Below are positions 1-64,000 of a stretch of 64,000 bases of DNA, one piece after another; the stretch's first letter is position 1, and every line of letters starts with the position of its first letter. Source of the DNA: an uncultured Mycobacteriaceae bacterium (GTDB taxonomy: Bacteria; Actinomycetota; Actinomycetes; Mycobacteriales; Mycobacteriaceae); assembly GCA_902826815.1 (NCBI GenBank), contig CADEGF010000005.1, positions 87,243 through 151,242 on the forward strand, written 5' to 3'. The notes under the pieces were generated by a model. It had not been told where the DNA came from. It was given only the letters and a program-made list of their open reading frames with translations, and did not search any database. The translations under genes were made by a program, and so were the position numbers.

Positions 1-376
1 ATCCCGTTGCCCTGTGCCCCTTATCGGCCTCACCGTAGTTCTCACACGCGGTGTATGCGCCGTTGAGGCAGTTACGACAGCGGCCGCATCCGTGATGAAC
101 GTGGATCGCCACCCGCTGGCCGATGTCTATCTCGTCGACGCACTCGCCGCGAGCCACCACCGTGCCGGTCCACTCGTGGCCCGGTGTGAACGATCCGTAG
201 GGCGGTTGACCGGGAAAGGGGTCGGCCTGGATCGCGACGTCGGTTCCGCATGCACCGCACATCGCCACCTGGACGAGCACCTCGTTGTGACCCGGCCGGG
301 GTACCGGCTTGTCGACGACCCGCAGGTCGTTGGCGCCGAACAGGACGGCAGCACGCATGACGTCAGGGATCTCCAC
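1..376 (-). CDS. Zinc-dependent alcohol dehydrogenase, N-terminal part (runs off left edge)
   Basis: This is the N-terminal ~125 residues of a medium-chain zinc alcohol/polyol dehydrogenase; the NAD(P)-binding half lies outside the window. I translated the minus strand from a GTG at 376, about nine bases after a GGAAGG ribosome site; an ATG at 358 is the alternative. Visible motifs are CGACGTD with the catalytic-zinc cysteine, PGHEWTG with the catalytic-zinc His-Glu pair, and the structural-zinc cysteine cluster CGRCRNC followed by a fourth Cys eight residues later. It would oxidise an alcohol or reduce a carbonyl with a nicotinamide cofactor; the substrate cannot be read. It is transcribed away from DUF3500 and GntR genes, and a perfect palindrome at 390-403 sits just upstream of its start, so it probably belongs to the GntR-controlled gene group. 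Confidence 0.85.
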   Translation of the reverse strand, partial: MEIPDVMRAAVLFGANDLRVVDKPVPRPGHNEVLVQVAMCGACGTDVAIQADPFPGQPPYGSFTPGHEWTGTVVARGECVDEIDIGQRVAIHVHHGCGRCRNCLNGAYTACENYGEADKGHRATG

Positions 377-389
377 ACGACCGCCTTCC

Positions 390-403
390 CACTTTATAAA
401 GTG
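390..403. promoter_or_regulatory. Candidate GntR operator, site A
   Basis: CACTTTATAAAGTG is a perfect 14-base palindrome centred on TATA, 14 bases upstream of the dehydrogenase start at 376. TATA-centred inverted repeats also lie before the other three transcripts of the locus (1584, 2354, 5261). FCD-type GntR regulators usually bind short palindromes of this sort, so this is inferred to be an operator of the regulator at 1658. Confidence 0.45.
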
Positions 404-440
404 TAGAAAACAGTACCGCAGGGGCTGATCCAACGACGGC

Positions 441-1523
441 TCAATGCGGGTGATTGCTCCGATGGGCCGCGAGTGCGTCGAAGCCGAAGTCGCTTTCGGG
501 GCGACGCCACACCGAATGCGCATGGTTGGCGTTGCGCTGTGTGTTGTCGTACTCGACGAGCAGATCGGGTCCGTGGATCCGGTAGTAGTGCGGGGCTCCC
601 TCGGTCAACGGGCCTGCCCAGCCGAAGTGCACACCGTCGAGCGATTCCGGTGTCCGCGACAGCACGCCTTCGGGTGCGGACGACTCATAGGCGGTGACGA
701 GCGAATACAGCGCCGATCGTTGATCGGGCGTCATATCCGCCGCGGACAGCCCGCTGGGCTCCCGCCGGATGGCGAGCTTCTCGTGATCATCGGCCTGGTA
801 CCCCGAGGCCGCTTCGGCGGTCTGGTCGATGACCTCGGAAAGCTGCCGGATCCGCGGATCGTCGAGCAGGCGTCCCCACAGCTTGTCGTCGTTCATGTGA
901 ATCATCCCGGCGGGCAGAGACATTCGAGGACGGTTGCCGCTGACGATGTCGCTGGGTGCGGTCTGATGAAGCAGTGCTTGCCGCAACTGCGCCTCACTCA
1001 ACCCACCGACCAGTGACCTGGCTGCGTCCTCCACCGCGTGCAACGGGGCGAGGTCGCCGCCGCCGAGCATCGGCGACCTGGCCGGATCAGATCCCACGAA
1101 GCACGGCGTCGCCGCAACGAGGCGCCCGTCGTCGATGACGTAGTTCAGCGACACGTGGTGCCCACCGAAGCGCCATCCCCACCGATCGGATCCGGGGTGA
1201 CCGAAGATCCGCAGCCAGTACAACCCGGGGTCCCGCCCCCGCTCCCGGCCCCAGTCTCGGGAGAATCCCTCGACCTGATCCAAAACGTTCTCGATCCCCA
1301 TGACGGCGGCGACGGTGTTGTATGCGGCGACCGAAAGACCTTCGGCGACGAGACGCATGGTCATCTGCTGCTGGGTCGGGCGCTGGGCGCTCAGCGGAAG
1401 GCCGCCGTGGTCAGTGGGCGTGTAGAACCACGTGGTCCGGTCCTCGTCATCCCACTCTCGACGCAGTGCGGTGAGCTGCCGCGGGCCGCAGGACTCCACA
1501 AGCGTTGCGGCCAGCCCGGTCAT
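441..1523 (-). CDS. DUF3500 domain protein
   Basis: About 360 residues from the preferred ATG at 1523; the frame stays open to 1673, but that would overlap the GntR start and the candidate operator at 1584. The protein matches the DUF3500 family: FGHPGSDRWGWRFGGHHVSLNY near residue 120, TPCFVGSDPA after it, and HYYRIHGPDLLVEYDNTQ with NANHAHSVWR near the C-terminus. The His- and Trp-rich conserved segments look like a ligand or metal pocket, but the family has no assigned reaction and I do not infer one. No signal peptide or membrane segment is evident. It is divergent from the GntR regulator across a shared promoter region, which suggests co-control with it. A GTG at 1574 is a less likely start because no ribosome site precedes it. 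Confidence 0.8.
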   Translation of the reverse strand: MTGLAATLVESCGPRQLTALRREWDDEDRTTWFYTPTDHGGLPLSAQRPTQQQMTMRLVAEGLSVAAYNTVAAVMGIENVLDQVEGFSRDWGRERGRDPGLYWLRIFGHPGSDRWGWRFGGHHVSLNYVIDDGRLVAATPCFVGSDPARSPMLGGGDLAPLHAVEDAARSLVGGLSEAQLRQALLHQTAPSDIVSGNRPRMSLPAGMIHMNDDKLWGRLLDDPRIRQLSEVIDQTAEAASGYQADDHEKLAIRREPSGLSAADMTPDQRSALYSLVTAYESSAPEGVLSRTPESLDGVHFGWAGPLTEGAPHYYRIHGPDLLVEYDNTQRNANHAHSVWRRPESDFGFDALAAHRSNHPH

Positions 1524-1583
1524 CGAGCCGCCGATCTTCAGTCCCGCCGCGGAGTCTCCCGGAAGTAGGGGCACGATACTGTA

Positions 1584-1593
1584 TTCTATAGAA
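1584..1593. promoter_or_regulatory. Candidate GntR operator, site B
   Basis: TTCTATAGAA is a perfect 10-base palindrome between the divergent DUF3500 gene and the GntR regulator. The core TTCTATAG recurs at 5275-5282 before the ABC transporter. Its position would allow autoregulation and joint control of both divergent genes. Inferred from sequence only. Confidence 0.45.
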
Positions 1594-1657
1594 GGGCAAA
1601 ACCGCTGGTCACCTGCACGCGAGGAAGACAAGCGACCCGAGTCGAAATGAGGGGTCC

Positions 1658-2311
1658 ATGACTGTCGCAGCACCGCGCACTGCCCATTCCTATGCCTACG
1701 AGGCGCTGCGAGACAAAATTCTCACCGGCGAACTCGCACCAGGGGCCCCGCTCATCCAAGCCGGCCTCGCCAAGGATCTCGGCGTGAGCATGACACCGGT
1801 CAGGGAGGCGTTGCGCGACCTCGCCACCGAGGGCCTGGTGACGCTGCTTCCGCACAAGGGCGCGGCTGTCACCTCACTGGACCTGGCGGACGCCAAGGAG
1901 ATCCACAGGATCAGGCTCCAACTGGAACCCGATGCGACCCGCATGGCCGTCGACAACGTGACTCTTGACGTGCTGAACCACGCCGAGGAGCTCTACTCCG
2001 ATATGTCGGAGACGACCGACCATCGTTGGGTGGTATGCAACCGCGAGTTCCACAAGCTGTTGTTGTCGCCCGCCCCCGCACCCCGGTTGGTGGGCATTCT
2101 CAGCTCGCTGCTCGAGGCCGCTGCGCTCTACGTTCCGCTGGCAATCACCCACCGCGTCGGTCCCGATCCGCAGGTCGAACACCGTGCCATCCTCGACGCC
2201 TACCTGCGGCGCGACCCCGCCGCGGCGGCAGACGCCGTCGCGACCCACATCCGGTCGAGCATTCACTCGCTCGAGTTCGACGACAGCGGCTCGGCGAACC
2301 CGGCTACCTGA
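1658..2311 (+). CDS. GntR-family regulator, FCD (FadR) subfamily
   Basis: A 217-residue regulator with an N-terminal winged helix-turn-helix at about residues 10-75 (AYEALRDKILTGELAPGAPL, then the recognition segment LGVSMTPVREALRDLATEGLV). It is followed by an all-helical FCD ligand-binding domain to about residue 205, which keeps metal/ligand residues in HRIRLQLEP, NREFHKLL and EHRAILDA. FCD regulators generally sense small carboxylates or sugar acids; the ligand here is unknown. It diverges from DUF3500 and precedes the Gfo/Idh/MocA oxidoreductase by 85 bases. TATA-centred palindromes at 390, 1584, 2354 and 5261 are the likely sites, so it probably controls the dehydrogenase, DUF3500, oxidoreductase and ABC-transporter transcripts. 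Confidence 0.9.
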   Translation: MTVAAPRTAHSYAYEALRDKILTGELAPGAPLIQAGLAKDLGVSMTPVREALRDLATEGLVTLLPHKGAAVTSLDLADAKEIHRIRLQLEPDATRMAVDNVTLDVLNHAEELYSDMSETTDHRWVVCNREFHKLLLSPAPAPRLVGILSSLLEAAALYVPLAITHRVGPDPQVEHRAILDAYLRRDPAAAADAVATHIRSSIHSLEFDDSGSANPAT

Positions 2312-2353
2312 CCCTCGAACAGGGCCGCGCCAACCGGTGCACCGGTGGCCCGC

Positions 2354-2368
2354 TTTATGCGCTATAAA
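2354..2368. promoter_or_regulatory. Candidate GntR operator, site C
   Basis: TTTATGCGCTATAAA has TTTAT/ATAAA arms around five bases and lies 29 bases before the oxidoreductase start. It is the least symmetric of the four TATA-type sites of the locus. Confidence 0.35.
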
Positions 2369-2396
2369 ATATGAAACCACGGCTGAGGGAGATCAT

Positions 2397-3389
2397 ATGA
2401 CTGTCCGCTGGGGCATCATCGGCATCGGCAAGGTCGCAGACATCGCGATCGCTCCGGCCATCGCGGCCGACGAACAGGCCCGTCTCGCCGCAGTCTGCAG
2501 CCGAAGTCTCGACCGCGCGAAGGCCTTCGCCGACAATCACGGTGCGGACGCAGCCTATGACGACTACGCGCAGATGCTGGCTGACCCCGATGTGGATGTC
2601 GTGTACATCGCGTCGCCCAACGGCGTGCACGCAGAGCAGGGTCTCGCCGCACTGAAGGCAGGCAAGCACGTGCTGGTCGACAAGCCACTGGCACTCGAGA
2701 TCGCCGACGCGAAAGCCATGGTCGATGCGGCTGCAAGTGCGAAAGTATTGCTGGGCACGGGATTTCATCTTCGGCACAAGGCGACCACCAGGGCGGCGCG
2801 GGATGCTATTGCGGCAGGCAGGCTCGGTGACGTGTTCTACGCCGAGATGGCGTGCGGTGCGGGTAAGGGCCTGTTTCCCTACGACACCTGGCGCGCCGAC
2901 CCCGAGCTCTCCGGCGGCGGCACGCTGCTGCATCAGGGTGTGCACGCCGTCGACCTTGTCGCCTACCTCTGCGATCAGCCGGTCGTCGAGGTGACCGCGA
3001 TGGTCGACAAACTCGAGGCCGAGGACGTATTCGTCGGCAGCTGTCGGCTGGCGGACGGCACCCTGGCCAACATCGCGTCGCACAGCCTGCGGATGGGCAC
3101 CCGGCCCGACTGGACGGTCTTCGGCACCGACGGCTGGCTCGACGCGCGCGGCGGCACCAGCCCGGCCCCGGGCGACACCCTTGACCTGCACGACAACGAC
3201 GGAACCAGCAGGCTGGCCACCTCGACAGCGCCGGCATACGGGACCGAGGTCGCCGACTTCTCCAACGCCGTGGCATCTTCGACGGCGCCGATTGCGAGTG
3301 GCGTCGACGGGATGCGGGCAGTGGCCGTCGCCGACGCGCTCTATCGCGCGGCCCGCGAAGGCCGCACCGTGCAGGTGGACGTCGGTTAG
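2397..3389 (+). CDS. Gfo/Idh/MocA-family oxidoreductase
   Basis: A 330-residue NAD(P)-dependent dehydrogenase. I chose the ATG at 2397, which follows a GAGGGAG ribosome site; the open frame extends far upstream but through the gntR gene. An N-terminal Rossmann fold (VRWGIIGIGKVADIAIAPAI, residues 3-22) leads into the family motif KHVLVDKPLALEIADA (about 83-98), whose Lys-Pro pair contacts the nicotinamide and substrate. The C-terminal alpha/beta domain includes GGGTLLHQGVHAVDLVAYL with the catalytic His. Family members oxidise hydroxyls of sugars, inositols or related polyols. The substrate is unknown. The 3' end overlaps the convergent fadA6 by four bases. Confidence 0.9.
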   Translation: MTVRWGIIGIGKVADIAIAPAIAADEQARLAAVCSRSLDRAKAFADNHGADAAYDDYAQMLADPDVDVVYIASPNGVHAEQGLAALKAGKHVLVDKPLALEIADAKAMVDAAASAKVLLGTGFHLRHKATTRAARDAIAAGRLGDVFYAEMACGAGKGLFPYDTWRADPELSGGGTLLHQGVHAVDLVAYLCDQPVVEVTAMVDKLEAEDVFVGSCRLADGTLANIASHSLRMGTRPDWTVFGTDGWLDARGGTSPAPGDTLDLHDNDGTSRLATSTAPAYGTEVADFSNAVASSTAPIASGVDGMRAVAVADALYRAAREGRTVQVDVG

Positions 3390-4543
3390 AGCCGTTCGAT
3401 GATCGTGACGTTGGCGGTGCCGCCGCCCTCGCACATCGTCTGCAGGCCGTAGCGGCCGCCGGTGCGCTCGAGTTCGTTGAGCAAGGTGGCGAAAAGCTTC
3501 GCGCCGGTCGCACCAAGCGGATGGCCGAGCGCGATCGCCCCGCCGTTCGGGTTCACCTTCGCCGGATCCGCCTTGGTCTCCTTGAGCCAGGACAGCACCA
3601 CCGGTGCGAAGGCCTCGTTGATCTCGACGGTGTCGATGTCGTCGATCGAAAGACCCGCCTTGTCAAGGGCATACCGCGTGGCCGGGATCGGCCCGGTGAG
3701 CATGAACACCGGATCGGCGCCCCGCGCGCTGATGTGGTGGATCCGCGCCCGCGGCTTCAGGTTGTGGTCCTTGACCGCCTGCTCGGAGGCGAGCAGCACG
3801 GCGCTCGCCCCATCGGAGATCTGACTGGCCATCGCGGCGGTCAGCCTGCCGCCCTCGGTGAGCGGCTTGAGACCCGCCATTTTCTCCAGCGACGTGTCGC
3901 GCGGGCATTCGTCGGTCACGAAGCCATCCACCGGGATGATCTCGTTCCCGAAATGCCCGGCGCGGATGGCGTCGGCCGCCCGCTGGTGGCTGGTCAGCGC
4001 GAACTGCTCCATCTCCTCACGCGAGATGTCCCACTTCTCGGCGATCAGCTCGGCGCCGCGGAACTGCGAAATCTCCTGGTCGCCGTAGCGCTGCAGCCAG
4101 CTCTTCGACTCGTTGGTCGGCGACGTGAACCCGAACTGTTCGGCGACGGTCATCGCAGAGGAGATGGGGATCTGGGTCATGTTCTGCACGCCACCCGCCA
4201 CGATCAGATCGGCGGTGCCGGACATGATCGCTTGTGCGCCAAAAGAGATCGCCTGCTGGCTGGACCCGCACTGCCTGTCGACGGTGACCCCGGGCACTTC
4301 CTCGGGGTATCCGGCGGCAAGCCAGGACAGCCTCGCGATGTTGCCCGCCTGAGGCCCGATGGCGTCGACGCAACCGGCGATCACATCGTCGACCGCACCG
4401 GGGTCGACATCGACCCGGTCGAACAGGCCCCGCCAGCCCGCGGCGCCGAGGTCGACCGGGTGTACGCCCGCAAGCGATCCGTTCCGCTTCCCGACCGCGG
4501 TCCGCACGGCGTCGATGACGTATGCCTGAGACGTTCCCGCCAT
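3386..4543 (-). CDS. fadA6: Acetyl-CoA acetyltransferase FadA6 (thiolase)
   Basis: A 385-residue type I thiolase starting at ATG 4543, which shares one base with the kstR2 stop (TAATG). The three thiolase signatures are intact: nucleophilic Cys in VDRQCGSSQQA (about residue 93), NEAFAPV, and GGAIALGHPLGATGAK with the catalytic His followed by MCEGGGTANV with the second Cys. It is adjacent to and co-transcribed with kstR2, exactly as in the M. tuberculosis Rv3556c-Rv3557c pair. FadA6 cleaves a beta-keto acyl-CoA late in degradation of the steroid C/D-ring remnant. The gene converges on the Gfo/Idh/MocA oxidoreductase with a four-base overlap. Identification rests on context plus family motifs. 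Confidence 0.9.
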   Translation of the reverse strand: MAGTSQAYVIDAVRTAVGKRNGSLAGVHPVDLGAAGWRGLFDRVDVDPGAVDDVIAGCVDAIGPQAGNIARLSWLAAGYPEEVPGVTVDRQCGSSQQAISFGAQAIMSGTADLIVAGGVQNMTQIPISSAMTVAEQFGFTSPTNESKSWLQRYGDQEISQFRGAELIAEKWDISREEMEQFALTSHQRAADAIRAGHFGNEIIPVDGFVTDECPRDTSLEKMAGLKPLTEGGRLTAAMASQISDGASAVLLASEQAVKDHNLKPRARIHHISARGADPVFMLTGPIPATRYALDKAGLSIDDIDTVEINEAFAPVVLSWLKETKADPAKVNPNGGAIALGHPLGATGAKLFATLLNELERTGGRYGLQTMCEGGGTANVTIIERL

Positions 4544-5148
4544 TACCTGGCTCCTTTTGCCTTTTCGGCGGTGATGCCGCCGAGAACGATGGACAGATAC
4601 TGCTGACCGACCTGTTCGGCCGTCAGGGGTCCGCCGGGCTGATACCAGCGGACTGAGACCCATGTGGTGTCGCGGATGAAGCGATACACCAGGTCGACGT
4701 CGATGTCTGGGCGGAAGTACCCCTCGGCCATGCCCTGGTTGAGCAGGTCCAGCCACATCTTGCGCTGCTCTTTGTTGCGGTCCTCGACATAGGAGAACCG
4801 CGGCTGACCCGTCAGCCGCTTCGCTTCGTCCTGGTAGATGACGACCTGGGCGTGCCGATGCTCGATCGCCTCGAACGACGCCATGAACAGGCCCTTGAGC
4901 CGTTCGAGCGGGTTCGGCTCGGTGGCGACGATCTCTTGATAGCGCTCGAAGAGCCAGTCGAGGAAGCCGCGCAGCACCTCGTCGACCATCTCCTCTTTGG
5001 AAGAGAAGTGGTGATAGAGGCTGCCGGACAGGATGCCCGCGGAGTCGGCGATGTCGCGCACCGTGGTGGCGCGCAGCCCACGTTCGGCGAACATCGTCGC
5101 GGCGAGGTCCAGCAGCTCGTCGCGACGGCTCAGTGCGGCCTTGTCCAC
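4543..5148 (-). CDS. kstR2: TetR-family repressor KstR2
   Basis: A 201-residue regulator with an N-terminal TetR helix-turn-helix (LLDLAATMFAERGLRATTVRDIA, GILSGSLYHHFSSKEEMVDEVL, roughly residues 12-62) and a C-terminal ligand domain ending QVGQQYLSIVLGGIT. The sequence closely resembles mycobacterial KstR2 (Rv3557c) as I remember it, including the long identical stretch around YRFIRDTTWVSVRWY. KstR2 represses HIP (steroid C/D-ring) degradation genes and is released by HIP-CoA. A matching operator lies 16 bases upstream of the start (5164-5177) and another between fadE30 and fadD3. It forms an operon with fadA6. Its usual neighbours ipdF and fadE30 have been moved 6 kb away by the cassette at 5383-11536. 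Confidence 0.95.
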   Translation of the reverse strand: MDKAALSRRDELLDLAATMFAERGLRATTVRDIADSAGILSGSLYHHFSSKEEMVDEVLRGFLDWLFERYQEIVATEPNPLERLKGLFMASFEAIEHRHAQVVIYQDEAKRLTGQPRFSYVEDRNKEQRKMWLDLLNQGMAEGYFRPDIDVDLVYRFIRDTTWVSVRWYQPGGPLTAEQVGQQYLSIVLGGITAEKAKGAR

Positions 5149-5163
5149 ATGTCGAGGATAGCA

Positions 5164-5177
5164 ACCAAGCGCTTGCT
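5164..5177. promoter_or_regulatory. KstR2 operator
   Basis: ACCAAGCGCTTGCT fits the published KstR2 site (AnCAAGnnCTTGnT) and lies 16 bases upstream of the kstR2 start, implying autoregulation of kstR2-fadA6. The same 14-mer with one changed base recurs at 13488-13501. Confidence 0.85.
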
Positions 5178-5260
5178 AGGTAACTCCCGGTGGCCCTTCG
5201 ACCCGAAGTTTCCGACCGTTTACGCAGTGACAACCGACCAAGATCGGAATTCCCATAATT

Positions 5261-5281
5261 TATAGGATCTCTCGTTCTATA
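5261..5281. promoter_or_regulatory. Candidate GntR operator, site D
   Basis: TATAGGA and TTCTATA form an inverted repeat with one mismatch and a seven-base spacer, in an AT-rich patch that is unusual for this GC-rich DNA. The TTCTATAG core is identical to site B at 1584. It lies about 100 bases before the ABC transporter operon and is the sequence link between that operon and the GntR gene. Confidence 0.45.
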
Positions 5282-5382
5282 GTTTATTTCGGCAGCCAGA
5301 AGGCCGACGGCTGCGCGGTCTTTGCAGGTCATCCGCCCGATAGCCATGCAGCCGCCCGGCGGTACACGCAGGAGGTCCATCG

Positions 5383-6426
5383 ATGAACAGGAAGACAACG
5401 TCCCTACTGGCTGCGCTCAGCGCCGGCATCTTGCTCGTCTCCGGGTGCAGCGGCCCAGGAGACGATTCGAAGTCAGCCGACAGCGGGGAGGACGGTGTCA
5501 TCCGGTTCACCTTCTCGCCCGACCCTGCCTGGGACTGGATCCAGGATCAGGGGATTCTCGAAGAGATGGAGAAGGACTCCGGTTTCCGGATCCTTCAGAC
5601 GGTGACATGGGATGAGTACGGCCAGTTCGCAGGCGGGCACGCCGACGTCGTCTCCATCGGCACCTACGAGCTGCAGAACCTCGAGCAGGAGACGGGGGTC
5701 GAAACCGTCACGTTCGGCAAGTTCAACAAGGCCAAGGACGTGTTGATCACGGCGAACCCGCAGTGGGAGAAGGTCTCTGACATGCCCAAGGGCTGCAAGA
5801 TCGCCGCCGAGTCGCCGGTCGGTAACACGCTGATCTGGACGGCGCTGCTGAAGCAGATGGACGACCGCACCCTCGCCGAGAACGGCGATGATCTCAACCT
5901 GGTCACCGCCGACTACCAGGTGATCCCGGAACTCGTGCTGAACAACGAGGTATGCGGCGCCTTCGCCGATCCCACCCAGTCGATCCCCGAGTTCGCCTCC
6001 GGCAAGTTGAACATCATGTACGACGGAAGGTCCGCCTCCGAGCTGTTCGGCGAGATCATGCAGCCGGGCCACGAGGGCGTGATGAGCAACCTGTTCACCG
6101 CTCGCAAGGAGTGGTACGACTCCCACAAGGAGGAGGCCGCGTTCTTCCTCGAGGTGTGGCAGCGCGCCATGGACGAGTGGGCCGAGCACCGCGACGAGAT
6201 CATCGACGAGTACCCGCAGCACTTCGCCGTGAAGAACGCGGAAGAGGCCGCGTGGATGAAGGGTTACTTCGCCAACACTTTCGACTGGTTCGTCGACTCG
6301 CCGTATCTCACCCAGGAGTGGATTGACAAGGAGAAAAAGATCTTTCAGCTCCTGAAGGATGCCGGGGTGGCCCCTGCCGACCAGCCCGATCCCGAGATGG
6401 TCGTCATCGAGCCGTCCAAGTCCTGA
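5383..6426 (+). CDS. ABC transporter substrate-binding lipoprotein (NitT/TauT type)
   Basis: A 347-residue exported solute receptor. A lipoprotein signal peptide occupies residues 1-22 with lipobox VSGC, followed by an acidic linker and a periplasmic-binding fold resembling the NMT1/SsuA group (FTFSPDPAWDWIQDQGILEEME, HADVVSIGTYELQNLE, AESPVGNTLIWTALLKQM). The ATG follows a strong AGGAGG. It is first of a transporter operon with two permeases and an ATPase, and an inverted repeat at 5261 may place it under the GntR regulator. Family members bind sulfonates, nitrate, pyrimidine precursors or aromatic acids. The substrate cannot be read, but the amidohydrolases downstream suggest an imported carbon source. 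Confidence 0.88.
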   Translation: MNRKTTSLLAALSAGILLVSGCSGPGDDSKSADSGEDGVIRFTFSPDPAWDWIQDQGILEEMEKDSGFRILQTVTWDEYGQFAGGHADVVSIGTYELQNLEQETGVETVTFGKFNKAKDVLITANPQWEKVSDMPKGCKIAAESPVGNTLIWTALLKQMDDRTLAENGDDLNLVTADYQVIPELVLNNEVCGAFADPTQSIPEFASGKLNIMYDGRSASELFGEIMQPGHEGVMSNLFTARKEWYDSHKEEAAFFLEVWQRAMDEWAEHRDEIIDEYPQHFAVKNAEEAAWMKGYFANTFDWFVDSPYLTQEWIDKEKKIFQLLKDAGVAPADQPDPEMVVIEPSKS

Positions 6427-6436
6427 CGGCGCCGTG

Positions 6437-7300
6437 ATGTCACTGGCGCCGTCGACCCGTCGACTCCTCGCCTCCCAGTTCTACTCACTGGCGGGGATCG
6501 CGACCTTCATCGGGATCTGGGCCTACGCATCGTCGCGGATGGAGCCCTACGTCCTGCCGTCGCCGTGGACTGTGGGCAAGCGGATGTGGGAGCTCGCCGC
6601 CTCTGGCGTCGTGCTCACGAATTTCGCTGACAGCCTGTGGCGCACGATTCTCGGCTGGACGGTCGCGGTGATCGCAGGCACGGCGATCGGCGTTCTGATG
6701 GGTCGCTTCCGATACGCACGAGCGTTCTTCCACGACCTCATCTACCTCGCCGCCAACGTCCCGTTGATCGTCTACGCCATCGTGGCGATCATCGTGTTCG
6801 GGATCAGCGGGATAGGGCCGACCTCGGTGGTGATCCTTTTCGTGCTGCCGGGAATTGCGCTCAACGTCGCCGCCGGGATGATGTCCGTCGATCCCGATCT
6901 CGTCGGGATGAGCAAGGCGTTCAACAGAAGTCGGTCGGACCTCGCCAAGCACGTGATCATCCCGACCGTCATGCCGTTCGCGTTCGCGGCGGGCCGGGTG
7001 TCGTTCGCCGACTCGTGGAAGCTCGCGGCGCTGGTCGAAACATTCGGCGGCTCAAGCGGTGTGGGCTATCAGATCGGCCGGTCCTATCACATGTTCTCGG
7101 TGCGCGATGTGCTGGCGTGGATGTGCTTCTTCGTCATCTTCGTGATCCTGCTCGAGCGGCTGGTGCTGGTGAACGCCGAGCATCGGCTGTTCCGGTGGCG
7201 CGCCGACACCCCGCAGCGTGGCAGGCGTCGGCGAAGTCGGACTCCCGCAACGGGCGCGCCGGTCAGCACCGTCGCCGAGGAGAAGGTGAACAAACCGTGA
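6437..7300 (+). CDS. ABC transporter permease 1 (NitT/TauT type)
   Basis: A 287-residue inner-membrane permease with about six hydrophobic segments. The family inner-membrane motif that docks with the ATPase is seen as MSKAFNRSRSDLAKHVIIPTVMPFAFAAGR (about residues 156-185). I chose ATG 6437, ten bases after the receptor stop; GTG 6434 is possible. The C-terminal ~35 residues are a charged cytoplasmic tail. The stop overlaps the next start as GTGA. It would pair with the second permease as a heterodimer. Confidence 0.87.
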   Translation: MSLAPSTRRLLASQFYSLAGIATFIGIWAYASSRMEPYVLPSPWTVGKRMWELAASGVVLTNFADSLWRTILGWTVAVIAGTAIGVLMGRFRYARAFFHDLIYLAANVPLIVYAIVAIIVFGISGIGPTSVVILFVLPGIALNVAAGMMSVDPDLVGMSKAFNRSRSDLAKHVIIPTVMPFAFAAGRVSFADSWKLAALVETFGGSSGVGYQIGRSYHMFSVRDVLAWMCFFVIFVILLERLVLVNAEHRLFRWRADTPQRGRRRRSRTPATGAPVSTVAEEKVNKP

Positions 7301-8097
7301 CCACCGCAACGGCGACATCCACATCTCGCGGGTGGGCGGCCTGGCTGACGTCCGACCGGGCCGCCCGCTACACCGCCCGCGTGCTGATGCTGGTGCTGTG
7401 GCAGGCCATCGGGGTGCTGTCCACCCGAATTCCCACCCCGATCGGGACATTCGAGTTCCTGATAGACGAATGGATGCGCGGTGAACTCTGGGTGCACCTC
7501 ACCTGGACCCTGCGCCGGGCGGTGATCGCGCTCTCGGTGGTGCTCGTGCTCGGCATCGCAATCGGCTGGGCGATGGGTTGGTGGTGGCGCGTCGGCGCGT
7601 ACTTCCGCGACATCGTGACGATCATGTTGGCGCTGCCCGCCTTCATCTGGGCGCTGCTGTCCGCGATGTGGTGGGGCTTCTCGGAGGTCGGCCCGATCGT
7701 CGTGCCGGTGCTGGCCGCCACCCCGATGCTCGTCGCATCGACCTTTGAAGGCGCCAAGTCGCTCCCGAAACCGCTGATCGAGATGTCGTCGGCTTACCGC
7801 ATCCCGAAAGCACGGTTCTTCGGTTGGATGGTGCTGCCTGCGATGTCGCCGTATATCTTCGCGGGATTCCGATACGCGGTGTTGGCCGGCTGGGGCGCGC
7901 TCTCGCTGGTCGAGTTCTTCGCAAGCAACTGGGGTGCGGGCTACCGCGCTGCATTCTGGTACGACGCAGGCAATTTCAACGGGTTGATGGGTTGGGGTCT
8001 GATCGAGATCGTCGTCATCCTCGCCGTTGACCGGTTGGTACTCGAACGCCTCGCCCGCCGCTCTCGGCGCTGGCAGGAAGGAACCGAAAGATGGTGA
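7297..8097 (+). CDS. ABC transporter permease 2 (NitT/TauT type)
   Basis: A 266-residue permease starting at GTG 7297, overlapping the first permease by four bases. It has five to six membrane segments (for example VIALSVVLVLGIAIGWAMGW and IVVPVLAATPMLVAS) and the ATPase-docking loop EMSSAYRIPKARFFGWMVLPAMSPYIFAGFRYA. It differs clearly from the first permease, so the pair is ancient rather than a recent duplication. It ends four bases before the ATPase start. Confidence 0.87.
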   Translation: MTTATATSTSRGWAAWLTSDRAARYTARVLMLVLWQAIGVLSTRIPTPIGTFEFLIDEWMRGELWVHLTWTLRRAVIALSVVLVLGIAIGWAMGWWWRVGAYFRDIVTIMLALPAFIWALLSAMWWGFSEVGPIVVPVLAATPMLVASTFEGAKSLPKPLIEMSSAYRIPKARFFGWMVLPAMSPYIFAGFRYAVLAGWGALSLVEFFASNWGAGYRAAFWYDAGNFNGLMGWGLIEIVVILAVDRLVLERLARRSRRWQEGTERW

Positions 8098-8101
8098 GTA
8101 C

Positions 8102-8881
8102 ATGGCGACCCTGGTAGCCGATCACGTCAACAAGGTCTACGAAGCGACCACTGCGGGCCAGACCGCCACACATGCCCTCGACGACTTCGGCTTCGAGGCC
8201 TCGGGTCATACCTTCATCTGCCTTGTCGGGCCGTCGGGCTGCGGGAAGAGCACATTCCTCAACCTGGTTTCCGGCGTGGAGAAGCCGACATCGGGTTCCG
8301 TCACGGTGACGGCAGAAGGTAAGAGCGCCAGAATCGGCTACGTCTTCCAGGACCCACGGCTGCTGCCATGGCGCACCGTGCTCGACAACATGATCTACGT
8401 ACACGACGACGGCGACCGCAAGACCCGTCGTGAACGCTGTATGCGGTTCCTGGAGATGGTCGACCTCGCCCACGCCGCTGACAAATACCCCGCGCAGCTG
8501 TCCGGTGGCATGCGGCAGCGCATCGGTATCGCCCGCGCGCTGTCGATCGAACCGGATCTTCTGCTCATGGACGAACCGTTCAGTCACCTCGACGCCATCA
8601 CGGCCCGCAGCCTGCGCACCGAGCTTCAACAGTTGTGGCAGGCATCGGGGGCGACGGTGTTGTTCGTCACCCACGACGTCAACGAGGCCGTCCAACTCTC
8701 GGACCGGATCCTGATGATGAACAAGGGCGGCACGCTCTACGCCGACATCCCGATCGGCCTCCCCCGCCCGCGCCTGCTGACCGACCGCGACGTGGTCACT
8801 GCGCAGGCCGATGTCCTTGCCCTGTTCGAACAAATGCGCGCCGAGCCCTTTGGCGCCGAGAATGAAGGAGTCAATCACTAG
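8102..8881 (+). CDS. ABC transporter ATP-binding protein (NitT/TauT type)
   Basis: A 259-residue nucleotide-binding subunit. It has Walker A GPSGCGKS (residues 43-50), Q-loop VFQDPRLLPW, signature LSGGMRQRIGIARAL, Walker B LLLMDEPFSHLDA and switch His in FVTHDVNEAVQLSD. The order and the RLLPW Q-loop are typical of the SsuB/TauB group. I chose ATG 8102 because the upstream frame overlaps the permease. It energises the two permeases at 6437 and 7297. The next gene starts immediately after its stop, so the Dabb-like protein is in the same operon. Confidence 0.9.
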   Translation: MATLVADHVNKVYEATTAGQTATHALDDFGFEASGHTFICLVGPSGCGKSTFLNLVSGVEKPTSGSVTVTAEGKSARIGYVFQDPRLLPWRTVLDNMIYVHDDGDRKTRRERCMRFLEMVDLAHAADKYPAQLSGGMRQRIGIARALSIEPDLLLMDEPFSHLDAITARSLRTELQQLWQASGATVLFVTHDVNEAVQLSDRILMMNKGGTLYADIPIGLPRPRLLTDRDVVTAQADVLALFEQMRAEPFGAENEGVNH

Positions 8882-9574
8882 ATGCTACGTCACTCCGCTT
8901 TTTTCATGTTCCGCCAAGAGACCACCCTCGAGCAGGCCGTCGAGATGATGAAAGGGCTGGCGTACATGCGGTTCGCCTGCCCGAGCGTGCGCGCGCTGGA
9001 CTTCGGCCTCGACGAGTTCGGCGGCTCAGCGCCGCTGCGCGAGATCAAGCCGTGGGACCGCCAACCCCGCTGGCGCAGTCGGAAACTCGGCCCTCCCGTC
9101 AGCTACGACATCGCTCTGCACCTGGACTTCGACGACCAGGCAGGAATGGACGACTACAACAACGACGACGTTCACCATGAGGTCGCCGTTTACAACGCGT
9201 CGATCTGCCGTGGCGAGGAGACCGCCCGCGTCGACTGGTGGTACGACGGTGCGCCGCTGATCACCAAGAATCAGTACAAGCACGGCGCGATGTTCATCTG
9301 GTCCGACGAATCCGACGAATCGGCCCGCGAGGCCGCGCTCGAGGCCGTCAAATCACTCGGCGACCTCCCCGAGGTGCAGCACGTTGTCATCGGAAAGAAC
9401 ATCGGCACGCTGAAAACGGATTTTGACGGCATGCTCGACATCCGGTGCGCAGATCGCCCCGCCGTCGAGAAGCTGCTCGCCGGTGAGGAGTACGCCCAGG
9501 CGATGAAGCAGCTCGGCGAAGTGACCTCCCACGAGTGGACGGCCAGGGTCACCCACCTCATGCACGGGCTGTGA
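8882..9574 (+). CDS. Tandem Dabb-like (ferredoxin-fold barrel) protein, function unknown
   Basis: A 230-residue cytoplasmic protein with no signal peptide. It reads as two related alpha/beta-barrel halves. Residues 1-125 (MLRHSAFFMF start, then YDIALHLDFDDQAGMDDYNN and a DDVHHEVAVYN segment) resemble stress-responsive Dabb domains. Residues 133-230 (HGAMFIWSDES, VQHVVIGKNIGTLKTDFDGMLDIRCADRPAVEKLL) look like a second copy. Dabb and EthD-like folds serve as small enzymes (cyclases, aldolases, mutases) or dimerisation modules. It begins one base after the transporter ATPase stop and precedes two amidohydrolases, so it is probably an enzyme for the imported compound. The assignment is by fold pattern only. 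Confidence 0.65.
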   Translation: MLRHSAFFMFRQETTLEQAVEMMKGLAYMRFACPSVRALDFGLDEFGGSAPLREIKPWDRQPRWRSRKLGPPVSYDIALHLDFDDQAGMDDYNNDDVHHEVAVYNASICRGEETARVDWWYDGAPLITKNQYKHGAMFIWSDESDESAREAALEAVKSLGDLPEVQHVVIGKNIGTLKTDFDGMLDIRCADRPAVEKLLAGEEYAQAMKQLGEVTSHEWTARVTHLMHGL

Positions 9575-9581
9575 GGCGCGG

Positions 9582-10562
9582 TTGCCCAGCATCATTGACG
9601 TTCATGCCCACGTAACGCCGCGCTGCTTCAGCGACGTCGTGCTCGGCGGGGCCGACTGGCACGGGATGACGTCCGACGACGGTGAACTGCACAACCCGAT
9701 GAATCGGTGGGGCATCGATCAACGGATCGAGGCCATGGACCAGGACGGCATCGACGTGCAGCTCACCTCGCCGACCGACGTCTTCTATCAGTACCACCAG
9801 GACCCGACGGTCACCGCGACGATCGCATCGACTGTGAACGACGAAGTGGCAGAGATGGTTCGGGCCCGCCCGACGCGGATCGCGGGCCTGGCGACGGTGC
9901 CGATGCAGGACACCGACCTGGCCGTCACCGAGCTCACAAGGGCAGTCCGCGATCTGGGTCTGCGCGGGGTGATGATCGATGATCATGTCAACGGAATGAC
10001 CTATGACGAGCCGCGCTTCGACGCGTTCTGGCAGGCCGCCGAGGAGTTGGGGGCACTGATCTTCGTACACCAGTACGCCCCGACGTCGGTCGAGGCGCGG
10101 ATCGACAAGTTCTTCTTCTTCAACTCGATCGGAAACCTCGTCGACCGCGCGATCACGTTCGGCGCGCTGGTGTACGGCGGGGTGATGGACCGCTACCCCG
10201 ATCTCAAGGTCTGCCTCGGACACGCGGGTGGCTATACGGCTTTCGCGCTGGACCGAATGGACCAGGGCTGGCGGGCGTTCCCGTCGATGCGCGGTGCGAC
10301 GACGGCGCCGCCGAGTACCTACGCGCGCCGGTTCACCTACGATGCGGTCACCTATGAGCCGCGCACACTGCGCTACCTCGTCGACGTCGTCGGTGCGGAC
10401 CGGGTCGTGCTCGGCACCGACTGGCCTGCGCCGATGCGCGTTCTCGAACCGGTCACCAGGTTGACGTCGATCGGTGTGCTTACACCAGAAGAAGTCGAGT
10501 CCATCCTGCGTGGCACAGCGGCCATGCTGCTGGGCGATCCAACTAGAAGAGAGGCCGAATAG
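9582..10562 (+). CDS. Amidohydrolase, ACMSD-like metal-dependent hydrolase/decarboxylase, copy 1
   Basis: A 326-residue TIM-barrel enzyme of the amidohydrolase-2 group. Metal-ligand motifs are visible: the N-terminal HxH in IDVHAHVTP (residues 5-13), His in IFVHQY, His in CLGHAGGY and Asp in LGTDWPAP. Members include ACMSD, gamma-resorcylate decarboxylase and other enzymes acting on aromatic carboxylates or lactones. The start is TTG 9582, since no ATG or GTG fits the frame before the HxH motif. It is paralogous to the next gene (shared HVNGMTYDEPRF and SIGNLVDRAITFGALVYGG). As a tandem pair the two may take successive steps or act as a hetero-oligomer. The reaction cannot be told from sequence. 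Confidence 0.85.
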   Translation: MPSIIDVHAHVTPRCFSDVVLGGADWHGMTSDDGELHNPMNRWGIDQRIEAMDQDGIDVQLTSPTDVFYQYHQDPTVTATIASTVNDEVAEMVRARPTRIAGLATVPMQDTDLAVTELTRAVRDLGLRGVMIDDHVNGMTYDEPRFDAFWQAAEELGALIFVHQYAPTSVEARIDKFFFFNSIGNLVDRAITFGALVYGGVMDRYPDLKVCLGHAGGYTAFALDRMDQGWRAFPSMRGATTAPPSTYARRFTYDAVTYEPRTLRYLVDVVGADRVVLGTDWPAPMRVLEPVTRLTSIGVLTPEEVESILRGTAAMLLGDPTRREAE

Positions 10563-10564
10563 CC

Positions 10565-11536
10565 TTGGCCGTCATCGATGTTCACTCACACGTCACCCCG
10601 CCCAGCTTTCGCGATGCGGTTCTCGACGGCGGTACATGGCACACCCTGACCAATGCGATCGGTGAGCTCGAGATCCCGGAGTTCTCCATCTCCTCGAAGG
10701 ACCGGATCGCGAAGATGGACGCCGCGGGCATCGACATGCACGTGCTCACCGTCAACAACGACTTCTACCGCTATGAACTCGACCCCGGGCTGACGCAGGA
10801 GATCGCCCAAGCGTGCAACGAGGAGATCGGCCAGATGATGGCCGACCATCCCGACCGGTTCACCGGGCTGGCGACGGTGCCGATGCAGGATGTCGAGCGG
10901 GCGGTGGCCGAGATGGAACGCGCGATGTCGACGCTGGGCTACCGCGGCATCACGATCAACGACCACGTCAACGGCGTGACTTTCGACGAGCCGAGGTTCT
11001 ACCCGTTCTGGGAAGCCGTGGAATCCCTTGGTGCAGTGGTGTTCTTCCACCAGTGCGGGCCTACCCTGGTCAAGGCGCGCACCACCCGCTACGCGCTGCC
11101 CAACAGCATCGGCAACCTCGTCGACCGCGCCGTGACATTCGGCACGCTGGTGTTCGGCGGCATCATGGACCGCTACCCCGACCTGAAGATCTGTCTCGGG
11201 CATGCAGGCGGCTACGCGCCGTTCGGTGTGGCGCGGATGGACAAGACCTGGCGCGCCGCCGATCCGGAGGTGCCCGAGTTCGCCGATGCCAGGCTACCCA
11301 AACCGCCGAGCGAATACCTGGACCGGTTCTACTACGACTCCTGTACCTACACCGAGGAGACCTTGCGGTTTCTCATCGACGCCGTCGGCATAGACCGGGT
11401 GGTGCTCGGCACCGACTATCCCGCGCCGATGGTGCAAGAGGATCCGGTCGGCTGGCTGGAGAAAATGTCCGGTGTCAGCGATGCGGAGCGGACGGCGATC
11501 CTGGAGACCAACCCGGCACGGATGCTGGGCATCTAG
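10565..11536 (+). CDS. Amidohydrolase, ACMSD-like metal-dependent hydrolase/decarboxylase, copy 2
   Basis: A 323-residue paralogue of the preceding enzyme, two bases downstream, with TTG start 10565 behind GAGAGG. The metal motifs are preserved: VHSHVTP, FFHQCGP, CLGHAGGY and LGTDYPAP. Long stretches match copy 1 (DHVNGVTFDEPRF; NSIGNLVDRAVTFGTLVFGGIMDRYPDLK), but the substrate loop after FFHQ differs (CGPTLVKARTTRYALP against YAPTSVEARIDKFFFF), which points to different substrates. It ends the operon that began at 5383 and abuts the convergent ipdF with one base between. Confidence 0.85.
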   Translation: MAVIDVHSHVTPPSFRDAVLDGGTWHTLTNAIGELEIPEFSISSKDRIAKMDAAGIDMHVLTVNNDFYRYELDPGLTQEIAQACNEEIGQMMADHPDRFTGLATVPMQDVERAVAEMERAMSTLGYRGITINDHVNGVTFDEPRFYPFWEAVESLGAVVFFHQCGPTLVKARTTRYALPNSIGNLVDRAVTFGTLVFGGIMDRYPDLKICLGHAGGYAPFGVARMDKTWRAADPEVPEFADARLPKPPSEYLDRFYYDSCTYTEETLRFLIDAVGIDRVVLGTDYPAPMVQEDPVGWLEKMSGVSDAERTAILETNPARMLGI

Positions 11537-11537
11537 C

Positions 11538-12326
11538 TCAGGCGCGCTGGCTCGATACCGAAATCACCTCTCCGGTCAGGTAACTGGAGTAGTCGCTGGC
11601 GAGGAACGCGATGGTGGCGGCGATCTCCCACGGTTCTGCTGCGCGGCCGAACGCTTCGCCCTCGGAGAGCCGGTCCAGAAGGTCCGTCGAACTCGTCTTC
11701 TCCAGGAACTTGTGGCGCGCGATGCTCGGCGATACCGCGTTGATCCGAACGCCGTGCTCGACCGCCTCGATCGCGCTGCAGCGCGTCAGCGCCATCACCC
11801 CGGCCTTCGCCGCGGCGTAGTGCGACTGCGAATGCTGTGCGCGCCAACCGAGCACGCTCGCGTTGTTGACGATCACGCCGCCGTGGTCGGCGTCGCGGAA
11901 GTACCGCAGCGCGGCGCGAGTCGCGCGCATCACCGATGTCAGCGTGACATTGAGAACCCGATCCCACTCCTCGTCGGTCATGTCGACCACCGGGGTCTGG
12001 CCGCCGAGGCCCGCGTTGTTGACGAGTACATCGAGACGGCCCATCCGGGCTGTCGTCGAGGCGACCAGCGCATCGACCTGTGCGGTCGACGTCACGTCGC
12101 AAACGACGCTTTCCACGCGGCCGAGCCCGAGCTCGACGAGTTGGTCCCTGGTCTCGCCCAGCCGCCGCTCATGGTGATCGGAGATCACGACGTCGGCGCC
12201 CTCGGCCAGCGCGCGGCGGGCCACCGCGGATCCGATGCCGGTGCCCGCGGCGGCCGTCACAACGACGACCTTGCCGGTCAGAAGACCGTGTCCGTCAATC
12301 TCTTTCGGTGCCTCCGAAAGACTCAT
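11538..12326 (-). CDS. ipdF: Short-chain dehydrogenase IpdF
   Basis: A 262-residue SDR with cofactor motif TAAAGTGIG (residues 25-33), NNAG near 98 and the catalytic Ser/Tyr/Lys set in NNASVLGWRAQHSQSHYAAAK. It starts at ATG 12326, overlapping the fadE30 stop by four bases (ATGA), with AAAGG ahead of it. Position and partner match M. tuberculosis Rv3559c, IpdF, an NAD-dependent dehydrogenase for a 5-hydroxy indane-propionyl-CoA intermediate of steroid C/D-ring breakdown. The symbol is assigned from synteny plus family, without alignment. Confidence 0.85.
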   Translation of the reverse strand: MSLSEAPKEIDGHGLLTGKVVVVTAAAGTGIGSAVARRALAEGADVVISDHHERRLGETRDQLVELGLGRVESVVCDVTSTAQVDALVASTTARMGRLDVLVNNAGLGGQTPVVDMTDEEWDRVLNVTLTSVMRATRAALRYFRDADHGGVIVNNASVLGWRAQHSQSHYAAAKAGVMALTRCSAIEAVEHGVRINAVSPSIARHKFLEKTSSTDLLDRLSEGEAFGRAAEPWEIAATIAFLASDYSSYLTGEVISVSSQRA

Positions 12327-13471
12327 CCTTTTACCTCGCGGGGTAGGCCGAGCACGCGCTCGGCAATGATGTTTCGCTGAATCTCGTTCGAACCGCCGTA
12401 AATGGTGTCGGCACGGGTGAACAGAAACAGGTGTTGCCACTGGTCGAACTTGCCGTCCTCGGCGATCAGGCCTGCTTTGCCGACGATGTCCATCGCCAAC
12501 TCGCCGAGGTCGCGGTGCCAGTTGGCCCACAGCAGCTTCGACACTGAGTCTTGGCCGGGCTGTTCAACGTCCATGGTGGCCAGTGCATATGACCGCATCG
12601 TCTGCAGACCGACCCATGACCGGGCCAACCGCTCCCGGATCAGCGGATCGTCGGCTGCACCCGTCTGCTTCGCCACCTCTGCGAGGTTGGAAAGCTCGCG
12701 CGCGTAACGGATCTGCTGGCCGAGTGTGGAAACACCGCGCTCGAAGGTGAGCGTGCCCATCGCGACCCGCCAGCCGTCACCAGGCTCGCCGACGACGAGG
12801 TCTGCGTCGGTGCTGGCATCGTCGAAGAACACCTCGTTGAAGTCGGCCGTGCCGGTCAATTGCACGATCGGGCGGATTTCGACGCCCGGCTGATCGAGCG
12901 GCACCAAAAGATATGACAGACCGGCATGGCGCTTGGAGCCCTTCTCGGAGCGCGCCACCACGAAGCACCACTGCGACAGGTGGGCCATCGACGTCCACAC
13001 CTTCTGGCCGTTGATCACCCAGTGGTCGCCGTCGAGTTCAGCCGTGGTCGATACGTTCGCGAGGTCACTACCCGCGCCGGGCTCGGAGTAGCCCTGGCAC
13101 CAGAGTTCGGTCACGTCGAGGATCTTCGGCAGGAAGCGCTTGCGCTGCTCTTCCGTTCCGTAGGCGATCAGCGTCGGCCCGAGCAGTTCCTCGCCGAAGT
13201 GGTTCACCTTGTCGGGCGCGTCGGCCTTGGCGTACTCCTCATAGAAGGCGACGCGGTGCGCGACCGACAATCCGCGGCCGCCATGCTCCTCGGGCCAGCC
13301 GAGGCACGTCAGGCCCGCGGCAGCCAGGTGCCGGTTCCACGCCAGCCGTTCCTCGAAAGCCTCGTCCTCGCGACCCGGTCCGCCGAGCCCTTTGAGCGCG
13401 GCGTATTCACCGACGAGATTGTCGGCCAGCCACTCGCGGACCTCGGCCCTGAACTCCTGGACCCCTATCAC
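12323..13471 (-). CDS. fadE30: Acyl-CoA dehydrogenase FadE30
   Basis: A 382-residue flavin acyl-CoA dehydrogenase. Family landmarks are WCQGYSEPGAGSDLANVST (FAD/substrate loop), INGQKVWTSMAHLSQWCFVVAR, and the C-terminal IYGGSNEIQRNIIAERVLGLPRE. It starts at GTG 13471. The gene is divergent from fadD3 with a KstR2 box between them, as in M. tuberculosis Rv3560c/Rv3561. FadE30 dehydrogenates an early CoA-linked HIP intermediate. It is translationally coupled to ipdF. Confidence 0.92.
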   Translation of the reverse strand: MIGVQEFRAEVREWLADNLVGEYAALKGLGGPGREDEAFEERLAWNRHLAAAGLTCLGWPEEHGGRGLSVAHRVAFYEEYAKADAPDKVNHFGEELLGPTLIAYGTEEQRKRFLPKILDVTELWCQGYSEPGAGSDLANVSTTAELDGDHWVINGQKVWTSMAHLSQWCFVVARSEKGSKRHAGLSYLLVPLDQPGVEIRPIVQLTGTADFNEVFFDDASTDADLVVGEPGDGWRVAMGTLTFERGVSTLGQQIRYARELSNLAEVAKQTGAADDPLIRERLARSWVGLQTMRSYALATMDVEQPGQDSVSKLLWANWHRDLGELAMDIVGKAGLIAEDGKFDQWQHLFLFTRADTIYGGSNEIQRNIIAERVLGLPREVKG

Positions 13472-13487
13472 CCCTGTAGGCTAACCT

Positions 13488-13501
13488 ACCAAGCACTTGC
13501 T
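13488..13501. promoter_or_regulatory. KstR2 operator between fadE30 and fadD3
   Basis: ACCAAGCACTTGCT fits the KstR2 consensus, lies in the 50-base gap between the divergent fadE30 and fadD3 starts, and matches the box at 5164 at 13 of 14 positions. It should control both transcripts. Confidence 0.88.
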
Positions 13502-13521
13502 TTGTTAGAGGAGCATCTCTG

Positions 13522-15105
13522 ATGACTTGGGGGCACCGCCCGCTTGCGGGGGACGATCCGAGGACCATTCCGCAGGTCCTTGACCGGATTGCCGACCAAT
13601 TCTCCGACCGTGAGGCCGTCGTCACCGACGATCGGCGGCTGACCTTCGCGCAACTACGCGAGGAGGTGCGCATGGCCGCCGCCGCGATGATCGACCTCGG
13701 CGTGGCAGCCGGAGACCGCGTCGCGATCTGGTCGCCGAACACCTGGCACTGGGTCGTCGCATGCCTTGCCACCCATTACGCGGGCGGCGTCGTCGTCCCG
13801 CTGAACACCCGCTACACCGCGAGCGAGGCGGCCGACGTGCTGGCGCGGACCGGCGCGCCACTGCTCTTTGCCGCCGGTGAATTCCTCGGTGCGGACAAGA
13901 CCGCCGACCTGGATCGGGGTTCCCTGCCCGACCTCCGCCACATCGTCCGGGTTCCGATCGATGCGGCCGACGGCACATGGGAAGAGTTCGTCGCGCGGGG
14001 GGAGGATGTTGCCGCCAGAAAAGAAGCCGATGCCCGTGCCGCGGCGGTGAAACCCGACGACGTCTCCGACATCCTGTTCACCTCCGGCACGACCGGCCGG
14101 AGCAAGGGTGCGCTGTGCGCGCACCGCCAGTCGCTCGACGCGCCCGCGGCGTGGGCCGCGTGCGGGCAGCTCACCAGCGCCGACCGCTACCTCTGCATCA
14201 ACCCGTTCTTCCACAACTTCGGTTACAAGGCGGGCATCCTGGCCTGCCTGCAGACGGGCGCGACGCTCATCCCGCAGCTGACGTTCGATCCGGAAAAGGC
14301 GATGGCCGCGGTGGCAGAGCACCGGATCACCGTGCTGCCAGGTCCCCCCACGATCTATCAGATGCTGCTTGACCACCCGAGGCGCGGCGAATACGACCTG
14401 ACGTCGCTGCGGTTCGCGGTCACCGGCGCGGCGACGATCCCGGTGGTGTTGATCGAGCGGATGCAGTCCGAGCTGGACATCGACATCGTGCTGACCGCCT
14501 ACGGCCTGACGGAGGCCAGCGGGTTCGGCACCATGTGCCGGGCTGACGACGACGCCGTCACCGTCGCCACCACGTCCGGCCGCCCGATCGCCGACTTCGA
14601 ACTGCGCATCGACGGAGCCGGCCTGGCCGGCGAAGATGGATCAAGCTCCGGCGAGGTGCTGCTGCGAGGGCCCAACGTGATGCTCGGATATCTCGACGAC
14701 CCCGAGGCGACGGCGAAGACGATCGACGCCGACGGCTGGCTGCACACCGGTGACATCGGCCGGGTCGACGAAGCGGGCAACCTGACGATCACCGATCGGC
14801 TGAAGGACATGTACATCAGCGGCGGGTTCAACGTCTACCCGGCGGAAGTGGAGCAGGTGCTCGCCCGGCTCGACGGTGTCGCGGAGTCCGCCGTGATCGG
14901 CGTCCCCGACGAGCGGCTCGGCGAGGTCGGTAAGGCCTTCGTCGTGGTCAAGCCGGGCGCGACGCTGGACGAGGGAACCGTGATCGCCTACACCCGTGAA
15001 CATCTGGCGAAATTCAAGACGCCGCAGTCCGTGGAGTTCCTCGACGTCCTTCCGCGCAACCCCGGAGGCAAGGTCGTCAAACCACAATTGCGAGAGAGGC
15101 ACTGA
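13522..15105 (+). CDS. fadD3: HIP-CoA ligase FadD3
   Basis: A 527-residue class I adenylate-forming enzyme. It has the P-loop ILFTSGTTGRSKGAL (about 184-198), A5 motif TAYGLTEASGFG, hinge region GDIGRVDEAG and the C-terminal catalytic Lys in NPGGKVVKPQ. FadD3 activates the steroid C/D-ring acid HIP with ATP and CoA, which also creates the KstR2 inducer HIP-CoA. ATG 13522 lies 20 bases after the KstR2 box. It heads the fadD3-fadE31-fadE32-fadE33 operon, and its last base is the first of the fadE31 start (overlap 1). Confidence 0.93.
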   Translation: MTWGHRPLAGDDPRTIPQVLDRIADQFSDREAVVTDDRRLTFAQLREEVRMAAAAMIDLGVAAGDRVAIWSPNTWHWVVACLATHYAGGVVVPLNTRYTASEAADVLARTGAPLLFAAGEFLGADKTADLDRGSLPDLRHIVRVPIDAADGTWEEFVARGEDVAARKEADARAAAVKPDDVSDILFTSGTTGRSKGALCAHRQSLDAPAAWAACGQLTSADRYLCINPFFHNFGYKAGILACLQTGATLIPQLTFDPEKAMAAVAEHRITVLPGPPTIYQMLLDHPRRGEYDLTSLRFAVTGAATIPVVLIERMQSELDIDIVLTAYGLTEASGFGTMCRADDDAVTVATTSGRPIADFELRIDGAGLAGEDGSSSGEVLLRGPNVMLGYLDDPEATAKTIDADGWLHTGDIGRVDEAGNLTITDRLKDMYISGGFNVYPAEVEQVLARLDGVAESAVIGVPDERLGEVGKAFVVVKPGATLDEGTVIAYTREHLAKFKTPQSVEFLDVLPRNPGGKVVKPQLRERH

Positions 15106-16244
15106 TGGACCTCGCCTTCGACAGTGAGACAGAGGAGTTCCGGGCCGAGGTCCGCGACTTCCTCTCCGCCAACTCAGAGCTTTTCCCGACCAAGTCCTAC
15201 GACACCGCAGAGGGCTTCGAACAGCACCGACGTTGGGACAAGGTGCTTTTCGACGCGGGCCTTTCGGTGATCGCATGGCCGAAGAAATACGGCGGCCGCG
15301 ACGCCACGCTGCTGCAGTGGGTGGTGTACGAGGAGGAGTACTTCCGCGCAGGAGCGCCAGGCCGCGCCAGCGCCAACGGGACCTCGATGCTCGCTCCGAC
15401 ACTGTTCGCCCACGGCACCGACGAACAACTCGACCGCGTGCTGCCGAAGATGGCCAGCGGTGAGGAGATCTGGGCGCAAGCCTGGTCGGAGCCGGAGTCG
15501 GGCAGCGACCTGGCGTCGCTGCGCTCCACCGCGACCAAGACCGACGGCGGCTGGAAGCTCAACGGGCAGAAGATCTGGAGTTCGCGGGCACCGTTCGGCG
15601 ACAGGGCATTCGGGCTCTTCCGATCCGACCCAGAGGCCGAGCGGCACAAAGGGCTGACGTACTTCATGTTCGACCTGGACGCCGACGGCGTCACGGTGCG
15701 ACCGATCGCGCAGCTCGGCGGCGACACGGGCTTCGGCGAGATCTTCCTCGACGACGTCTTCGTTCCCGACAACGACGTGATCGGCGGCGTGCAGGACGGC
15801 TGGCGCGCCGCGATGAGCACGTCGAGCAACGAGCGCGGCATGTCGCTGCGCAGCCCCGCGCGGTTCCTGGCGCCCGCGGAGCGACTCGTCGAGCAGTGGA
15901 AATCGAACCCCGACCCAGTGTTCACGGATCGGGTCGCGGACGCGTGGATCAAGGCGCAGGCGTACCGGTTGCACACCTTCGGTACCGTCACCCGACTCAC
16001 GAATGGCGGTGAGCTTGGCGCCGAGTCGTCGATCACGAAGGTGTTCTGGTCCGACCTCGACGTGGCGCTGCACCAGACTGCGCTGGATATGCGGGGTGCC
16101 GACGGCGAGCTGGTCGACTCGTGGACCGAGGGCCTGCTGTTCGCCCTCGGCGGCCCGATCTACGCGGGCACCAACGAGATTCAGCGCAACATCATCGCCG
16201 AGCGGCTGCTCGGTCTGCCCCGCGAACCCAAGGGGACCAAGTGA
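15105..16244 (+). CDS. fadE31: Acyl-CoA dehydrogenase FadE31
   Basis: A 379-residue full-length acyl-CoA dehydrogenase. Motifs include WAQAWSEPESGSDLASLRST, LNGQKIWSSRAPFGDRAFGLFR and IYAGTNEIQRNIIAERLLGLPREPKG at the C-terminus. It has the same position as Rv3562 in M. tuberculosis, in the KstR2 regulon for HIP degradation. FadE31 is one of three neighbouring dehydrogenase subunits. The start follows the fadD3 stop, and its own stop overlaps fadE32 as GTGA. Confidence 0.92.
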   Translation: MDLAFDSETEEFRAEVRDFLSANSELFPTKSYDTAEGFEQHRRWDKVLFDAGLSVIAWPKKYGGRDATLLQWVVYEEEYFRAGAPGRASANGTSMLAPTLFAHGTDEQLDRVLPKMASGEEIWAQAWSEPESGSDLASLRSTATKTDGGWKLNGQKIWSSRAPFGDRAFGLFRSDPEAERHKGLTYFMFDLDADGVTVRPIAQLGGDTGFGEIFLDDVFVPDNDVIGGVQDGWRAAMSTSSNERGMSLRSPARFLAPAERLVEQWKSNPDPVFTDRVADAWIKAQAYRLHTFGTVTRLTNGGELGAESSITKVFWSDLDVALHQTALDMRGADGELVDSWTEGLLFALGGPIYAGTNEIQRNIIAERLLGLPREPKGTK

Positions 16245-17194
16245 ACTTCGAGATCGACGAACAGCAGCGCGATTTCGCGGCGAGCATCGACGCGGCGCTG
16301 GCCGCCGCCGACGTGCCTGCGGCAGTTCGGGCACGGGCGCAGGGTGACACCGGTCCAGGACGCAAGGTCTGGTCGACGCTGGCCGACCTCGGCGTCACCG
16401 CACTGCTGGTATCCGAGCGCTACGACGGCATCGAGGCGCATCCCGTCGACCTCGTCGTCGCCGCGGAACGACTCGGCTACTGGGGCGTACCCGGGCCCGT
16501 CACCGAGTCCATTGCGGTGGCGCCGATTCTGCTCGCCGACGACGAGCGCTCCGGTGCGCTCGCATCCGGCGAGCTGATCGCGACTGTTGCCCTTGCGCCG
16601 CACGTGCCGCGTGCTGTCGACGCCGACTCCGCAGGCTTGATCCTGGTCGCCGGTGACGGCGAGGTTCGCGACGGCAGTGCGGGAGAGCCGCACGAGTCAG
16701 TCGATCCTGCCAGGACGCTCTTCGATGTGACGGCCTCCGGCGAGGCGCAGAAGGCCGAAACGGCAAAGGCTTTCGAGTACGGAGTGCTCGCCAATGCCGC
16801 ACAACTGGTCGGCGCAGGCCAGGCCATGCTCGACGCCTCGGTGGAGTACGCGAAACAGCGCAGCCAGTTCGGCAGGACCATCGGGTCCTATCAGGCGATC
16901 AAGCACAAGCTCGCCGACGTATACATCGCAGTCGAGTTGGCACGGCCGCTGGTGTACGGTGCCGCCCTGTCGCTGGCGGGCGGGTCGGACGACACGGCAC
17001 GCGACGTCAGCGCCGCGCTGGTGGCCGCCGCGGAAGCGGCGCTGTTGTCTGCGCGCTCCTCGTTGCAGACGCACGGCGCGATCGGTTTCACCCAAGAACA
17101 CGACCTGTCACTGCTGCTACTGCGGGTGCAGGCGTTGCGTTCGGCGTGGGGCGACCCGGCGTGGCATCGCCGACGCGTATTGGAGGCCTTGTGA
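16241..17194 (+). CDS. fadE32: Acyl-CoA dehydrogenase subunit FadE32
   Basis: A 317-residue short acyl-CoA dehydrogenase-like subunit starting at GTG 16241. The core is recognisable (EYAKQRSQFGRTIGSYQAIKHKLADVYIAVELARPLVYGAA; LQTHGAIGFTQEHDLSLLLLR), but it is shorter than FadE31. Mycobacterial steroid-type dehydrogenases of this size usually form heteromers with a partner subunit, and FadE33 next door is the candidate. It overlaps fadE31 and fadE33 by four bases each, implying coupled translation. Counterpart of Rv3563. Confidence 0.9.
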   Translation: MNFEIDEQQRDFAASIDAALAAADVPAAVRARAQGDTGPGRKVWSTLADLGVTALLVSERYDGIEAHPVDLVVAAERLGYWGVPGPVTESIAVAPILLADDERSGALASGELIATVALAPHVPRAVDADSAGLILVAGDGEVRDGSAGEPHESVDPARTLFDVTASGEAQKAETAKAFEYGVLANAAQLVGAGQAMLDASVEYAKQRSQFGRTIGSYQAIKHKLADVYIAVELARPLVYGAALSLAGGSDDTARDVSAALVAAAEAALLSARSSLQTHGAIGFTQEHDLSLLLLRVQALRSAWGDPAWHRRRVLEAL

Positions 17195-18132
17195 GCCAAG
17201 AACGGGAATTGCTTCGAGAGACTGTCGCGGCGCTGGTCGACAAGCACGCGTCGGCTGCGTCGGTGCGCCAGACCGTCGAGGCAGGGACTGGTTACGACGA
17301 GTCGCTGTGGAAGCTGTTGTGCGAACAGGTCGGAGCCGCCGCGTTGGTGGTGCCGGAGGAGTTGGGCGGCGCCGGTGGTGAACTCGCCGACGCCGCCGTC
17401 GTCCTCGAGGAGCTCGGTAGGACTCTCGCGCCGACGCCGCTGCTCGGTACGACGCTGGCGGAGCTGGCGCTGCTTTCCGCCGACGAGCCCGACAGCGATA
17501 CGATCGAGAAGCTCGCCGAGGGTGCGGCGATAGGGGCGGTGGTCTTCGATCCCGGGTTCGTGGTCAACGGCGCGATCGCCGATATCGTCGTCGCCACCGA
17601 TGGTGAGACGCTGCGTCGCTGGAGCTCGTTCACCGCGACCCCCGTCGACGCCATGGACCCCACCCGACCGCTCGCGCGGCTGGCGCCACAGGCAACCTCG
17701 GCCATCGGCGCCGACCCTGGCCTCGCCGACACCGCGGCGATCCTTGTGGCGGCTGAACAGATCGGCGCGGCGGCCAGGTGCCTCGACCTGACCGTCGAAT
17801 ACGCCAAGGATCGCGTCCAGTTCGGCCGACCGATCGGCAGCTTCCAGGCGCTCAAACACCGGATGGCCGACCTCTATGTCGCCGTGCAGTCGGCGCGCGC
17901 GGTGGTCAACGCGGCCGTCGCCGAGCCGACGGCCACCTCGGCGGCGCTGGCCAGGTTCTCGGCAAGCGAGGCGTTCTCGAAGGTCGCCGCCGACGCCGTG
18001 CAGATCCACGGCGGGATCGCGATCACCTGGGAGCACGACATCCAGCTGTACTTCAAACGAGCACACGGCAGCGCACAGCTGCTCGGCCCGCCGAGGGAGC
18101 ATCTGCGACGGCTCGAGCCAGAGGTGCTGTAG
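17191..18132 (+). CDS. fadE33: Acyl-CoA dehydrogenase subunit FadE33
   Basis: A 313-residue subunit starting at GTG 17191. It retains VEYAKDRVQFGRPIGSFQALKHRMADLYVAVQSARAVV and HGGIAITWEHDIQLYFKRAHGSAQLLG; its catalytic segments are complementary to those of FadE32, as expected for a heteromeric enzyme. Last gene of the fadD3 operon, matching Rv3564. Its stop is only three bases from the end of the convergent OpuC-type operon, where in M. tuberculosis aspB follows directly, so this is an insertion boundary. Confidence 0.9.
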   Translation: MSQERELLRETVAALVDKHASAASVRQTVEAGTGYDESLWKLLCEQVGAAALVVPEELGGAGGELADAAVVLEELGRTLAPTPLLGTTLAELALLSADEPDSDTIEKLAEGAAIGAVVFDPGFVVNGAIADIVVATDGETLRRWSSFTATPVDAMDPTRPLARLAPQATSAIGADPGLADTAAILVAAEQIGAAARCLDLTVEYAKDRVQFGRPIGSFQALKHRMADLYVAVQSARAVVNAAVAEPTATSAALARFSASEAFSKVAADAVQIHGGIAITWEHDIQLYFKRAHGSAQLLGPPREHLRRLEPEVL

Positions 18133-18135
18133 CGA

Positions 18136-19059
18136 TCAGTTGCCGCTGATTCCTGCGTTGGCAAGCCACTTCTTGGCGATGTCAGCCAAGTTCGTGCCCT
18201 TGGCCGCCTCCGCGTTCATGGAGATGAGGTCGTCGGTGGTGAGCTTGGCCGACACCGAGTCGAGCGTCTTCTTGATCGTGTCGTTCTGTTTGGCAGCCTT
18301 GATCAGCGGGACGACGTTCTCGGCGGCGAACAGGTTCTTGTCATCGTCAAGGGCGACAAGATGGTTCGCGTGCAGACCGGGATCCGTGCTGAACAGGTCG
18401 CCAGCCTGAATCTGTCCGTTGGTGAGCGCCGTCATCGTCAATGTGCCGCCCGCGTCGAGGCTGACGAACTCCTTGAAGTTGAGACCGTAGATGTCGCGCA
18501 GGCCGACCACGCCCTGGGTCCGCGTCTTCCATTCCGGCGGGCCGCCGAGCACCAGTTCACCTGCAACAGGTTTCAAGTCGGAGATCGACTTCAGCTTGTA
18601 CTTGTCGGCGGTCGCCTGCGTCACGGCCACGACGTCCTTGTCCTCCGCGGCAGACGGCGTCAACATCGAGATACCCTCTGGCAGTTTCTTCGACAGCTCG
18701 TCGGTAACCGCCGCCGGCGTCGCAGCAGTCGATTTCGGGTCGAGATGGCTCAGCAGTGCGCCGGTGTATTCGGGAACGAGATCGATGGATCCGTCATTGA
18801 GCGCCTGCAAATAGACCTCGCGGCTGCCGATGTTGAACTGCTCCTTGGTTTCAACGCCTGCGGCCTGCAACGCCTGTGAGTAGATGCTGCCGATCAACTG
18901 GCTTTCGGTGAAGTCGGCCGAGCCCACGATGACCTGCGAACCCTCCGATCCACCCTCGTTACCGCCGCCGGACAGCGGATCGCCGCCACCGCCACCGCAG
19001 GCGGACAGCGCGAGAACCGAGGTGACCGCAAGGGCCGAAAGTATGCTGCGCTTCTTCAT
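18136..19059 (-). CDS. Osmoprotectant/betaine ABC transporter substrate-binding lipoprotein (OpuC type)
   Basis: A 307-residue receptor starting at ATG 19059 behind AGGAGA. A lipoprotein signal ends at lipobox LSAC (about residue 20), followed by a Gly-rich linker. The mature part is of the OpuAC type: VIVGSADFTESQLIGSIYSQALQAAGVETKEQ, VYLQALNDGSIDLVPEYTGALLSHL, and GDLFSTDPGLHANHLVALDDDKNLF. These proteins bind quaternary amines through an aromatic box. Last gene of an operon led by the IclR gene; the neighbouring ammonia-lyase-like enzyme suggests an amino-acid betaine rather than simple osmoprotection. Confidence 0.9.
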   Translation of the reverse strand: MKKRSILSALAVTSVLALSACGGGGGDPLSGGGNEGGSEGSQVIVGSADFTESQLIGSIYSQALQAAGVETKEQFNIGSREVYLQALNDGSIDLVPEYTGALLSHLDPKSTAATPAAVTDELSKKLPEGISMLTPSAAEDKDVVAVTQATADKYKLKSISDLKPVAGELVLGGPPEWKTRTQGVVGLRDIYGLNFKEFVSLDAGGTLTMTALTNGQIQAGDLFSTDPGLHANHLVALDDDKNLFAAENVVPLIKAAKQNDTIKKTLDSVSAKLTTDDLISMNAEAAKGTNLADIAKKWLANAGISGN

Positions 19060-19098
19060 CTGTATTTCTCCTGTTGGGTGATCGGCGCCAGGAGGCAC

Positions 19099-19827
19099 CT
19101 AGGTGGTGGCTGGTTCGAGAACTGCGGTGGCGAGCGGTGAGCTGTTTTTCGACGCCACCCGCCGCAGTCCGGGTGAGACGATGATTCGCCCGAGCCAGGC
19201 GAAGGTGAACTCGAGGAAGATCGCGAGCACCGCGACCAGGATTGCCCCGCCTGCCATTTCGGCGAAGCTGGCGTTCGCCCGACCGTCGAGGATGAAGCGA
19301 CCGAGGCCCTGCAGTCCGAGATAGGCCGCGATGGTGGCGGTCGAGACGATCTGCAAAGTCGACGAACGCACACCGGACACCATCAGCGGCAGTGCGCAGG
19401 GAAGCTGGACGCGCGTCAGGATCTGACGCTTGGTGAAGCCCATGCCGCGGGCCGCTCCCACGGCATCCGGGTCGGCGGTCTGGATGCCCGCGTAGGTCCC
19501 GGTCAGGATCGGGGGCACCGCCAACAGCACAAGCACGATGACGGTGGGCAGCACATAGACGAGCTGTCCGGCCGCAACCGGCGAGACGATCAGGAAGAGC
19601 AGCACCAGCAGACCCAGCGAAGGCAATGCCCGCAATGCATTCGCGAATCCGGCGACCAGCGCCTCGCCTTTGCCCGTGTAGCCGATGACGATTCCAAGCG
19701 GTACGCCGATCGCCAGCGCAATGAGAAGCGCGACCGCCGAATACAACAGGTGATAGCCGATTTGGGCGGGGATGCCGCCGGAGCCCGTCCAGTTCGCGGG
19801 GTCGGTGAACCAGCCGCCGATGTTCAT
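19099..19827 (-). CDS. OpuC-type ABC transporter permease 2
   Basis: A 242-residue permease starting at ATG 19827, overlapping the other permease by four bases. Hydrophobic segments include LLYSAVALLIALAIGVPLGIVIGY and AGGAILVAVLAIFLEFTFAWL. The ATPase-docking loop is DPDAVGAARGMGFTKRQILTRVQLPCALPLMVSGVRSS, typical of OpuCB/OpuCD. It forms the membrane channel with the permease at 19824. Confidence 0.9.
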   Translation of the reverse strand: MNIGGWFTDPANWTGSGGIPAQIGYHLLYSAVALLIALAIGVPLGIVIGYTGKGEALVAGFANALRALPSLGLLVLLFLIVSPVAAGQLVYVLPTVIVLVLLAVPPILTGTYAGIQTADPDAVGAARGMGFTKRQILTRVQLPCALPLMVSGVRSSTLQIVSTATIAAYLGLQGLGRFILDGRANASFAEMAGGAILVAVLAIFLEFTFAWLGRIIVSPGLRRVASKNSSPLATAVLEPATT

Positions 19828-20468
19828 GAGGTCACCGTCCTTTGCCGCCACGGCGTAAGAAGCTTGTTCAGCCAGAGGATCAGGCCGTCGAACACGACCG
19901 CGAGTACGACACACAGCACGACGCCGACGACGAGCGGGGTGAAAAGCCTCAGCTGGAAGCCCTGGGTGAACAGCGAGCCCAGCTGCGGGATGCCAAGTAG
20001 CGCGGCCATGGTGACGATGCTGACGTTGGATACCACCGCCACCCGTAAGCCGGCCGCAATCACCGGCACGGCGACCGGCAGTTCGACAAGCAGCAGCCGT
20101 TGCCAGCCGCGGTAGCCCATGGCTTCGGCTGCTGCGACGGTCTCGTGTGGCACCGAGCTGAGTCCGTCGGCAACGACCCGGACCAACAACGCCACGGTGT
20201 AAAGCGTCAGCGCGACAACGATATTGATCGGATCGAGGATCTTGGTGCCGAGTATCACGGGAAGAATGATGAAGAGAGCAAGCGATGGAATCGTGTAGAG
20301 CAGGCCCGCGGTTCCGACGATGGCCGCGTAGCCGCGACCTGATCGGTGCGCCCACCAGCCGAGCGGCAGCGCGACAACCAGGCCGAGGATCGTCGGTACG
20401 AGTGTGAGCCACGCATGGCTGATGGTCAGGTCGACGATGCGATCGATGTTCGACGAAATCCAGTTCAT
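19824..20468 (-). CDS. OpuC-type ABC transporter permease 1
   Basis: A 214-residue permease starting at ATG 20468, which overlaps the ATPase stop (ATGA). It carries SHAWLTLVPTILGLVVALPLGWW, LLYTIPSLALFIILPVILGT and the docking loop ETVAAAEAMGYRGWQRLLLVELPVAVPVIAAGLR, all characteristic of the betaine/carnitine/choline permease family. Confidence 0.9.
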   Translation of the reverse strand: MNWISSNIDRIVDLTISHAWLTLVPTILGLVVALPLGWWAHRSGRGYAAIVGTAGLLYTIPSLALFIILPVILGTKILDPINIVVALTLYTVALLVRVVADGLSSVPHETVAAAEAMGYRGWQRLLLVELPVAVPVIAAGLRVAVVSNVSIVTMAALLGIPQLGSLFTQGFQLRLFTPLVVGVVLCVVLAVVFDGLILWLNKLLTPWRQRTVTS

Positions 20469-21571
20469 GCCACTGACCGCGCTTCCTTGGCTCGCCTGAT
20501 CGCATCGATGACATCGTGGTCGGTGGCGGTACCGATCAGCGCGCCGGATTCGTCGGTCACCACGCATCGCCCACTCGGGCTAGACAGCGCCGAGTTCAGC
20601 AGATCCCTCAGTGGGTCACTGCGAGACGCAGACGTTCCGCTGAGGTTGACGTCGTGCTGTGTCACCGATTCACCATGCACGCTTTCGCTGTCGACCCAGC
20701 CGATCGGCACGTTGTCCGCGTCAACCGCCAGGATCCAGCGTCCGTTGCCGGACGGGAGCGCCGAAACCGGCTGCCCGACAGTGATGGTCGGCTCGTCGGA
20801 GAGCTCGAGATCGCTGTCGCAGTTGTGGAAGCCCAGCGCCCGATAGCCTCGTGCGGACCCGACGAAGTCGGCGACGAACGTATCGCTCGGCGCAGCAAGC
20901 AACTCAGCGGGGGTCGCGGCCTGCGCCAGAGTTCCGCCCTGACGCAGCACGACGACCTGGTCGCCCAGCTTGAGCGCCTCGTCGATGTCGTGGGTGACCA
21001 ACACGATCGTCTTGGATATGTCGGCCTGCAGACGCAGGAACTCATCCTGCAGCTGATTTCGGACGATCGGGTCGACCGCACTGAAGGGCTCGTCCATCAG
21101 GAGGAAGGGCGGGTCGGTCGCGAGCGCACGCGCCACCCCGACGCGCTGTTGCTGTCCCCCCGACAGCTGCCACGGGTACCGCTTTGCGAACTTGGCATCG
21201 AGTCCGACCCGCTCGAGGAGTTCCATTGCCACCGAACGGGTTTCCTTCTTACCGCCGCCGAGCAGGCGCGGAAGGGCCGCGACGTTGTCCACGACGGTGC
21301 GGTGGGGGAATAGGCCGGCATTCTGGATCACGTAGCCGATTCGCCTGCGCAGGGTGACCCGGTCGAGCGTCTGGGTGTCGACTCCTTCGAGTTCGATCGT
21401 GCCCGATGTCGGCTCGATCAGGCGGTTGATCATCCGCATCGAGGTGGTTTTGCCGCAGCCCGACGGGCCGACCAGCGTGGTGATCTGGCCTGCCGGGGCG
21501 GTGATCGTGAGGCTGTCGACCGCAGTGGTGCCGTCCGGATACACCTTGGAGACATTGTCGAACGTGATCAT
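20465..21571 (-). CDS. OpuC-type ABC transporter ATPase with CBS-like C-terminal region
   Basis: A 368-residue ATPase. It has Walker A GPSGCGKT (35-42), Q-loop VIQNAGLFPHRTV, signature LSGGQQQRVGVARALA, Walker B FLLMDEPFSAVDPI and switch His in VTHDIDEALKLGD. Residues from about 260 to the end form two CBS-like repeats (RWILAVDADNVPIGWVDSE; GRCVVTDESGALIGTATDHDVIDAIRRA), which sense ionic strength or nucleotides in OpuA/OpuC. It overlaps the IclR gene by four bases. Confidence 0.92.
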   Translation of the reverse strand: MITFDNVSKVYPDGTTAVDSLTITAPAGQITTLVGPSGCGKTTSMRMINRLIEPTSGTIELEGVDTQTLDRVTLRRRIGYVIQNAGLFPHRTVVDNVAALPRLLGGGKKETRSVAMELLERVGLDAKFAKRYPWQLSGGQQQRVGVARALATDPPFLLMDEPFSAVDPIVRNQLQDEFLRLQADISKTIVLVTHDIDEALKLGDQVVVLRQGGTLAQAATPAELLAAPSDTFVADFVGSARGYRALGFHNCDSDLELSDEPTITVGQPVSALPSGNGRWILAVDADNVPIGWVDSESVHGESVTQHDVNLSGTSASRSDPLRDLLNSALSSPSGRCVVTDESGALIGTATDHDVIDAIRRAKEARSVA

Positions 21572-22251
21572 GACTGTCCTTCTGGGAGGCGTGATTTCAA
21601 TGAGCGGCTCAACTGGGCAGAAACATCCCCGGCCGCGAGCGTCAGCATTCGGCCGAATTCGGCGGCCTGGTCTTTGGTGAGCCGGTAGCTCGGGATGACC
21701 AGGCTCATCGCAGCAACAATTCGCGCCTCCGAATACACCGGGCAGGCGATCGCCGTGACGTCGGCCTCGATCCCACGCTCCACCACGACGTATCCGGCGT
21801 CGGGTACGCGGCCGCGCAGTGCGCGGCCCGCAGCTGATTTGTCGAGTGGCACCGTTCGACCCACCCAGCTGGTGTGCCGGACGGAGTGTGTCCCCTCGAC
21901 GATCCCGATGTACAGCGCGGTCGCGCCGTGCCCCTCGACGCTGAGGTACGCCGACTCGCCGGTCTCGGCAACGAGCTTCTCCATGGTCGACTTGGCGAGA
22001 TCGACAAGCGATTCGTTGGACAGCGCCTGCGCACCGAGCTGGATGAGGCGGGCCCCGGGCCGGTAGGTGCCTCCCCGCTCCCCCCTGCCGATGAACCCCG
22101 TGTTCTCGAGCGTGCGCAACAGTCGCAGTGCTGTGCTCGGGGCCAGGTCACAGTCCCTTGCGGTGTCGGCGAGGTTCGCACTGCCTCGCTCGCAGACGGC
22201 GGCGAGCAGGGCGAGCGCGCGCTCGACCGTACGTGTCGACGGCTCTGCCAC
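21568..22251 (-). CDS. IclR-family regulator
   Basis: A 227-residue regulator with an N-terminal winged helix (TVERALALLAAVCERGSANLADTARDCDLAPSTALRLLRTLENTGFI, residues 8-54) and a C-terminal IclR effector domain (ESAYLSVEGHGATALYIGIVEG, SAAGRALRG, ACPVYSEARIVAAMSLVIPSYR). It starts at GTG 22251 and leads the transporter operon through a four-base overlap. It is divergent from the ammonia-lyase homologue, with an inverted repeat between them. It probably senses the transported compound or a breakdown product and controls both transcripts. Confidence 0.9.
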   Translation of the reverse strand: MAEPSTRTVERALALLAAVCERGSANLADTARDCDLAPSTALRLLRTLENTGFIGRGERGGTYRPGARLIQLGAQALSNESLVDLAKSTMEKLVAETGESAYLSVEGHGATALYIGIVEGTHSVRHTSWVGRTVPLDKSAAGRALRGRVPDAGYVVVERGIEADVTAIACPVYSEARIVAAMSLVIPSYRLTKDQAAEFGRMLTLAAGDVSAQLSRSLKSRLPEGQS

Positions 22252-22277
22252 TGCGACCTCCTCTCGCCCGTGTCAAG

Positions 22278-22300
22278 ATTCCATTCAATAGCATTGGAAT
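22278..22300. promoter_or_regulatory. Candidate IclR operator
   Basis: ATTCCA and TGGAAT form an inverted repeat separated by 11 bases in the 126-base gap between the divergent iclR and ammonia-lyase genes. Size and position suit an IclR site controlling both directions. No experimental consensus supports it. Confidence 0.45.
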
Positions 22301-22377
22301 TTCATCTAGCGGCAATGCGGGGTTTTGGTGATGATAGAACTGATCGCTCGCATGCGGTAGGGAGAACGGAGAATTTC

Positions 22378-23817
22378 ATGATTGTGCTTAACGGATCGGC
22401 GACCATCGCTGACGTTGTGGCACTCGCGGACCGTCGTGAACAGGTCTCGGTTTCGCCTGCGATCATCGCGGCGGTCGGGCGGGCACACGAGATCGCGGCC
22501 GAGCTGTCCACCCGATTCGACATCTATGGGCGGACGACAGGCGTCGGCGCCAATCGCGCCACCTCGGTGGCGCCCGACGACACCGAGTACGGCATGCGGC
22601 TGCTGCGGAGCCATGCCGTCGACGCGGGAGACCCACTCGAGCGCCGGACTGTCCGGGCGATGCTCGCGGTGAGGCTCAGTCAATTGTGCGTGCCAGGGGC
22701 CGGGCTCGACCCCGCGATCCTCACAGGGCTGGAGACGATGCTCAATGCGGACGCGCTTCCTGAACTTCGGCAATACGCGTCGATCGGGACTGGTGACCTC
22801 GCGCCGCTGGCAGGTACCGCCCTGACCCTGATCGGAGAACGGCACGCGTCGAAGCCGTTGATACCTATGCCGAAATGGGGCGCCGACAGTGCGCTGCCGT
22901 TCATGAGCAGCAGTGCGCTCACCGTCGGGCGCGGTTGTCTTGCACTGGAGGAACTTTCGCGGCTAGAACGCGCATCGAGTGTGATCTACGTGCTTAGCTT
23001 CCTCGCATTGGAGGGCAATCCTCAGGCGCTGTCGTCCATCGCGGCAAAGGCGTCGGCGGCACCGTACGTCGGTACCGTCGCCGCGCGGGTGCGCTCGATC
23101 ATGGCGGGCAGCGGCTTGCCGGACGCACCCGCGGCCAGGATCCAGGATCCCTATGGACTTCGGGTCTATCCGGTCGCGCAGGCCAGCGTGGTGGCGTCCC
23201 TGCATTCGCTCGAGAGTCAGCTCGAGCAGACGCTGAACGCAGCGCAGGAGAACCCGCTGTTCGACGTCGAAGACGAAACCGTCATCCATCACGGCGCCTT
23301 CTACCAGGCATCGTTGTCACTCGAGTTGGACGGCACCACGTTGGCACTGGCCCTGACCGCACCCATCACCCATTCCCGGATCAGGATGCTCAATGATCCG
23401 GATACCAACGGCGGCAATGCCTTCCTGGCCGCAGACACCGACGGCTCATCGGGCCTGATGATGGTGGAATACGTGGCGGCAGGAGCGATCGCTGAGATCC
23501 GCAACGCTGCGCAGCCCGCAGCCGCAGGCACCCTCGTGCTGTCCCGCGGAGCAGAAGAGGACGCCACCTTCGCGTCACAGGGTGCACAACAACTCGAGCG
23601 GTCGATCGCCGCCTACCGGGTGTTGTTGTGCTGCGAACTCGTCGGCGCCATCAGGCTGTTGCGTCAACGGCGGTTCGATGGCCGGTTCTCCGGGGTGGTC
23701 GGTGATGCGCTCGGGCTGGCCGCAGTACTACCGGACAACGTCGAAGACCGCGATCTACGCGGTGACATCGCACTGGCCGAGTCACTGCTTGACGACATCG
23801 GACGACTCGTCGCCTAG
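22378..23817 (+). CDS. Histidine/aromatic ammonia-lyase family enzyme lacking the ASG cofactor motif
   Basis: A 479-residue member of the HAL/PAL superfamily. ATG 22378 follows GGAGAACGGAG; the frame is open far upstream but through the iclR gene. The fold landmarks are kept: the Tyr loop YGRTTGVGANR (50-60), QDPYGLR (256-262) and AQENPLF, with THSRIRML downstream. The Ala-Ser-Gly triplet that cyclises to the MIO cofactor is replaced by Gly-Thr-Gly in SIGTGDLAPLAG (residues 137-139). The enzyme may therefore not make MIO and may eliminate a better leaving group than ammonia, such as trimethylamine. Divergent from an IclR regulator and betaine-type transporter, and 10 bases ahead of aspB. A plain ammonia-lyase function is still possible if Thr can replace Ser. 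Confidence 0.8.
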   Translation: MIVLNGSATIADVVALADRREQVSVSPAIIAAVGRAHEIAAELSTRFDIYGRTTGVGANRATSVAPDDTEYGMRLLRSHAVDAGDPLERRTVRAMLAVRLSQLCVPGAGLDPAILTGLETMLNADALPELRQYASIGTGDLAPLAGTALTLIGERHASKPLIPMPKWGADSALPFMSSSALTVGRGCLALEELSRLERASSVIYVLSFLALEGNPQALSSIAAKASAAPYVGTVAARVRSIMAGSGLPDAPAARIQDPYGLRVYPVAQASVVASLHSLESQLEQTLNAAQENPLFDVEDETVIHHGAFYQASLSLELDGTTLALALTAPITHSRIRMLNDPDTNGGNAFLAADTDGSSGLMMVEYVAAGAIAEIRNAAQPAAAGTLVLSRGAEEDATFASQGAQQLERSIAAYRVLLCCELVGAIRLLRQRRFDGRFSGVVGDALGLAAVLPDNVEDRDLRGDIALAESLLDDIGRLVA

Positions 23818-23827
23818 CCTGGCTATC

Positions 23828-24991
23828 GTGTCCGACAACCGCGTCTCGCTGCGCGCAGGGATCCCGCCCTTCCATGTGATGGACGTGTGGCTGGCCGCCG
23901 CAGAGCGGCAGCGCACGCACGGCGATCTGGTTAACCTGTCGGCGGGCCAGCCGAGTGCGGGCGCCCCTGCCGCCGTGCGGGCCAAGGCGATCGAGACGCT
24001 CGAGACCACAGTGCTCGGCTACACCGTCGCACTCGGCATCCCCGAACTGCGAACCGCGATCGCTGCGGCCTATCAACTTCGGCACGGGCTGGTCGTCGAC
24101 CCGACCGACGTGGTCGTCACCACCGGTTCTTCCGGCGGGTTCCTGTTGACGTTCCTTGCGTGCTTCGACGCGGGCGACCGGGTCGCGATCGCAAGTCCCG
24201 GCTACCCCTGCTACCGAAACATCCTGTCGGCGCTCGGTTGTGAGGTCGTCGAGATCCCGTGCGGGTCCGAGACCAGGTTCCAGCCGACGGCAAAGATGCT
24301 CGCCGAACTCGATCCACCGGTGAAGGGCGTGGTCGTCGCGAGCCCCGCCAACCCGACGGGCACCGTGATCCCGCCTGATGAGCTGGCAGCGATCGCCTTG
24401 TGGTGTGCGGACTCGGGTGTCCGGCTGATCAGCGATGAGGTGTACCACGGTCTGGTGTACCAGGGCGCCCCTGACACCAGCTGTGCGTGGGAGACGTCAC
24501 GGGAAGCCGTTGTGGTCAACAGCTTTTCGAAGTACTTCGCGATGACGGGCTGGCGGCTCGGGTGGCTGCTGGTGCCGCCGGAGCTGCAACGCGCAGTCGA
24601 CTGCCTTACCGGAAACTTCACGATCTGCCCGCCGGTGCTGTCGCAGAACGCCGCCGTCGCCGCCTTCACGCCTGAGTCGATCGCGGAGTCCGACGCCCTT
24701 CTGCATCACTACGCCGCCAACCGCGAACTGCTGCTCGACGGGCTGCCGAAGATCGGCATCGACCGCCTCGCGCCTACCGACGGCGCGTTCTACGTCTATG
24801 CCGATGTCTCGCACCTGACCAGCGACTCGCTGTCGTTCTGCTCGAAGCTGTTGGCGGACACCGGCGTCGCGATCGCACCGGGCGTCGACTTCGACACACA
24901 GCGCGGGGGCTCGTACGTGCGGCTGTCGTTCGCGGGTCCGACCAGCGATATCGAAGAGGCGCTGCACCGAATCGAGAGTTGGCTCAACTGA
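23828..24991 (+). CDS. aspB: PLP-dependent aspartate-type aminotransferase AspB
   Basis: A 387-residue fold-type I aminotransferase starting at GTG 23828. It has NLSAGQPSAGAP near the N-terminus, the PLP-binding segments SPANPTG and ISDEVYHGL, the Schiff-base Lys in NSFSKYFAMTGWRLGW (SKYF) and an Arg in GSYVRLSFA for the substrate carboxylate. It transfers an amino group between an amino acid and a 2-oxo acid; the exact pair is unknown. In M. tuberculosis (Rv3565) it directly follows fadE33, whereas here it follows the ammonia-lyase homologue by 10 bases and probably shares its transcript. Confidence 0.88.
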   Translation: MSDNRVSLRAGIPPFHVMDVWLAAAERQRTHGDLVNLSAGQPSAGAPAAVRAKAIETLETTVLGYTVALGIPELRTAIAAAYQLRHGLVVDPTDVVVTTGSSGGFLLTFLACFDAGDRVAIASPGYPCYRNILSALGCEVVEIPCGSETRFQPTAKMLAELDPPVKGVVVASPANPTGTVIPPDELAAIALWCADSGVRLISDEVYHGLVYQGAPDTSCAWETSREAVVVNSFSKYFAMTGWRLGWLLVPPELQRAVDCLTGNFTICPPVLSQNAAVAAFTPESIAESDALLHHYAANRELLLDGLPKIGIDRLAPTDGAFYVYADVSHLTSDSLSFCSKLLADTGVAIAPGVDFDTQRGGSYVRLSFAGPTSDIEEALHRIESWLN

Positions 24992-26379
24992 CCGGTGGTG
25001 GATCGGAATTATTCTGTGCGCGTTCGGTTTTGATGCGCTGTGTACGTTGCTCGACACGAGATTGGGTGCGGGCGGGCATGGCCATCCCGTGTTCGGGTGT
25101 CGCGGGGGTACGGTCAGGCGGCGTGGGTAGCCGACCGGTGTCGGTGTTCCAAGCGGGGAACAGACTTCGACAGCCGGGATGGGCGGTGTATCGCTGCCCG
25201 GTGGGTGAGAGCCAGGTCGCCGCGCCATCTGGCGCAAAGCTGAGCGCCCAATCGCCGAGACAAAAGGTCTTCATGGTCGATGTCGCAGCGTTCCGCGGGC
25301 ACCCGGCATCCAGGAAACCGGCAGGTCATATCGCGGGCGCGGATGAACTCCACGAGCTTGGCCGAAGGCCGATACCGCGGCTCGGGGTCGACACCGCACG
25401 GCGTCACCAGGCGTCGCAGCTTTGCCCCTTTGGCGAGCATCGCGGCCAACAACGGCGATGGCACCGCCGTACCGTCCGTCATCACCGCGGTGCCGGAATC
25501 CGTTCGCGCAGCCGTCTGTTCGGACGCGGGTTGGGGTGGGGACGCGGGTTGGGGTGGGGGTTGCTGTGCGCGGGCCGCGGCGACCGCGTCTTCATCGGCG
25601 ATCACGCCGATGGTGAACGAGGACTTCGGGGTGGGACGGTCCTGAACCGGGCAATCAGACTGACCGCACAGACACTGCAGGAAATCGTTTCCCTCCGCCA
25701 GTGCGAACAGGGCGTCGGAGCGGCGTTCACCGGCGCTGCGGGGATCCTTGTCACACACGGCGCCGGCGATGGCCGTGGCCTTCTCGTAGACCAGTTTGAT
25801 CTCGGTGCCGGGCATCTTGCCGTAGAACGTCGTCAACCCGTCTTCGTCCTCACGGCTGCCGATACCGAAATCACGACCGCGGATGCGTTCCTTGACCTGA
25901 ATCACCGCGCCACGATCGTACTCATAGATCAAGGCGTCGACCGCCGCGGTCAGCCCCTCATCGGCCAACGGCCCCCACGTCTGCGCCCGCTCTGACAGCG
26001 CTACGTCGAGCTGCGCCCACACCTTGTCATCGACGACCAGTCGGGTCCGCCATGTGATCGCATAGACCACCCGCGGGCTCAGCCTGCCCTGCCTGAACAA
26101 CGCGGCAACCCGCGGCAGCCGGTCTCGCAGAGTCTCGGCGATCCGCAACTGACCAGAAGCCTTGCCGTGAGAGACGTTCATCGCCGCGGCGACCTCTGCA
26201 GTTGTGCCGTCCCAGGAATCGCAAGCCCACAGCGCGCGCTCATCGTCATCGGGATCGGGAATCCGTCGGGTCAACAATTCACCGACCGCGGCGGAGCGCA
26301 ACGCGGCTGCTGCCGCCTCCGCGCGGCTGGCCTCCGCAATCGTGGCGACCAGCCCGTCCTCGTTTACCGACTCGAACAC
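24984..26379 (-). pseudogene. DUF222/HNH (13E12-type) protein, broken by internal deletion and frameshift
   Basis: A 13E12-family gene. The N-terminal DUF222 part is intact (FESVNEDGLVATIAEASRAEAAAAALRSAAVGELL, then AAMNVSHGKASGQLRIAETLRDRLP), with a Pro-rich linker and the start of the HNH motif (RDMTCRFPGCRVPAERCDIDH). After DIDH the frame runs into unrelated residues and stops at 25114, while the expected C-terminal tail continues in another frame to 24984 (KTFCLGDW, then SPTGQRYTAHPGCRSLFPAWN). About 25 residues holding the rest of the HNH core are missing at 25261-25275, with a frameshift, so nuclease activity should be lost. GTG 26379 inside a perfect SOS box is the likely start; an in-frame start at 26409 is the alternative. 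Its fossil 3' end overlaps the aspB stop. Confidence 0.82.
25523..25558. repeat. 18-base tandem duplication in the DUF222 linker
   Basis: Two perfect adjacent copies of GACGCGGGTTGGGGTGGG. On the gene strand they encode a repeated Pro-Pro-Gln-Pro-Ala-Ser block in the low-complexity linker before the HNH part. Confidence 0.85.
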
Positions 26380-26387
26380 ATGTTCGA
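26372..26387. promoter_or_regulatory. SOS box (LexA site) overlapping the DUF222 start codon
   Basis: TCGAACACATGTTCGA is a perfect match to the mycobacterial LexA site (TCGAAC, four bases, GTTCGA). It lies over the probable GTG start at 26379 of the DUF222 gene. M. tuberculosis 13E12-family genes are known members of the LexA regulon, which supports the call. Confidence 0.8.
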
Positions 26388-26410
26388 ATATGCCATATGG
26401 CACCGACACC

Positions 26411-27157
26411 TCAGCGGGCGCTCCAGCCGCCGTCCATGCTGTACGACGCGCCCGTCACCATTCCTGCGCCAGGCGATGCGAGCCAGCCAACGAGGTCGGC
26501 GACCTCCTCCGGTTCGAGCAGACGCTTGATCGCGCTTTCCTTGAGCAGCACGTCCTCGACCACCTGCTGCTCGTCAATGCCGTGCGTGCGAGCCTGATCG
26601 GCGATCTGCTTGGTCACCAACGGTGTTCGCACGTAGCCGGGGTTGACGCAATTACTCGTCACCCCGTGCGGACCGCCCTCGAGCGCAGTCACCTTGGACA
26701 ATCCTTCGAGCGCGTGTTTGGCGGTCACGTACGCGACCTTGAATTCCGACGCGCGCAGACCGTGCACCGACGAGATGTTGACGATGCGCCCGAAGCCTCT
26801 CTCGTACATGTGCGGCAACGCGGCGCGGATCAACAGGAACGGCGCCTCCACCATCAGCGTCTGGATGAGTCGGAACCGCTCCGGCGGGAACTCGGCGATG
26901 GGACTGACGTGCTGGACTCCGGCGTTGTTGACCAGGATGTCGGTATCCAGCTGCAACCGCTCGAGTGGTACGACGTCGGAAAGGTCTACCGCCCAAGCCT
27001 TTCCGCCGATCTCCTCGGCGACAGCGTTCGCGCCGACGTCATCGAGGTCCGCGACGGTCACCACGGCACCTTTCGCGGCCAGCTCACGTGCGCATGCGGC
27101 GCCGATGCCGCTCGCACCGCCGGTGACGAGGGCGTTGCGCCCCTCGAGTGCGGTCAC
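26411..27157 (-). CDS. 3-Hydroxybutyrate dehydrogenase (SDR)
   Basis: A 248-residue SDR. It has cofactor motif TGGASGIG (12-19), NNAG, and catalytic Ser-Tyr-Lys in NISSVHGLRASEFKVAYVTAKHALEGL. The long 3-hydroxybutyrate-dehydrogenase signature is present: NCVNPGYVRTPLVTKQI and DVLLKESAIKRLLEPEEVADLVGWLASP. It converts D-3-hydroxybutyrate to acetoacetate with NAD. It starts at GTG 27157 and overlaps the MHS transporter stop by four bases, so the pair is co-translated and likely imports and oxidises a short-chain hydroxy acid. Confidence 0.9.
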   Translation of the reverse strand: MTALEGRNALVTGGASGIGAACARELAAKGAVVTVADLDDVGANAVAEEIGGKAWAVDLSDVVPLERLQLDTDILVNNAGVQHVSPIAEFPPERFRLIQTLMVEAPFLLIRAALPHMYERGFGRIVNISSVHGLRASEFKVAYVTAKHALEGLSKVTALEGGPHGVTSNCVNPGYVRTPLVTKQIADQARTHGIDEQQVVEDVLLKESAIKRLLEPEEVADLVGWLASPGAGMVTGASYSMDGGWSAR

Positions 27158-28500
27158 ACCACTCCGGTCTTCGCCAGGTCGTCGCGGTCGGCGTCGTCGA
27201 CGGTCTCGAGGTCGAGGCCCTTCGTCTCGCGCAGGTAGAACACCGCGACGAGGGTGATCGCCGCTGCGATGGCGAGGTAGATCGCTATCGGCACCCAGGA
27301 GTCATAGATCTCCAGCAGCTTGACGGAGATCGCGGGCGCCGCAGAACCCGCGACGATCGAGGTGACCTGATAGCCAAGTGACACACCGGAATAACGCATC
27401 CGGGTCGGGAACATCTCGGCCATGATCGCCGGCTGCGGCGCATACATCAGCGCGTGGATGATGAGCCCGATGACGATGGCGGCGATGATCATCAGATAGT
27501 TGGCGGTGTCCATCATCGGGAACGCGAAGAAGCCCCAGGTGGCCGCCAGCACCGTGCCGACGAGGTACACCGGCCTTCGGCCGACCCTGTCAGCCAGCTT
27601 GCCGACGAGTGGGATCACCACGAAGTGCACGGCGTGTGCGACGAGCATGTAACGCAGGATCGCGTTGGTGTCCACCCCGACCTGCACCTTGAGATAGGTG
27701 ATCGACACGATGACGACGAGGTAGTACATGATGTTCTCGGCAAACCGCAGTCCCATCGCGGTGAACACGCCGCGGGGATACCGCTTGAGCACCTCGACCA
27801 CACCGTAGGAAACGGCCTTGACCCGTTCGACTTCCTGTTGTGCGGCAACGAAGATCGGCGCGTCGCTGACCTTGGTCCGGATGTAGTAGCCGATCAGCAC
27901 CACGACGGCCGACAGCCAGAACGCGACCCGCCAGCCCCACGAGAGGAAGTCCGCTTCGGACAGTGCGGCCGTCAGCACCCAAAGCACGACGGTGGCCAGC
28001 ATGTTGCCCACGGGCACAGCGGCCTGCGGCCAACTGGCCCAGAAGCCCCGGCTCTTCGTCGGGCTGTGTTCGGCGACCAGCAGCACGGCGCCGCCCCACT
28101 CACCGCCGACCGCGAACCCCTGCAGGAAGCGCAACACCACCAGCAGTACTGGCGCCCAGACGCCGATCTGGTTGTAGGTCGGCAGACAGCCCATCAAGAA
28201 CGTGACGACGCCGACGAGCAGAATCGCGAACTGAAGCAGCTTCTTGCGTCCGTACTTGTCGCCGAAGTGCCCGAACACCACACCGCCGAGTGGGCGGGCG
28301 ATGAAGCCGACGGCGTAGGTCAAGAACGCGGCGAAGATGGCGCCGTACGCGCTGTCGGTCGCCGGGAAGAAAACCTTGTTGAAGACCAGCGTCGCCGCGG
28401 TCCCGTAGAGGAAGAACTCGTACCATTCGACCACGGTGCCCGCCATCGAGGCGGCCACAACGCGCTTGAGTCCGGTCGGTACGGCCGTGGGCTCGCTCAT
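27154..28500 (-). CDS. MFS transporter, metabolite:H+ symporter (MHS) family
   Basis: A 448-residue twelve-helix transporter starting at ATG 28500 behind AAGGAG. MHS signatures are visible: GTVVEWYEFFLYGTAATLVF near the N-terminus, GFIARPLGGVVFGHFGDKYGRKKLL in the first cytoplasmic loop, RFLQGFAVGGEWGGAVLLVAEH, and LADRVGRRPVYL in the second half. MHS members carry small carboxylates or betaines with protons. Coupling to 3-hydroxybutyrate dehydrogenase suggests 3-hydroxybutyrate or a similar acid. It is divergent from the LysR gene. Confidence 0.9.
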   Translation of the reverse strand: MSEPTAVPTGLKRVVAASMAGTVVEWYEFFLYGTAATLVFNKVFFPATDSAYGAIFAAFLTYAVGFIARPLGGVVFGHFGDKYGRKKLLQFAILLVGVVTFLMGCLPTYNQIGVWAPVLLVVLRFLQGFAVGGEWGGAVLLVAEHSPTKSRGFWASWPQAAVPVGNMLATVVLWVLTAALSEADFLSWGWRVAFWLSAVVVLIGYYIRTKVSDAPIFVAAQQEVERVKAVSYGVVEVLKRYPRGVFTAMGLRFAENIMYYLVVIVSITYLKVQVGVDTNAILRYMLVAHAVHFVVIPLVGKLADRVGRRPVYLVGTVLAATWGFFAFPMMDTANYLMIIAAIVIGLIIHALMYAPQPAIMAEMFPTRMRYSGVSLGYQVTSIVAGSAAPAISVKLLEIYDSWVPIAIYLAIAAAITLVAVFYLRETKGLDLETVDDADRDDLAKTGVV

Positions 28501-28592
28501 TCGAGACTCCTTCGTATGTGACGCCGAGCACAGATCTTTGTGAGTATTCATGCAGGTACCCCAGGCTGCAATGGCCAAAACTGCAGGAAGTA

Positions 28593-28608
28593 TCTGCAAA
28601 AATGCAGA
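28593..28608. promoter_or_regulatory. Candidate LysR operator
   Basis: TCTGCA-AAAA-TGCAGA is a perfect inverted repeat ending one base before the lysR ATG at 28610, with related TGCAG words just upstream. Its position over the lysR start fits autorepression, and the gap is shared with the divergent MHS gene. Confidence 0.5.
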
Positions 28609-28609
28609 A

Positions 28610-29524
28610 ATGAACCTCTCTTTGGGCCGAAGGCCGAGCGCCGACGACCTTCTCGTGTTGCTCGCCGTCGGCCGGTCCGGCCGCTACACCACGGCCGCCG
28701 AGGAACTCGGCCTCAACCACACCACGATCTCGCGGCGGATCGCCGCACTCGAGGAGTCGCTCGGTGGCCGGGTGCTGGCGCGAGTGGCAGGCGGCTGGGA
28801 GCTGACCGACCTCGGGCGCGAGGCGCTCGCGGCCGCCGAAGCGGTGGAATCCGCGGTGCGCTCCCTCACCACCGACTCGGAGGGGTCCCGCGGCCTCGAA
28901 GGCGTCGTGCGGATCTCGGCGACCGACGGTTTCAGCGCCTACATCGCTGCACCCGCGGCAGCGCAGGTGCAGCGCAAACACCCGAAGGTCGCCGTGGAGA
29001 TCGTCGCGGCCACGCGCCGCGCCACCCAGCAGCGCTCGGGCCTCGACATCGAAGTGGTGGTCGGCGAACCACAGGTGCACCGCGCGGAGGCGATCCGCCT
29101 CAGCGACTACTGCCTCGGGCTGTACGGTGCGCGCGAGTACCTCAGCGAACACGGGTCGCCGAAAAGCGTCGAAGATCTGGCGCGCTATCCGCTCGTCTAT
29201 TTCATCGATTCCATGCTTCAGGTCGACGATCTCGATCTGGCACCGAGTTTCGCGCCCGCCATGCGCGAGTCGGTGACGTCGACCAATGTCTTCGTCCACG
29301 TGGAGGCCACCCGCGCGGCCGCGGGCATCGGGCTGTTGCCGTGCTTCATGGCAGACCGGCATGACGACCTCGTGCGAATACTGCCTCGGGCGGTAGCGGT
29401 CCAGTTGAGCTACTGGCTGGTCACCAGGCCTGAAACGCTACGCAGGCCTGAGGTGGGCGCGCTGGTAGGAGCCATCCGCGCGCGGGTTGCCGAACAGCGC
29501 GACATGCTTCTGGGCTTGGGATAG
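28610..29524 (+). CDS. LysR-family regulator
   Basis: A 304-residue regulator. It has an N-terminal helix-turn-helix (DLLVLLAVGRSGRYTTAAEELGLNHTTISRRIAALEESLGGRVLAR, about 12-57) and a substrate-binding domain beginning at GLEGVVRISATDGFSAYI. I chose ATG 28610 because translation upstream would run through the palindrome at 28593; ATG 28550 is the alternative. It is divergent from the MHS transporter and 3-hydroxybutyrate dehydrogenase genes and probably controls them. It is followed by a strong terminator. Confidence 0.88.
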   Translation: MNLSLGRRPSADDLLVLLAVGRSGRYTTAAEELGLNHTTISRRIAALEESLGGRVLARVAGGWELTDLGREALAAAEAVESAVRSLTTDSEGSRGLEGVVRISATDGFSAYIAAPAAAQVQRKHPKVAVEIVAATRRATQQRSGLDIEVVVGEPQVHRAEAIRLSDYCLGLYGAREYLSEHGSPKSVEDLARYPLVYFIDSMLQVDDLDLAPSFAPAMRESVTSTNVFVHVEATRAAAGIGLLPCFMADRHDDLVRILPRAVAVQLSYWLVTRPETLRRPEVGALVGAIRARVAEQRDMLLGLG

Positions 29525-29530
29525 GCAAAG

Positions 29531-29563
29531 AAAAGGGGCACCCCTCGTGGGGGTGCCCCTTTT
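29531..29563. terminator. Bidirectional intrinsic terminator
   Basis: AAAAGGGGCACCCC and GGGGTGCCCCTTTT form a perfect 14-base stem with a five-base loop, with A and T runs at either end. It lies seven bases after the lysR stop and 17 bases from the end of the convergent small secreted gene, so it can serve both. Confidence 0.92.
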
Positions 29564-29579
29564 GGTCTATGTCGTCGCG

Positions 29580-29747
29580 TTAGCGGCTCTGCTGGACGCT
29601 CGTGTCCACCTGCGGCACGGTCGCCGTCGGATGGATGTCGTTAACCCAGTCATGGTGGCCGATGTCGGCCTGGGCCGGCCCCGCCAAGCCGAGCACGGCG
29701 GCGGTCAGACCGCTTGCGATGACTGTGGCAAATCCGAACTTCTTCAT
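29580..29747 (-). CDS. Small secreted protein (55 aa)
   Basis: A 55-residue protein that I translated directly: MKKFGFATVIASGLTAAV begins it, with Sec signal-peptide features (two Lys, then a hydrophobic run, then AGPAQA as the cleavage site near residue 27). The mature part is about 28 residues, containing HHDWVNDIHP and ending VPQVDTSVQQSR. GAAGG precedes ATG 29747, and a terminator and a plausible promoter flank it. It resembles short uncharacterised secreted proteins I recall from mycobacteria; no function is known. There is no cysteine and no membrane anchor after cleavage. Confidence 0.82.
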   Translation of the reverse strand: MKKFGFATVIASGLTAAVLGLAGPAQADIGHHDWVNDIHPTATVPQVDTSVQQSR

Positions 29748-29834
29748 CTTGGTGCCTTCTTCTTTCTCTTTCGGGTGGTGCCCGAACCTTGTCGGTTCGG
29801 ACTCCGTGCTTCCGGTCTCTGTGTTTCTCTGACC

Positions 29835-29862
29835 GGTATGACTCTTTAAACAGGGAGGTCAA
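29835..29862 (-). promoter_or_regulatory. Candidate promoter for the small secreted protein
   Basis: On the minus strand TTGACC (29862-29857) and CATACC (29840-29835) are spaced 16 bases apart, about 88 bases before the start at 29747. The -35 is good and the -10 weak. Sequence resemblance only. Confidence 0.35.
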
Positions 29863-29991
29863 GGGTTTAATTCCGGTGGCAGCAATTGGTGGACGGCTGG
29901 CAGGAATCAGCTAGTTCCGCAACGGTTTCGCGGTGTCGTGGCTCATCCGACAGCGCAGCGGGTGGCGCGCGTCACAGCTAAACTCACCGCC

Positions 29992-30759
29992 ATGCCGTTC
30001 ATCGATCACCCGAAGGGCCGGGCCTACTACCGCCACTGGGCCGCCGAGGACCCCAGCGCCGTCGTCATATTTCTGCACGGATTCGGCGAACACACCGGCG
30101 TGTACCACCGGTACGGCTTCGCGCTCAACGCCGCGGGCATCGACCTGTGGGCCGTCGACCAGTTCGGCCATGGCCTCACTCCCGGCCCGCGCGGCGACTT
30201 CGGCTCCATCGCCGACAGCTCCGACCTGGCCGACACGTTGACCGAACTCGCCGAGGGCGAACGCCCTGGGCTGCCGTTGTTCGCACAGGGACATTCATTC
30301 GGTGCGGTCGTCACGCTGACGCGGCTGCTCGATCAGCCTGACCGCTATCGCGCCGGTGTGATCTCCGGTGCCCCGCTGGTGCCGATCCCCGAACTACTCG
30401 ATACGGACAGTGCATTCGATCTGGATCCGCTCTGGCTGTCCGATGATCCCTTCTACCTCGATGCGATGGTCAACGACCCGCTGGCGTTCGTGGACGCCGA
30501 CGGTGCGCCGTTGGCGCGCGCGCTTGACACCGCGTGGGACCGATTCGGCAAGGACTTACCGGGGTTGACGGTTCCGACGCTGGCCGTGCACGGCGTCGCC
30601 GACCCGATCGCGCCGATCGGCGCCGTGAAAGCGTATGCCGACCAGATAGAACCCCTGCAACTCAAGGAGTTTCCCGGCGGACACCATGACATCCTCAACG
30701 ACACCATGCACCGCGAGGTGGTGAACGCGGTCGTCGCCTTCCTTGGCGAGCAGACGTGA
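29992..30759 (+). CDS. Alpha/beta hydrolase, monoacylglycerol-lipase-like
   Basis: A 255-residue serine hydrolase starting at ATG 29992 (an upstream in-frame ATG at 29938 is less likely). The oxyanion segment is FLHGFGEHTGVYHRYGF, nucleophile elbow GHSFG near residue 103, Asp in VHGVADPIAPIGAVKAYAD and His in FPGGHHDILND. The HGFGEH motif is typical of the lysophospholipase/monoglyceride-lipase group, so it probably cleaves acylglycerols or related esters. No signal peptide. Its last codons form one arm of the palindrome at 30745-30806. Confidence 0.87.
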   Translation: MPFIDHPKGRAYYRHWAAEDPSAVVIFLHGFGEHTGVYHRYGFALNAAGIDLWAVDQFGHGLTPGPRGDFGSIADSSDLADTLTELAEGERPGLPLFAQGHSFGAVVTLTRLLDQPDRYRAGVISGAPLVPIPELLDTDSAFDLDPLWLSDDPFYLDAMVNDPLAFVDADGAPLARALDTAWDRFGKDLPGLTVPTLAVHGVADPIAPIGAVKAYADQIEPLQLKEFPGGHHDILNDTMHREVVNAVVAFLGEQT

Positions 30760-30806
30760 AAACCCCCAAAACTAGCTAGTTGAGGGGGTTTTCACGTCTG
30801 CTCGCC
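30745..30806. terminator. Long palindrome: bidirectional terminator containing the end of the hydrolase gene
   Basis: A perfect 23-base inverted repeat (30745-30767 and 30784-30806) with a 16-base loop that itself contains the palindrome AACTAGCTAGTT. The left arm covers the last four codons and stop of the hydrolase; the right arm ends nine bases before the stop of convergent hsaB. C5/G5 tracts and a T4 run give terminator character in both directions. Confidence 0.88.
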
Positions 30807-30814
30807 GAGAGGAA

Positions 30815-31381
30815 TTAGAGCCAGGTGTCGTCGGTGGTGGCGGTGAGAAACGCTTCGAGGTCGTCGCGCCAATGCGCAGGCGTGTTCTTATCGGGCTCGA
30901 TCCCCGTGTACTGCCCCTTGTAGAACAGCAGTGGGCGCGGCTTCTTGTGCGGTACATCGGAGAGCGAGTGCACCGCGCCGAACACCACGAGATGGTCGCC
31001 GCCGTCGTGCACCGAATGCACGCTGCAGTCGATGTGCGCCAGCGTGTCTTTGATCACCGGTGACCCCAACTTGGAGGGACTCCAGTCGATCCCGGCGAAT
31101 TTGTCGGGCTCCCTTGATCCGAACCGCGCCGAGACATCCTTCTGCTTCTCGTGCAGCACGTTGACGCAGAACTTGCCACTGGACTCGATGGCTTTCCAGG
31201 ACCGCGATACCTTCGTCGGGCAGAAGAGGACCAGAGGTGGTTCAAGGGACAATGCCGCGAACGACTGACACGCGAATCCGACCGGCGCGTCTTCGTGCAT
31301 CGTTGTGATCACCGTGATGCCGGTGCAGAACTGCCCGAGCACATTTCGGAATGTGCGCGGGTCAAGCGGTTCGGTCGACAC
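30815..31381 (-). CDS. hsaB: Flavin reductase HsaB (3-HSA hydroxylase reductase subunit)
   Basis: A 188-residue flavin reductase-like protein starting at GTG 31381, two bases after the hsaC stop. It has the FMN-binding split-barrel pattern: TFRNVLGQFCTGITVITTMHEDAPVGFACQSFAALSLEPPLVLFCP and GKFCVNVLHEKQKDVSARF. HsaB supplies reduced flavin to the oxygenase HsaA for hydroxylation of 3-HSA in steroid A/B-ring degradation. Length matches Rv3567c. It ends the hsaA-D-C-B operon; the nat gene that follows in M. tuberculosis is absent. Confidence 0.94.
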   Translation of the reverse strand: MSTEPLDPRTFRNVLGQFCTGITVITTMHEDAPVGFACQSFAALSLEPPLVLFCPTKVSRSWKAIESSGKFCVNVLHEKQKDVSARFGSREPDKFAGIDWSPSKLGSPVIKDTLAHIDCSVHSVHDGGDHLVVFGAVHSLSDVPHKKPRPLLFYKGQYTGIEPDKNTPAHWRDDLEAFLTATTDDTWL

Positions 31382-31383
31382 TT

Positions 31384-34365
<2,982 letters not shown>

Positions 34366-34436
34366 TGAATTGCCTCCCGAGAGCTAATGACCTTGCGATG
34401 AGCGCTTGCGCGAAGAGCAGACCGCTAGAGAAAGAT

Positions 34437-34450
34437 TAGAACACGTTACG
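34437..34450. promoter_or_regulatory. KstR box upstream of hsaA
   Basis: TAGAACACGTTACG contains the AACnnGTT core of the KstR site and differs from TnnAACnnGTTnnA only at the last base. It lies 71 bases before the hsaA start. Confidence 0.75.
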
Positions 34451-34504
34451 ATTTGTGTCGAGCAGCGCATTGCTGTGGCGGCTGGACCAGCGCACATGCG
34501 TTTC

Positions 34505-34518
34505 TGTAACCTGTTCTA
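34505..34518. promoter_or_regulatory. KstR box upstream of kshB
   Basis: TGTAACCTGTTCTA fits the KstR consensus TnnAACnnGTTnnA at every fixed base and lies 37 bases before the kshB start. Together with the box at 34437 it covers the divergent hsaA-kshB promoters. Confidence 0.88.
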
Positions 34519-34555
34519 GTTATGGCCGCTCGGCCGGAGTAGGAAGGGCAACCGC

Positions 34556-35614
34556 GTGACAGATGAGCCGCTCGGTAGCCACGTGCTTGAACTGCAGGTG
34601 GCTGACGTCGTCGAGGAGACCGACGACGCGCGCTCGCTGGTGTTCGCGGTACCCGACGGGGTACAGATCCCAGCCGATCGGCTGCGCTACGAACCGGGCC
34701 AATTCCTCACGCTGCGGGTGCCGAGTGACCGCACCGGTTCGGTGGCGCGCTGCTATTCGCTGTGCAGTTCACCGCACACCGGTGACCCGCTGACAGTCAC
34801 CGTCAAGCGCACCGACGGCGGCTACGCCTCGCACTGGCTGTGCGACAACGCCCACGCCGGAATGCGCATCCACGTGCTCGCGCCGTCGGGCACCTTCGTA
34901 CCGAAGAACCTGGACACTGACTTCCTTCTGCTCGCGGCGGGCAGCGGCATCACGCCGATGATGGCGATCTGCAAGTCGGCGCTGGCCGAAGGCAGCGGTC
35001 GGGTCGTGCTGATCTATGCCAACCGCGACGAGAAGAGCGTCATCTTCGGTGCGTCGCTGCGGGAACTCGCGGCCAAGTACCCCGACCGGCTGACGGTCGT
35101 GCACTGGCTCGAGTCCGTTCAGGGCCTGCCCAGCGCCGCCGCGTTGGGCGCGCTGGCCGCGCCGTACATCGGCCACGACGCCTACATCTGCGGGCCTGGA
35201 CCGTTCATGGCGGCCGCAGAAGAAGCGATGAAGAACGCGGGCGCCCCCGCCGACAGGATCCACATCGAAGTGTTCAAATCGCTGGAGTCGGACCCGTTCG
35301 CTGCGGTGGTCATCGAAGAGGACGACAGCGACGAGGGACCGGCCACCGCGGTCGTGACACTCGACGGCGAGAAGCACGAAATCCGCTGGCCCCGTAACGC
35401 AAAACTTCTTGACGTCCTGCTCGACAAGGGCCTCGATGCGCCGTTCTCCTGCCGTGAGGGGCACTGCGGCGCATGCGCGGTGCTGAAGAAGAGCGGCGAC
35501 GTCGAGATGGACGTCAACGACGTGCTCGAACAGCAGGATCTCGATGAGGGCCTGATCCTCGGTTGCCAGGCGCGGCCGCGGTCGGATTCCGTAGAAGTCA
35601 CCTACGACGAATAA
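34556..35614 (+). CDS. kshB: 3-Ketosteroid 9-alpha-hydroxylase reductase KshB
   Basis: A 352-residue Rieske-oxygenase reductase. GTG 34556 follows AGGAAGG. Domains in order: FAD-binding barrel (RCYSLCSSP near residue 63), NAD-binding part (LLLAAGSGITPMMAICKSAL; YICGPGPFM) and a C-terminal plant-type 2Fe-2S domain (CREGHCGACAVL, then a fourth Cys in LGCQARP). It passes electrons from NADH to the KshA oxygenase, which opens steroid ring B; kshA is not in this window. Matches Rv3571 (hmp). Confidence 0.94.
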   Translation: MTDEPLGSHVLELQVADVVEETDDARSLVFAVPDGVQIPADRLRYEPGQFLTLRVPSDRTGSVARCYSLCSSPHTGDPLTVTVKRTDGGYASHWLCDNAHAGMRIHVLAPSGTFVPKNLDTDFLLLAAGSGITPMMAICKSALAEGSGRVVLIYANRDEKSVIFGASLRELAAKYPDRLTVVHWLESVQGLPSAAALGALAAPYIGHDAYICGPGPFMAAAEEAMKNAGAPADRIHIEVFKSLESDPFAAVVIEEDDSDEGPATAVVTLDGEKHEIRWPRNAKLLDVLLDKGLDAPFSCREGHCGACAVLKKSGDVEMDVNDVLEQQDLDEGLILGCQARPRSDSVEVTYDE

Positions 35615-35655
35615 GCGCCGGGCTACCATTCGCCGCACGCAGACGGGAGCACCAT

Positions 35656-36234
35656 ATGAATCGGCTTGCGATGGCAGGTGCGGCGGCACTGTTGAGCGCG
35701 GTGCTCGTGACTCCGCCCGGCGCGAACGCCGCGATCAACACGGCCGTCACCTCGATCGCCGTCGACCCGGCAACCCAGATCGAGATGCACGTGACCGCCG
35801 ACTGCAGGCCCGCGGAGAACAGGTGCTTCTTCGACACCACCGCCAACCTGCTGACGCCCGACGGCCCGACCGGCTTCCCCGGCGACACCTGGGCCAGGCA
35901 GACCATCACGCTGCGCAGTTCGAGCCGCGACGCATGGCAGGAAGCGCAATTCAGCGCTCCGTCGGGTAACCCGCGGGAGACAAAGGGCTCCAATCACGAG
36001 AACGTGCTGTCGAAGATGTACAGGGCGACCAACAACGTCGAGATCTCGATCACCTACTTCGGCGGTGGCCCGATCGAACGCTTCAAATCCGACGGCGATT
36101 CGGTGCCGACGGACTGGAGCACCGGAGCACCGGACACCAAGTCGGCCTTCTTCGCGTGCTCGCAGATCCAAGTGGTCTACGGCGGCGTGAACCTCACCAC
36201 GCCAACGGCCTGCGCGCAGACCACGTTCAGCTGA
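35656..36234 (+). CDS. Secreted protein of unknown function (Rv3572-like)
   Basis: A 192-residue protein starting at ATG 35656 behind GGGAGC. An N-terminal Sec signal (about residues 1-25, ending PPGANA) precedes a mature domain with four cysteines (DCRPAENRCFFDT, FFACSQIQ, TACAQTTFS), so two disulfides are possible. It lies between kshB and the fadE34 region as Rv3572 does in M. tuberculosis. No enzymatic motif is visible. It is 41 bases downstream of kshB and may share the KstR-controlled transcript. Its end overlaps the convergent tetR by eight bases. Confidence 0.8.
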   Translation: MNRLAMAGAAALLSAVLVTPPGANAAINTAVTSIAVDPATQIEMHVTADCRPAENRCFFDTTANLLTPDGPTGFPGDTWARQTITLRSSSRDAWQEAQFSAPSGNPRETKGSNHENVLSKMYRATNNVEISITYFGGGPIERFKSDGDSVPTDWSTGAPDTKSAFFACSQIQVVYGGVNLTTPTACAQTTFS

Positions 36235-36832
36235 AGGGCACCAGTCGGCGGACAGCCGCCCGAGCGCGGTCGAACACCGACGCGTCGCCCTGCAGAACGA
36301 ACGTCGTACTCGCGGATACCAAGATCGCGTTGAGTTCGAAGGCGAGCTGAGCCGGGTCGACGCCTGGCGCGAGTTCGCCGACATCCATCGCCTTGCGGGC
36401 GAGCCGCTCCAGTAGTTCGATCCAGTCGCGCTGCTGTGCGGCGACGGCATCGCGCACCGCACCAGGCCGGGTGCCGACATCGGCGGCCGCGACAGCGAAG
36501 AAGCATCCGCCGGGAAACACCCTGCGCTCGATGTGAGACAGGAACGCATCGCAGGCGGCGCGAAGGCGCTTGACACCCTGCGGCGCGTCGAGAGCCGGAA
36601 CGAACACCTCGGCGACGAACGTCTCCCGCGCCGACGCGATCGTCGCCAACTGCAGGTCCTCCTTCGAGCCGAAGTGCGCGTACAGCCCGCTCTTGCTCAT
36701 CCCGATCGCTGTGGCAAGGCCGCCAATGGAAAGGCCTTCGAGCCCGTCGACCGTCGCAAGGCGTGCGGCCTCCACCAGGATTGCCGACCTGGTGCGCTCG
36801 CCCTTCGACCGCTGTTTCACGCCCTTGAGCAT
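36227..36832 (-). CDS. TetR-family regulator
   Basis: A 201-residue regulator with an N-terminal helix-turn-helix (RSAILVEAARLATVDGLEGLSIGGLATAIGMSKSGLYAHFGSKEDLQLATI, about 15-64) and a C-terminal domain containing FPGGCFFAVAAADVGTRPGAVRDAVA, typical of the TetR_C_16-like group. ATG 36832 is used. It is divergent from a truncated OsmC gene, with two copies of ACGATCGTGCT between them that are probably its operators. The pair has no counterpart between Rv3572 and Rv3573c and is an insertion in this lineage. Confidence 0.88.
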   Translation of the reverse strand: MLKGVKQRSKGERTRSAILVEAARLATVDGLEGLSIGGLATAIGMSKSGLYAHFGSKEDLQLATIASARETFVAEVFVPALDAPQGVKRLRAACDAFLSHIERRVFPGGCFFAVAAADVGTRPGAVRDAVAAQQRDWIELLERLARKAMDVGELAPGVDPAQLAFELNAILVSASTTFVLQGDASVFDRARAAVRRLVPFS

Positions 36833-36838
36833 AAACGA

Positions 36839-36881
36839 ACGATCGTGCTATTCTCTAATTTGGCCATAGTACGATCGTGCT
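36839..36881. promoter_or_regulatory. Paired ACGATCGTGCT repeats, candidate TetR operators
   Basis: Two identical 11-base direct repeats at 36839-36849 and 36871-36881 (32 bases apart, about three helical turns), each containing the palindrome ACGATCGT, in the gap between the divergent tetR and osmC genes. Confidence 0.6.
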
Positions 36882-36903
36882 TTTCGCCAAATGGAGGGTC
36901 TAA

Positions 36904-37341
36904 ATGCCTGTTCAACGAGCCCGTACCTCGGTCGTCGCCGAGCGTCAGGCCCCGTTGTGTCAGCTGTACGGCGCACAGCCTCATGAGGCGCTGACCCGCA
37001 AGACCGCCCGCACTTCGGCGGCGAATATCCCTGCCGACGACCCGTTCCACGGCGAGGTCGAGATCGGCCAGGGATATGGCACGTTCCTGCGATTCGGCCT
37101 CGATCGTTATGTGGGCGGGCTGCACGATGCGCCGAACCCGGGCGACCTGTTGTGCGCCGCGCTGGCGACGTGTGTCGACGGGGCGCTCCGGATGATCGCC
37201 GATCGGCTGGGGGTGCGACTGATCGCGCTCGAGGCGGAGGTGAGCGGTGATCTCGACGTCCGCGGCTGCCTACTCGTCGAGGTGACGACCGAGGCGGTCG
37301 TCAGCGCGGCAGGCCGAGCAAGCGCTCCCCTGCCATCGTGA
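36904..37341 (+). CDS. OsmC-family protein, C-terminally truncated
   Basis: A 145-residue protein whose residues 50-122 match the N-terminal half of OsmC/Ohr-type proteins (FHGEVEIGQGYGTFLRFGLDRYVGGLHDAPNPGDLLCAALATCVDGALRMIADRLGVRLIALEAEVSGDLDVRG). OsmC proteins normally continue with a second beta-strand/helix unit carrying another Cys. Here the sequence turns into about 20 unrelated residues that end inside the 3' end of fadE34 (41-base overlap). One redox Cys (ATCVDG) remains, so peroxidase function is doubtful. Probably a decaying gene cut when the TetR/OsmC pair was joined to fadE34. Confidence 0.6.
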   Translation: MPVQRARTSVVAERQAPLCQLYGAQPHEALTRKTARTSAANIPADDPFHGEVEIGQGYGTFLRFGLDRYVGGLHDAPNPGDLLCAALATCVDGALRMIADRLGVRLIALEAEVSGDLDVRGCLLVEVTTEAVVSAAGRASAPLPS

Positions 37342-39436
37342 GCAGGATCTGCTCGGTTCCACCCGCGATCGTCAGGCAGCGGACGTTGAGGAAGTCGAGA
37401 ACGGGCTTGTTCTCGACAAGGCCCGCGCCCTCGGAGAGATCCATTCGGAACTCCGAGAGCGCCTGCCGGTATCGGACGCCGATCAGCTTGCGGGCGCTGG
37501 CCTGCGGCCCCGGGTCGGCGCCGCCGACCGCCAATTCTGCGATGCGCTGGTCGAGCAACGAACCGACCTGGGCGGCGACGATCAACCGGCCGAGGCTGTC
37601 CTGCACAGCGTCGTCGAGTTCACGCTCGGAAACCGTCCGCAGCACCTCTTCCATCGGATTGCCAAGCGCGGTGCCGTGGGCCATCGCCACCCGCTCGTTG
37701 GCCAAGGTGGTGCGCGCCAGCCGCCACCCGTCGTTGACCTGACCCACCACCATCTCATCGGGGACGAAGACGTCGTCGAAGAACACCTCGTTGAACAGAT
37801 CGTCGCCGGTGATCTCCCGCAGCGGGCGGATGTCGATACCGGGCGTAGACATGTCGACGAGGAAATACGTGATGCCCTTGTGCTTCGGCGCATCGGGATC
37901 GGTGCGCGCCAGGCAGACACCCCACTGCGCCCAGTTGGCCCGTGACGTCCACACCTTCTGCCCGGTCAGCTTCCAACCGGGTCTTCCGTCCGCGGAGTCG
38001 GCCTTGACGGCCTTCATCCGCAACGAAGCCAGGTCCGAGCCTGCGCCCGGCTCGCTGAACAGCTGGCACCAGAACAGCTCGCCGGTGAGCGTCGGAGGAA
38101 CGAACCGCTCGATCTGTTCGGGGCTGCCGTGCTCGAGGATCGTCGGCGCGGCCCACCAGCCGATCACCAGATCCGGACGTTGGACGCCTGCATCGGCCAA
38201 CTCGCGGTCGATCAGCAACTGCTCGGCGGGCGATGCCTCCCTGCCGTACGGCTTCGGCCAGTGCGGCGCCTGCAGACCCGCCTCGGCGAGCGCGATCTGG
38301 CGCTTCTCGACGGGCTGCGCCGCGACATCGGCGACCGCAGCCGCGATCTCGGGCTGCAGGTGTTCGACGGACGCCAGGTCGATGTGCAGCTCGCGACGCA
38401 CGCCATGTTGCGTCAGCGTGGCGATGCGGCGCAGCCAGCGTGACGCGCCGCCGAGGAACTGCGAAATCCCGTACGCCCTACGCAGATACAGGTGCGCGTC
38501 GTGCTCCCAGGTGATGCCGATGCCGCCGAGCACCTGAATGCAGTTCTTGGCGTTGGCCTTGGCCATTTCGATACCCGCGGCCGCTGCTACCGAGGCAGCG
38601 ATCGACAGCTGAGAATCGTCGGAGCCGTTGGCCGCCCGCGCCGCATCGCCCGCGGCCACCGCGACCTGTTCGGAGTGCAGAAGCATCTCGGCGCACATGT
38701 GCTTGACCGCCTGGAAGCTGCCGATCGGCTTGCCGAACTGCTCGCGCACCTTCGCGTACTCGGTTGCCGTTCGCAGCGTCCACCGCGCCACTCCCGCTGC
38801 CTCGGCGGCGTGCACGGTCGCGGCGAGATCCTCGACGCGTTGCCGCGACACCGGAAGCACCTCGGCCACCGCACCCGACAACACGACGCGGGCCAGCGGG
38901 CGGGAGAAGTCGGTCGGTGTCAGCGGTTCGACGGTCACCCCGTCGGCGGCGGCGTCGACGAGGACGAATTCTTCGCCTGCGGGGAGCAGCAGCACGCCGT
39001 GCGAATCGGCGCCGAGGACGTATTCGGCGGTGCCTGAGGCCTTTCCGCCGTCCAGTTTCACGTCGGCGGTCAGGGCAAGGCCCACGGTGCGCTCGCCGGA
39101 TGCCAAGGCTTCGAGCAGTTCGGCCCGCGAACCCGGGATGACGAGCGTGGCAACCGCGGTGGTGGCGATCGGACCGGGCACCATCGCCGCGGCGGCCTCG
39201 TCGACCATCGCGCACAGGTCGTCGACCGTGCCGCCCGCCCCGCCGGACTCCTCGGGCAGGGCCACGCCGAAGATTCCGAGTTGGGCCAGGCTCGCGTATG
39301 GCGCGCGCCACGCGTCGGGATCGCCCTTCTCGATCTTGCGGGCGGCTTCGACGGCCTTGGCACCCACCGCCCAGCTACGAACCAGCTCACGCGCGGCAAA
39401 CTGCTCGTCGGTGACCGTCGCTGACGCCTGCGACAT
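37301..39436 (-). CDS. fadE34: Acyl-CoA dehydrogenase FadE34 (two-domain)
   Basis: A 711-residue protein made of two acyl-CoA dehydrogenase units, the same length I know for Rv3573c. The N-terminal unit includes TEYAKVREQFGKPIGSFQAVKHMCAEML and GGIGITWEHDAHLYLRRAYG; the C-terminal unit includes FWCQLFSEPGAGSDLASLRMKAV, GQKVWTSRANWAQWGVCLAR and TIAGGTEQILLTMAGERLLGLPR. Separate subunits such as FadE32/FadE33 are here one chain. FadE34 (ChsE3) dehydrogenates cholesterol side-chain CoA esters with a C24 acyl group. A perfect KstR box lies 45 bases upstream, shared with divergent kstR. Confidence 0.94.
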   Translation of the reverse strand: MSQASATVTDEQFAARELVRSWAVGAKAVEAARKIEKGDPDAWRAPYASLAQLGIFGVALPEESGGAGGTVDDLCAMVDEAAAAMVPGPIATTAVATLVIPGSRAELLEALASGERTVGLALTADVKLDGGKASGTAEYVLGADSHGVLLLPAGEEFVLVDAAADGVTVEPLTPTDFSRPLARVVLSGAVAEVLPVSRQRVEDLAATVHAAEAAGVARWTLRTATEYAKVREQFGKPIGSFQAVKHMCAEMLLHSEQVAVAAGDAARAANGSDDSQLSIAASVAAAAGIEMAKANAKNCIQVLGGIGITWEHDAHLYLRRAYGISQFLGGASRWLRRIATLTQHGVRRELHIDLASVEHLQPEIAAAVADVAAQPVEKRQIALAEAGLQAPHWPKPYGREASPAEQLLIDRELADAGVQRPDLVIGWWAAPTILEHGSPEQIERFVPPTLTGELFWCQLFSEPGAGSDLASLRMKAVKADSADGRPGWKLTGQKVWTSRANWAQWGVCLARTDPDAPKHKGITYFLVDMSTPGIDIRPLREITGDDLFNEVFFDDVFVPDEMVVGQVNDGWRLARTTLANERVAMAHGTALGNPMEEVLRTVSERELDDAVQDSLGRLIVAAQVGSLLDQRIAELAVGGADPGPQASARKLIGVRYRQALSEFRMDLSEGAGLVENKPVLDFLNVRCLTIAGGTEQILLTMAGERLLGLPR

Positions 39437-39480
39437 TTCGAAACTCCTATGCCATCGTGCGAGAAGGGCATACTTCTCAC

Positions 39481-39494
39481 TAGAACGTGTTCTA
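39481..39494. promoter_or_regulatory. KstR box between fadE34 and kstR
   Basis: TAGAACGTGTTCTA matches TnnAACnnGTTnnA fully and is almost perfectly palindromic. It lies 45 bases before fadE34 and upstream of divergent kstR, implying autoregulation. Confidence 0.93.
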
Positions 39495-39636
39495 ATAGTG
39501 CCAGTGTCCGACCGTCAAGTCGAACGCCATTACAGCAGGACACGTCGGTGCCGAACAGGCGCTGAGGTGAGAAAACAGGGATCGGCATGCGTATCGTTTC
39601 CTTACGACACGCATGATGAAGGAGCGTTCCGCACCG

Positions 39637-40326
39637 ATGACTGGGACTACTGGAACTTCGTCGCCGGCACAGACCAACCCGTCGGAGGGGTCGCAGACCC
39701 GGCCACCCCAGGTGATGCCGGTTTCCGTCCTCGCCGAATCAGAACTCGGCTCAGAAGCGCAGCGTGAGCGCCGTAAACGCATCCTCGACGCCACCCTGGC
39801 CATCGCCTCCAAGGGCGGATACGAAGCCGTTCAGATGCGTGCCGTCGCCGAGCGCGCCGATGTCGCGGTCGGAACGCTGTACCGCTACTTCCCGTCCAAG
39901 GTGCACCTGCTGGTGTCGGCGCTGGGCCGCGAGTTCGAGCGCATCGACGCCAAGACCGATCGCGCGGCGCTTGCCGGGGGCACGCCGTACCAGCGGCTCA
40001 ACCTGATGGTCGGCAAGCTGAACCGGGCCATGCAGCGCAACCCGCTGCTGACCGAGGCGATGACCCGCGCCTTCGTATTCGCCGATGCGTCGGCGGCAGG
40101 CGAGGTCGACCACGTCGGCAAGCTGATGGACTCGATGTTCGCCCGCGCCATGAGCGAAGGCGAACCGACGGAGGACCAGTACCACATCGCGAGGGTCATC
40201 TCGGATGTCTGGCTGTCGAACCTGCTGGCCTGGCTGACGCGGCGGGCGTCGGCGACCGATGTCGCAAAGCGGCTCGACCTTGCCGTTCGCCTCCTCATCG
40301 GAGACGGCGAGCACCCTAAGATCTAG
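39637..40326 (+). CDS. kstR: TetR-family cholesterol-catabolism repressor KstR
   Basis: A 229-residue regulator from ATG 39637, preceded by AAGGAG; ATG 39613 and ATG 39715 are in-frame alternatives. After a low-complexity N-terminal extension rich in Thr, Ser and Pro, the conserved KstR sequence begins at VLAESELGSEAQRERRKRILDATLAIASKGGYEAVQMRAVAERADVAVGTLYRYFPSKVHLLVSALGREF. It closely resembles the M. tuberculosis KstR sequence I recall. KstR represses genes for steroid uptake, side-chain and A/B-ring degradation and is released by CoA thioesters of early sterol metabolites. KstR boxes at 34437, 34505 and 39481 are its targets here. Confidence 0.95.
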   Translation: MTGTTGTSSPAQTNPSEGSQTRPPQVMPVSVLAESELGSEAQRERRKRILDATLAIASKGGYEAVQMRAVAERADVAVGTLYRYFPSKVHLLVSALGREFERIDAKTDRAALAGGTPYQRLNLMVGKLNRAMQRNPLLTEAMTRAFVFADASAAGEVDHVGKLMDSMFARAMSEGEPTEDQYHIARVISDVWLSNLLAWLTRRASATDVAKRLDLAVRLLIGDGEHPKI

Positions 40327-40329
40327 CGG

Positions 40330-42867
40330 GTGACGCAGGAGTTACCGGCCGAGTTGAAGCGCGCCCTCGCGACGGTCGCCCGGGTACCCCGTGTCCTCAT
40401 CGCCTGCGACTACGACGGCACCATGGCGCCGATCGTCAACAACCCCGACGACGCGCGTCCGCTCACCGAGTCGGCGGCGGCGATGCGCGAGTTGGCTGCG
40501 CTGCCGAAGACCATCGCCGCGCTGATCTCCGGACGTGCACTGCGCGATCTGGCCACCCTGTCCCGGATGCCCGCAGAGGTGCACCTCGTCGGCAGCCACG
40601 GCTCGGAGTTCGACACCGGCTTCGTGCACGCCATCGATGACGACGCAAAGACGTTGCTGCGCAAGATCAAAGACGCCCTCGGCGCCATCGCCGCGGAGTA
40701 TCCCGGCGTCGCCATCGAGATCAAGCCGGCCTCCATCGCCCTGCACGTGCGCAACGCCGAGCAGGCCGACGCCGACGAGGCGCTGAAGAAGGCGAAGGCG
40801 GCCGCCGCGGGCTGGGACGCTCAGGTCACCGCGGGTAAGGCCGTCCTCGAGTTCGCGGTGATCCAGACCGACAAGGGTCAGGCGCTCGACATCCTGCGCC
40901 ACCAGCAGGGTGCGTCGGCCGCCGTGTTCTTCGGCGACGATGTGACCGACGAGAAGGCGTTCCGCAGGCTGCACGGGCCCGATGTCGGCGTCAAGGTCGG
41001 CGACGGGGACACGCTGGCCGACTACCGGGTGGAGTCTCCCGAGGACGTGGCGCTGGCACTGAAATTCCTGTTGGATTGCCGCCGCACCTGGCTACTCGGC
41101 GGTCATTCGACGCCCATCGAGCGACTGACGATGCTGTCCAACGGCAGAACCATCGCGCTGTTGACGCCCGACGCCGATGCGGTGTGGATGTGTCACCCGC
41201 AGGCCGACTCGGCGGCCGTGTTCTCCAGGCTGCTCGGTGACGCCAACGCGGGCCACTTCGCGATCGGCCCCGAGCGTGAGGCGCTGCCGCTGAGCCAGCG
41301 ATACGTCGACGGCACGATGACCGTCGAAACCCGTTGGGCCAGCCTGGTGGTCACCGACTACCTGTCCCATGACGTCGGCGCGGGCCGCACCGATCTGGTC
41401 CGGGTGATCAGTGGACAGGCCAAGGCGGTGGTGTCGTTCGCACCCCGGCCCGAGTTCGCGCAGGCGCCGGTGCACCTGCGGGCCGACGAGGGCGGCCTTC
41501 GGGTCTTCGCGACCAACGAGCCGATGGTGTTGCGCGCCCCCGGCGTCCGATGGGAGGTCGTCGCAGACGGCGTCCACGAGACCGCCCGCGCGGTCGTCGA
41601 TCCGTCACAGGGTCCGATAGTGCTCGAATTACGCTGCGGCACCGAGGATCTGTCCGAGAGCCCGGTCGACGAAGATGCGCGCCGCGAGCGCGCCGAGGGA
41701 TACTGGCGAGACTGGGCGGCGACGCTGACGCTGCCGGAGCTGAACCAGTCCCTGATGAAGCGGTCGGCGCTGACGCTGCGCGGGCTCGTACACGCCGACA
41801 CCGGTGCGATCATGGCCGCGGCCACCACGTCGCTGCCCGAGGAGATCGGCGGTGTCCGCAACTGGGACTACCGCTACTGCTGGATCCGCGACGCCGCAAT
41901 GACCGCGGCATCGCTGGTGTCGCTCGGCTCCACCGAGGAGGCGGAGGGATACCTCAACTGGCTGCACGGGGTGATCGAGACGATGCATGGGCCCGAGCGG
42001 CTGCATCCGCTCTACGCGCTGTCCGGCGCGATCCTCGGCCCCGAGGCGGTCATCGACTCGCTGCCCGGCTATGCCGGCTCGCGGCCGGTACGGGTCGGTA
42101 ACGCCGCGAACGCCCAAGTGCAGCTGGATGTTTTCGGCCCGGTGGTGCAGTTGATCTTCGACCTTGTGCACAAACGGGTTGCCAACGGACGAGCTGACGC
42201 GCTGACCGACGCCGACTGGAACCTGGTCAGCGAGATGGTGTTCGCCGTCGAGAGTCGTTGGGCCGAGCCGGATCACGGCATCTGGGAGATCCGCGACGCG
42301 CCGCGCCACCACGTCTACTCGAAGGTGATGTGCTGGCTGACGGTGGACCTGGCCCTGAAGCTGGCCGGGGAGTTCGGCCGCGAAGCACCGCCCGGCTGGG
42401 CCACGCTGCGCGATGTCATCTCAGCGCAGGTGCAGGAGCGCGGCTGGAACGACGAGGTGCAGTCCTACACCGCTGCCTACGACGGCACCGACCTCGACGC
42501 TGCGACGCTGCACATCGGCCTCTCCGGCCTCATCGAACCGTCCGACCCCAGATTCGCCGCCACCGTCGTCGCAACCGAGACCGAACTTCGAAGCGGGGCA
42601 ACCGTTTACCGATACCGCAGCGACGACGGGCTACCCGGCACCGAAGGCGGATTTCACCTGTGCGCCGCCTGGCTGGTGGAGGCCTATCTGCTGACCGACC
42701 AGCGGTCGCAGGCCGAGGCACTGTTCGATCGCCTCGTCACCGCGGCGGGGCCGACCGGCCTGCTGTCGGAGGAGTACGACCCCGTCGCCGAACGGGCGCT
42801 CGGTAACCATCCGCAGGCCTACAGCCATCTCGGGCTGTTGCGCTGCGCCCAACTCCTCGGCGCCTGA
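40330..42867 (+). CDS. Trehalose-6-phosphate phosphatase / GH15 glucoamylase-like fusion
   Basis: An 845-residue two-enzyme fusion starting at GTG 40330, three bases after kstR. Residues 20-245 form a HAD-type trehalose-phosphatase: nucleophile DYDGT (27-31), GSHGSEF, and FFGDDVTDEKAF near residue 200. Residues 258-845 are a GH15 family domain: GHSTPIERLTMLSNGRTIALL, RNWDYRYCWIRDAAMTAASL, HGIWEIRDAPRHHVYSKVMCWL with the likely acid Glu, and LLSEEYDPVAERALGNHPQAYSHLGLL with the likely base Glu. Mycobacterial GH15 enzymes include trehalases, so one polypeptide could dephosphorylate trehalose-6-phosphate and hydrolyse an alpha-glucoside. M. tuberculosis OtsB1 is a different fusion (GH65-type). 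Confidence 0.88.
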   Translation: MTQELPAELKRALATVARVPRVLIACDYDGTMAPIVNNPDDARPLTESAAAMRELAALPKTIAALISGRALRDLATLSRMPAEVHLVGSHGSEFDTGFVHAIDDDAKTLLRKIKDALGAIAAEYPGVAIEIKPASIALHVRNAEQADADEALKKAKAAAAGWDAQVTAGKAVLEFAVIQTDKGQALDILRHQQGASAAVFFGDDVTDEKAFRRLHGPDVGVKVGDGDTLADYRVESPEDVALALKFLLDCRRTWLLGGHSTPIERLTMLSNGRTIALLTPDADAVWMCHPQADSAAVFSRLLGDANAGHFAIGPEREALPLSQRYVDGTMTVETRWASLVVTDYLSHDVGAGRTDLVRVISGQAKAVVSFAPRPEFAQAPVHLRADEGGLRVFATNEPMVLRAPGVRWEVVADGVHETARAVVDPSQGPIVLELRCGTEDLSESPVDEDARRERAEGYWRDWAATLTLPELNQSLMKRSALTLRGLVHADTGAIMAAATTSLPEEIGGVRNWDYRYCWIRDAAMTAASLVSLGSTEEAEGYLNWLHGVIETMHGPERLHPLYALSGAILGPEAVIDSLPGYAGSRPVRVGNAANAQVQLDVFGPVVQLIFDLVHKRVANGRADALTDADWNLVSEMVFAVESRWAEPDHGIWEIRDAPRHHVYSKVMCWLTVDLALKLAGEFGREAPPGWATLRDVISAQVQERGWNDEVQSYTAAYDGTDLDAATLHIGLSGLIEPSDPRFAATVVATETELRSGATVYRYRSDDGLPGTEGGFHLCAAWLVEAYLLTDQRSQAEALFDRLVTAAGPTGLLSEEYDPVAERALGNHPQAYSHLGLLRCAQLLGA

Positions 42868-42928
42868 CTCTTTGCCTGATCGGCAACTTCAATTGCCCCG
42901 CGGATCGTTTCTGGAACAGGCTTGGTGA

Positions 42929-43561
42929 ATGACCACTGCATCGGGCGACGCCGACATCCTCGCCGCCGAATGGGATCAGCGCTACACCGACCTCGCCGAC
43001 AGGATCCCGGACAGCGAGCCCAACGCGGTTCTCATTGCAGAGGTCGGCGGCGTGGCGCCGGGCCGTGCACTCGATATCGGTTGCGGTACAGGCGCTGAGG
43101 CGATATGGCTGGCAACTCAGGGATGGAAGGTCACGGCGCTCGACGTGTCCCACGTCGTCATCGACCGCGCGAAGGCGCGGGCTTCTCGAGCCGGTGTCGA
43201 CGTGGCGTGGGTGCAGGGCCGACTCGAGGATCTACCTCTTCCGGCCGGCGGCTTTGACCTCGTCACAGCCCACTATCCGGCGCTGCTTCACTCCCCGCGC
43301 GGCGAAGTGGGCAAGGCACTCGTGGCCGCGGTCGCTCCCGGCGGAACACTTCTCGTGGTGCACCACGCCGACGTCGACGCGGAGGCGGCACGGTCGCACG
43401 GATTCGAGATCTCGGACTACCTGAGCCACGACGATGTCGTCGCGTTACTCGACGACGGCTGGGATGTCCGGATCGACCGGCGACGCCCTCGCGACATACC
43501 GGCTGGCATCGACGGCCAGCACACTCACGACGATGTGATCCACGCACGCCGTCGCAGTTGA
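42929..43561 (+). CDS. Class I SAM-dependent methyltransferase
   Basis: A 210-residue methyltransferase. Motif I is ALDIGCGTGAEAIWLATQGWKVTALDVS (residues 47-74), with acidic motif II after it, WVQGRLEDLPLPAGGFDLVTAHYPALLH, and VAPGGTLLVVHHADVD. The layout (EWDQRYTD at the N-terminus) resembles the TehB/thiopurine-type small methyltransferases for reactive or toxic compounds. The substrate is not predictable. Its stop is adjacent to the convergent lacI stop. Confidence 0.82.
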   Translation: MTTASGDADILAAEWDQRYTDLADRIPDSEPNAVLIAEVGGVAPGRALDIGCGTGAEAIWLATQGWKVTALDVSHVVIDRAKARASRAGVDVAWVQGRLEDLPLPAGGFDLVTAHYPALLHSPRGEVGKALVAAVAPGGTLLVVHHADVDAEAARSHGFEISDYLSHDDVVALLDDGWDVRIDRRRPRDIPAGIDGQHTHDDVIHARRRS

Positions 43562-44662
43562 CTACACGGGCGGGCCGGAGGTGCGGCCGCGAATCACCTC
43601 CGTGTCGAGGACGTCGATCACCGGCAGGCCCGACCGCGGCGGTTTGTGCAGCAGCTTGCCCGCCCGCAGGCCCTTCTCCAGGCTCGGCTGCTTGACCGTC
43701 GTCAGGCCGCGGCGCAGCGCATCGGGCACACCGTCGAACCCCGTCACTGTCATCTGACCGGGCACGTACACCCCGCGGGCCCTCAGGTGATCGATGGCCG
43801 AGAGGGCCAACACATCGGCGGTGCAGATCAGCGCGGTCAGACGCGGATTGGCCTCGAGAGCGACGTCGGCCGCGGCGCCACCCGAAGTCGGTTGGTGCTC
43901 ATAGCTTTCCACCACGGTCAACGACGCCGGATCCAGACCCGCGTCCATCATGGCGTCGTACACCCCGCCGATCCGCTCCCGCTGCACGTGAAAATGCGGT
44001 GTCTGCAAGCGATCTGGACTCGCGATCACCGGCCTGCCGTCACCCGGCGGACGCTCCCTGCCCAGCCTCATTGTGAGCAGCCCAATTTCACGGTGACCCA
44101 ATTCGATGACGTAGCGGGCCAGCTCAGCCATGCCCGCCCTGTCGTCGATGCACACCCGCGAAGTTCCAGGCACATCCCTGGGCTGGTCCACCACGACCAC
44201 CGGAACGTGTCGCTGCAGCACTGCCTGCAGATACGGGTCGTCGTCGGACGCGGAATACACGACGAAGCCGTCGACTCCAGCAGCGAGCACGGCGGCCGAC
44301 CCTTCCGTCACGGTTCGGTTCGGCCCAACCGCGACGAGCAGCAGGCCCTGGCCCACTTCCTCGCACGATTCCGCCAGGCCTGCGACGAAATCGAGCGCCG
44401 CGGGATCCCTGAACGAGTAGTTCAGCGGCTCGGTCATCACCAGGCCGACGGCGCCGGCCTTGCGGGTTCGCAGCGAGCGGGCCACCGGGTCGGGGCCGGG
44501 GTAGCCGAGCCGCTTGGCCGTCGCAAGTACCCGTTCGCGGAGATCGGCCGAAAGCTGGTCGGGCCGGTTGTAGGCATTGGAGATCGTGGTGCGGGAGACG
44601 TTCAGCTCAGCGGCCAAGGAAGCCAGGGTGGCCCGACGCCTCGGCGTGGGGCTTCTGGGCAT
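43562..44662 (-). CDS. LacI-family regulator
   Basis: A 366-residue regulator, homologue of Rv3575c by position. The N-terminal helix-turn-helix and hinge read TLASLAAELNVSRTTISNAYNRPDQLSADLRERVLATAKRLGYPGPDPVARSLRTRKAGAVGLVM (residues 12-76), followed by a periplasmic-binding-like sensor domain (GVDGFVVYSASDDD, VCIDDRAGMAELARYVIELGH, TGFDGVPDALRRGLTTVKQPS). LacI members sense sugars or nucleosides. It is divergent from the zinc transporter operon across 92 bases. Confidence 0.9.
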   Translation of the reverse strand: MPRSPTPRRRATLASLAAELNVSRTTISNAYNRPDQLSADLRERVLATAKRLGYPGPDPVARSLRTRKAGAVGLVMTEPLNYSFRDPAALDFVAGLAESCEEVGQGLLLVAVGPNRTVTEGSAAVLAAGVDGFVVYSASDDDPYLQAVLQRHVPVVVVDQPRDVPGTSRVCIDDRAGMAELARYVIELGHREIGLLTMRLGRERPPGDGRPVIASPDRLQTPHFHVQRERIGGVYDAMMDAGLDPASLTVVESYEHQPTSGGAAADVALEANPRLTALICTADVLALSAIDHLRARGVYVPGQMTVTGFDGVPDALRRGLTTVKQPSLEKGLRAGKLLHKPPRSGLPVIDVLDTEVIRGRTSGPPV

Positions 44663-44718
44663 GCTGTGACGGTAGCCGACATCCGCGTTCGCGCATGGCC
44701 ACCGCGTGCGTTAGAGTT

Positions 44719-44737
44719 AATGGAAACGGTTTTCATT
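44719..44737. promoter_or_regulatory. Candidate Zur/Fur-type box
   Basis: AATGGAAACGGTTTTCATT is a 9-1-9 inverted repeat with one mismatch, the shape of Fur-family (Zur) operators, ending 17 bases before the zinc-receptor start. A zinc transporter behind such a box points to Zur (FurB) repression. A LacI operator is the alternative because lacI is divergent. Confidence 0.6.
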
Positions 44738-44754
44738 TGTATTAGGAGGATTCG

Positions 44755-45666
44755 GTGGGCAAGGTGGCGATCAGGCTGGCAGTCGGGCTTGCGACGGCGG
44801 CGCTCGCCGTGTCCGGCTGCACGGACAACCATTCCGGGCATGACCATGACCACGGTGCGGCCTCCGTCGTCGCCACCACCGACGTCTGGGGCAGCGTGGC
44901 GAGCGCGGTCGCCGGGGAGCACGCGTCGGTCAAGTCGGTCGAAACCGGCGCGAACGCCGACCCGCATTCGTTCGAAGCCACCCCTGCCGATGTGGCGACG
45001 ATCGCCGATGCATCCCTCGTGGTCTACAACGGCGGCGGCTACGACCACTGGGTGGACGACGTGCTGGCGGGCGACCCCGAAATCGATGCGGTCGACGCAT
45101 ATTCACTTCGCAACGCCGAAGAGCCGGCCAACGAGCACGTCTTCTACGACGTGGGGGTGGCCAAGGCCGTCGCAGCCGAAATCGCCGAGCGGCTCGCCGA
45201 GAACGAGCCGTCACACGCCGACCTCTATCGTGCCAACGCAACCGAATTCGGCAAAAGGGCCGATGCCATCGCAGAATCGCAGCGGGCGATCGGCAAGGCG
45301 CATCCTTCGGGATCCGTCGTCGCGACCGAACCGGTGGCGTACTACCTGCTTCGCAATGCCGGGATCACCGACCGCACCCCGCCGGGCTTCGCCAGCGCGG
45401 TCGAGGAGGGCGACGACCCTTCACCCGCGGACGTCGCAGCGATGCTCGATCTGATCAACGCCCGCGAGGTGTCGGTACTGCTGTTCAACCCGCAGACCGA
45501 GACCCCGGCCACCACGCAGATTCGGGACGCCGCGCAGCAGGCTTCGCTGCCCATCGTCACCGTCACCGAAACCCTGCCGCAGGGCGTGGACTACCTGACC
45601 TGGCAGCGCGACACCACCGACGAACTCGCGCAGCAATTCGACAAAGCGCCACAGACGAATCGATAG
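44755..45666 (+). CDS. znuA: Zinc ABC transporter substrate-binding lipoprotein
   Basis: A 303-residue cluster A-I metal receptor. GTG 44755 follows AGGAGGA. A lipoprotein signal with lipobox VSGC (about residue 22) precedes a His-rich segment NHSGHDHDHG, typical of zinc receptors. Binding-site elements include ANADPHSFEATPADVATIADASLVVYNGGGYDHWVDD with two His, EHVFYD and FNPQTETP. It captures Zn(II), or possibly Mn(II), for the permease and ATPase that follow. M. smegmatis has a Zur-controlled znu operon in the same neighbourhood. Confidence 0.9.
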   Translation: MGKVAIRLAVGLATAALAVSGCTDNHSGHDHDHGAASVVATTDVWGSVASAVAGEHASVKSVETGANADPHSFEATPADVATIADASLVVYNGGGYDHWVDDVLAGDPEIDAVDAYSLRNAEEPANEHVFYDVGVAKAVAAEIAERLAENEPSHADLYRANATEFGKRADAIAESQRAIGKAHPSGSVVATEPVAYYLLRNAGITDRTPPGFASAVEEGDDPSPADVAAMLDLINAREVSVLLFNPQTETPATTQIRDAAQQASLPIVTVTETLPQGVDYLTWQRDTTDELAQQFDKAPQTNR

Positions 45667-45673
45667 TGGCCTG

Positions 45674-46492
45674 GTGGCTGCTGCTGACGTCGTCGACCTG
45701 TTGGGTGGCCGCCTCGCCTTCGGCGATCGGGTGCTCTGGGACGAACTCGACCTCTCGGTGCGGGCGGGCGAGTTCATCGCGGTGCTCGGACCGAACGGGA
45801 CCGGCAAGACATCCCTGCTGAAGGTGCTGCTCGGCGAACTGCCGCTGTCGGCGGGCACCGTCACGGTCGCGGGACAACCGGTCACCGCGGGCAGCGACCT
45901 GATCGGCTACGTACCGCAACATCGAGCCGTCGATCCGGGGCTGACACTGCGCGGCAGCGATCTCGTCGGCCTCGGACTCGACGGTCACCGATGGGGTGTG
46001 ACGAGCCTGCGGCCCGCCGAGCGATCGAGACGACGCGCTGCGGTGGCGACGGCGCTGCACCAGGTGAATGCCGATCGCCTTGCGGGGGTGCCCGTCGGCG
46101 TGATGTCGGGCGGCGAGCTGCAGCGAGTACGGATCGCCCAGGCACTGGCAAGCGATCCCGTGCTGTTGCTGTGCGACGAGCCGCTGCTGAATCTCGACCC
46201 CGCCAACGCCCGGCTGGTCTCCGCGCTCATCGACCAACGAAGGCGGGACGCCGATACCGCGGTGCTGTTCGTCACCCACGAGGTGAATCCGGTTCTGCCC
46301 TATGTGGATCGGGTGCTGTACCTGGTCGACGGGCGGTTCCGGGTCGGCACCGTCGACGAGGTGATGACCTCGGATACGCTCTCGCAGCTCTACCGCGCCG
46401 ACATCCAGGTGGTGAAGGTGGCTGGCCGCTACGTCGTCGTCGGCGAGCACATCGACCATTCCGGTCACGCGAGCGGGCACACCCATGAATGA
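45674..46492 (+). CDS. znuC: Zinc ABC transporter ATPase with His-rich tail
   Basis: A 272-residue nucleotide-binding subunit starting at GTG 45674. It has Walker A GPNGTGKT (39-46), Q-loop YVPQHRAVDPGLTLRG, signature MSGGELQRVRIAQALA, Walker B VLLLCDEPLLNLDPA and switch His in FVTHEVNPVLPYVD. The last 16 residues (HIDHSGHASGHTHE) are His-rich, as in several zinc-transport ATPases, and may sense zinc. It overlaps the permease start by eight bases. Confidence 0.9.
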   Translation: MAAADVVDLLGGRLAFGDRVLWDELDLSVRAGEFIAVLGPNGTGKTSLLKVLLGELPLSAGTVTVAGQPVTAGSDLIGYVPQHRAVDPGLTLRGSDLVGLGLDGHRWGVTSLRPAERSRRRAAVATALHQVNADRLAGVPVGVMSGGELQRVRIAQALASDPVLLLCDEPLLNLDPANARLVSALIDQRRRDADTAVLFVTHEVNPVLPYVDRVLYLVDGRFRVGTVDEVMTSDTLSQLYRADIQVVKVAGRYVVVGEHIDHSGHASGHTHE

Positions 46493-47351
46493 CCGGCTGA
46501 CAGACGTCATCGCGCACCTGTTCGCATTCGACGTGACCGCCGACCTGCTCGGCCGCGACTTCGTCCAGCAGGCGTTGATCGCCGCCGCGCTGCTGGCTCT
46601 CGTCGCGGGTCTGATCGGGCCGTTCATCGTGATGCGCCAGATGTCGTTCGCCGTTCACGGATCGAGCGAATTATCCTTGACCGGAGCGGCTTTCGCGTTG
46701 CTGACGGGGCTGAACGTCGGCATCGGCGCCCTGGTGGGCAGCGCGCTGGCCGCCGTGCTGTTCGGCATCCTCGGACAGCGCACCCGCGAGCGCGACTCCG
46801 CGATCGGGGTGGTGCTGGCATTCGGGTTGGGCCTCGCAGTGCTGTTCATCCACCTGTACCCGGGCCGCACCGGAACCAGCTTCGCGCTGCTGACCGGACA
46901 GATCGTCGGCATCGGCTACTCGGGGCTGGCGCTGCTCGCGGTTGTCACCGTCGTCGTGACCGTCGTGCTGGCCGTCTGTTACCGACCGCTGCTGTTCTCC
47001 ACCGTCGATCCCGACGTGGCCGCGGCGCGCGGCGTTCCGGTCCGCGCGATGGGCATCGTGTTCGCCGCACTTGTGGGTGTGGTGGCCGCACAGGGTGTGC
47101 AGATCGTCGGCGCATTGCTGGTGATGTCGCTGTTGATCACGCCAGCCGCCGCGGCCTCGCGGGTATTCGTCTCCCCCGCGGCCACGATCGTCGCCTCGGT
47201 GGTCTTCGCCGAGATATCCGCCGTCGGCGGCATCGTGCTGTCGCTGGCGCCTGGAGTTCCGGTGTCGGTATTCGTCACGACGATCTCGTTCGCGATCTTC
47301 GTGGCCTGCTGGCTGGTCGGCAGCCGTATCCGCACCACGAAGTCGTATTAG
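46485..47351 (+). CDS. znuB: Zinc ABC transporter permease
   Basis: A 288-residue ABC-3-type permease with eight or so membrane segments (for example FVQQALIAAALLALVAGLIGPFIVMRQMSFAVHGSSELSLTGAAFALLTG and VGALLVMSLLITPAAAASRVFVSP). The F-V-x-R-x-M-S-F-A-x-H sequence is the family hallmark. It completes the znuA-C-B operon and converges on sseB with a four-base overlap. Confidence 0.92.
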   Translation: MNDRLTDVIAHLFAFDVTADLLGRDFVQQALIAAALLALVAGLIGPFIVMRQMSFAVHGSSELSLTGAAFALLTGLNVGIGALVGSALAAVLFGILGQRTRERDSAIGVVLAFGLGLAVLFIHLYPGRTGTSFALLTGQIVGIGYSGLALLAVVTVVVTVVLAVCYRPLLFSTVDPDVAAARGVPVRAMGIVFAALVGVVAAQGVQIVGALLVMSLLITPAAAASRVFVSPAATIVASVVFAEISAVGGIVLSLAPGVPVSVFVTTISFAIFVACWLVGSRIRTTKSY

Positions 47352-48175
47352 CCGGTCTCGACGGGATGCGTTGGGTCAGAAGACCATTCGGACCACGATC
47401 CGGGATACAGCGCGACGTCGACACCGAGCGATGCCAGGGCGGCGACGACGACCGACGCCGTGACACCGGAGCCGCAGTAGGCACCTGCGCCGTCGAGATC
47501 GCCGAAAAGCATTGCGAGATCTTTTTCCGCCAGGAACGTGCCGTCGTCGGCCAGAAACCCGGTGCTCGGCGCGTTGCAGGCGCCGGGAATGTGTCCCGCG
47601 ACCGGATCGATCGGCTCGACTTCGCCGAGGAACCGCTCGGGTGCCCGCGCATCGAGCAGGGTGTCGGCGGCCGTCACCGTCTCGGCCGTCAGGGTGGGAA
47701 GCGCACCGGAATACAGGTCGTCATGGGTGACGGTGACGTCTCCCGGCTCGGGTGCGACCGCGCCCACCTCGTGCTCGCCTTCCCAGGCCGCCAACCCGCC
47801 GTCGAGGATGCGGACGTTCTCGATGCCTGCGGCCGTCAACACCCACCAGGCGCGGGCCGACCCTGCCCGGTTCCAGTCGTCGTAGACGACGACCGGGACG
47901 CCGTTGCGCAGGCCCCACCGACGCCCGGCCGCCTCGAGTGCGCGGCCCGATGGCAGCGGATGACGCCCACGCCCTCGTACTGAGTGGTCGCTGAGCTCGT
48001 CCTCGAGCGATACGTACACCGCACCGGGGATGTGGCCGCGTTCGAAGGCGTCGCGCCCATCGGGCTCCGCCAGCTGCCAGCGCACGTCCAGGATCCTCAC
48101 CGGCTCGCCCGCAGCCGCCAGGGCGGCCAGTTCGGTCGCGGTGATCAACACGTCGTCACGCCGTCGTCGGTTCAC
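47348..48175 (-). CDS. sseB: Thiosulfate sulfurtransferase (rhodanese) SseB
   Basis: A 275-residue two-domain rhodanese that strongly resembles mycobacterial SseB: VRILDVRWQLAEPDGRDAFERGHIPGAVYVSLEDELSDHSVRGRGRHPLPSG, VVYDDWNRAGSARAWWVLTAAGIENVRILDGGLAAWEG, and the active-site loop AYCGSGVTASVVVAAL with the persulfide Cys in the C-terminal domain. It transfers sulfane sulfur from a donor such as thiosulfate. GTG 48175 is taken as start; a second GTG at the DDVLITATELAAL segment is possible. SseB maps elsewhere in M. tuberculosis (Rv2291), so the location differs. Confidence 0.88.
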   Translation of the reverse strand: MNRRRRDDVLITATELAALAAAGEPVRILDVRWQLAEPDGRDAFERGHIPGAVYVSLEDELSDHSVRGRGRHPLPSGRALEAAGRRWGLRNGVPVVVYDDWNRAGSARAWWVLTAAGIENVRILDGGLAAWEGEHEVGAVAPEPGDVTVTHDDLYSGALPTLTAETVTAADTLLDARAPERFLGEVEPIDPVAGHIPGACNAPSTGFLADDGTFLAEKDLAMLFGDLDGAGAYCGSGVTASVVVAALASLGVDVALYPGSWSEWSSDPTHPVETG

Positions 48176-48203
48176 ACATCCAGCGTGCCATTAGGCTGGC
48201 GGC

Positions 48204-48962
48204 ATGGCGTCCGTCGACCTCAACGCCGACCTGGGGGAAAGCTTCGGTACCTGGCAACTCGGTGACGACGACGCCATGCTCCGCCTCGTCACCAGCGCCA
48301 ACGTCGCATGCGGATTCCACGCGGGCGACTCGGCCACCCTGCGGCACAGCTGCGAAGAGGCCGCGAAGAACGGCGTGCGCATCGGCGCACAGGTCGGCTA
48401 CCGCGATCTGGCCGGATTCGGCAGAAGGTTCATCGACATCACCTCCGCCGACCTGACGGCCGACGTCATCTACCAGATCGGCGCGTTGCAGGCACTCGCG
48501 CAGGTGGCCGGATCATCGGTTGCCTACGTGAAACCCCATGGCGCGCTGTACAACACGATCGTCAACAACCACGACCAGGCCCGCGCGGTTGCGGAGGCGG
48601 TGCATGCCGTCGACCCGAAGCTGCCGGTGCTTGGGCTGGCCGGGTCGGTGTTCTTCGCAGAGGCCGAACGGCTCGGCCTTCGTACCGTTCCCGAGGCGTT
48701 CGCCGACCGCTCCTACCGGCCCGACGGGCAGTTGGTGTCCCGGCGGGAACGCAATGCCGTGTTGCACGACGCAGGCGAGATCGCCGACAGGGTGGCGTCG
48801 ATGGTTCAGTCCGGGCGGGTGGTTGCCGTCGACGGGTCGACAATCCCGATCATCGTCGAATCCGTTTGCGTACACGGTGATTCGCCAGGGGCCGTGCAGA
48901 TCGCCACCGCGGTGCGCGACCGCCTGGTCGGCGACGGCGTCGAGTTGGCTGCGTTCGCCTGA
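48204..48962 (+). CDS. pxpA: LamB/YcsF-family protein, 5-oxoprolinase subunit A (PxpA)
   Basis: A 252-residue protein with the family start SVDLNADLGESFGTWQLGDDDAML, then VTSANVACGFHAGDSATLRHSCEEA, AQVGYRDLAGFGRRF and YVKPHGALYNTIV. PxpA works with PxpB and PxpC to open 5-oxoproline (pyroglutamate) with ATP; neither partner is next to it here. The last base of its stop is the first base of the MBL-fold gene, so the two are coupled. Confidence 0.9.
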   Translation: MASVDLNADLGESFGTWQLGDDDAMLRLVTSANVACGFHAGDSATLRHSCEEAAKNGVRIGAQVGYRDLAGFGRRFIDITSADLTADVIYQIGALQALAQVAGSSVAYVKPHGALYNTIVNNHDQARAVAEAVHAVDPKLPVLGLAGSVFFAEAERLGLRTVPEAFADRSYRPDGQLVSRRERNAVLHDAGEIADRVASMVQSGRVVAVDGSTIPIIVESVCVHGDSPGAVQIATAVRDRLVGDGVELAAFA

Positions 48963-49882
48963 TGCGCCTGCGGCCCGGCCGACCCGATCTCGGTGACTAC
49001 ACGAGGTTTTTCGACGCGCCACAGGCCGCCGCCGATGCTGCGTTGACGGTGACGTGGGCCGGTGTCTCCACACTGCTCGTCGACGACGGATCCTCGGCGC
49101 TGATGACCGACGGCTTCTTCTCCCGCCCCGGTCTGGTCACCGTCGGACTGCGGCAGATCGCGCCGTCGGCCGCGCGGATCGACGGCAGCCTCGAACGGTT
49201 GGGGGTCGACCGACTCGAGGCCGTGCTGCCGGTGCACACCCATTTCGACCACGCGATGGACTCGGCGGTAGTCGCCAAGCGCACCGGGGCGCGTATCGTC
49301 GGAGGCGCGTCGGCGGCGCACGTCGGCATCGGGGGCGGCCTCCCCGAGGACCGCGTGGTGGTCGCGACGCCTGGTGAACCCGTCACACTGGGCGCCTACG
49401 ACGTGACGCTGGTGAAGGCCGAACACTGTCCCCCCGACCGGTTTCCGGGTGTGATCACCGCACCCGTCACGCCGCCGGTAAAAACGTCGGCGTACAAATG
49501 CGGCGAGGCGTGGTCGACGCTTGTGCACCACCGGCCGTCTGGCCGTCGGCTGCTGATCATCGGTAGCGCGGGCTTCGTCCCCGGTGCGCTCGCCGACTAC
49601 CGCGCCGAGGTGGTGTACCTGGGCATCGGTCAACTGGGCGTGCAGCCCGAGCGTTATCTCGTCGACTACTGGACTGAGACGGTGCGGGCGGTCGGCGCGC
49701 GCCGCGTTGTGCTGATTCACTGGGACGACTTCTTTCGGCCGCTGACCGCGCCGCTGCGCGCCCTCCCGTATGCCGGGGACGACCTCGACGTGTCGATGCG
49801 CGTGCTCACCGCGCTCGCCGCCGACGACGGCGTCCCGCTGCATCTGCCGACGCTGTGGCAACGCGCTGACCCGTGGAGCTGA
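48962..49882 (+). CDS. MBL-fold metallo-hydrolase (Rv3577-like)
   Basis: A 306-residue metallo-beta-lactamase-fold protein. The N-terminal strand segment VTWAGVSTLLVDDGSSALMTDGFFSRPG precedes the zinc motif HTHFDHAMD (about 90-98); further metal ligands are probably in KAEHCPP and VLIHWDDFF. No signal peptide is evident. It matches the position of Rv3577, directly before an ArsB-type permease as in M. tuberculosis. The substrate is unknown. Confidence 0.85.
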   Translation: MRLRPGRPDLGDYTRFFDAPQAAADAALTVTWAGVSTLLVDDGSSALMTDGFFSRPGLVTVGLRQIAPSAARIDGSLERLGVDRLEAVLPVHTHFDHAMDSAVVAKRTGARIVGGASAAHVGIGGGLPEDRVVVATPGEPVTLGAYDVTLVKAEHCPPDRFPGVITAPVTPPVKTSAYKCGEAWSTLVHHRPSGRRLLIIGSAGFVPGALADYRAEVVYLGIGQLGVQPERYLVDYWTETVRAVGARRVVLIHWDDFFRPLTAPLRALPYAGDDLDVSMRVLTALAADDGVPLHLPTLWQRADPWS

Positions 49883-51111
49883 CGCTCGCGCTGGTCGCGC
49901 TGGCCGTCGTGCTGGCGTTCGCGATGGTCAAACCTCGGGGCTGGCCGGAGGCTGTCGCCGCGGTACCCGCCGCGGGGCTGCTCATCGCATTCGGCGTCGT
50001 GCCGTTGCGAGAGGCGGCCCACGAGGTCCAGCAGCTGCTCCCGGTGGTGCTGTTCCTGGCCGCCGTGCTGATGCTGGCGCAACTCTGCGACGACGAGGGG
50101 CTGTTCCGGGCCGCCGGTGCGGCGATGGCAAGATCGGCCACCGGCGCTGCGGGACTGCTGGTGAAAGTGTTCGTGATGGGCGCCGTGACGACAGCGGTCC
50201 TGAGCCTGGACGCGACCGTAGTGCTGCTGACCCCCGTGGTCCTCGCGACAACCCGCACACTCCGGGTTCCGGCAAGGCCGCACGCGTACGCCACCGCACA
50301 CCTGGCCAACACCGCGTCGCTTCTTCTGCCGGTGTCGAACCTGACCAACCTGCTGGCGTTCAGCGCGGCGGGCCTGTCCTTCGTTCACTTCACCGCCGTG
50401 ATGACACCATCGTGGCTGGCGGCCGTCGTCGCCGAATTCTTCCTGCTGCGTTGGCTTTTTGCGCGGGATCTTGCCGTTAGACCCGCACCTGAGCCGACAC
50501 CCGAACCGGTGCGGGTTCCGGTATTCGTGTTGGTGGTAATCGCCCTGACGTTGGTCGGGTTCGCCGTCATGTCGCTGCTCGGCTTCTCACCCGCGTGGGC
50601 CGCGCTCGCCGGGGTCGTCGTGCTCGGCGTGCGGGCACTGGCCCGGCGGGACACGTCGGTGGCGCGCATCGCACGGGCAGCCGATGTGCCGTTCCTGGTG
50701 TTCGTGCTGTGCCTTGGGGTGGTCGTCGACGGGTTGATGCTGCACGGCCTCGAATCCGCGATGCGCGGGGTGCTCCCCGACGGCACCACGCTGCTCGCGC
50801 TGCTCGGCATCGCGGCCGTCGCGGCGGTGCTGTCCAATGTCGTCAACAATCTGCCCGCCGTCCTCGTGCTGCTGCCGCTGGTGTCCGCATCGGGGCCCGC
50901 CGCGGTACTGGCGATGCTGCTGGGCGTGAACATCGGACCCAACCTGACATATGTGGGCTCACTGGCGAATCTGCTGTGGCGCAGCGTCGTCCGCCGCGAC
51001 ATTCCCGCGGGGTTCCGCGAGTTCAGCCGCGTCGGCCTGATCACCACACCGGTCACGCTGATCGTGGCCGTGCTCGGACTCTGGGTCGGCATCGCACTGT
51101 TCGGTGTCTAG
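49873..51111 (+). CDS. ArsB/SLC13-type ion transporter (Rv3578-like)
   Basis: A 412-residue membrane protein of the ion-transporter superfamily starting at GTG 49873, overlapping the MBL gene by ten bases. About eleven hydrophobic segments are visible. Family signatures are LLPVVLFLAAVLMLAQLCDDEGLF, TTAVLSLDATVVLLTPVVLATTR in the first repeat, and SNVVNNLPAVLVLLPL with LGVNIGPNLTYVGSLANLLWR in the second. It is called arsB2 in M. tuberculosis, but no arsR or arsC is nearby, so the substrate is uncertain (arsenite or an organic anion). Confidence 0.88.
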   Translation: MELTLALVALAVVLAFAMVKPRGWPEAVAAVPAAGLLIAFGVVPLREAAHEVQQLLPVVLFLAAVLMLAQLCDDEGLFRAAGAAMARSATGAAGLLVKVFVMGAVTTAVLSLDATVVLLTPVVLATTRTLRVPARPHAYATAHLANTASLLLPVSNLTNLLAFSAAGLSFVHFTAVMTPSWLAAVVAEFFLLRWLFARDLAVRPAPEPTPEPVRVPVFVLVVIALTLVGFAVMSLLGFSPAWAALAGVVVLGVRALARRDTSVARIARAADVPFLVFVLCLGVVVDGLMLHGLESAMRGVLPDGTTLLALLGIAAVAAVLSNVVNNLPAVLVLLPLVSASGPAAVLAMLLGVNIGPNLTYVGSLANLLWRSVVRRDIPAGFREFSRVGLITTPVTLIVAVLGLWVGIALFGV

Positions 51112-51297
51112 TCTGCACGTCGAGCGTATGGGCTACGGACGGCGTTGATCGGTTTACGCGCCACAACCCATACACTCGAGCGCTGGCTAAGAGCCGGTTA
51201 CGGCGATACCAACAACAAAGGGCCGGCTGACGTCCAGTCGTTGATCGATGGCGCTGCGGTTGGCGAACCGCCATGCCTTCCAACCAAAATGTGACCC

Positions 51298-52056
51298 GTG
51301 GGCGCCTTCACTCGCTACGTGGCCATTGGCGACTCCTTCACCGAGGGCGTCGGCGATCCACACCCGTCGAGCCCCAACGGTCTGCGCGGGTGGGCAGATC
51401 GCGTAGCGGATTCTTTGGCGCAAGCCAACCCGGATCTGCGCTACGCGAACCTCGCCGTGCGGGGCAGGCGGATGGCCGAGATCCTCGACGAACAGCTGCA
51501 CACCGCGCTGATGCTCGAGCCGGACCTCGTCACCATCTACGCGGGGATGAACAACCTGCTCCTTCTGCGCAACGACGTCGACGCCATGATGGCCAGATAC
51601 GCCGAGGGGCTCAAGGCACTGCAACAGTCCGGGGCGGTCGTGCTTGCCTTCACCGCGGCCGATCTCGGCACGGTGCCGCTGTTCCGGCGCCTGCGCGGCC
51701 GCGCCGCGGTCTACAACGAACTGCTGCGCGGCATCGCCGACGACCTAGGCCTGGCTCTCGTCGACTTCTGGCGGTTCGCCGAGTTTCGCGACTCACGCCT
51801 GTGGGACGGCGACCGAATCCATCTGTCACCGCTCGGTCACGAACGATTCGCGGCCAAAGTGCTTGACACGCTTGCGGTCTCTCACGAGCTGACCTCACGT
51901 TCGCCGCTGTCGTCGACCCCACCGGAGCGGGACTTCCGATCGAATCTCCGGTGGACCGCTGCGTTCGCGGCACCGTATGTCGCCAAGAGGATGCGGCTGG
52001 CCAATCGGGGCGAGGTTGTCGGGCCGAAGCTCACCGAGCTGACGAAGGTGCTCTAA
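51298..52056 (+). CDS. SGNH/GDSL-type esterase/hydrolase
   Basis: A 252-residue SGNH hydrolase starting at GTG 51298. Block I is [14 protein letters not shown] (Ser near residue 13), block II Gly in [12 protein letters not shown], block III GMNN and block [11 protein letters not shown] with the Asp-His pair. No signal peptide or membrane segment, so probably cytoplasmic. Such enzymes deacylate thioesters, lipids or glycans. It follows a 186-base gap in which I see no gene and ends overlapping the convergent rlmB by four bases. It is absent between Rv3578 and Rv3579c in M. tuberculosis. Confidence 0.87.
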
Positions 52057-53000
52057 CCCCGTCGCTGGCGCGCGATTTCGGCCAGCACCACACCCGCGGC
52101 CACCGAGGCGTTGAGCGACTCCGTCGGTCCGGCCATCGGAATCGACACCACCGCATCGCAGGTCTCGCGAACCAGCCGCGACAGGCCCTTACCCTCGGAG
52201 CCGACCACCAGAACGATCGGATCCGTACCGTCAAACTCGTCGAGCGTGATGTCGCTGTCGGCGTCCAGCCCGACCACCTGAACACCGGCATCTTGCCAAC
52301 TCTTCAGCGCCCGAGTGAGATTCGTCGCCCTGGCAACGGGGAGTCTGGCGGCGGCACCTGCGCTCGTGCGCCATGCGACAGCGGTGACCGATGCCGATCG
52401 TCGCTGCGGGATCAGCACCCCGTGGCCGCCGAAGCCGGCAACCGAGCGCACGATCGCACCAAGGTTGCGAGGATCCGAGATGTTATCCAGCGCGACAAGC
52501 AGGGCAGGCGTGCTGTCCTTGGTCGCGGTCGCAAGCAGGTCGTCGGGGTGTGCGTACTGGTACGGCGGCACCTGCAACCCGATGCCCTGGTGCAGTCCGT
52601 TCGAGCTCATGCGGTCCAGGTCGCTGCGGGGCACCTCGAGAATCGAGATCCCGGCATCGGCTGCGCGCCTTACCGATTCGGTCAGTCGCTCGTCTGCGTC
52701 GGCGCCCAGCGCCACGTAGAGCGCCGTGGCTGGCACGCCTGCGCGCAGGCACTCCAGTACGGGGTTGCGGCCGAGCACCACCTCGGTGTCGTCGGTGCGC
52801 CGCTTCTGCTGCCGCTGTTGTTGGTTCTTGGCGGCCCTCTTCGCGGCCTTGGCGGCGGGATGATGGGGCCGTTGGTGCGCGGGCGGTGTTGCGCCACGCC
52901 CTTCAAGACCGCGGCGGCGTACCCCGCCCGAGCCGACCTGGGGACCCTTCTTGGTGCCGGGTTTGCGGATCGCGCCTTTGCGTTGAGAGTTGCCTGCCAT
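52053..53000 (-). CDS. rlmB: 23S rRNA 2'-O-methyltransferase, TrmH/RlmB family
   Basis: A 315-residue SpoU-family enzyme starting at ATG 53000, sharing one base with the cysS stop (TAATG). A basic, low-complexity N-terminal ~70 residues (many Lys, Arg and Gln) precede an L30e-like domain ([26 protein letters not shown]) and a knotted SPOUT domain: [49 protein letters not shown] and [22 protein letters not shown]. It methylates a ribose in 23S rRNA; the exact nucleotide is inferred from the family (Gm2251). Matches Rv3579c. Confidence 0.9.
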
Positions 53001-54400
53001 TACTTGGTGTACCCGTCCAGCAGGGTCCACTGCGGTCCATCGGCGGTGTCGGTGACATCGACCCCGGCCTGCTTCAACCTGTCCCTTATCGCGTCGGCCT
53101 CCGCCCAGTCCCTGCGTTCCCTTGCATCCTGGCGTCGCTGAATCTCGGCGTGCACCAACACATCGACGGCCGCCAGCGCGGCGGACGTCTCATCGCGGGA
53201 CTCCCAGCGCTCGTCGAGCGGATCGCAGCCGAGGATGCCCATCATGGCGCGGATCGAACCCGCGCGGGCCATCGCCGTCTCGTGGTCGCCCGCTTCCAGC
53301 GCCCGGTTGCCCTCTGCGCGGGCGGCATGTACCTCCGCGAGCGCGATCGGCACCGACAGATCGTCGTCGAGTGCGGCCGCGTATGCGGGCGTCCACTCGC
53401 CCACCTCGACGGCGCCGACCCGGTTGCGGACACGGTGCAGGAACTCCTCGACGCCGGTGTAGGCCTTCGCCGCGTCCTGCAATGCGGTCTCGGAGAACTC
53501 CAACATCGACCGATAGTGCGCACTGCCAAGGTAGTACCGAAGCTCGGCGGGCCGAACCCGTTGCAGCACAGCGGGTATGGCCAGTACGTTGCCAAGCGAC
53601 TTGCTCATCTTCTCGCCACCCATGGTGACCCAGCCGTTGTGCAACCAAAAGCGGGCGAACCGGTCGCCTGCGGCCTCGGCCTGTGCGATCTCGTTCTCGT
53701 GGTGCGGGAAGATCAGGTCCATACCGCCTGCGTGGATGTCGAACTCCGCGCCGAGATACGCCTCGCACATCGCGACGCATTCGGTGTGCCAGCCGGGCCT
53801 GCCGCGTCCCCACGGCGTCGGCCACGACGGTTCGCCCGGTTTCTCGCCCTTCCACAGGGTGAAGTCGCGCTGGTCGCGCTTATCGGTGGCGGTGCCCTCG
53901 CCCTGATGCACGTCGTCGATCCGGTGGCCGGACAGCTTGCCGTAATCGGGCAGGCTCAACACGTCGAAGTAGACGTCACCGCCTGCGGCATAGGCGTGGT
54001 TGTCGTCGATCAACCGGGTGATCAGCTCGATCATCTCGGTGATGTGGCCCGTGGCACGCGGCTCAGCCGACGGCGGCAGCACGCCAAGCGCGTCGTAGGC
54101 GGCCGAAAACGCGCGCTCGTAGGTGGCGGCCCACTCCCACCACGGCCTGCCCGCGTCAGCGGCCTTGTTGAGGATCTTGTCGTCGATATCGGTGACGTTG
54201 CGGATGAACGCGACGTCGTAGCCCTTGGCCATCAGCCAACGGCGCAGCACATCGAACGCCACGCCGCTGCGCACGTGGCCGATGTGGGGCAGGCCCTGGA
54301 CGGTCGCGCCGCACAGGTATATCGACACATGGCCGTCGCGCACCGGCACGAATTCACGGACAGCGCCCGCCATCGTGTCGTACAGCCGCAGATCGGTCAC
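53000..54400 (-). CDS. cysS: Cysteinyl-tRNA synthetase
   Basis: A 466-residue class I aminoacyl-tRNA synthetase starting at GTG 54400. The zinc-binding and signature region is [29 protein letters not shown] (HIGH-type motif PHIGH), with [41 protein letters not shown] supplying further zinc ligands and [10 protein letters not shown] as the KMSKS loop. It charges tRNA-Cys. It lies between rlmB and ispF as in Rv3580c. Confidence 0.97.
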
Positions 54401-54419
54401 GACGGGCCAGCTTACCGGC

Positions 54420-54896
54420 CTATTCCGCGTCGACCACCAAAGCGGTCGCGATGGCGGCCAAACCGTCACCACGTCCGGTCAGCCCGAGGCCGTCTGTGGT
54501 CGTCGCAGACACCGAAACGGGGGCATCCAGCAACTCCGAGAGCACCTGTTGCGCCTCCGCGCGCCTCGGTCCCACCTTGGGACGGTTACCGATGACCTGG
54601 ACGGCCGCATTACCCACCCGGTAGCCCTCGGCCCGTATCAGCCCGTGCACGTGCCGCAGCATGTCCGCACCGCTCACGCCCGCCCAGCGCGGATCGTCGG
54701 TGCCGAATACCCCGCCGATGTCGCCGAGCCCCGCTGCGCTCAGCAGCGCGTCACACAGCGCATGGGCCGCCACGTCGCCGTCCGAATGGCCCGCACAGCC
54801 GTCGTCGCCGTCGAACAGCAGCCCGAGTAGCCAACAAGGCCTGCCCGCCTCGATCGGGTGCACGTCGGTGCCGATTCCGACCCTCGGCGTGCTCAC
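54420..54896 (-). CDS. ispF: 2-C-methyl-D-erythritol 2,4-cyclodiphosphate synthase
   Basis: A 158-residue MEP-pathway enzyme. [11 protein letters not shown] carries the metal-binding Asp-x-His near the N-terminus, [34 protein letters not shown] supplies the third ligand and substrate pocket, and [14 protein letters not shown] is the C-terminal signature. It starts at GTG 54896, overlapping ispD by four bases; ispD acts earlier in the same isoprenoid route. Confidence 0.97.
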
Positions 54897-55558
54897 GCGG
54901 TACCCGCCAGGAGGGCCTCGGCGAGCAGCAGATCGTTCGGCGTGGTGATCTTGAAGGCCAGCGGATCGCCCTCGACGACCTGCACGGGCGTCCCGATCGA
55001 CTCGACCAACGATGCGTCGTCGGTGAAGCCGCCCGCGACCGCCCGCTCGTAGGCGCGCCGCAGCACATCGGTCTGAAAGCCCTGAGGCGTCTGCACGGCC
55101 CGCAGGCCCGATCGGTCGGGCGTGCCGAGCACGACGCCGTTCGCGTCGACCGCCTTGATGGTGTCGCTGACCGGCAGCGCGGGCACGACCGCGGGATGAC
55201 CGGATTGCAGAGCCCGCACGACCCGCACGATCAGCGATGGCGGGGTCAGGGCCCGTGCCGCGTCGTGCACGAGGACGAACTCGGCGTCGCCGACCGCGGC
55301 CAACGCGAGGCGGACCGACTCTGTGCGATCGGCGCCGCCTGCCACGATGATCGCGTCGCCGCCGAAGACCAGCTTGGCCTGGTCGGTGCGGTTGGGTGGC
55401 ACCGCGACCACGATGTCGTCGACGACGCCGGAGTTACGCAGACCGCTAAGCGCGTGCTCCAGCATCGGACGACCGACCAGATTGACGAATGCCTTCGGCG
55501 CGCCTGCGGCCAACCGTTCCCCTGACCCTGCGGCCGGGACGACGGCGACCGTGCTCAT
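54893..55558 (-). CDS. ispD: 2-C-methyl-D-erythritol 4-phosphate cytidylyltransferase
   Basis: A 221-residue nucleotidyltransferase. The N-terminal CTP-binding loop is [34 protein letters not shown], followed by [29 protein letters not shown] and [19 protein letters not shown]. It makes CDP-ME in the MEP isoprenoid pathway. It is 3 bases downstream of carD and translationally coupled to ispF. Matches Rv3582c. Confidence 0.97.
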
Positions 55559-55561
55559 GGA

Positions 55562-56119
<558 letters not shown>

Positions 56120-56333
56120 TCAGGGGCACCGCAGGTGAAGACTAGGGGTTGACACGGTGACGAATACATGCAAGGCAAGGCCCCCTCAGCGACCACTTGT
56201 CGGCCCCTCCCACGTGCCTGTGGATGGTTCGCGGCAAACCCGAATCGCCGAGCTGGAACACCTCCGCTACCGCGGACAACCGCCACCTACTACTGTGCAT
56301 AGTCGAACAGGTCGGCCGAGCAGGAGGTTCTGG

Positions 56334-56915
56334 GTGAGCCGCTTCAAATCCCGTGGTTCTGCCGTCAGCGTGGCGCTGGCCGCGTGCGGGCTCGCCGCCG
56401 CCGCCGGCCTGTCGGCCTGCAGCGCGGGCCAGGTGTCGCAGACCAGCACGCAGCAGGCGGCCGTCAACGGCACCGCAGCAACGTTAGGCAAGATCACGCT
56501 CCGCAACATCCATCTGCGGGCACCGCAGACGAGCGATTACGTCCAGCCGGGCAGCGACGTGGAGTTGCTGTTCGTGGCGTCCAACGACTCACCCGACACG
56601 GCCGACAAGCTGACCTCGATCACCTCTGAGTTCGGCACGGTATCGCTGTCCGGCGACACCTCGCTACCGGCGTCGGACGTCCTCGTCGTCGGCGAGCCCG
56701 ACGGTCAGGTCGCCGCTCTCGAGCAGACGGAGAAGTCCGATGTCGCCACGGCAACGGTCGACATCAACAAGCCCATCACCAACGGGCTGACCTACGACTT
56801 CACCTTCAACTTCGAGAAGGCGGGCCAGACGACCGTGCCTGTGCCGATCTCGGCGGGCGAGGCGCCTCGCCGCGATCAGGCCGGCGAAGGCGGCGACACG
56901 GGCGGTCACCACTAA
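56334..56915 (+). CDS. lpqE: Lipoprotein LpqE
   Basis: A 193-residue lipoprotein starting at GTG 56334 behind AGGAGG. The signal peptide ends at lipobox LSAC (Cys near residue 28). The mature domain is beta-rich ([50 protein letters not shown]), similar to copper-chaperone-like PCuAC/DUF461 folds, but I see no His/Met metal cluster. A Gly/Asp/His tail ([10 protein letters not shown]) ends the protein. Position matches Rv3584; function unknown. The 283-base gap before it holds the divergent carD/lpqE promoters. Confidence 0.88.
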
Positions 56916-56948
56916 GGATCTGTCGGTGACGGGGGCTACCGTCACATC

Positions 56949-58352
56949 GTGGCCAAGGCGCGTTCGCAGTACCGCTGTTCTGAGTGCCACCACGTCACGG
57001 CAAAATGGGTCGGGCGCTGCGCGGACTGCGGGACATGGGGCACCGTCGACGAGGTAGCTGTGCTGGCCGCCGTGAACGGCTCGTCGGTGCGCAGGGCGGT
57101 GGCGCCGACGACCCCCGCCGTGCCCATCAGCTCCATCGATCTCGGCGCCACCAGCCACCACCACACCGGCGTCAGCGAACTCGACCGCGTGCTTGGCGGC
57201 GGCATCGTGCCCGGCTCGGTGACGCTGCTGGCTGGCGATCCCGGCGTCGGCAAGTCGACGCTGCTGCTCGAGGTCGCACACCGCTGGGCCGAAGCCGGAC
57301 GGCGGGCGCTGTATCTGTCCGGCGAAGAGTCCGCGGGCCAGATCCGGATGCGGGCCGAACGCACCGGCTGCAACCACGACGAGGTCTTCCTCGCCGCGGA
57401 ATCCGACCTTCAGACCGCGCTCGGCCACATCGACGAGGTCAAACCGACTCTGGTGATCGTCGACTCGGTGCAGACGATGTCGACGACGGAGGCCGACGGT
57501 GTGACGGGCGGAGTCACCCAGGTGCGCGCGGTGACAACGGCGTTGACGATGACGGCGAAGACCACCGGCGTGGCGATCATCCTCGTCGGCCATGTAACCA
57601 AGGACGGCGCGATCGCGGGCCCGCGGTCGCTGGAGCATCTCGTCGACGTCGTGCTGCACTTCGAGGGCGACAAGGCGTCGGCGCTCCGCATGGTGCGCGG
57701 TGTCAAGAACCGGTTCGGCGCTGCCGACGAGGTCGGCTGTTTCATGTTGCACGACAACGGAATCGAGTGTGTCTCCGACCCGTCGGGGCTCTTCCTCGAT
57801 CAACGGCCGGTACCCGTATCCGGTACCGCGGTCACGGTGACGCTCGACGGCAAGCGCCCCCTCATCGGGGAGGTGCAGGCCTTGATCGCGACCCCGAACA
57901 CGTCGTCGCCGCGCCGCGCGGTCAGCGGCATCGACTCGGCGCGGGCCGCGATGATCACCGCGGTGCTGGAGAAGCGGGCCCACCTGAGGGTCGCGCAGTG
58001 CGATGTGTACCTGTCCACGGTCGGAGGTATGCGGCTCACCGATCCGTCCTCGGACCTCGCCGTTGCGATGGCGATCGCGTCGGCCTACGCCGACCTTCCG
58101 CTGCCGACGACGGCCATTGCGATCGGTGAGGTCGGCCTTGCGGGCGACCTGCGCCGGGTCAGCGGGATGGAGCGGCGCCTCACCGAGGCCGCCCGGCTCG
58201 GATTCACTTGTGCGGTAGTTCCGCCCGGCGTGAAATCGGTGCCGATAGGCTTGCGGGCGATAGCGGCCGACAACATCACCGCTGCCATGAGGGTGCTCAA
58301 GGACATCAGCAACGGCTGCGTGAAGGGCGGTCGCTCCGAGGAGGGGCTATGA
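56949..58352 (+). CDS. radA: DNA repair protein RadA
   Basis: A 467-residue RecA-like branch-migration helicase starting at GTG 56949. Order: C4 zinc finger ([23 protein letters not shown], about 9-31), Walker [10 protein letters not shown], Walker [12 protein letters not shown], RadA motif KNRFG (about 254-258) and a C-terminal Lon-protease-like domain ([33 protein letters not shown]). It processes recombination intermediates. It overlaps disA by four bases (ATGA), as is conserved in actinobacteria; RadA is known to inhibit DisA. Confidence 0.96.
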
Positions 58353-59458
58353 CGGTCAAGACCAGGCGCCGAAACGTGGTGCAGCTGGCCCGCCCGACTC
58401 TGCGGGAGACGATCGGCCGGCTCGCCCCTGGCACCGCGCTGCGGGACGGCCTCGAGCGCATACTGCGCGGCCGCACCGGCGCGTTGATCCTCCTCGGGTA
58501 CGACGACAGCGTCGAGTCGATCTGCGACGGCGGCTTCGCGCTCGACGTCGCATACGCACCCACCCGGCTCCGCGAGCTGTCGAAGATGGATGGCGCGGTC
58601 GTGCTGTCGACCGACGGCACCAGGATCCTGCGGGCCAACGTCCAGCTCGTGCCCGACCCATCGATTCCCACCGACGAGTCGGGGACCCGGCACAGGTCCG
58701 CCGAGCGCACAGCGATTCAAACCGGCTATCCCGTTGTGTCGGTCAGCCATTCGATGAGCATCGTGACCGTCTACGTGGCAGGCGAGCGACATGTGCTGCC
58801 CGAGTCGGCGACAATTCTCTCGCGGGCCAACCAGACCATCGACACGCTGGAACGGTACAAGTCGCGCCTTGACGAGGTCAGCAGGCAGCTGTCGACCGCG
58901 GAGATCGAGGATTTCGTCACGCTGCGCGATGTGATGACGGTTGTCCAGCGGCTGGAGATGGTCCGCCGGATCAGCCTCGAAATCGACGCCGACGTAGTCG
59001 AACTCGGTACCGCCGGACGGCAGCTCAAACTGCAGCTCGAGGAGTTGGTTGGCGACAACGACACCGCCCGCGAGTTGATCGTGCGCGACTATCACGCCAA
59101 CCCCGATCCCCCCACCCCTTCGCAGGTGACCGCGACGCTCGAAGAGCTCGACGGACTGTCCGACACCGAGCTGCTCGACTTCACGACGCTGGCAAGAGTT
59201 TTCGGCTACCCGTCGACGGCCGAGGCGCAGGATTCGGCGATGAGCTCACGCGGCTACCGGGCGATGGCGGGCATCCCGCGCCTGCAGTTCGCCCACGTCG
59301 ACCTGCTTGTGAGGTCGTTCGGGTCGCTGCAGGGGCTGCTCGCTGCGAGCGCCAACGACCTGCAGAACGTCGATGGCATCGGATCGATGTGGGCGCGCCA
59401 CATCCGTGAGGGTCTATCGCAGCTCGCCGAGTCGACGATCGCCGACCGGCTGGCCTAG
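58349..59458 (+). CDS. disA: DNA integrity scanning diadenylate cyclase DisA
   Basis: A 369-residue enzyme making c-di-AMP from two ATP. The N-terminal DAC domain has the active-site motifs DGA (KMDGAVVLS, near residue 75) and RHR ([11 protein letters not shown], near 110). A helical linker (about 150-290) connects to a C-terminal helix-hairpin-helix DNA-binding domain ([33 protein letters not shown]). It scans for DNA junctions. Co-translated with radA and convergent with the next gene by four bases. Matches Rv3586. Confidence 0.97.
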
Positions 59459-60234
59459 CCCGTCGGTGCGGGCGCCTGTTCGGGCGCGGGTGCGCCGTCC
59501 GCCGGTGCCTGGGCCTCTGCTTCAGGCGCGGGCTGGGCGAGAACGAACGGCACGGTCGCCGATCGCAGATTCCCCAATTGCACGATCAGGTTGTAGGTAC
59601 CCGGCCCGATCGGTTGACGCGGCAGCGGACAGCTCGGGCCGGAACCCATACCCGTCCAGGTCACCTCGGTGGTTACCTGCTCGCCGGGGTTGAACGTCTT
59701 GACCAGCGTCTCGTTCGACGGCGCGCAATCCAGGTTCGACCAGAGCCGGGTGTTGTCAAGGCCGTAGACGTAGGCGGCCAGCACGGCTGCGCCGACGTCG
59801 CGCTTGCAGGCCACAAGGCCGATGTTCGTGACGACCATCGTGAACTTCGGCTGGTCGCCGACGACGTACTCCGGCTGGCTGGTTATGCCCTTGACCGCCA
59901 GCGCGGAGTCAGGGCAGTCGTCGCCCTCCTGCAGTACGGGTGGCGGCGCGACAGCCGCGGTCGGGGTCGGCTTCGGGGCGGGTGCGGCCGCGGGCGGCGG
60001 CAAGACAGGCGACTTGACCTCGGGGTTCTCCCCGGGAAGCGGGGTAGGCGCAGCCGCGGGCGTTGGTGCTGGCTTGTCGCCGTTCTTCGCCTCGCCGCCC
60101 GACATGTTCATCACGACCATGACCACCACAGCAGCGATCACCCCGACGACGAGCACCGCAAGGCCTATCGCAAGGGCCCTGCGGCGCCAATAGATCTGGG
60201 TGGGAAGCGGCCCATGCGGCTCTAGATCCAACAC
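59455..60234 (-). CDS. Membrane-anchored extracytoplasmic protein (Rv3587c-like)
   Basis: A 259-residue protein starting at GTG 60234. About 18 cytoplasmic residues ([18 protein letters not shown]) precede one membrane helix ([23 protein letters not shown]), a Pro/Ala-rich linker of about 60 residues, and an extracytoplasmic beta-sandwich-like domain with three or four Cys ([41 protein letters not shown]). The tail is again Pro/Ala-rich. It is a conserved mycobacterial gene next to disA, with unknown function. Confidence 0.87.
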
Positions 60235-60293
60235 AGATTCACGGTAAGGCCAGGTCACGCACAATCGTTCGAGGTGGACCGGCGTGTCGGGCC

Positions 60294-60914
60294 TCAGCCT
60301 TCGCCGATATCCCCCACATGGTCGCGCAGCACGACACGCCCGTCGGCCAGGTGATACGTCGCGCCGACGACTGCCAGCGTCCCCGACGCGATCCCCTGGG
60401 CGATCGTGGCGGAGCGGACACGCAGCTGGGTGACGGTCTCGCTGACGTGGCGGGCTTCGAATTCGTCAAGCCGAGTCAGCCCGACACTACGGCCGAACAG
60501 GATCGACGGGGTCACGCGTTCGACGATGTCACGCACGTAGCCGCCAGGGACCACGCCGTCGTCGATCGCCGTCACTGCGGCCTGAACCGCGCCGCAGCTG
60601 TCGTGGCCAAGCACCACGATCAGCGGCACGTCGAGTATCGCGACGCCGTACTCGATGGAGCCAAGCACCGCCGAGTCGATGACGTGGCCCGCGGTCCGCA
60701 CCACGAACATATCGCCGAGGCCCTGGTCGAAGATGATCTCCGCGGCCACTCGGCTGTCGGCACACCCGAACACCACGGCCGTCGGCTTCTGACCCTTGGC
60801 CAGCGCCGACCGCCGCTCGACGCTCTGGCTTGGATGCGCGGGCGTTCCAGCGACGAATCGCTCGTTACCCTCCTTGAGTGCCTTCCAAGCGGTCACCGGA
60901 TTCGTGTTGGGCAT
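60294..60914 (-). CDS. canB: Beta-carbonic anhydrase
   Basis: A 206-residue beta-class carbonic anhydrase. Zinc ligands are Cys in VVFGCADSRVAAEIIFDQG and His/Cys in VLGHDSCGAVQAA; the Asp-Arg dyad is in CADSR. It interconverts CO2 and bicarbonate. I chose ATG 60914 because M. tuberculosis CanB starts MPNTNP, while ATG 60923 is three codons upstream and also possible. It is divergent from mutY. Matches Rv3588c. Confidence 0.94.
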   Translation of the reverse strand: MPNTNPVTAWKALKEGNERFVAGTPAHPSQSVERRSALAKGQKPTAVVFGCADSRVAAEIIFDQGLGDMFVVRTAGHVIDSAVLGSIEYGVAILDVPLIVVLGHDSCGAVQAAVTAIDDGVVPGGYVRDIVERVTPSILFGRSVGLTRLDEFEARHVSETVTQLRVRSATIAQGIASGTLAVVGATYHLADGRVVLRDHVGDIGEG

Positions 60915-60943
60915 GGCCGCCATTGTGCCGCAGGGCGATCTAG

Positions 60944-61819
60944 ATGATCGACGCGACAGACCTTCTGCGGTGGTACGAGCGCGAACAGCGCGACCTGCCG
61001 TGGCGCAGACCGGGCGTCACGCCGTGGCAGGTTCTGGTCAGCGAGTTCATGCTGCAGCAGACGCCCGTGGCTCGGGTCGAGCCGATCTGGCTGGCCTGGA
61101 TCGCCCGTTGGCCTACCCCGTCGGCGACCGCGGCCGCCTCCGCCGCCGACGTGCTGCGGGCTTGGGGGAAGCTCGGCTATCCGCGACGGGCCAAGCGGCT
61201 GCACGAATGCGCGGTCGTGATCGCGGACGAGTACGGCGATGCTGTCCCCTCGGACGTCGAAACCCTTTTGTCGCTGCCGGGAATCGGCGCGTATACCGCG
61301 CGTGCGATTGCCTGCTTCGCATATCGACAGCGGGTTCCGGTTGTCGATACGAACGTGCGGCGCGTGGTGGCGCGCGCGGTGCACGGCCGGGCCGATGCGG
61401 CTGCTTCGTCGTCGGCGCGCGACCTCGCGGATGTCGACGAGCTGCTGCCGAACAGCACTGAGGCACCACGCTTTTCGGTGGCCCTGATGGAGCTCGGAGC
61501 GACGGTTTGCACGGCAAGGTCGCCACGCTGCGGGATCTGTCCGCTGAGCGTGTGCGCGTGGCGATCCGCCGGCTTCCCGGCCGCCACCGGACCGGCGCGC
61601 CGGACACAGCGCTACGCGGGCACCGATCGACAGGTGCGCGGTCGACTGTTGGATGTGCTGCGCGGCAACGACTCTCCCGTCACTCGCGCCGAGCTCGACA
61701 TCGCGTGGCTGACCGATACCGCGCAGCGGGACCGCGCACTGGATTCGCTGCTCGTCGACGGGTTGGTGGAGCAGACCGCCGACGGTCGATTCGCCCTTGC
61801 GGGCGAAGGCACTGGCTAG
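60944..61819 (+). CDS. mutY: A/G-specific adenine glycosylase MutY
   Basis: A 291-residue base-excision enzyme. The catalytic Glu is in SEFMLQQTPVARV (near residue 35), followed by a helix-hairpin-helix LLSLPGIGAYTARAIACFA and catalytic Asp in VVDTNVRRVVARA. The 4Fe-4S loop is CTARSPRCGICPLSVC (Cys-x6-Cys-x2-Cys-x5-Cys). It removes adenine mispaired with 8-oxoguanine. The C-terminal part is short, lacking a full MutT-like domain, as in M. tuberculosis. It overlaps the convergent GlxA gene by four bases. Confidence 0.95.
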   Translation: MIDATDLLRWYEREQRDLPWRRPGVTPWQVLVSEFMLQQTPVARVEPIWLAWIARWPTPSATAAASAADVLRAWGKLGYPRRAKRLHECAVVIADEYGDAVPSDVETLLSLPGIGAYTARAIACFAYRQRVPVVDTNVRRVVARAVHGRADAAASSSARDLADVDELLPNSTEAPRFSVALMELGATVCTARSPRCGICPLSVCAWRSAGFPAATGPARRTQRYAGTDRQVRGRLLDVLRGNDSPVTRAELDIAWLTDTAQRDRALDSLLVDGLVEQTADGRFALAGEGTG

Positions 61820-62802
61820 GCTGTCTGGGCGGCCTGAACGCAGTCCGGATCCATGGCGCAGGCGAAACTGCGCCGGTAGTCAGACGGCGTCACGCCGATG
61901 ATCCGGCGGAAGTGGTGGCGCAGCAGCGTGGCCGTACCGAATCCGGAACGATCGGCGATCTGGTCGATGTCCATATCGCTCTCTTCGAGCATCCGCCGTG
62001 CGTAGAGCACGCGCTGATCGGTCACCCACTGCATCGGGGTCGTACCGGTCTCGTCGACGAAGCGCCGCGCGAAGGTGCGCGCCGACATGTTCGCGCGCCG
62101 AGCCAACGTGCCGACGGTGTGTGGTCTGTCGAGATTGCCAAGAATCCAATCAAGGTGCGGTGCAAAGCGTTCCGAACATCGAACGGGGATGGGTTGGTCG
62201 ATGTACTGCCGCTGACCGCCGTCGCGTTGGGGCGGAACCACCATCCGGCGCGCGATCTTGTTGGTGACCTCACTACCGAGCTCACGGCGGACGAGATGCA
62301 GGCAGGCGTCGATACCCGCCGCGGTGCCCGCGCTGGTGATCAGGTTGCCGTCGTCGACGAACAGCACGTTGCGATCCACTTTCGCGGTCGGGTACCGACG
62401 GGCCAGTTCATCGGCGTGCATCCAGTGGGTGGTGCACGGCCGGCCGTCGAGTAGTCCCGCCTCGCCGGCGACGAACGCACCGGAGCACACGGTCAGGATG
62501 ATCGCGCCCGCATCCGAGGCCGCCTTGATCGCCTCGAGCGCCTCGGGCAGATAGTCGGATCCGGCGATCGCCGGGATCGCGACGAGGTCCGCACCGATGA
62601 GCGCGTCGAACCCGTGATCGGGCGTGAGTGAGGCACCCACAGAGGTCCGGACGGGCTTCCCGGGCTCCGGCCCGCAGACCTTGAAATCGAAGTTCGGTAC
62701 GCCGTCGGCGGAGCGGTCGATTCCGAAGACCTCGCAGATCACGCCGAATTCGAAGACAGCCAGGTGGTCAAGCACCAGCGCCGACACTTTTTCAATTGCC
62801 AT
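61816..62802 (-). CDS. GlxA-family regulator (DJ-1/PfpI domain plus AraC helix-turn-helix)
   Basis: A 328-residue regulator. Residues 1-185 form a class I glutamine-amidotransferase-like domain (SALVLDHLAVFEFGVICEVFG; ILTVCSGAFVAGEAGLLDGRPCTTHWMHADEL) that retains a nucleophile-elbow Cys, and residues 215-320 an AraC double helix-turn-helix (VGTLARRANMSARTFARRFVDETGTTPMQWVTDQRVLYARRML; IADRSGFGTATLLRHHFRRIIGVTPSDYRRSF). The N-terminal domain probably senses a small molecule. Not part of the M. tuberculosis order at this point. Confidence 0.92.
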   Translation of the reverse strand: MAIEKVSALVLDHLAVFEFGVICEVFGIDRSADGVPNFDFKVCGPEPGKPVRTSVGASLTPDHGFDALIGADLVAIPAIAGSDYLPEALEAIKAASDAGAIILTVCSGAFVAGEAGLLDGRPCTTHWMHADELARRYPTAKVDRNVLFVDDGNLITSAGTAAGIDACLHLVRRELGSEVTNKIARRMVVPPQRDGGQRQYIDQPIPVRCSERFAPHLDWILGNLDRPHTVGTLARRANMSARTFARRFVDETGTTPMQWVTDQRVLYARRMLEESDMDIDQIADRSGFGTATLLRHHFRRIIGVTPSDYRRSFACAMDPDCVQAAQTA

Positions 62803-62836
62803 GGCAGTATCTTATCGCATGCTGTCACTGCTGCCA
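62802..62836. promoter_or_regulatory. Candidate operator of the GlxA-type regulator
   Basis: TGGCAG (62802-62807, touching the regulator start) and CTGCCA (62831-62836) are inverted copies 23 bases apart, with CACTG repeated beside the second. AraC-type sites are often spaced half-sites like this. Weak support. Confidence 0.3.
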
Positions 62837-62873
62837 CTGTTGGCGGGATATGTACCGGCGGAGCATTACTGCC

Positions 62874-63128
62874 ATGAGTACAGCACTGACCTTCCTGATC
62901 CTGATCGCACCGTTCGCGGTGGCGGCGGCGCTGAGCTGGGCCGCGCACCGCTCCGATTCACTTCGCATCCGGTTCAACCAGTTCCGGTGGTCCGCCCCGA
63001 TGGTGGGCAGGCTGTTCGAGGACGACCGCGACGGGTTCCGTGTCGCACACGACGTCGACGCCATCCGCACGCGCTTCGAGAAGCAGCCGTTCTGGCCGTC
63101 TTCAGGCGCGACCGGCGAGCGTCGTTAG
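62874..63128 (+). CDS. Small single-pass membrane protein, unknown function
   Basis: An 84-residue protein starting at ATG 62874 behind GGCGGAG. Residues 3-24 (TALTFLILIAPFAVAAALSWAA) are one membrane helix or uncleaved signal, followed by a charged cytoplasmic-looking part with RIRFNQFRWSAPMVGRLFEDDRDGFRVAHDVDAIRTRFE. No family is recognised. It is divergent from the GlxA regulator, perhaps its target, and overlaps the convergent hydrolase by 27 bases. Confidence 0.65.
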   Translation: MSTALTFLILIAPFAVAAALSWAAHRSDSLRIRFNQFRWSAPMVGRLFEDDRDGFRVAHDVDAIRTRFEKQPFWPSSGATGERR

Positions 63129-63872
63129 AAACGACACCACCGCGTCGCGGTAGATCTGCGGCGCGTCGTCGTGGACCAGATGACCGGCGCCGGGCACGTG
63201 CACATACGTTGTCCGGTCGCCGGTCTCGCTCATTTCGCGCATCTGTCCCGGCGGCGTCACGGAGTTGCCCGCCTCGATGAGAAGTGTCGGCACGGCCACG
63301 TCGCGCCACTGCGCCCAATAGTCGCGGGTACCCCACTGCGCGGCGATGTCTATCCAGATCTTGGTGTGCCCGTGCAAACGCCACCCGGTGTCCGTGCGGT
63401 CGAATGCCTCGAGAAAATACTGGCCGGCCACCGGCCCGAATTCGTCGTAAACCTCTTCTGCGGAGGCGAATTCGACCGGCAGGGCGTGTAGCCACGGCTC
63501 CCATGGACCGGTGGTCCGGCCCACGAAGTCCGGTGCCATGTCCTCGATGACCAGTGCGTCGACCAGATCGGGTCTGGCCGCCGCCAGACACCAGGAGTGC
63601 AGGCCGCCCATCGAGTGGCCGATCAGGGTTGCGGGCCTGCCGAGCGCCGCCACCGCCTCACCGAGGTCGTCGACGAACCGTTCGGTGCTGATCGGATGCG
63701 GATCGGCGACGTCGCGGCCACGGTGCCACGGTGCGTCGTAGGTGTACACCTGCCCGCGCCGGGTCAGCCAGGGAAGTTGCCGCGACCATGTCGAACCCCG
63801 GCCCATCAGCCCGTGCACGAGCACGATCGGCTCGCCGTCACCGCCCCTGAGAGTGAGGAGTTCGTCGCTCAC
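63102..63872 (-). CDS. Alpha/beta hydrolase (Rv3591c-like)
   Basis: A 256-residue alpha/beta hydrolase starting at GTG 63872. The oxyanion region is VLVHGLMGRGSTWSRQLPWL, nucleophile elbow GHSMGGLHSW (Ser near residue 96), acid segment LLIEAGNSVTPPGQM and catalytic His in VPGAGHLVHDDAPQIYRDAV. No signal peptide. It hydrolyses an unidentified ester, lactone or epoxide. Matches Rv3591c by position after mutY. The upstream gene ends three bases before its start, so it is the second gene of an operon. Confidence 0.88.
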   Translation of the reverse strand: MSDELLTLRGGDGEPIVLVHGLMGRGSTWSRQLPWLTRRGQVYTYDAPWHRGRDVADPHPISTERFVDDLGEAVAALGRPATLIGHSMGGLHSWCLAAARPDLVDALVIEDMAPDFVGRTTGPWEPWLHALPVEFASAEEVYDEFGPVAGQYFLEAFDRTDTGWRLHGHTKIWIDIAAQWGTRDYWAQWRDVAVPTLLIEAGNSVTPPGQMREMSETGDRTTYVHVPGAGHLVHDDAPQIYRDAVVSFLTTLAGRA

Positions 63873-63875
63873 CGG

Positions 63876-64000
63876 TCAGATCCCGATCAGTGATTCGATC
63901 CAGTCACGCCCGAAGTAGACCAGGAAGCCCGCTGCGGTGAGCCATAGCAGCGGGCTGATCTCGCGGGCCTTCCCTGCGGCAGAACGCACGACAACCCATG
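63876..64000 (-). CDS. C-terminal end of a membrane protein (runs off right edge)
   Basis: The last 40 or so residues of a protein whose stop is at 63876. They read VVVRSAAGKAREISPLLW and then LTAAGFLVYFGRDWIESLIGI, one hydrophobic helix at the very end. Too little is present to name a family. It is translationally coupled to the hydrolase. Confidence 0.6.
   Translation of the reverse strand, partial: WVVVRSAAGKAREISPLLWLTAAGFLVYFGRDWIESLIGI

Follow-up and report, generated by a model that had tools for sequence, protein, structure and literature searches.

The systems closest to the locus described here are the histidine ammonia-lyase HutH (HAL), the ergothionase of T. denticola (PDB 6s7j/6s7q), the ergothioneine importer EgtU with its receptor domain EgtUC, and the hut gene clusters of corynebacteria. 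In HAL, Ser143 forms the MIO and His83 and Glu414 bind the imidazole ring; the roles proposed below for the other pocket residues likewise follow those in HAL. Hercynine (histidine betaine, N-alpha-trimethyl-L-histidine), which is made by mycobacteria and fungi, is the direct precursor of ergothioneine, and in the literature searched no degradation route for it was found described. The locus lies in a 64,000-nucleotide stretch of mycobacterial DNA (the window), and we put at roughly 0.7 the probability that it encodes a cassette which imports hercynine and cleaves it to urocanate and trimethylamine. It resembles the corynebacterial hut clusters with HutR in pairing an IclR regulator with the urocanate pathway, but those clusters are described with HutH and the use of L-histidine (PMC3350403).

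Gene content of the cassette

The cassette has a divergent layout, with the IclR gene and an OpuC-type ABC importer at 18136-22251 on the minus strand and a HAL-superfamily enzyme at 22378-23817 on the plus strand. Its features are the following:

18136..19059, minus strand: OpuAC-type lipoprotein receptor (PF04069, E = 3e-50; putative start, placed from the signal sequence; the ORF extends to 19098)
19099..19827, minus strand: permease, BPD
19824..20468, minus strand: permease, BPD (putative start; the ORF reaches 20567)
20465..21571, minus strand: OpuC/ProV-type ABC ATPase (TIGR01186; linked in 47/80 loci)
21568..22251, minus strand: IclR-family regulator, divergent from the lyase (PF01614/PF09339; linked in 35/80 loci)
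22252..22377, no strand: divergent promoter region between the IclR gene and the lyase gene
22298..22316, no strand: operator-like element AATTTCATCTAGCGGCAAT
22378..23817, plus strand: HAL-superfamily lyase lacking MIO (479 aa; PF00221, E = 8e-83), a proposed hercynine trimethylamine-lyase
22786..22797, plus strand: MIO-site codons G137-T138-G139-D140 of the lyase, the MIO serine being deleted relative to HAL
23828..24991, plus strand: class I/II aminotransferase, 10 bp 3' of the lyase

Profile matches and the ORF layout confirm the preliminary description of an IclR-led OpuC-type operon divergent from a HAL-superfamily gene, and the uptake-and-cleave organisation that it recognised also stands, a betaine-family importer lying beside a MIO-less relative of HAL. 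The importer has the composition of the OpuC/ProX type, with an OpuAC receptor, a ProV-type ATPase and two BPD permeases; the ATPase scores 296 bits with TIGR01186 proV (cut-off 327), and since this match covers residues 15-360 its C-terminal part also belongs to the ProV family. The operator-like element forms a perfect palindrome (GATTCCA-TCTGG-TGGAATC) in three orthologues (L058, L060 and L061), which is only suggestive of a shared regulator site bound by the IclR protein. The aminotransferase is found near the lyase in just 5 of 80 loci. An acyl-CoA ligase and dehydrogenases at 13522-18132 were rejected as members of the pathway, because they converge on the cassette and are of the FadD3 (NCBIfam, 833 bits; cut-off 657) and IpdE2 (563 bits; cut-off 450) types, which we take to serve steroid ring degradation.

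Loss of the MIO serine and the relatives of the lyase

Aligned to the P. putida HAL, the lyase reads SIG-T-(gap)-G-D, with Ser143 deleted, A142 replaced by T and Asn195 by Ser. The site had earlier been read as an ASG motif turned into GTG; the MIO triad is indeed lost, but the register was off by one residue, GASGD having become GTGD through the deletion of Ser143. Residues were counted in rows at least 360 residues long; these comprise the window and 79 of 80 loci, L128 having been dropped for its split domain hit. The loss is no accident: the Ser143 column is empty in 80/80 family rows and in 7/7 rows of the sister groups, and N195S occurs in 80/80 family rows; Q277, R283, N313 and F329 of HAL are retained in 80/80, and Y53, H83 and E414 in 79/80, with one gap each. 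The lyase shares with HutH the residues of the substrate pocket, His83 and Glu414 among them, and probably the product urocanate, but it forms a clade of its own, has lost Asn195 and the A/C-S-G motif with its MIO serine, and reaches only 211 bits with the HutH profile TIGR01225 (cut-off 539). Comparison with three orthologues gave a dN of about 0.10-0.17 and a dS of about 1.0-1.1, which indicates purifying selection on the gene.

Ergothionase belongs to the same fold family and retains the equivalents of Tyr53, His83, Arg283 and Glu414; its serine is deleted at the same place and its Asn195 is also Ser, so that the likeness to ergothionase in lacking MIO, which the preliminary description had pointed to, holds. 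In contrast, the position of the 6s7j lysine is Tyr, as in HAL, in 79/80 family rows and Ala in one; this lysine recurs in L136, a Rhizobium plasmid protein. The lyase matches 6s7j with 77 bits, compared with 141 bits for 7tqr, a HAL entry. In a 39-row tree the GTG group, 6s7j and L136 fall on one side of a branch (support 98). 6s7j pairs with L136 alone (97 and 96), and the lyase family with its sister groups makes up its own side (100). A tree with ergothionases and HAL, as first envisaged, thus unites the GTG rows with ergothionase on one branch side and leaves the lyase outside the 6s7j branch itself, and the closest group outside the family may be ergothionase. We do not claim that MIO was lost independently in the GTG, SVGYL and ergothionase groups, because one branch (95) sets all MIO-less rows apart and a single loss is compatible with the tree.

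Neighbourhoods and receptors across the family

Within the 80 named actinobacterial loci, the importer was found within 10 kb of the lyase in 48, and hutU within the same distance in 30 (called by a phmmer score of at least 250 bits), spanning 15 of 33 genus labels; the remaining 50 have no hutU in the available flank, which is short in 27. Importer, hutU and lyase form a single co-directional run in some loci, and those of the Arthrobacter type carry iclR-ATPase-permeases-receptor-hutU-lyase on one strand. The window's own cassette has no linked hut gene. Its genome possesses EgtD, hutH and hutU. The hutU gene is on another contig, and a HAL distinct from the lyase, with a CSG triad, also lies on another contig, inside a hut cluster. 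Four congeners (G034, G136, G151 and G153) have their sole hutU within the lyase cluster. Lyase and hutU co-occur in the genus (hutU in 10/11 lyase carriers versus 13/187 others; p = 5.8e-10) and in the class (21/21 versus 171/275; p = 7.5e-5). Scoring covered 11 linked actinobacterial hydratases, of which L040 and L065 come from a single record, and one protein from a Klebsiella plasmid: 11/11 of the former pass the HutU cut-off, and 0/11 reach those of thiourocanate or S-methyl-thiourocanate hydratase. A true urocanate hydratase is therefore linked to the lyase family, though not to the window locus, and this sets the family apart from ergothionase. Taken with the importer and hutU context, the HutU-type hydratases make urocanate the most likely product, and hercynine, not ergothioneine, the most likely substrate. 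Some lyase relatives have as neighbour not the importer but an MFS carrier of the aromatic-acid/cation kind, so that one substrate need not be common to all.

The solved receptor scoring best with the cassette receptor is EgtUC (98 bits), and E375 and R379 of EgtU are retained in 44/44 cassette receptors. In contrast, G244 is replaced by F, F293 by Y and Y337 by A in 44/44, Y341 by Asp in 43/44, and Y443 by Glu or Gln in 38/44. The EgtU determinants G244 and the F293/Y337 pair are thus absent, and two of the four cage aromatics are still aromatic (Y293 and F419); judged from these aligned residues, the pocket is unusual for a quaternary amine and lacks the classic cage. In EgtU, according to PMC9732360, the single substitution G244F lowers the affinity for ergothioneine about 100-fold. 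A pocket signature specific to the cassette was dropped, being largely common to 21 receptors picked as unlinked (20 picked loci and L159), in which Y293, A337 and R379 occur in 21/21 and F244, D341 and E375 in 19/21. In two of these, L170 and L177, the importer directly adjoins another HAL relative, and both of them fall outside the receptor clade described next; the other 19 have no such neighbour. Only the receptor tree separates most linked from unlinked receptors: one supported clade (100/99) contains 31 actinobacterial receptors linked to the lyase and 0/21 of those picked as unlinked, together with three proteobacterial receptors beside other MIO-less HAL relatives and one from A. tumefaciens, and 14/45 linked receptors fall outside it. 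A survey of the class found the receptor family in 102/296 genomes and the lyase in 21.

Proposed hercynine cleavage and its alternatives

As we envisage it, hercynine would enter through the OpuC-type importer; its imidazole would be held by H79 and E393 (equivalents of His83 and Glu414) and its carboxylate by R262 (Arg283), and Y50 (Tyr53) would act as the base that removes the C-beta proton as trimethylamine departs. A quaternary amine leaves readily by itself, and we propose that the MIO electrophile, which would thereby be dispensable, was lost for this reason. Urocanate would then pass into the ordinary Hut pathway, whose genes many relatives carry next to the lyase and this genome on another contig, and the IclR protein probably senses the substrate or the product. 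Several findings weigh against this proposal: the window has no linked hut gene, 50 of the 80 loci show no hutU, the receptor pocket is unusual for a quaternary amine and is common to unlinked receptors, 14/45 linked receptors fall outside the clade, the receptor family occurs in far more genomes than the lyase, and some relatives have an MFS carrier or, as in L157, CoA-pathway genes as neighbours. Nor did any gene for handling trimethylamine come to notice incidentally. The preliminary description had the cassette take up and cleave a trimethylammonium amino acid, such as hercynine or ergothioneine. Hercynine fits this, but ergothioneine does not, and the ergothioneine degradation route as such is not supported.

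An ergothionase, cleaving imported ergothioneine to thiourocanate and trimethylamine, would account for the loss of Ser143 and N195S as in 6s7j, for EgtUC as the best-scoring solved receptor and for the branch side (98) shared by the GTG group, 6s7j and L136; it is quite improbable, as the family lacks its lysine (Tyr in 79/80), the 11 scored hydratases are HutU, the receptors have F and Y at G244 and F293 of EgtU, and the lyase scores lower with 6s7j than with 7tqr. The hutU linkage indicates the product and not the leaving group, so that urocanate could also come from a different N-alpha-substituted histidine, for example N,N-dimethylhistidine, whose leaving group surpasses ammonia, and the acidic cage positions 341 and 443 of the receptor would suit an amine that is still protonated. 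This we regard as unlikely, since the importer is of a quaternary-amine family and hercynine is a known mycobacterial natural product, as titles cited in PMC7653990 indicate.

A divergent histidine ammonia-lyase active without MIO, with the importer bringing in histidine, would agree with the retained HAL pocket and with the hut linkage of the family, and some Hut-linked betaine-type importers do carry histidine (S. meliloti HutXWV). Loss of the MIO serine, however, removes most HAL activity. Where congeners lack the lyase, 0/14 of their HAL loci include the importer. Moreover, 11/11 lyase-carrying congeners have a further HAL-like match (with a CSG triad in the 5/11 whose locus was read), and a CSG-type HAL is found near the lyase in 11/80 loci, so that the lyase does not replace HAL and this explanation is very improbable. 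Hardly any weight falls on another aromatic amino-acid betaine, such as tyrosine betaine or hypaphorine, with an acrylate product that would be degraded via CoA esters: an acyl-CoA ligase and dehydrogenases do adjoin the window cassette, and CoA-pathway genes, not hut genes, surround the Rhizobium relative L157, but the window neighbours are the convergent FadD3 and IpdE2 types, His83 and Glu414 are retained, and the recurrent neighbour is hutU.

Beyond the window, MIO-less types are GTG/GTA in Actinobacteria and SVGYL on plasmids of Rhizobium, Aureimonas and Klebsiella, the annotation of the plasmid-borne ones being histidine or aromatic ammonia-lyase. The chances are about even that these belong to an unnamed, widespread hercynine-utilisation system, with at least two MIO-less HAL types, one OpuC-type importer clade and often the Hut pathway, leading to urocanate and trimethylamine. 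If hercynine cleavage is correct, an ergothioneine producer could drain an intermediate of its own pathway or feed on the hercynine of others, and an enzyme family easily filed as HutH is misnamed. Hercynine would be a further microbial source of trimethylamine, missed by searches limited to ergothionase or choline lyase, and, were the system this widespread, MIO-less trimethylamine-lyases would form a large group of which ergothionase is only one branch. The lyase offers a ready test of how the ammonia-lyase fold works when MIO is dispensable.

Gene layout of the cassette and its relatives

The genome carrying the window (contig C5) is mycobacterium-like, and among the matches listed the nearest named loci are those of Mycolicibacterium moriokaense and M. 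stellerae (85%). The IclR-led importer operon, divergent from an enzyme of the HAL superfamily, that figured in the preliminary description was borne out by the gene layout and the PF00221 assignment:

13522-18132, convergent with the importer (ORFs 3 bp apart): FadD3-type ligase and acyl-CoA dehydrogenases
downstream of IclR, to 18136, leftward: ProV-type ATPase, two permeases and OpuAC lipoprotein receptor
21568-22251, leftward: IclR regulator
22378-23817, rightward: PF00221 enzyme (the lyase)
10 bp after the lyase, same run: aminotransferase

The last acyl-CoA dehydrogenase of 13522-18132 is IpdE2 (NF050027, 563 bits), and this run probably belongs to steroid-ring catabolism. The same genome encodes EgtD and, on contig C1, a second PF00221 protein with a CSG triad, by motif a normal HAL; its hut cluster also comprises hutI, hutF, hutU and an allC-like gene.

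A scan of genome contigs yielded at least 466 confirmed relatives, of which 80 loci, with flanks of up to 10 kb, were kept for neighbourhood analysis. Near the lyase we found hutU in 30 loci, hutF and an allC-like gene in 22 each, hutI in 14 and HAL in 11, as well as the OpuC ATPase in 47, the receptor in 44 (either one in 48), IclR in 35, an aminotransferase in 5 and fadD3 in 3. Restricting the count to loci above 21 kb (53 in all) gave hutU in 24 and the importer in 37. Across the 80-locus set, hutU linkage was seen under 15 of 33 genus and 11 of 15 family labels, and in Arthrobacter/Paenarthrobacter loci (e.g. L080, L093, L094, L102 and L104) the genes lie on one strand in the order iclR, ATPase, permeases, receptor, hutU, lyase. 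Eleven actinobacterial hydratases encoded near the lyase scored 695-916 bits with TIGR01228 (cut-off 375), at most 718 with the S-methyl-thiourocanate model (cut-off 880) and at most 668 with the thiourocanate model (cut-off 930). At seven loci (L077, L081, L090, L122, L124, L131 and L134) an MFS carrier replaces the ABC importer; that of L134 had its top score with the aromatic acid/H+ symport subfamily and matched organic-cation carriers as well, all below cut-offs.

The lyase (at least 75% identity) occurs in 11 of 198 congeners. Bearing in mind that p-values overstate independence because the genomes are related, hutU exceeded its cut-off in 10 of these 11 vs 13 of the 187 others (p = 5.8e-10), a further HAL-like match was present in 11/11 vs 14/187 (p = 1.3e-11), and in a survey of the class hutU was found in all 21 lyase genomes vs 171 of 275 others (p = 7.5e-5). 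The one congener with lyase and no hutU over the cut-off (G069) is a genome 73% complete, and in four genomes (G034, G136, G151 and G153) the sole hutU lies within the lyase cluster. At 14 HAL loci from congeners lacking the lyase, the importer was found at none and hutU at 10. In the class survey the lyase occupied 22 places in 21 of 296 genomes, with the receptor within 15 kb at 14 and hutU at 9; the receptor family occurs in 102 of the 296, mostly distant from the lyase.

Residues and trees of the MIO-less enzymes

Aligned with P. putida HAL, all 80 family rows and all 7 sister-group rows show deletion of Ser143, in the triad where MIO forms, and replacement of Asn195 by Ser. Q277, R283, N313 and F329 are retained in 80/80 family rows, and Y53, H83 and E414 in 79/80, with one gap each; position 280 is Tyr in 51 and Phe in 29. 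The lyase is under a dN/dS of roughly 0.09-0.16. The ergothionase of T. denticola (6s7j) has the identical Ser143 deletion and Ser at 195, and since both features are shared, the chemistry of the two enzymes is likely alike. In contrast, a lysine that has a role in ergothionase and is common to 6s7j and the Rhizobium plasmid protein L136 is Tyr in 79 of 80 family rows; Tyr also occupies this position in 14 of 16 HAL rows.

The preliminary description had called for a tree with ergothionase and HAL. In a 108-row tree, where supports are SH-aLRT only and long branches were flagged, the family with its sister groups formed one side of a branch (100; family alone, 89), 6s7j paired with L136 (97), and MIO-type HALs grouped together (96). 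In a 39-row tree one branch (95) set every MIO-less row apart, and another (98) set apart the GTG rows together with 6s7j and L136.

L136 (NZ_CP140824.1, Rhizobium johnstonii pRlX5), annotated HutH, scored highest with 6s7j (265 bits); it has the ergothionase lysine, GAAD at the MIO site and an adjoining betaine receptor, differs in having Arg at the His83 position and Val at Asn195, and is perhaps an ergothionase relative. Further GTG/GTA MIO-less groups (L045, L049, L050, L051, L028, L052 and L054; 32-36% identity by alignment) occur in the window's family of genomes, with two copies in G269 and G350.

Receptor specificity and a second enzyme type

The best solved match of the window receptor is EgtUC (98 bits). 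With the EgtU residue offset derived from residue names in PMC9732360, the ergothioneine-specificity residues G244 and F293 are replaced by F and Y, respectively, in 44/44 cassette receptors, and Y341 by D in 43/44. That paper reports that EgtUC has about 10,000-fold lower affinity for hercynine than for ergothioneine and that G244F weakens binding by EgtU about 100-fold; given this loss and the changed residues, the cassette receptor is probably not an EgtU. The pocket has no clean quaternary-amine cage and is largely common to receptors picked as unlinked.

In the receptor tree, a 35-row clade (support 100/99) combines 31 lyase-linked actinobacterial receptors with three encoded on proteobacterial plasmids and with an A. 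tumefaciens receptor (L158), which has no lyase annotated within 7 kb. None of the 21 receptors picked as unlinked lies inside this clade, and 14 of 45 lyase-linked receptors lie outside it, including that of L065, with its importer at the far end of the hut genes. For two of the 21 (L170 and L177) a further HAL relative adjoins the importer. These divergent relatives (L170, 10550-12883; L177, 10554-13139) lie directly beside OpuC-type importers, and the MIO site of L177, GSIGASDL, is also one residue short in the triad region.

Importers of the 100/99 clade also occur near HAL relatives on Klebsiella pK186_1 (L137), Rhizobium pRlX1 (L157) and Aureimonas pAU20c (L156), in which GSVGYL stands where GSVGASGDL is expected, the triad being wholly gone. 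The cluster includes hutU, hutI and hutF in L137 and L156, and CoA-pathway genes instead in L157. L137 (NZ_CP076519.1, 85368-102729) is a plasmid hut cluster whose importer is 52-55% identical to the window's; of 179 plasmid records matched, 163 carry copies at 95% or more, and among the matches listed the annotation is mostly aromatic amino acid or histidine ammonia-lyase. In L156 (NZ_CP006370.1) the sole hutH of the hut cluster has no MIO triad, and the clade importer lies next to that cluster. In Promicromonospora soli (L073) both enzyme types, two different MIO-less HAL relatives at 3732-5528 and 9878-11365, flank one importer. The occurrence of both types with the same importer clade speaks for a single ligand class across these importers, without naming the ligand.

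Substrate of the cassette

According to PMC13405746, definitive identification of ergothionase is limited to a few microorganisms, divergent homologues being left out of account. In the literature searched, with most subscription journals outside it, we found no title on hercynine breakdown among the matches listed, no paper on a hercynine lyase or on conversion of hercynine to urocanate and trimethylamine, and no mention of histidine betaine among the listed papers on urocanate and catabolism; priority for a hercynine-degradation route is not proven. Of the two substrates first proposed, ergothioneine is disfavoured by the absent lysine and the changed EgtU residues, and hercynine is favoured by the HAL imidazole contacts and HutU-type hydratases. 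Urocanate as the likely product, the retained imidazole contacts, the lack of MIO and an importer of the betaine family together point to hercynine, the betaine of histidine, as the putative substrate of the cassette.
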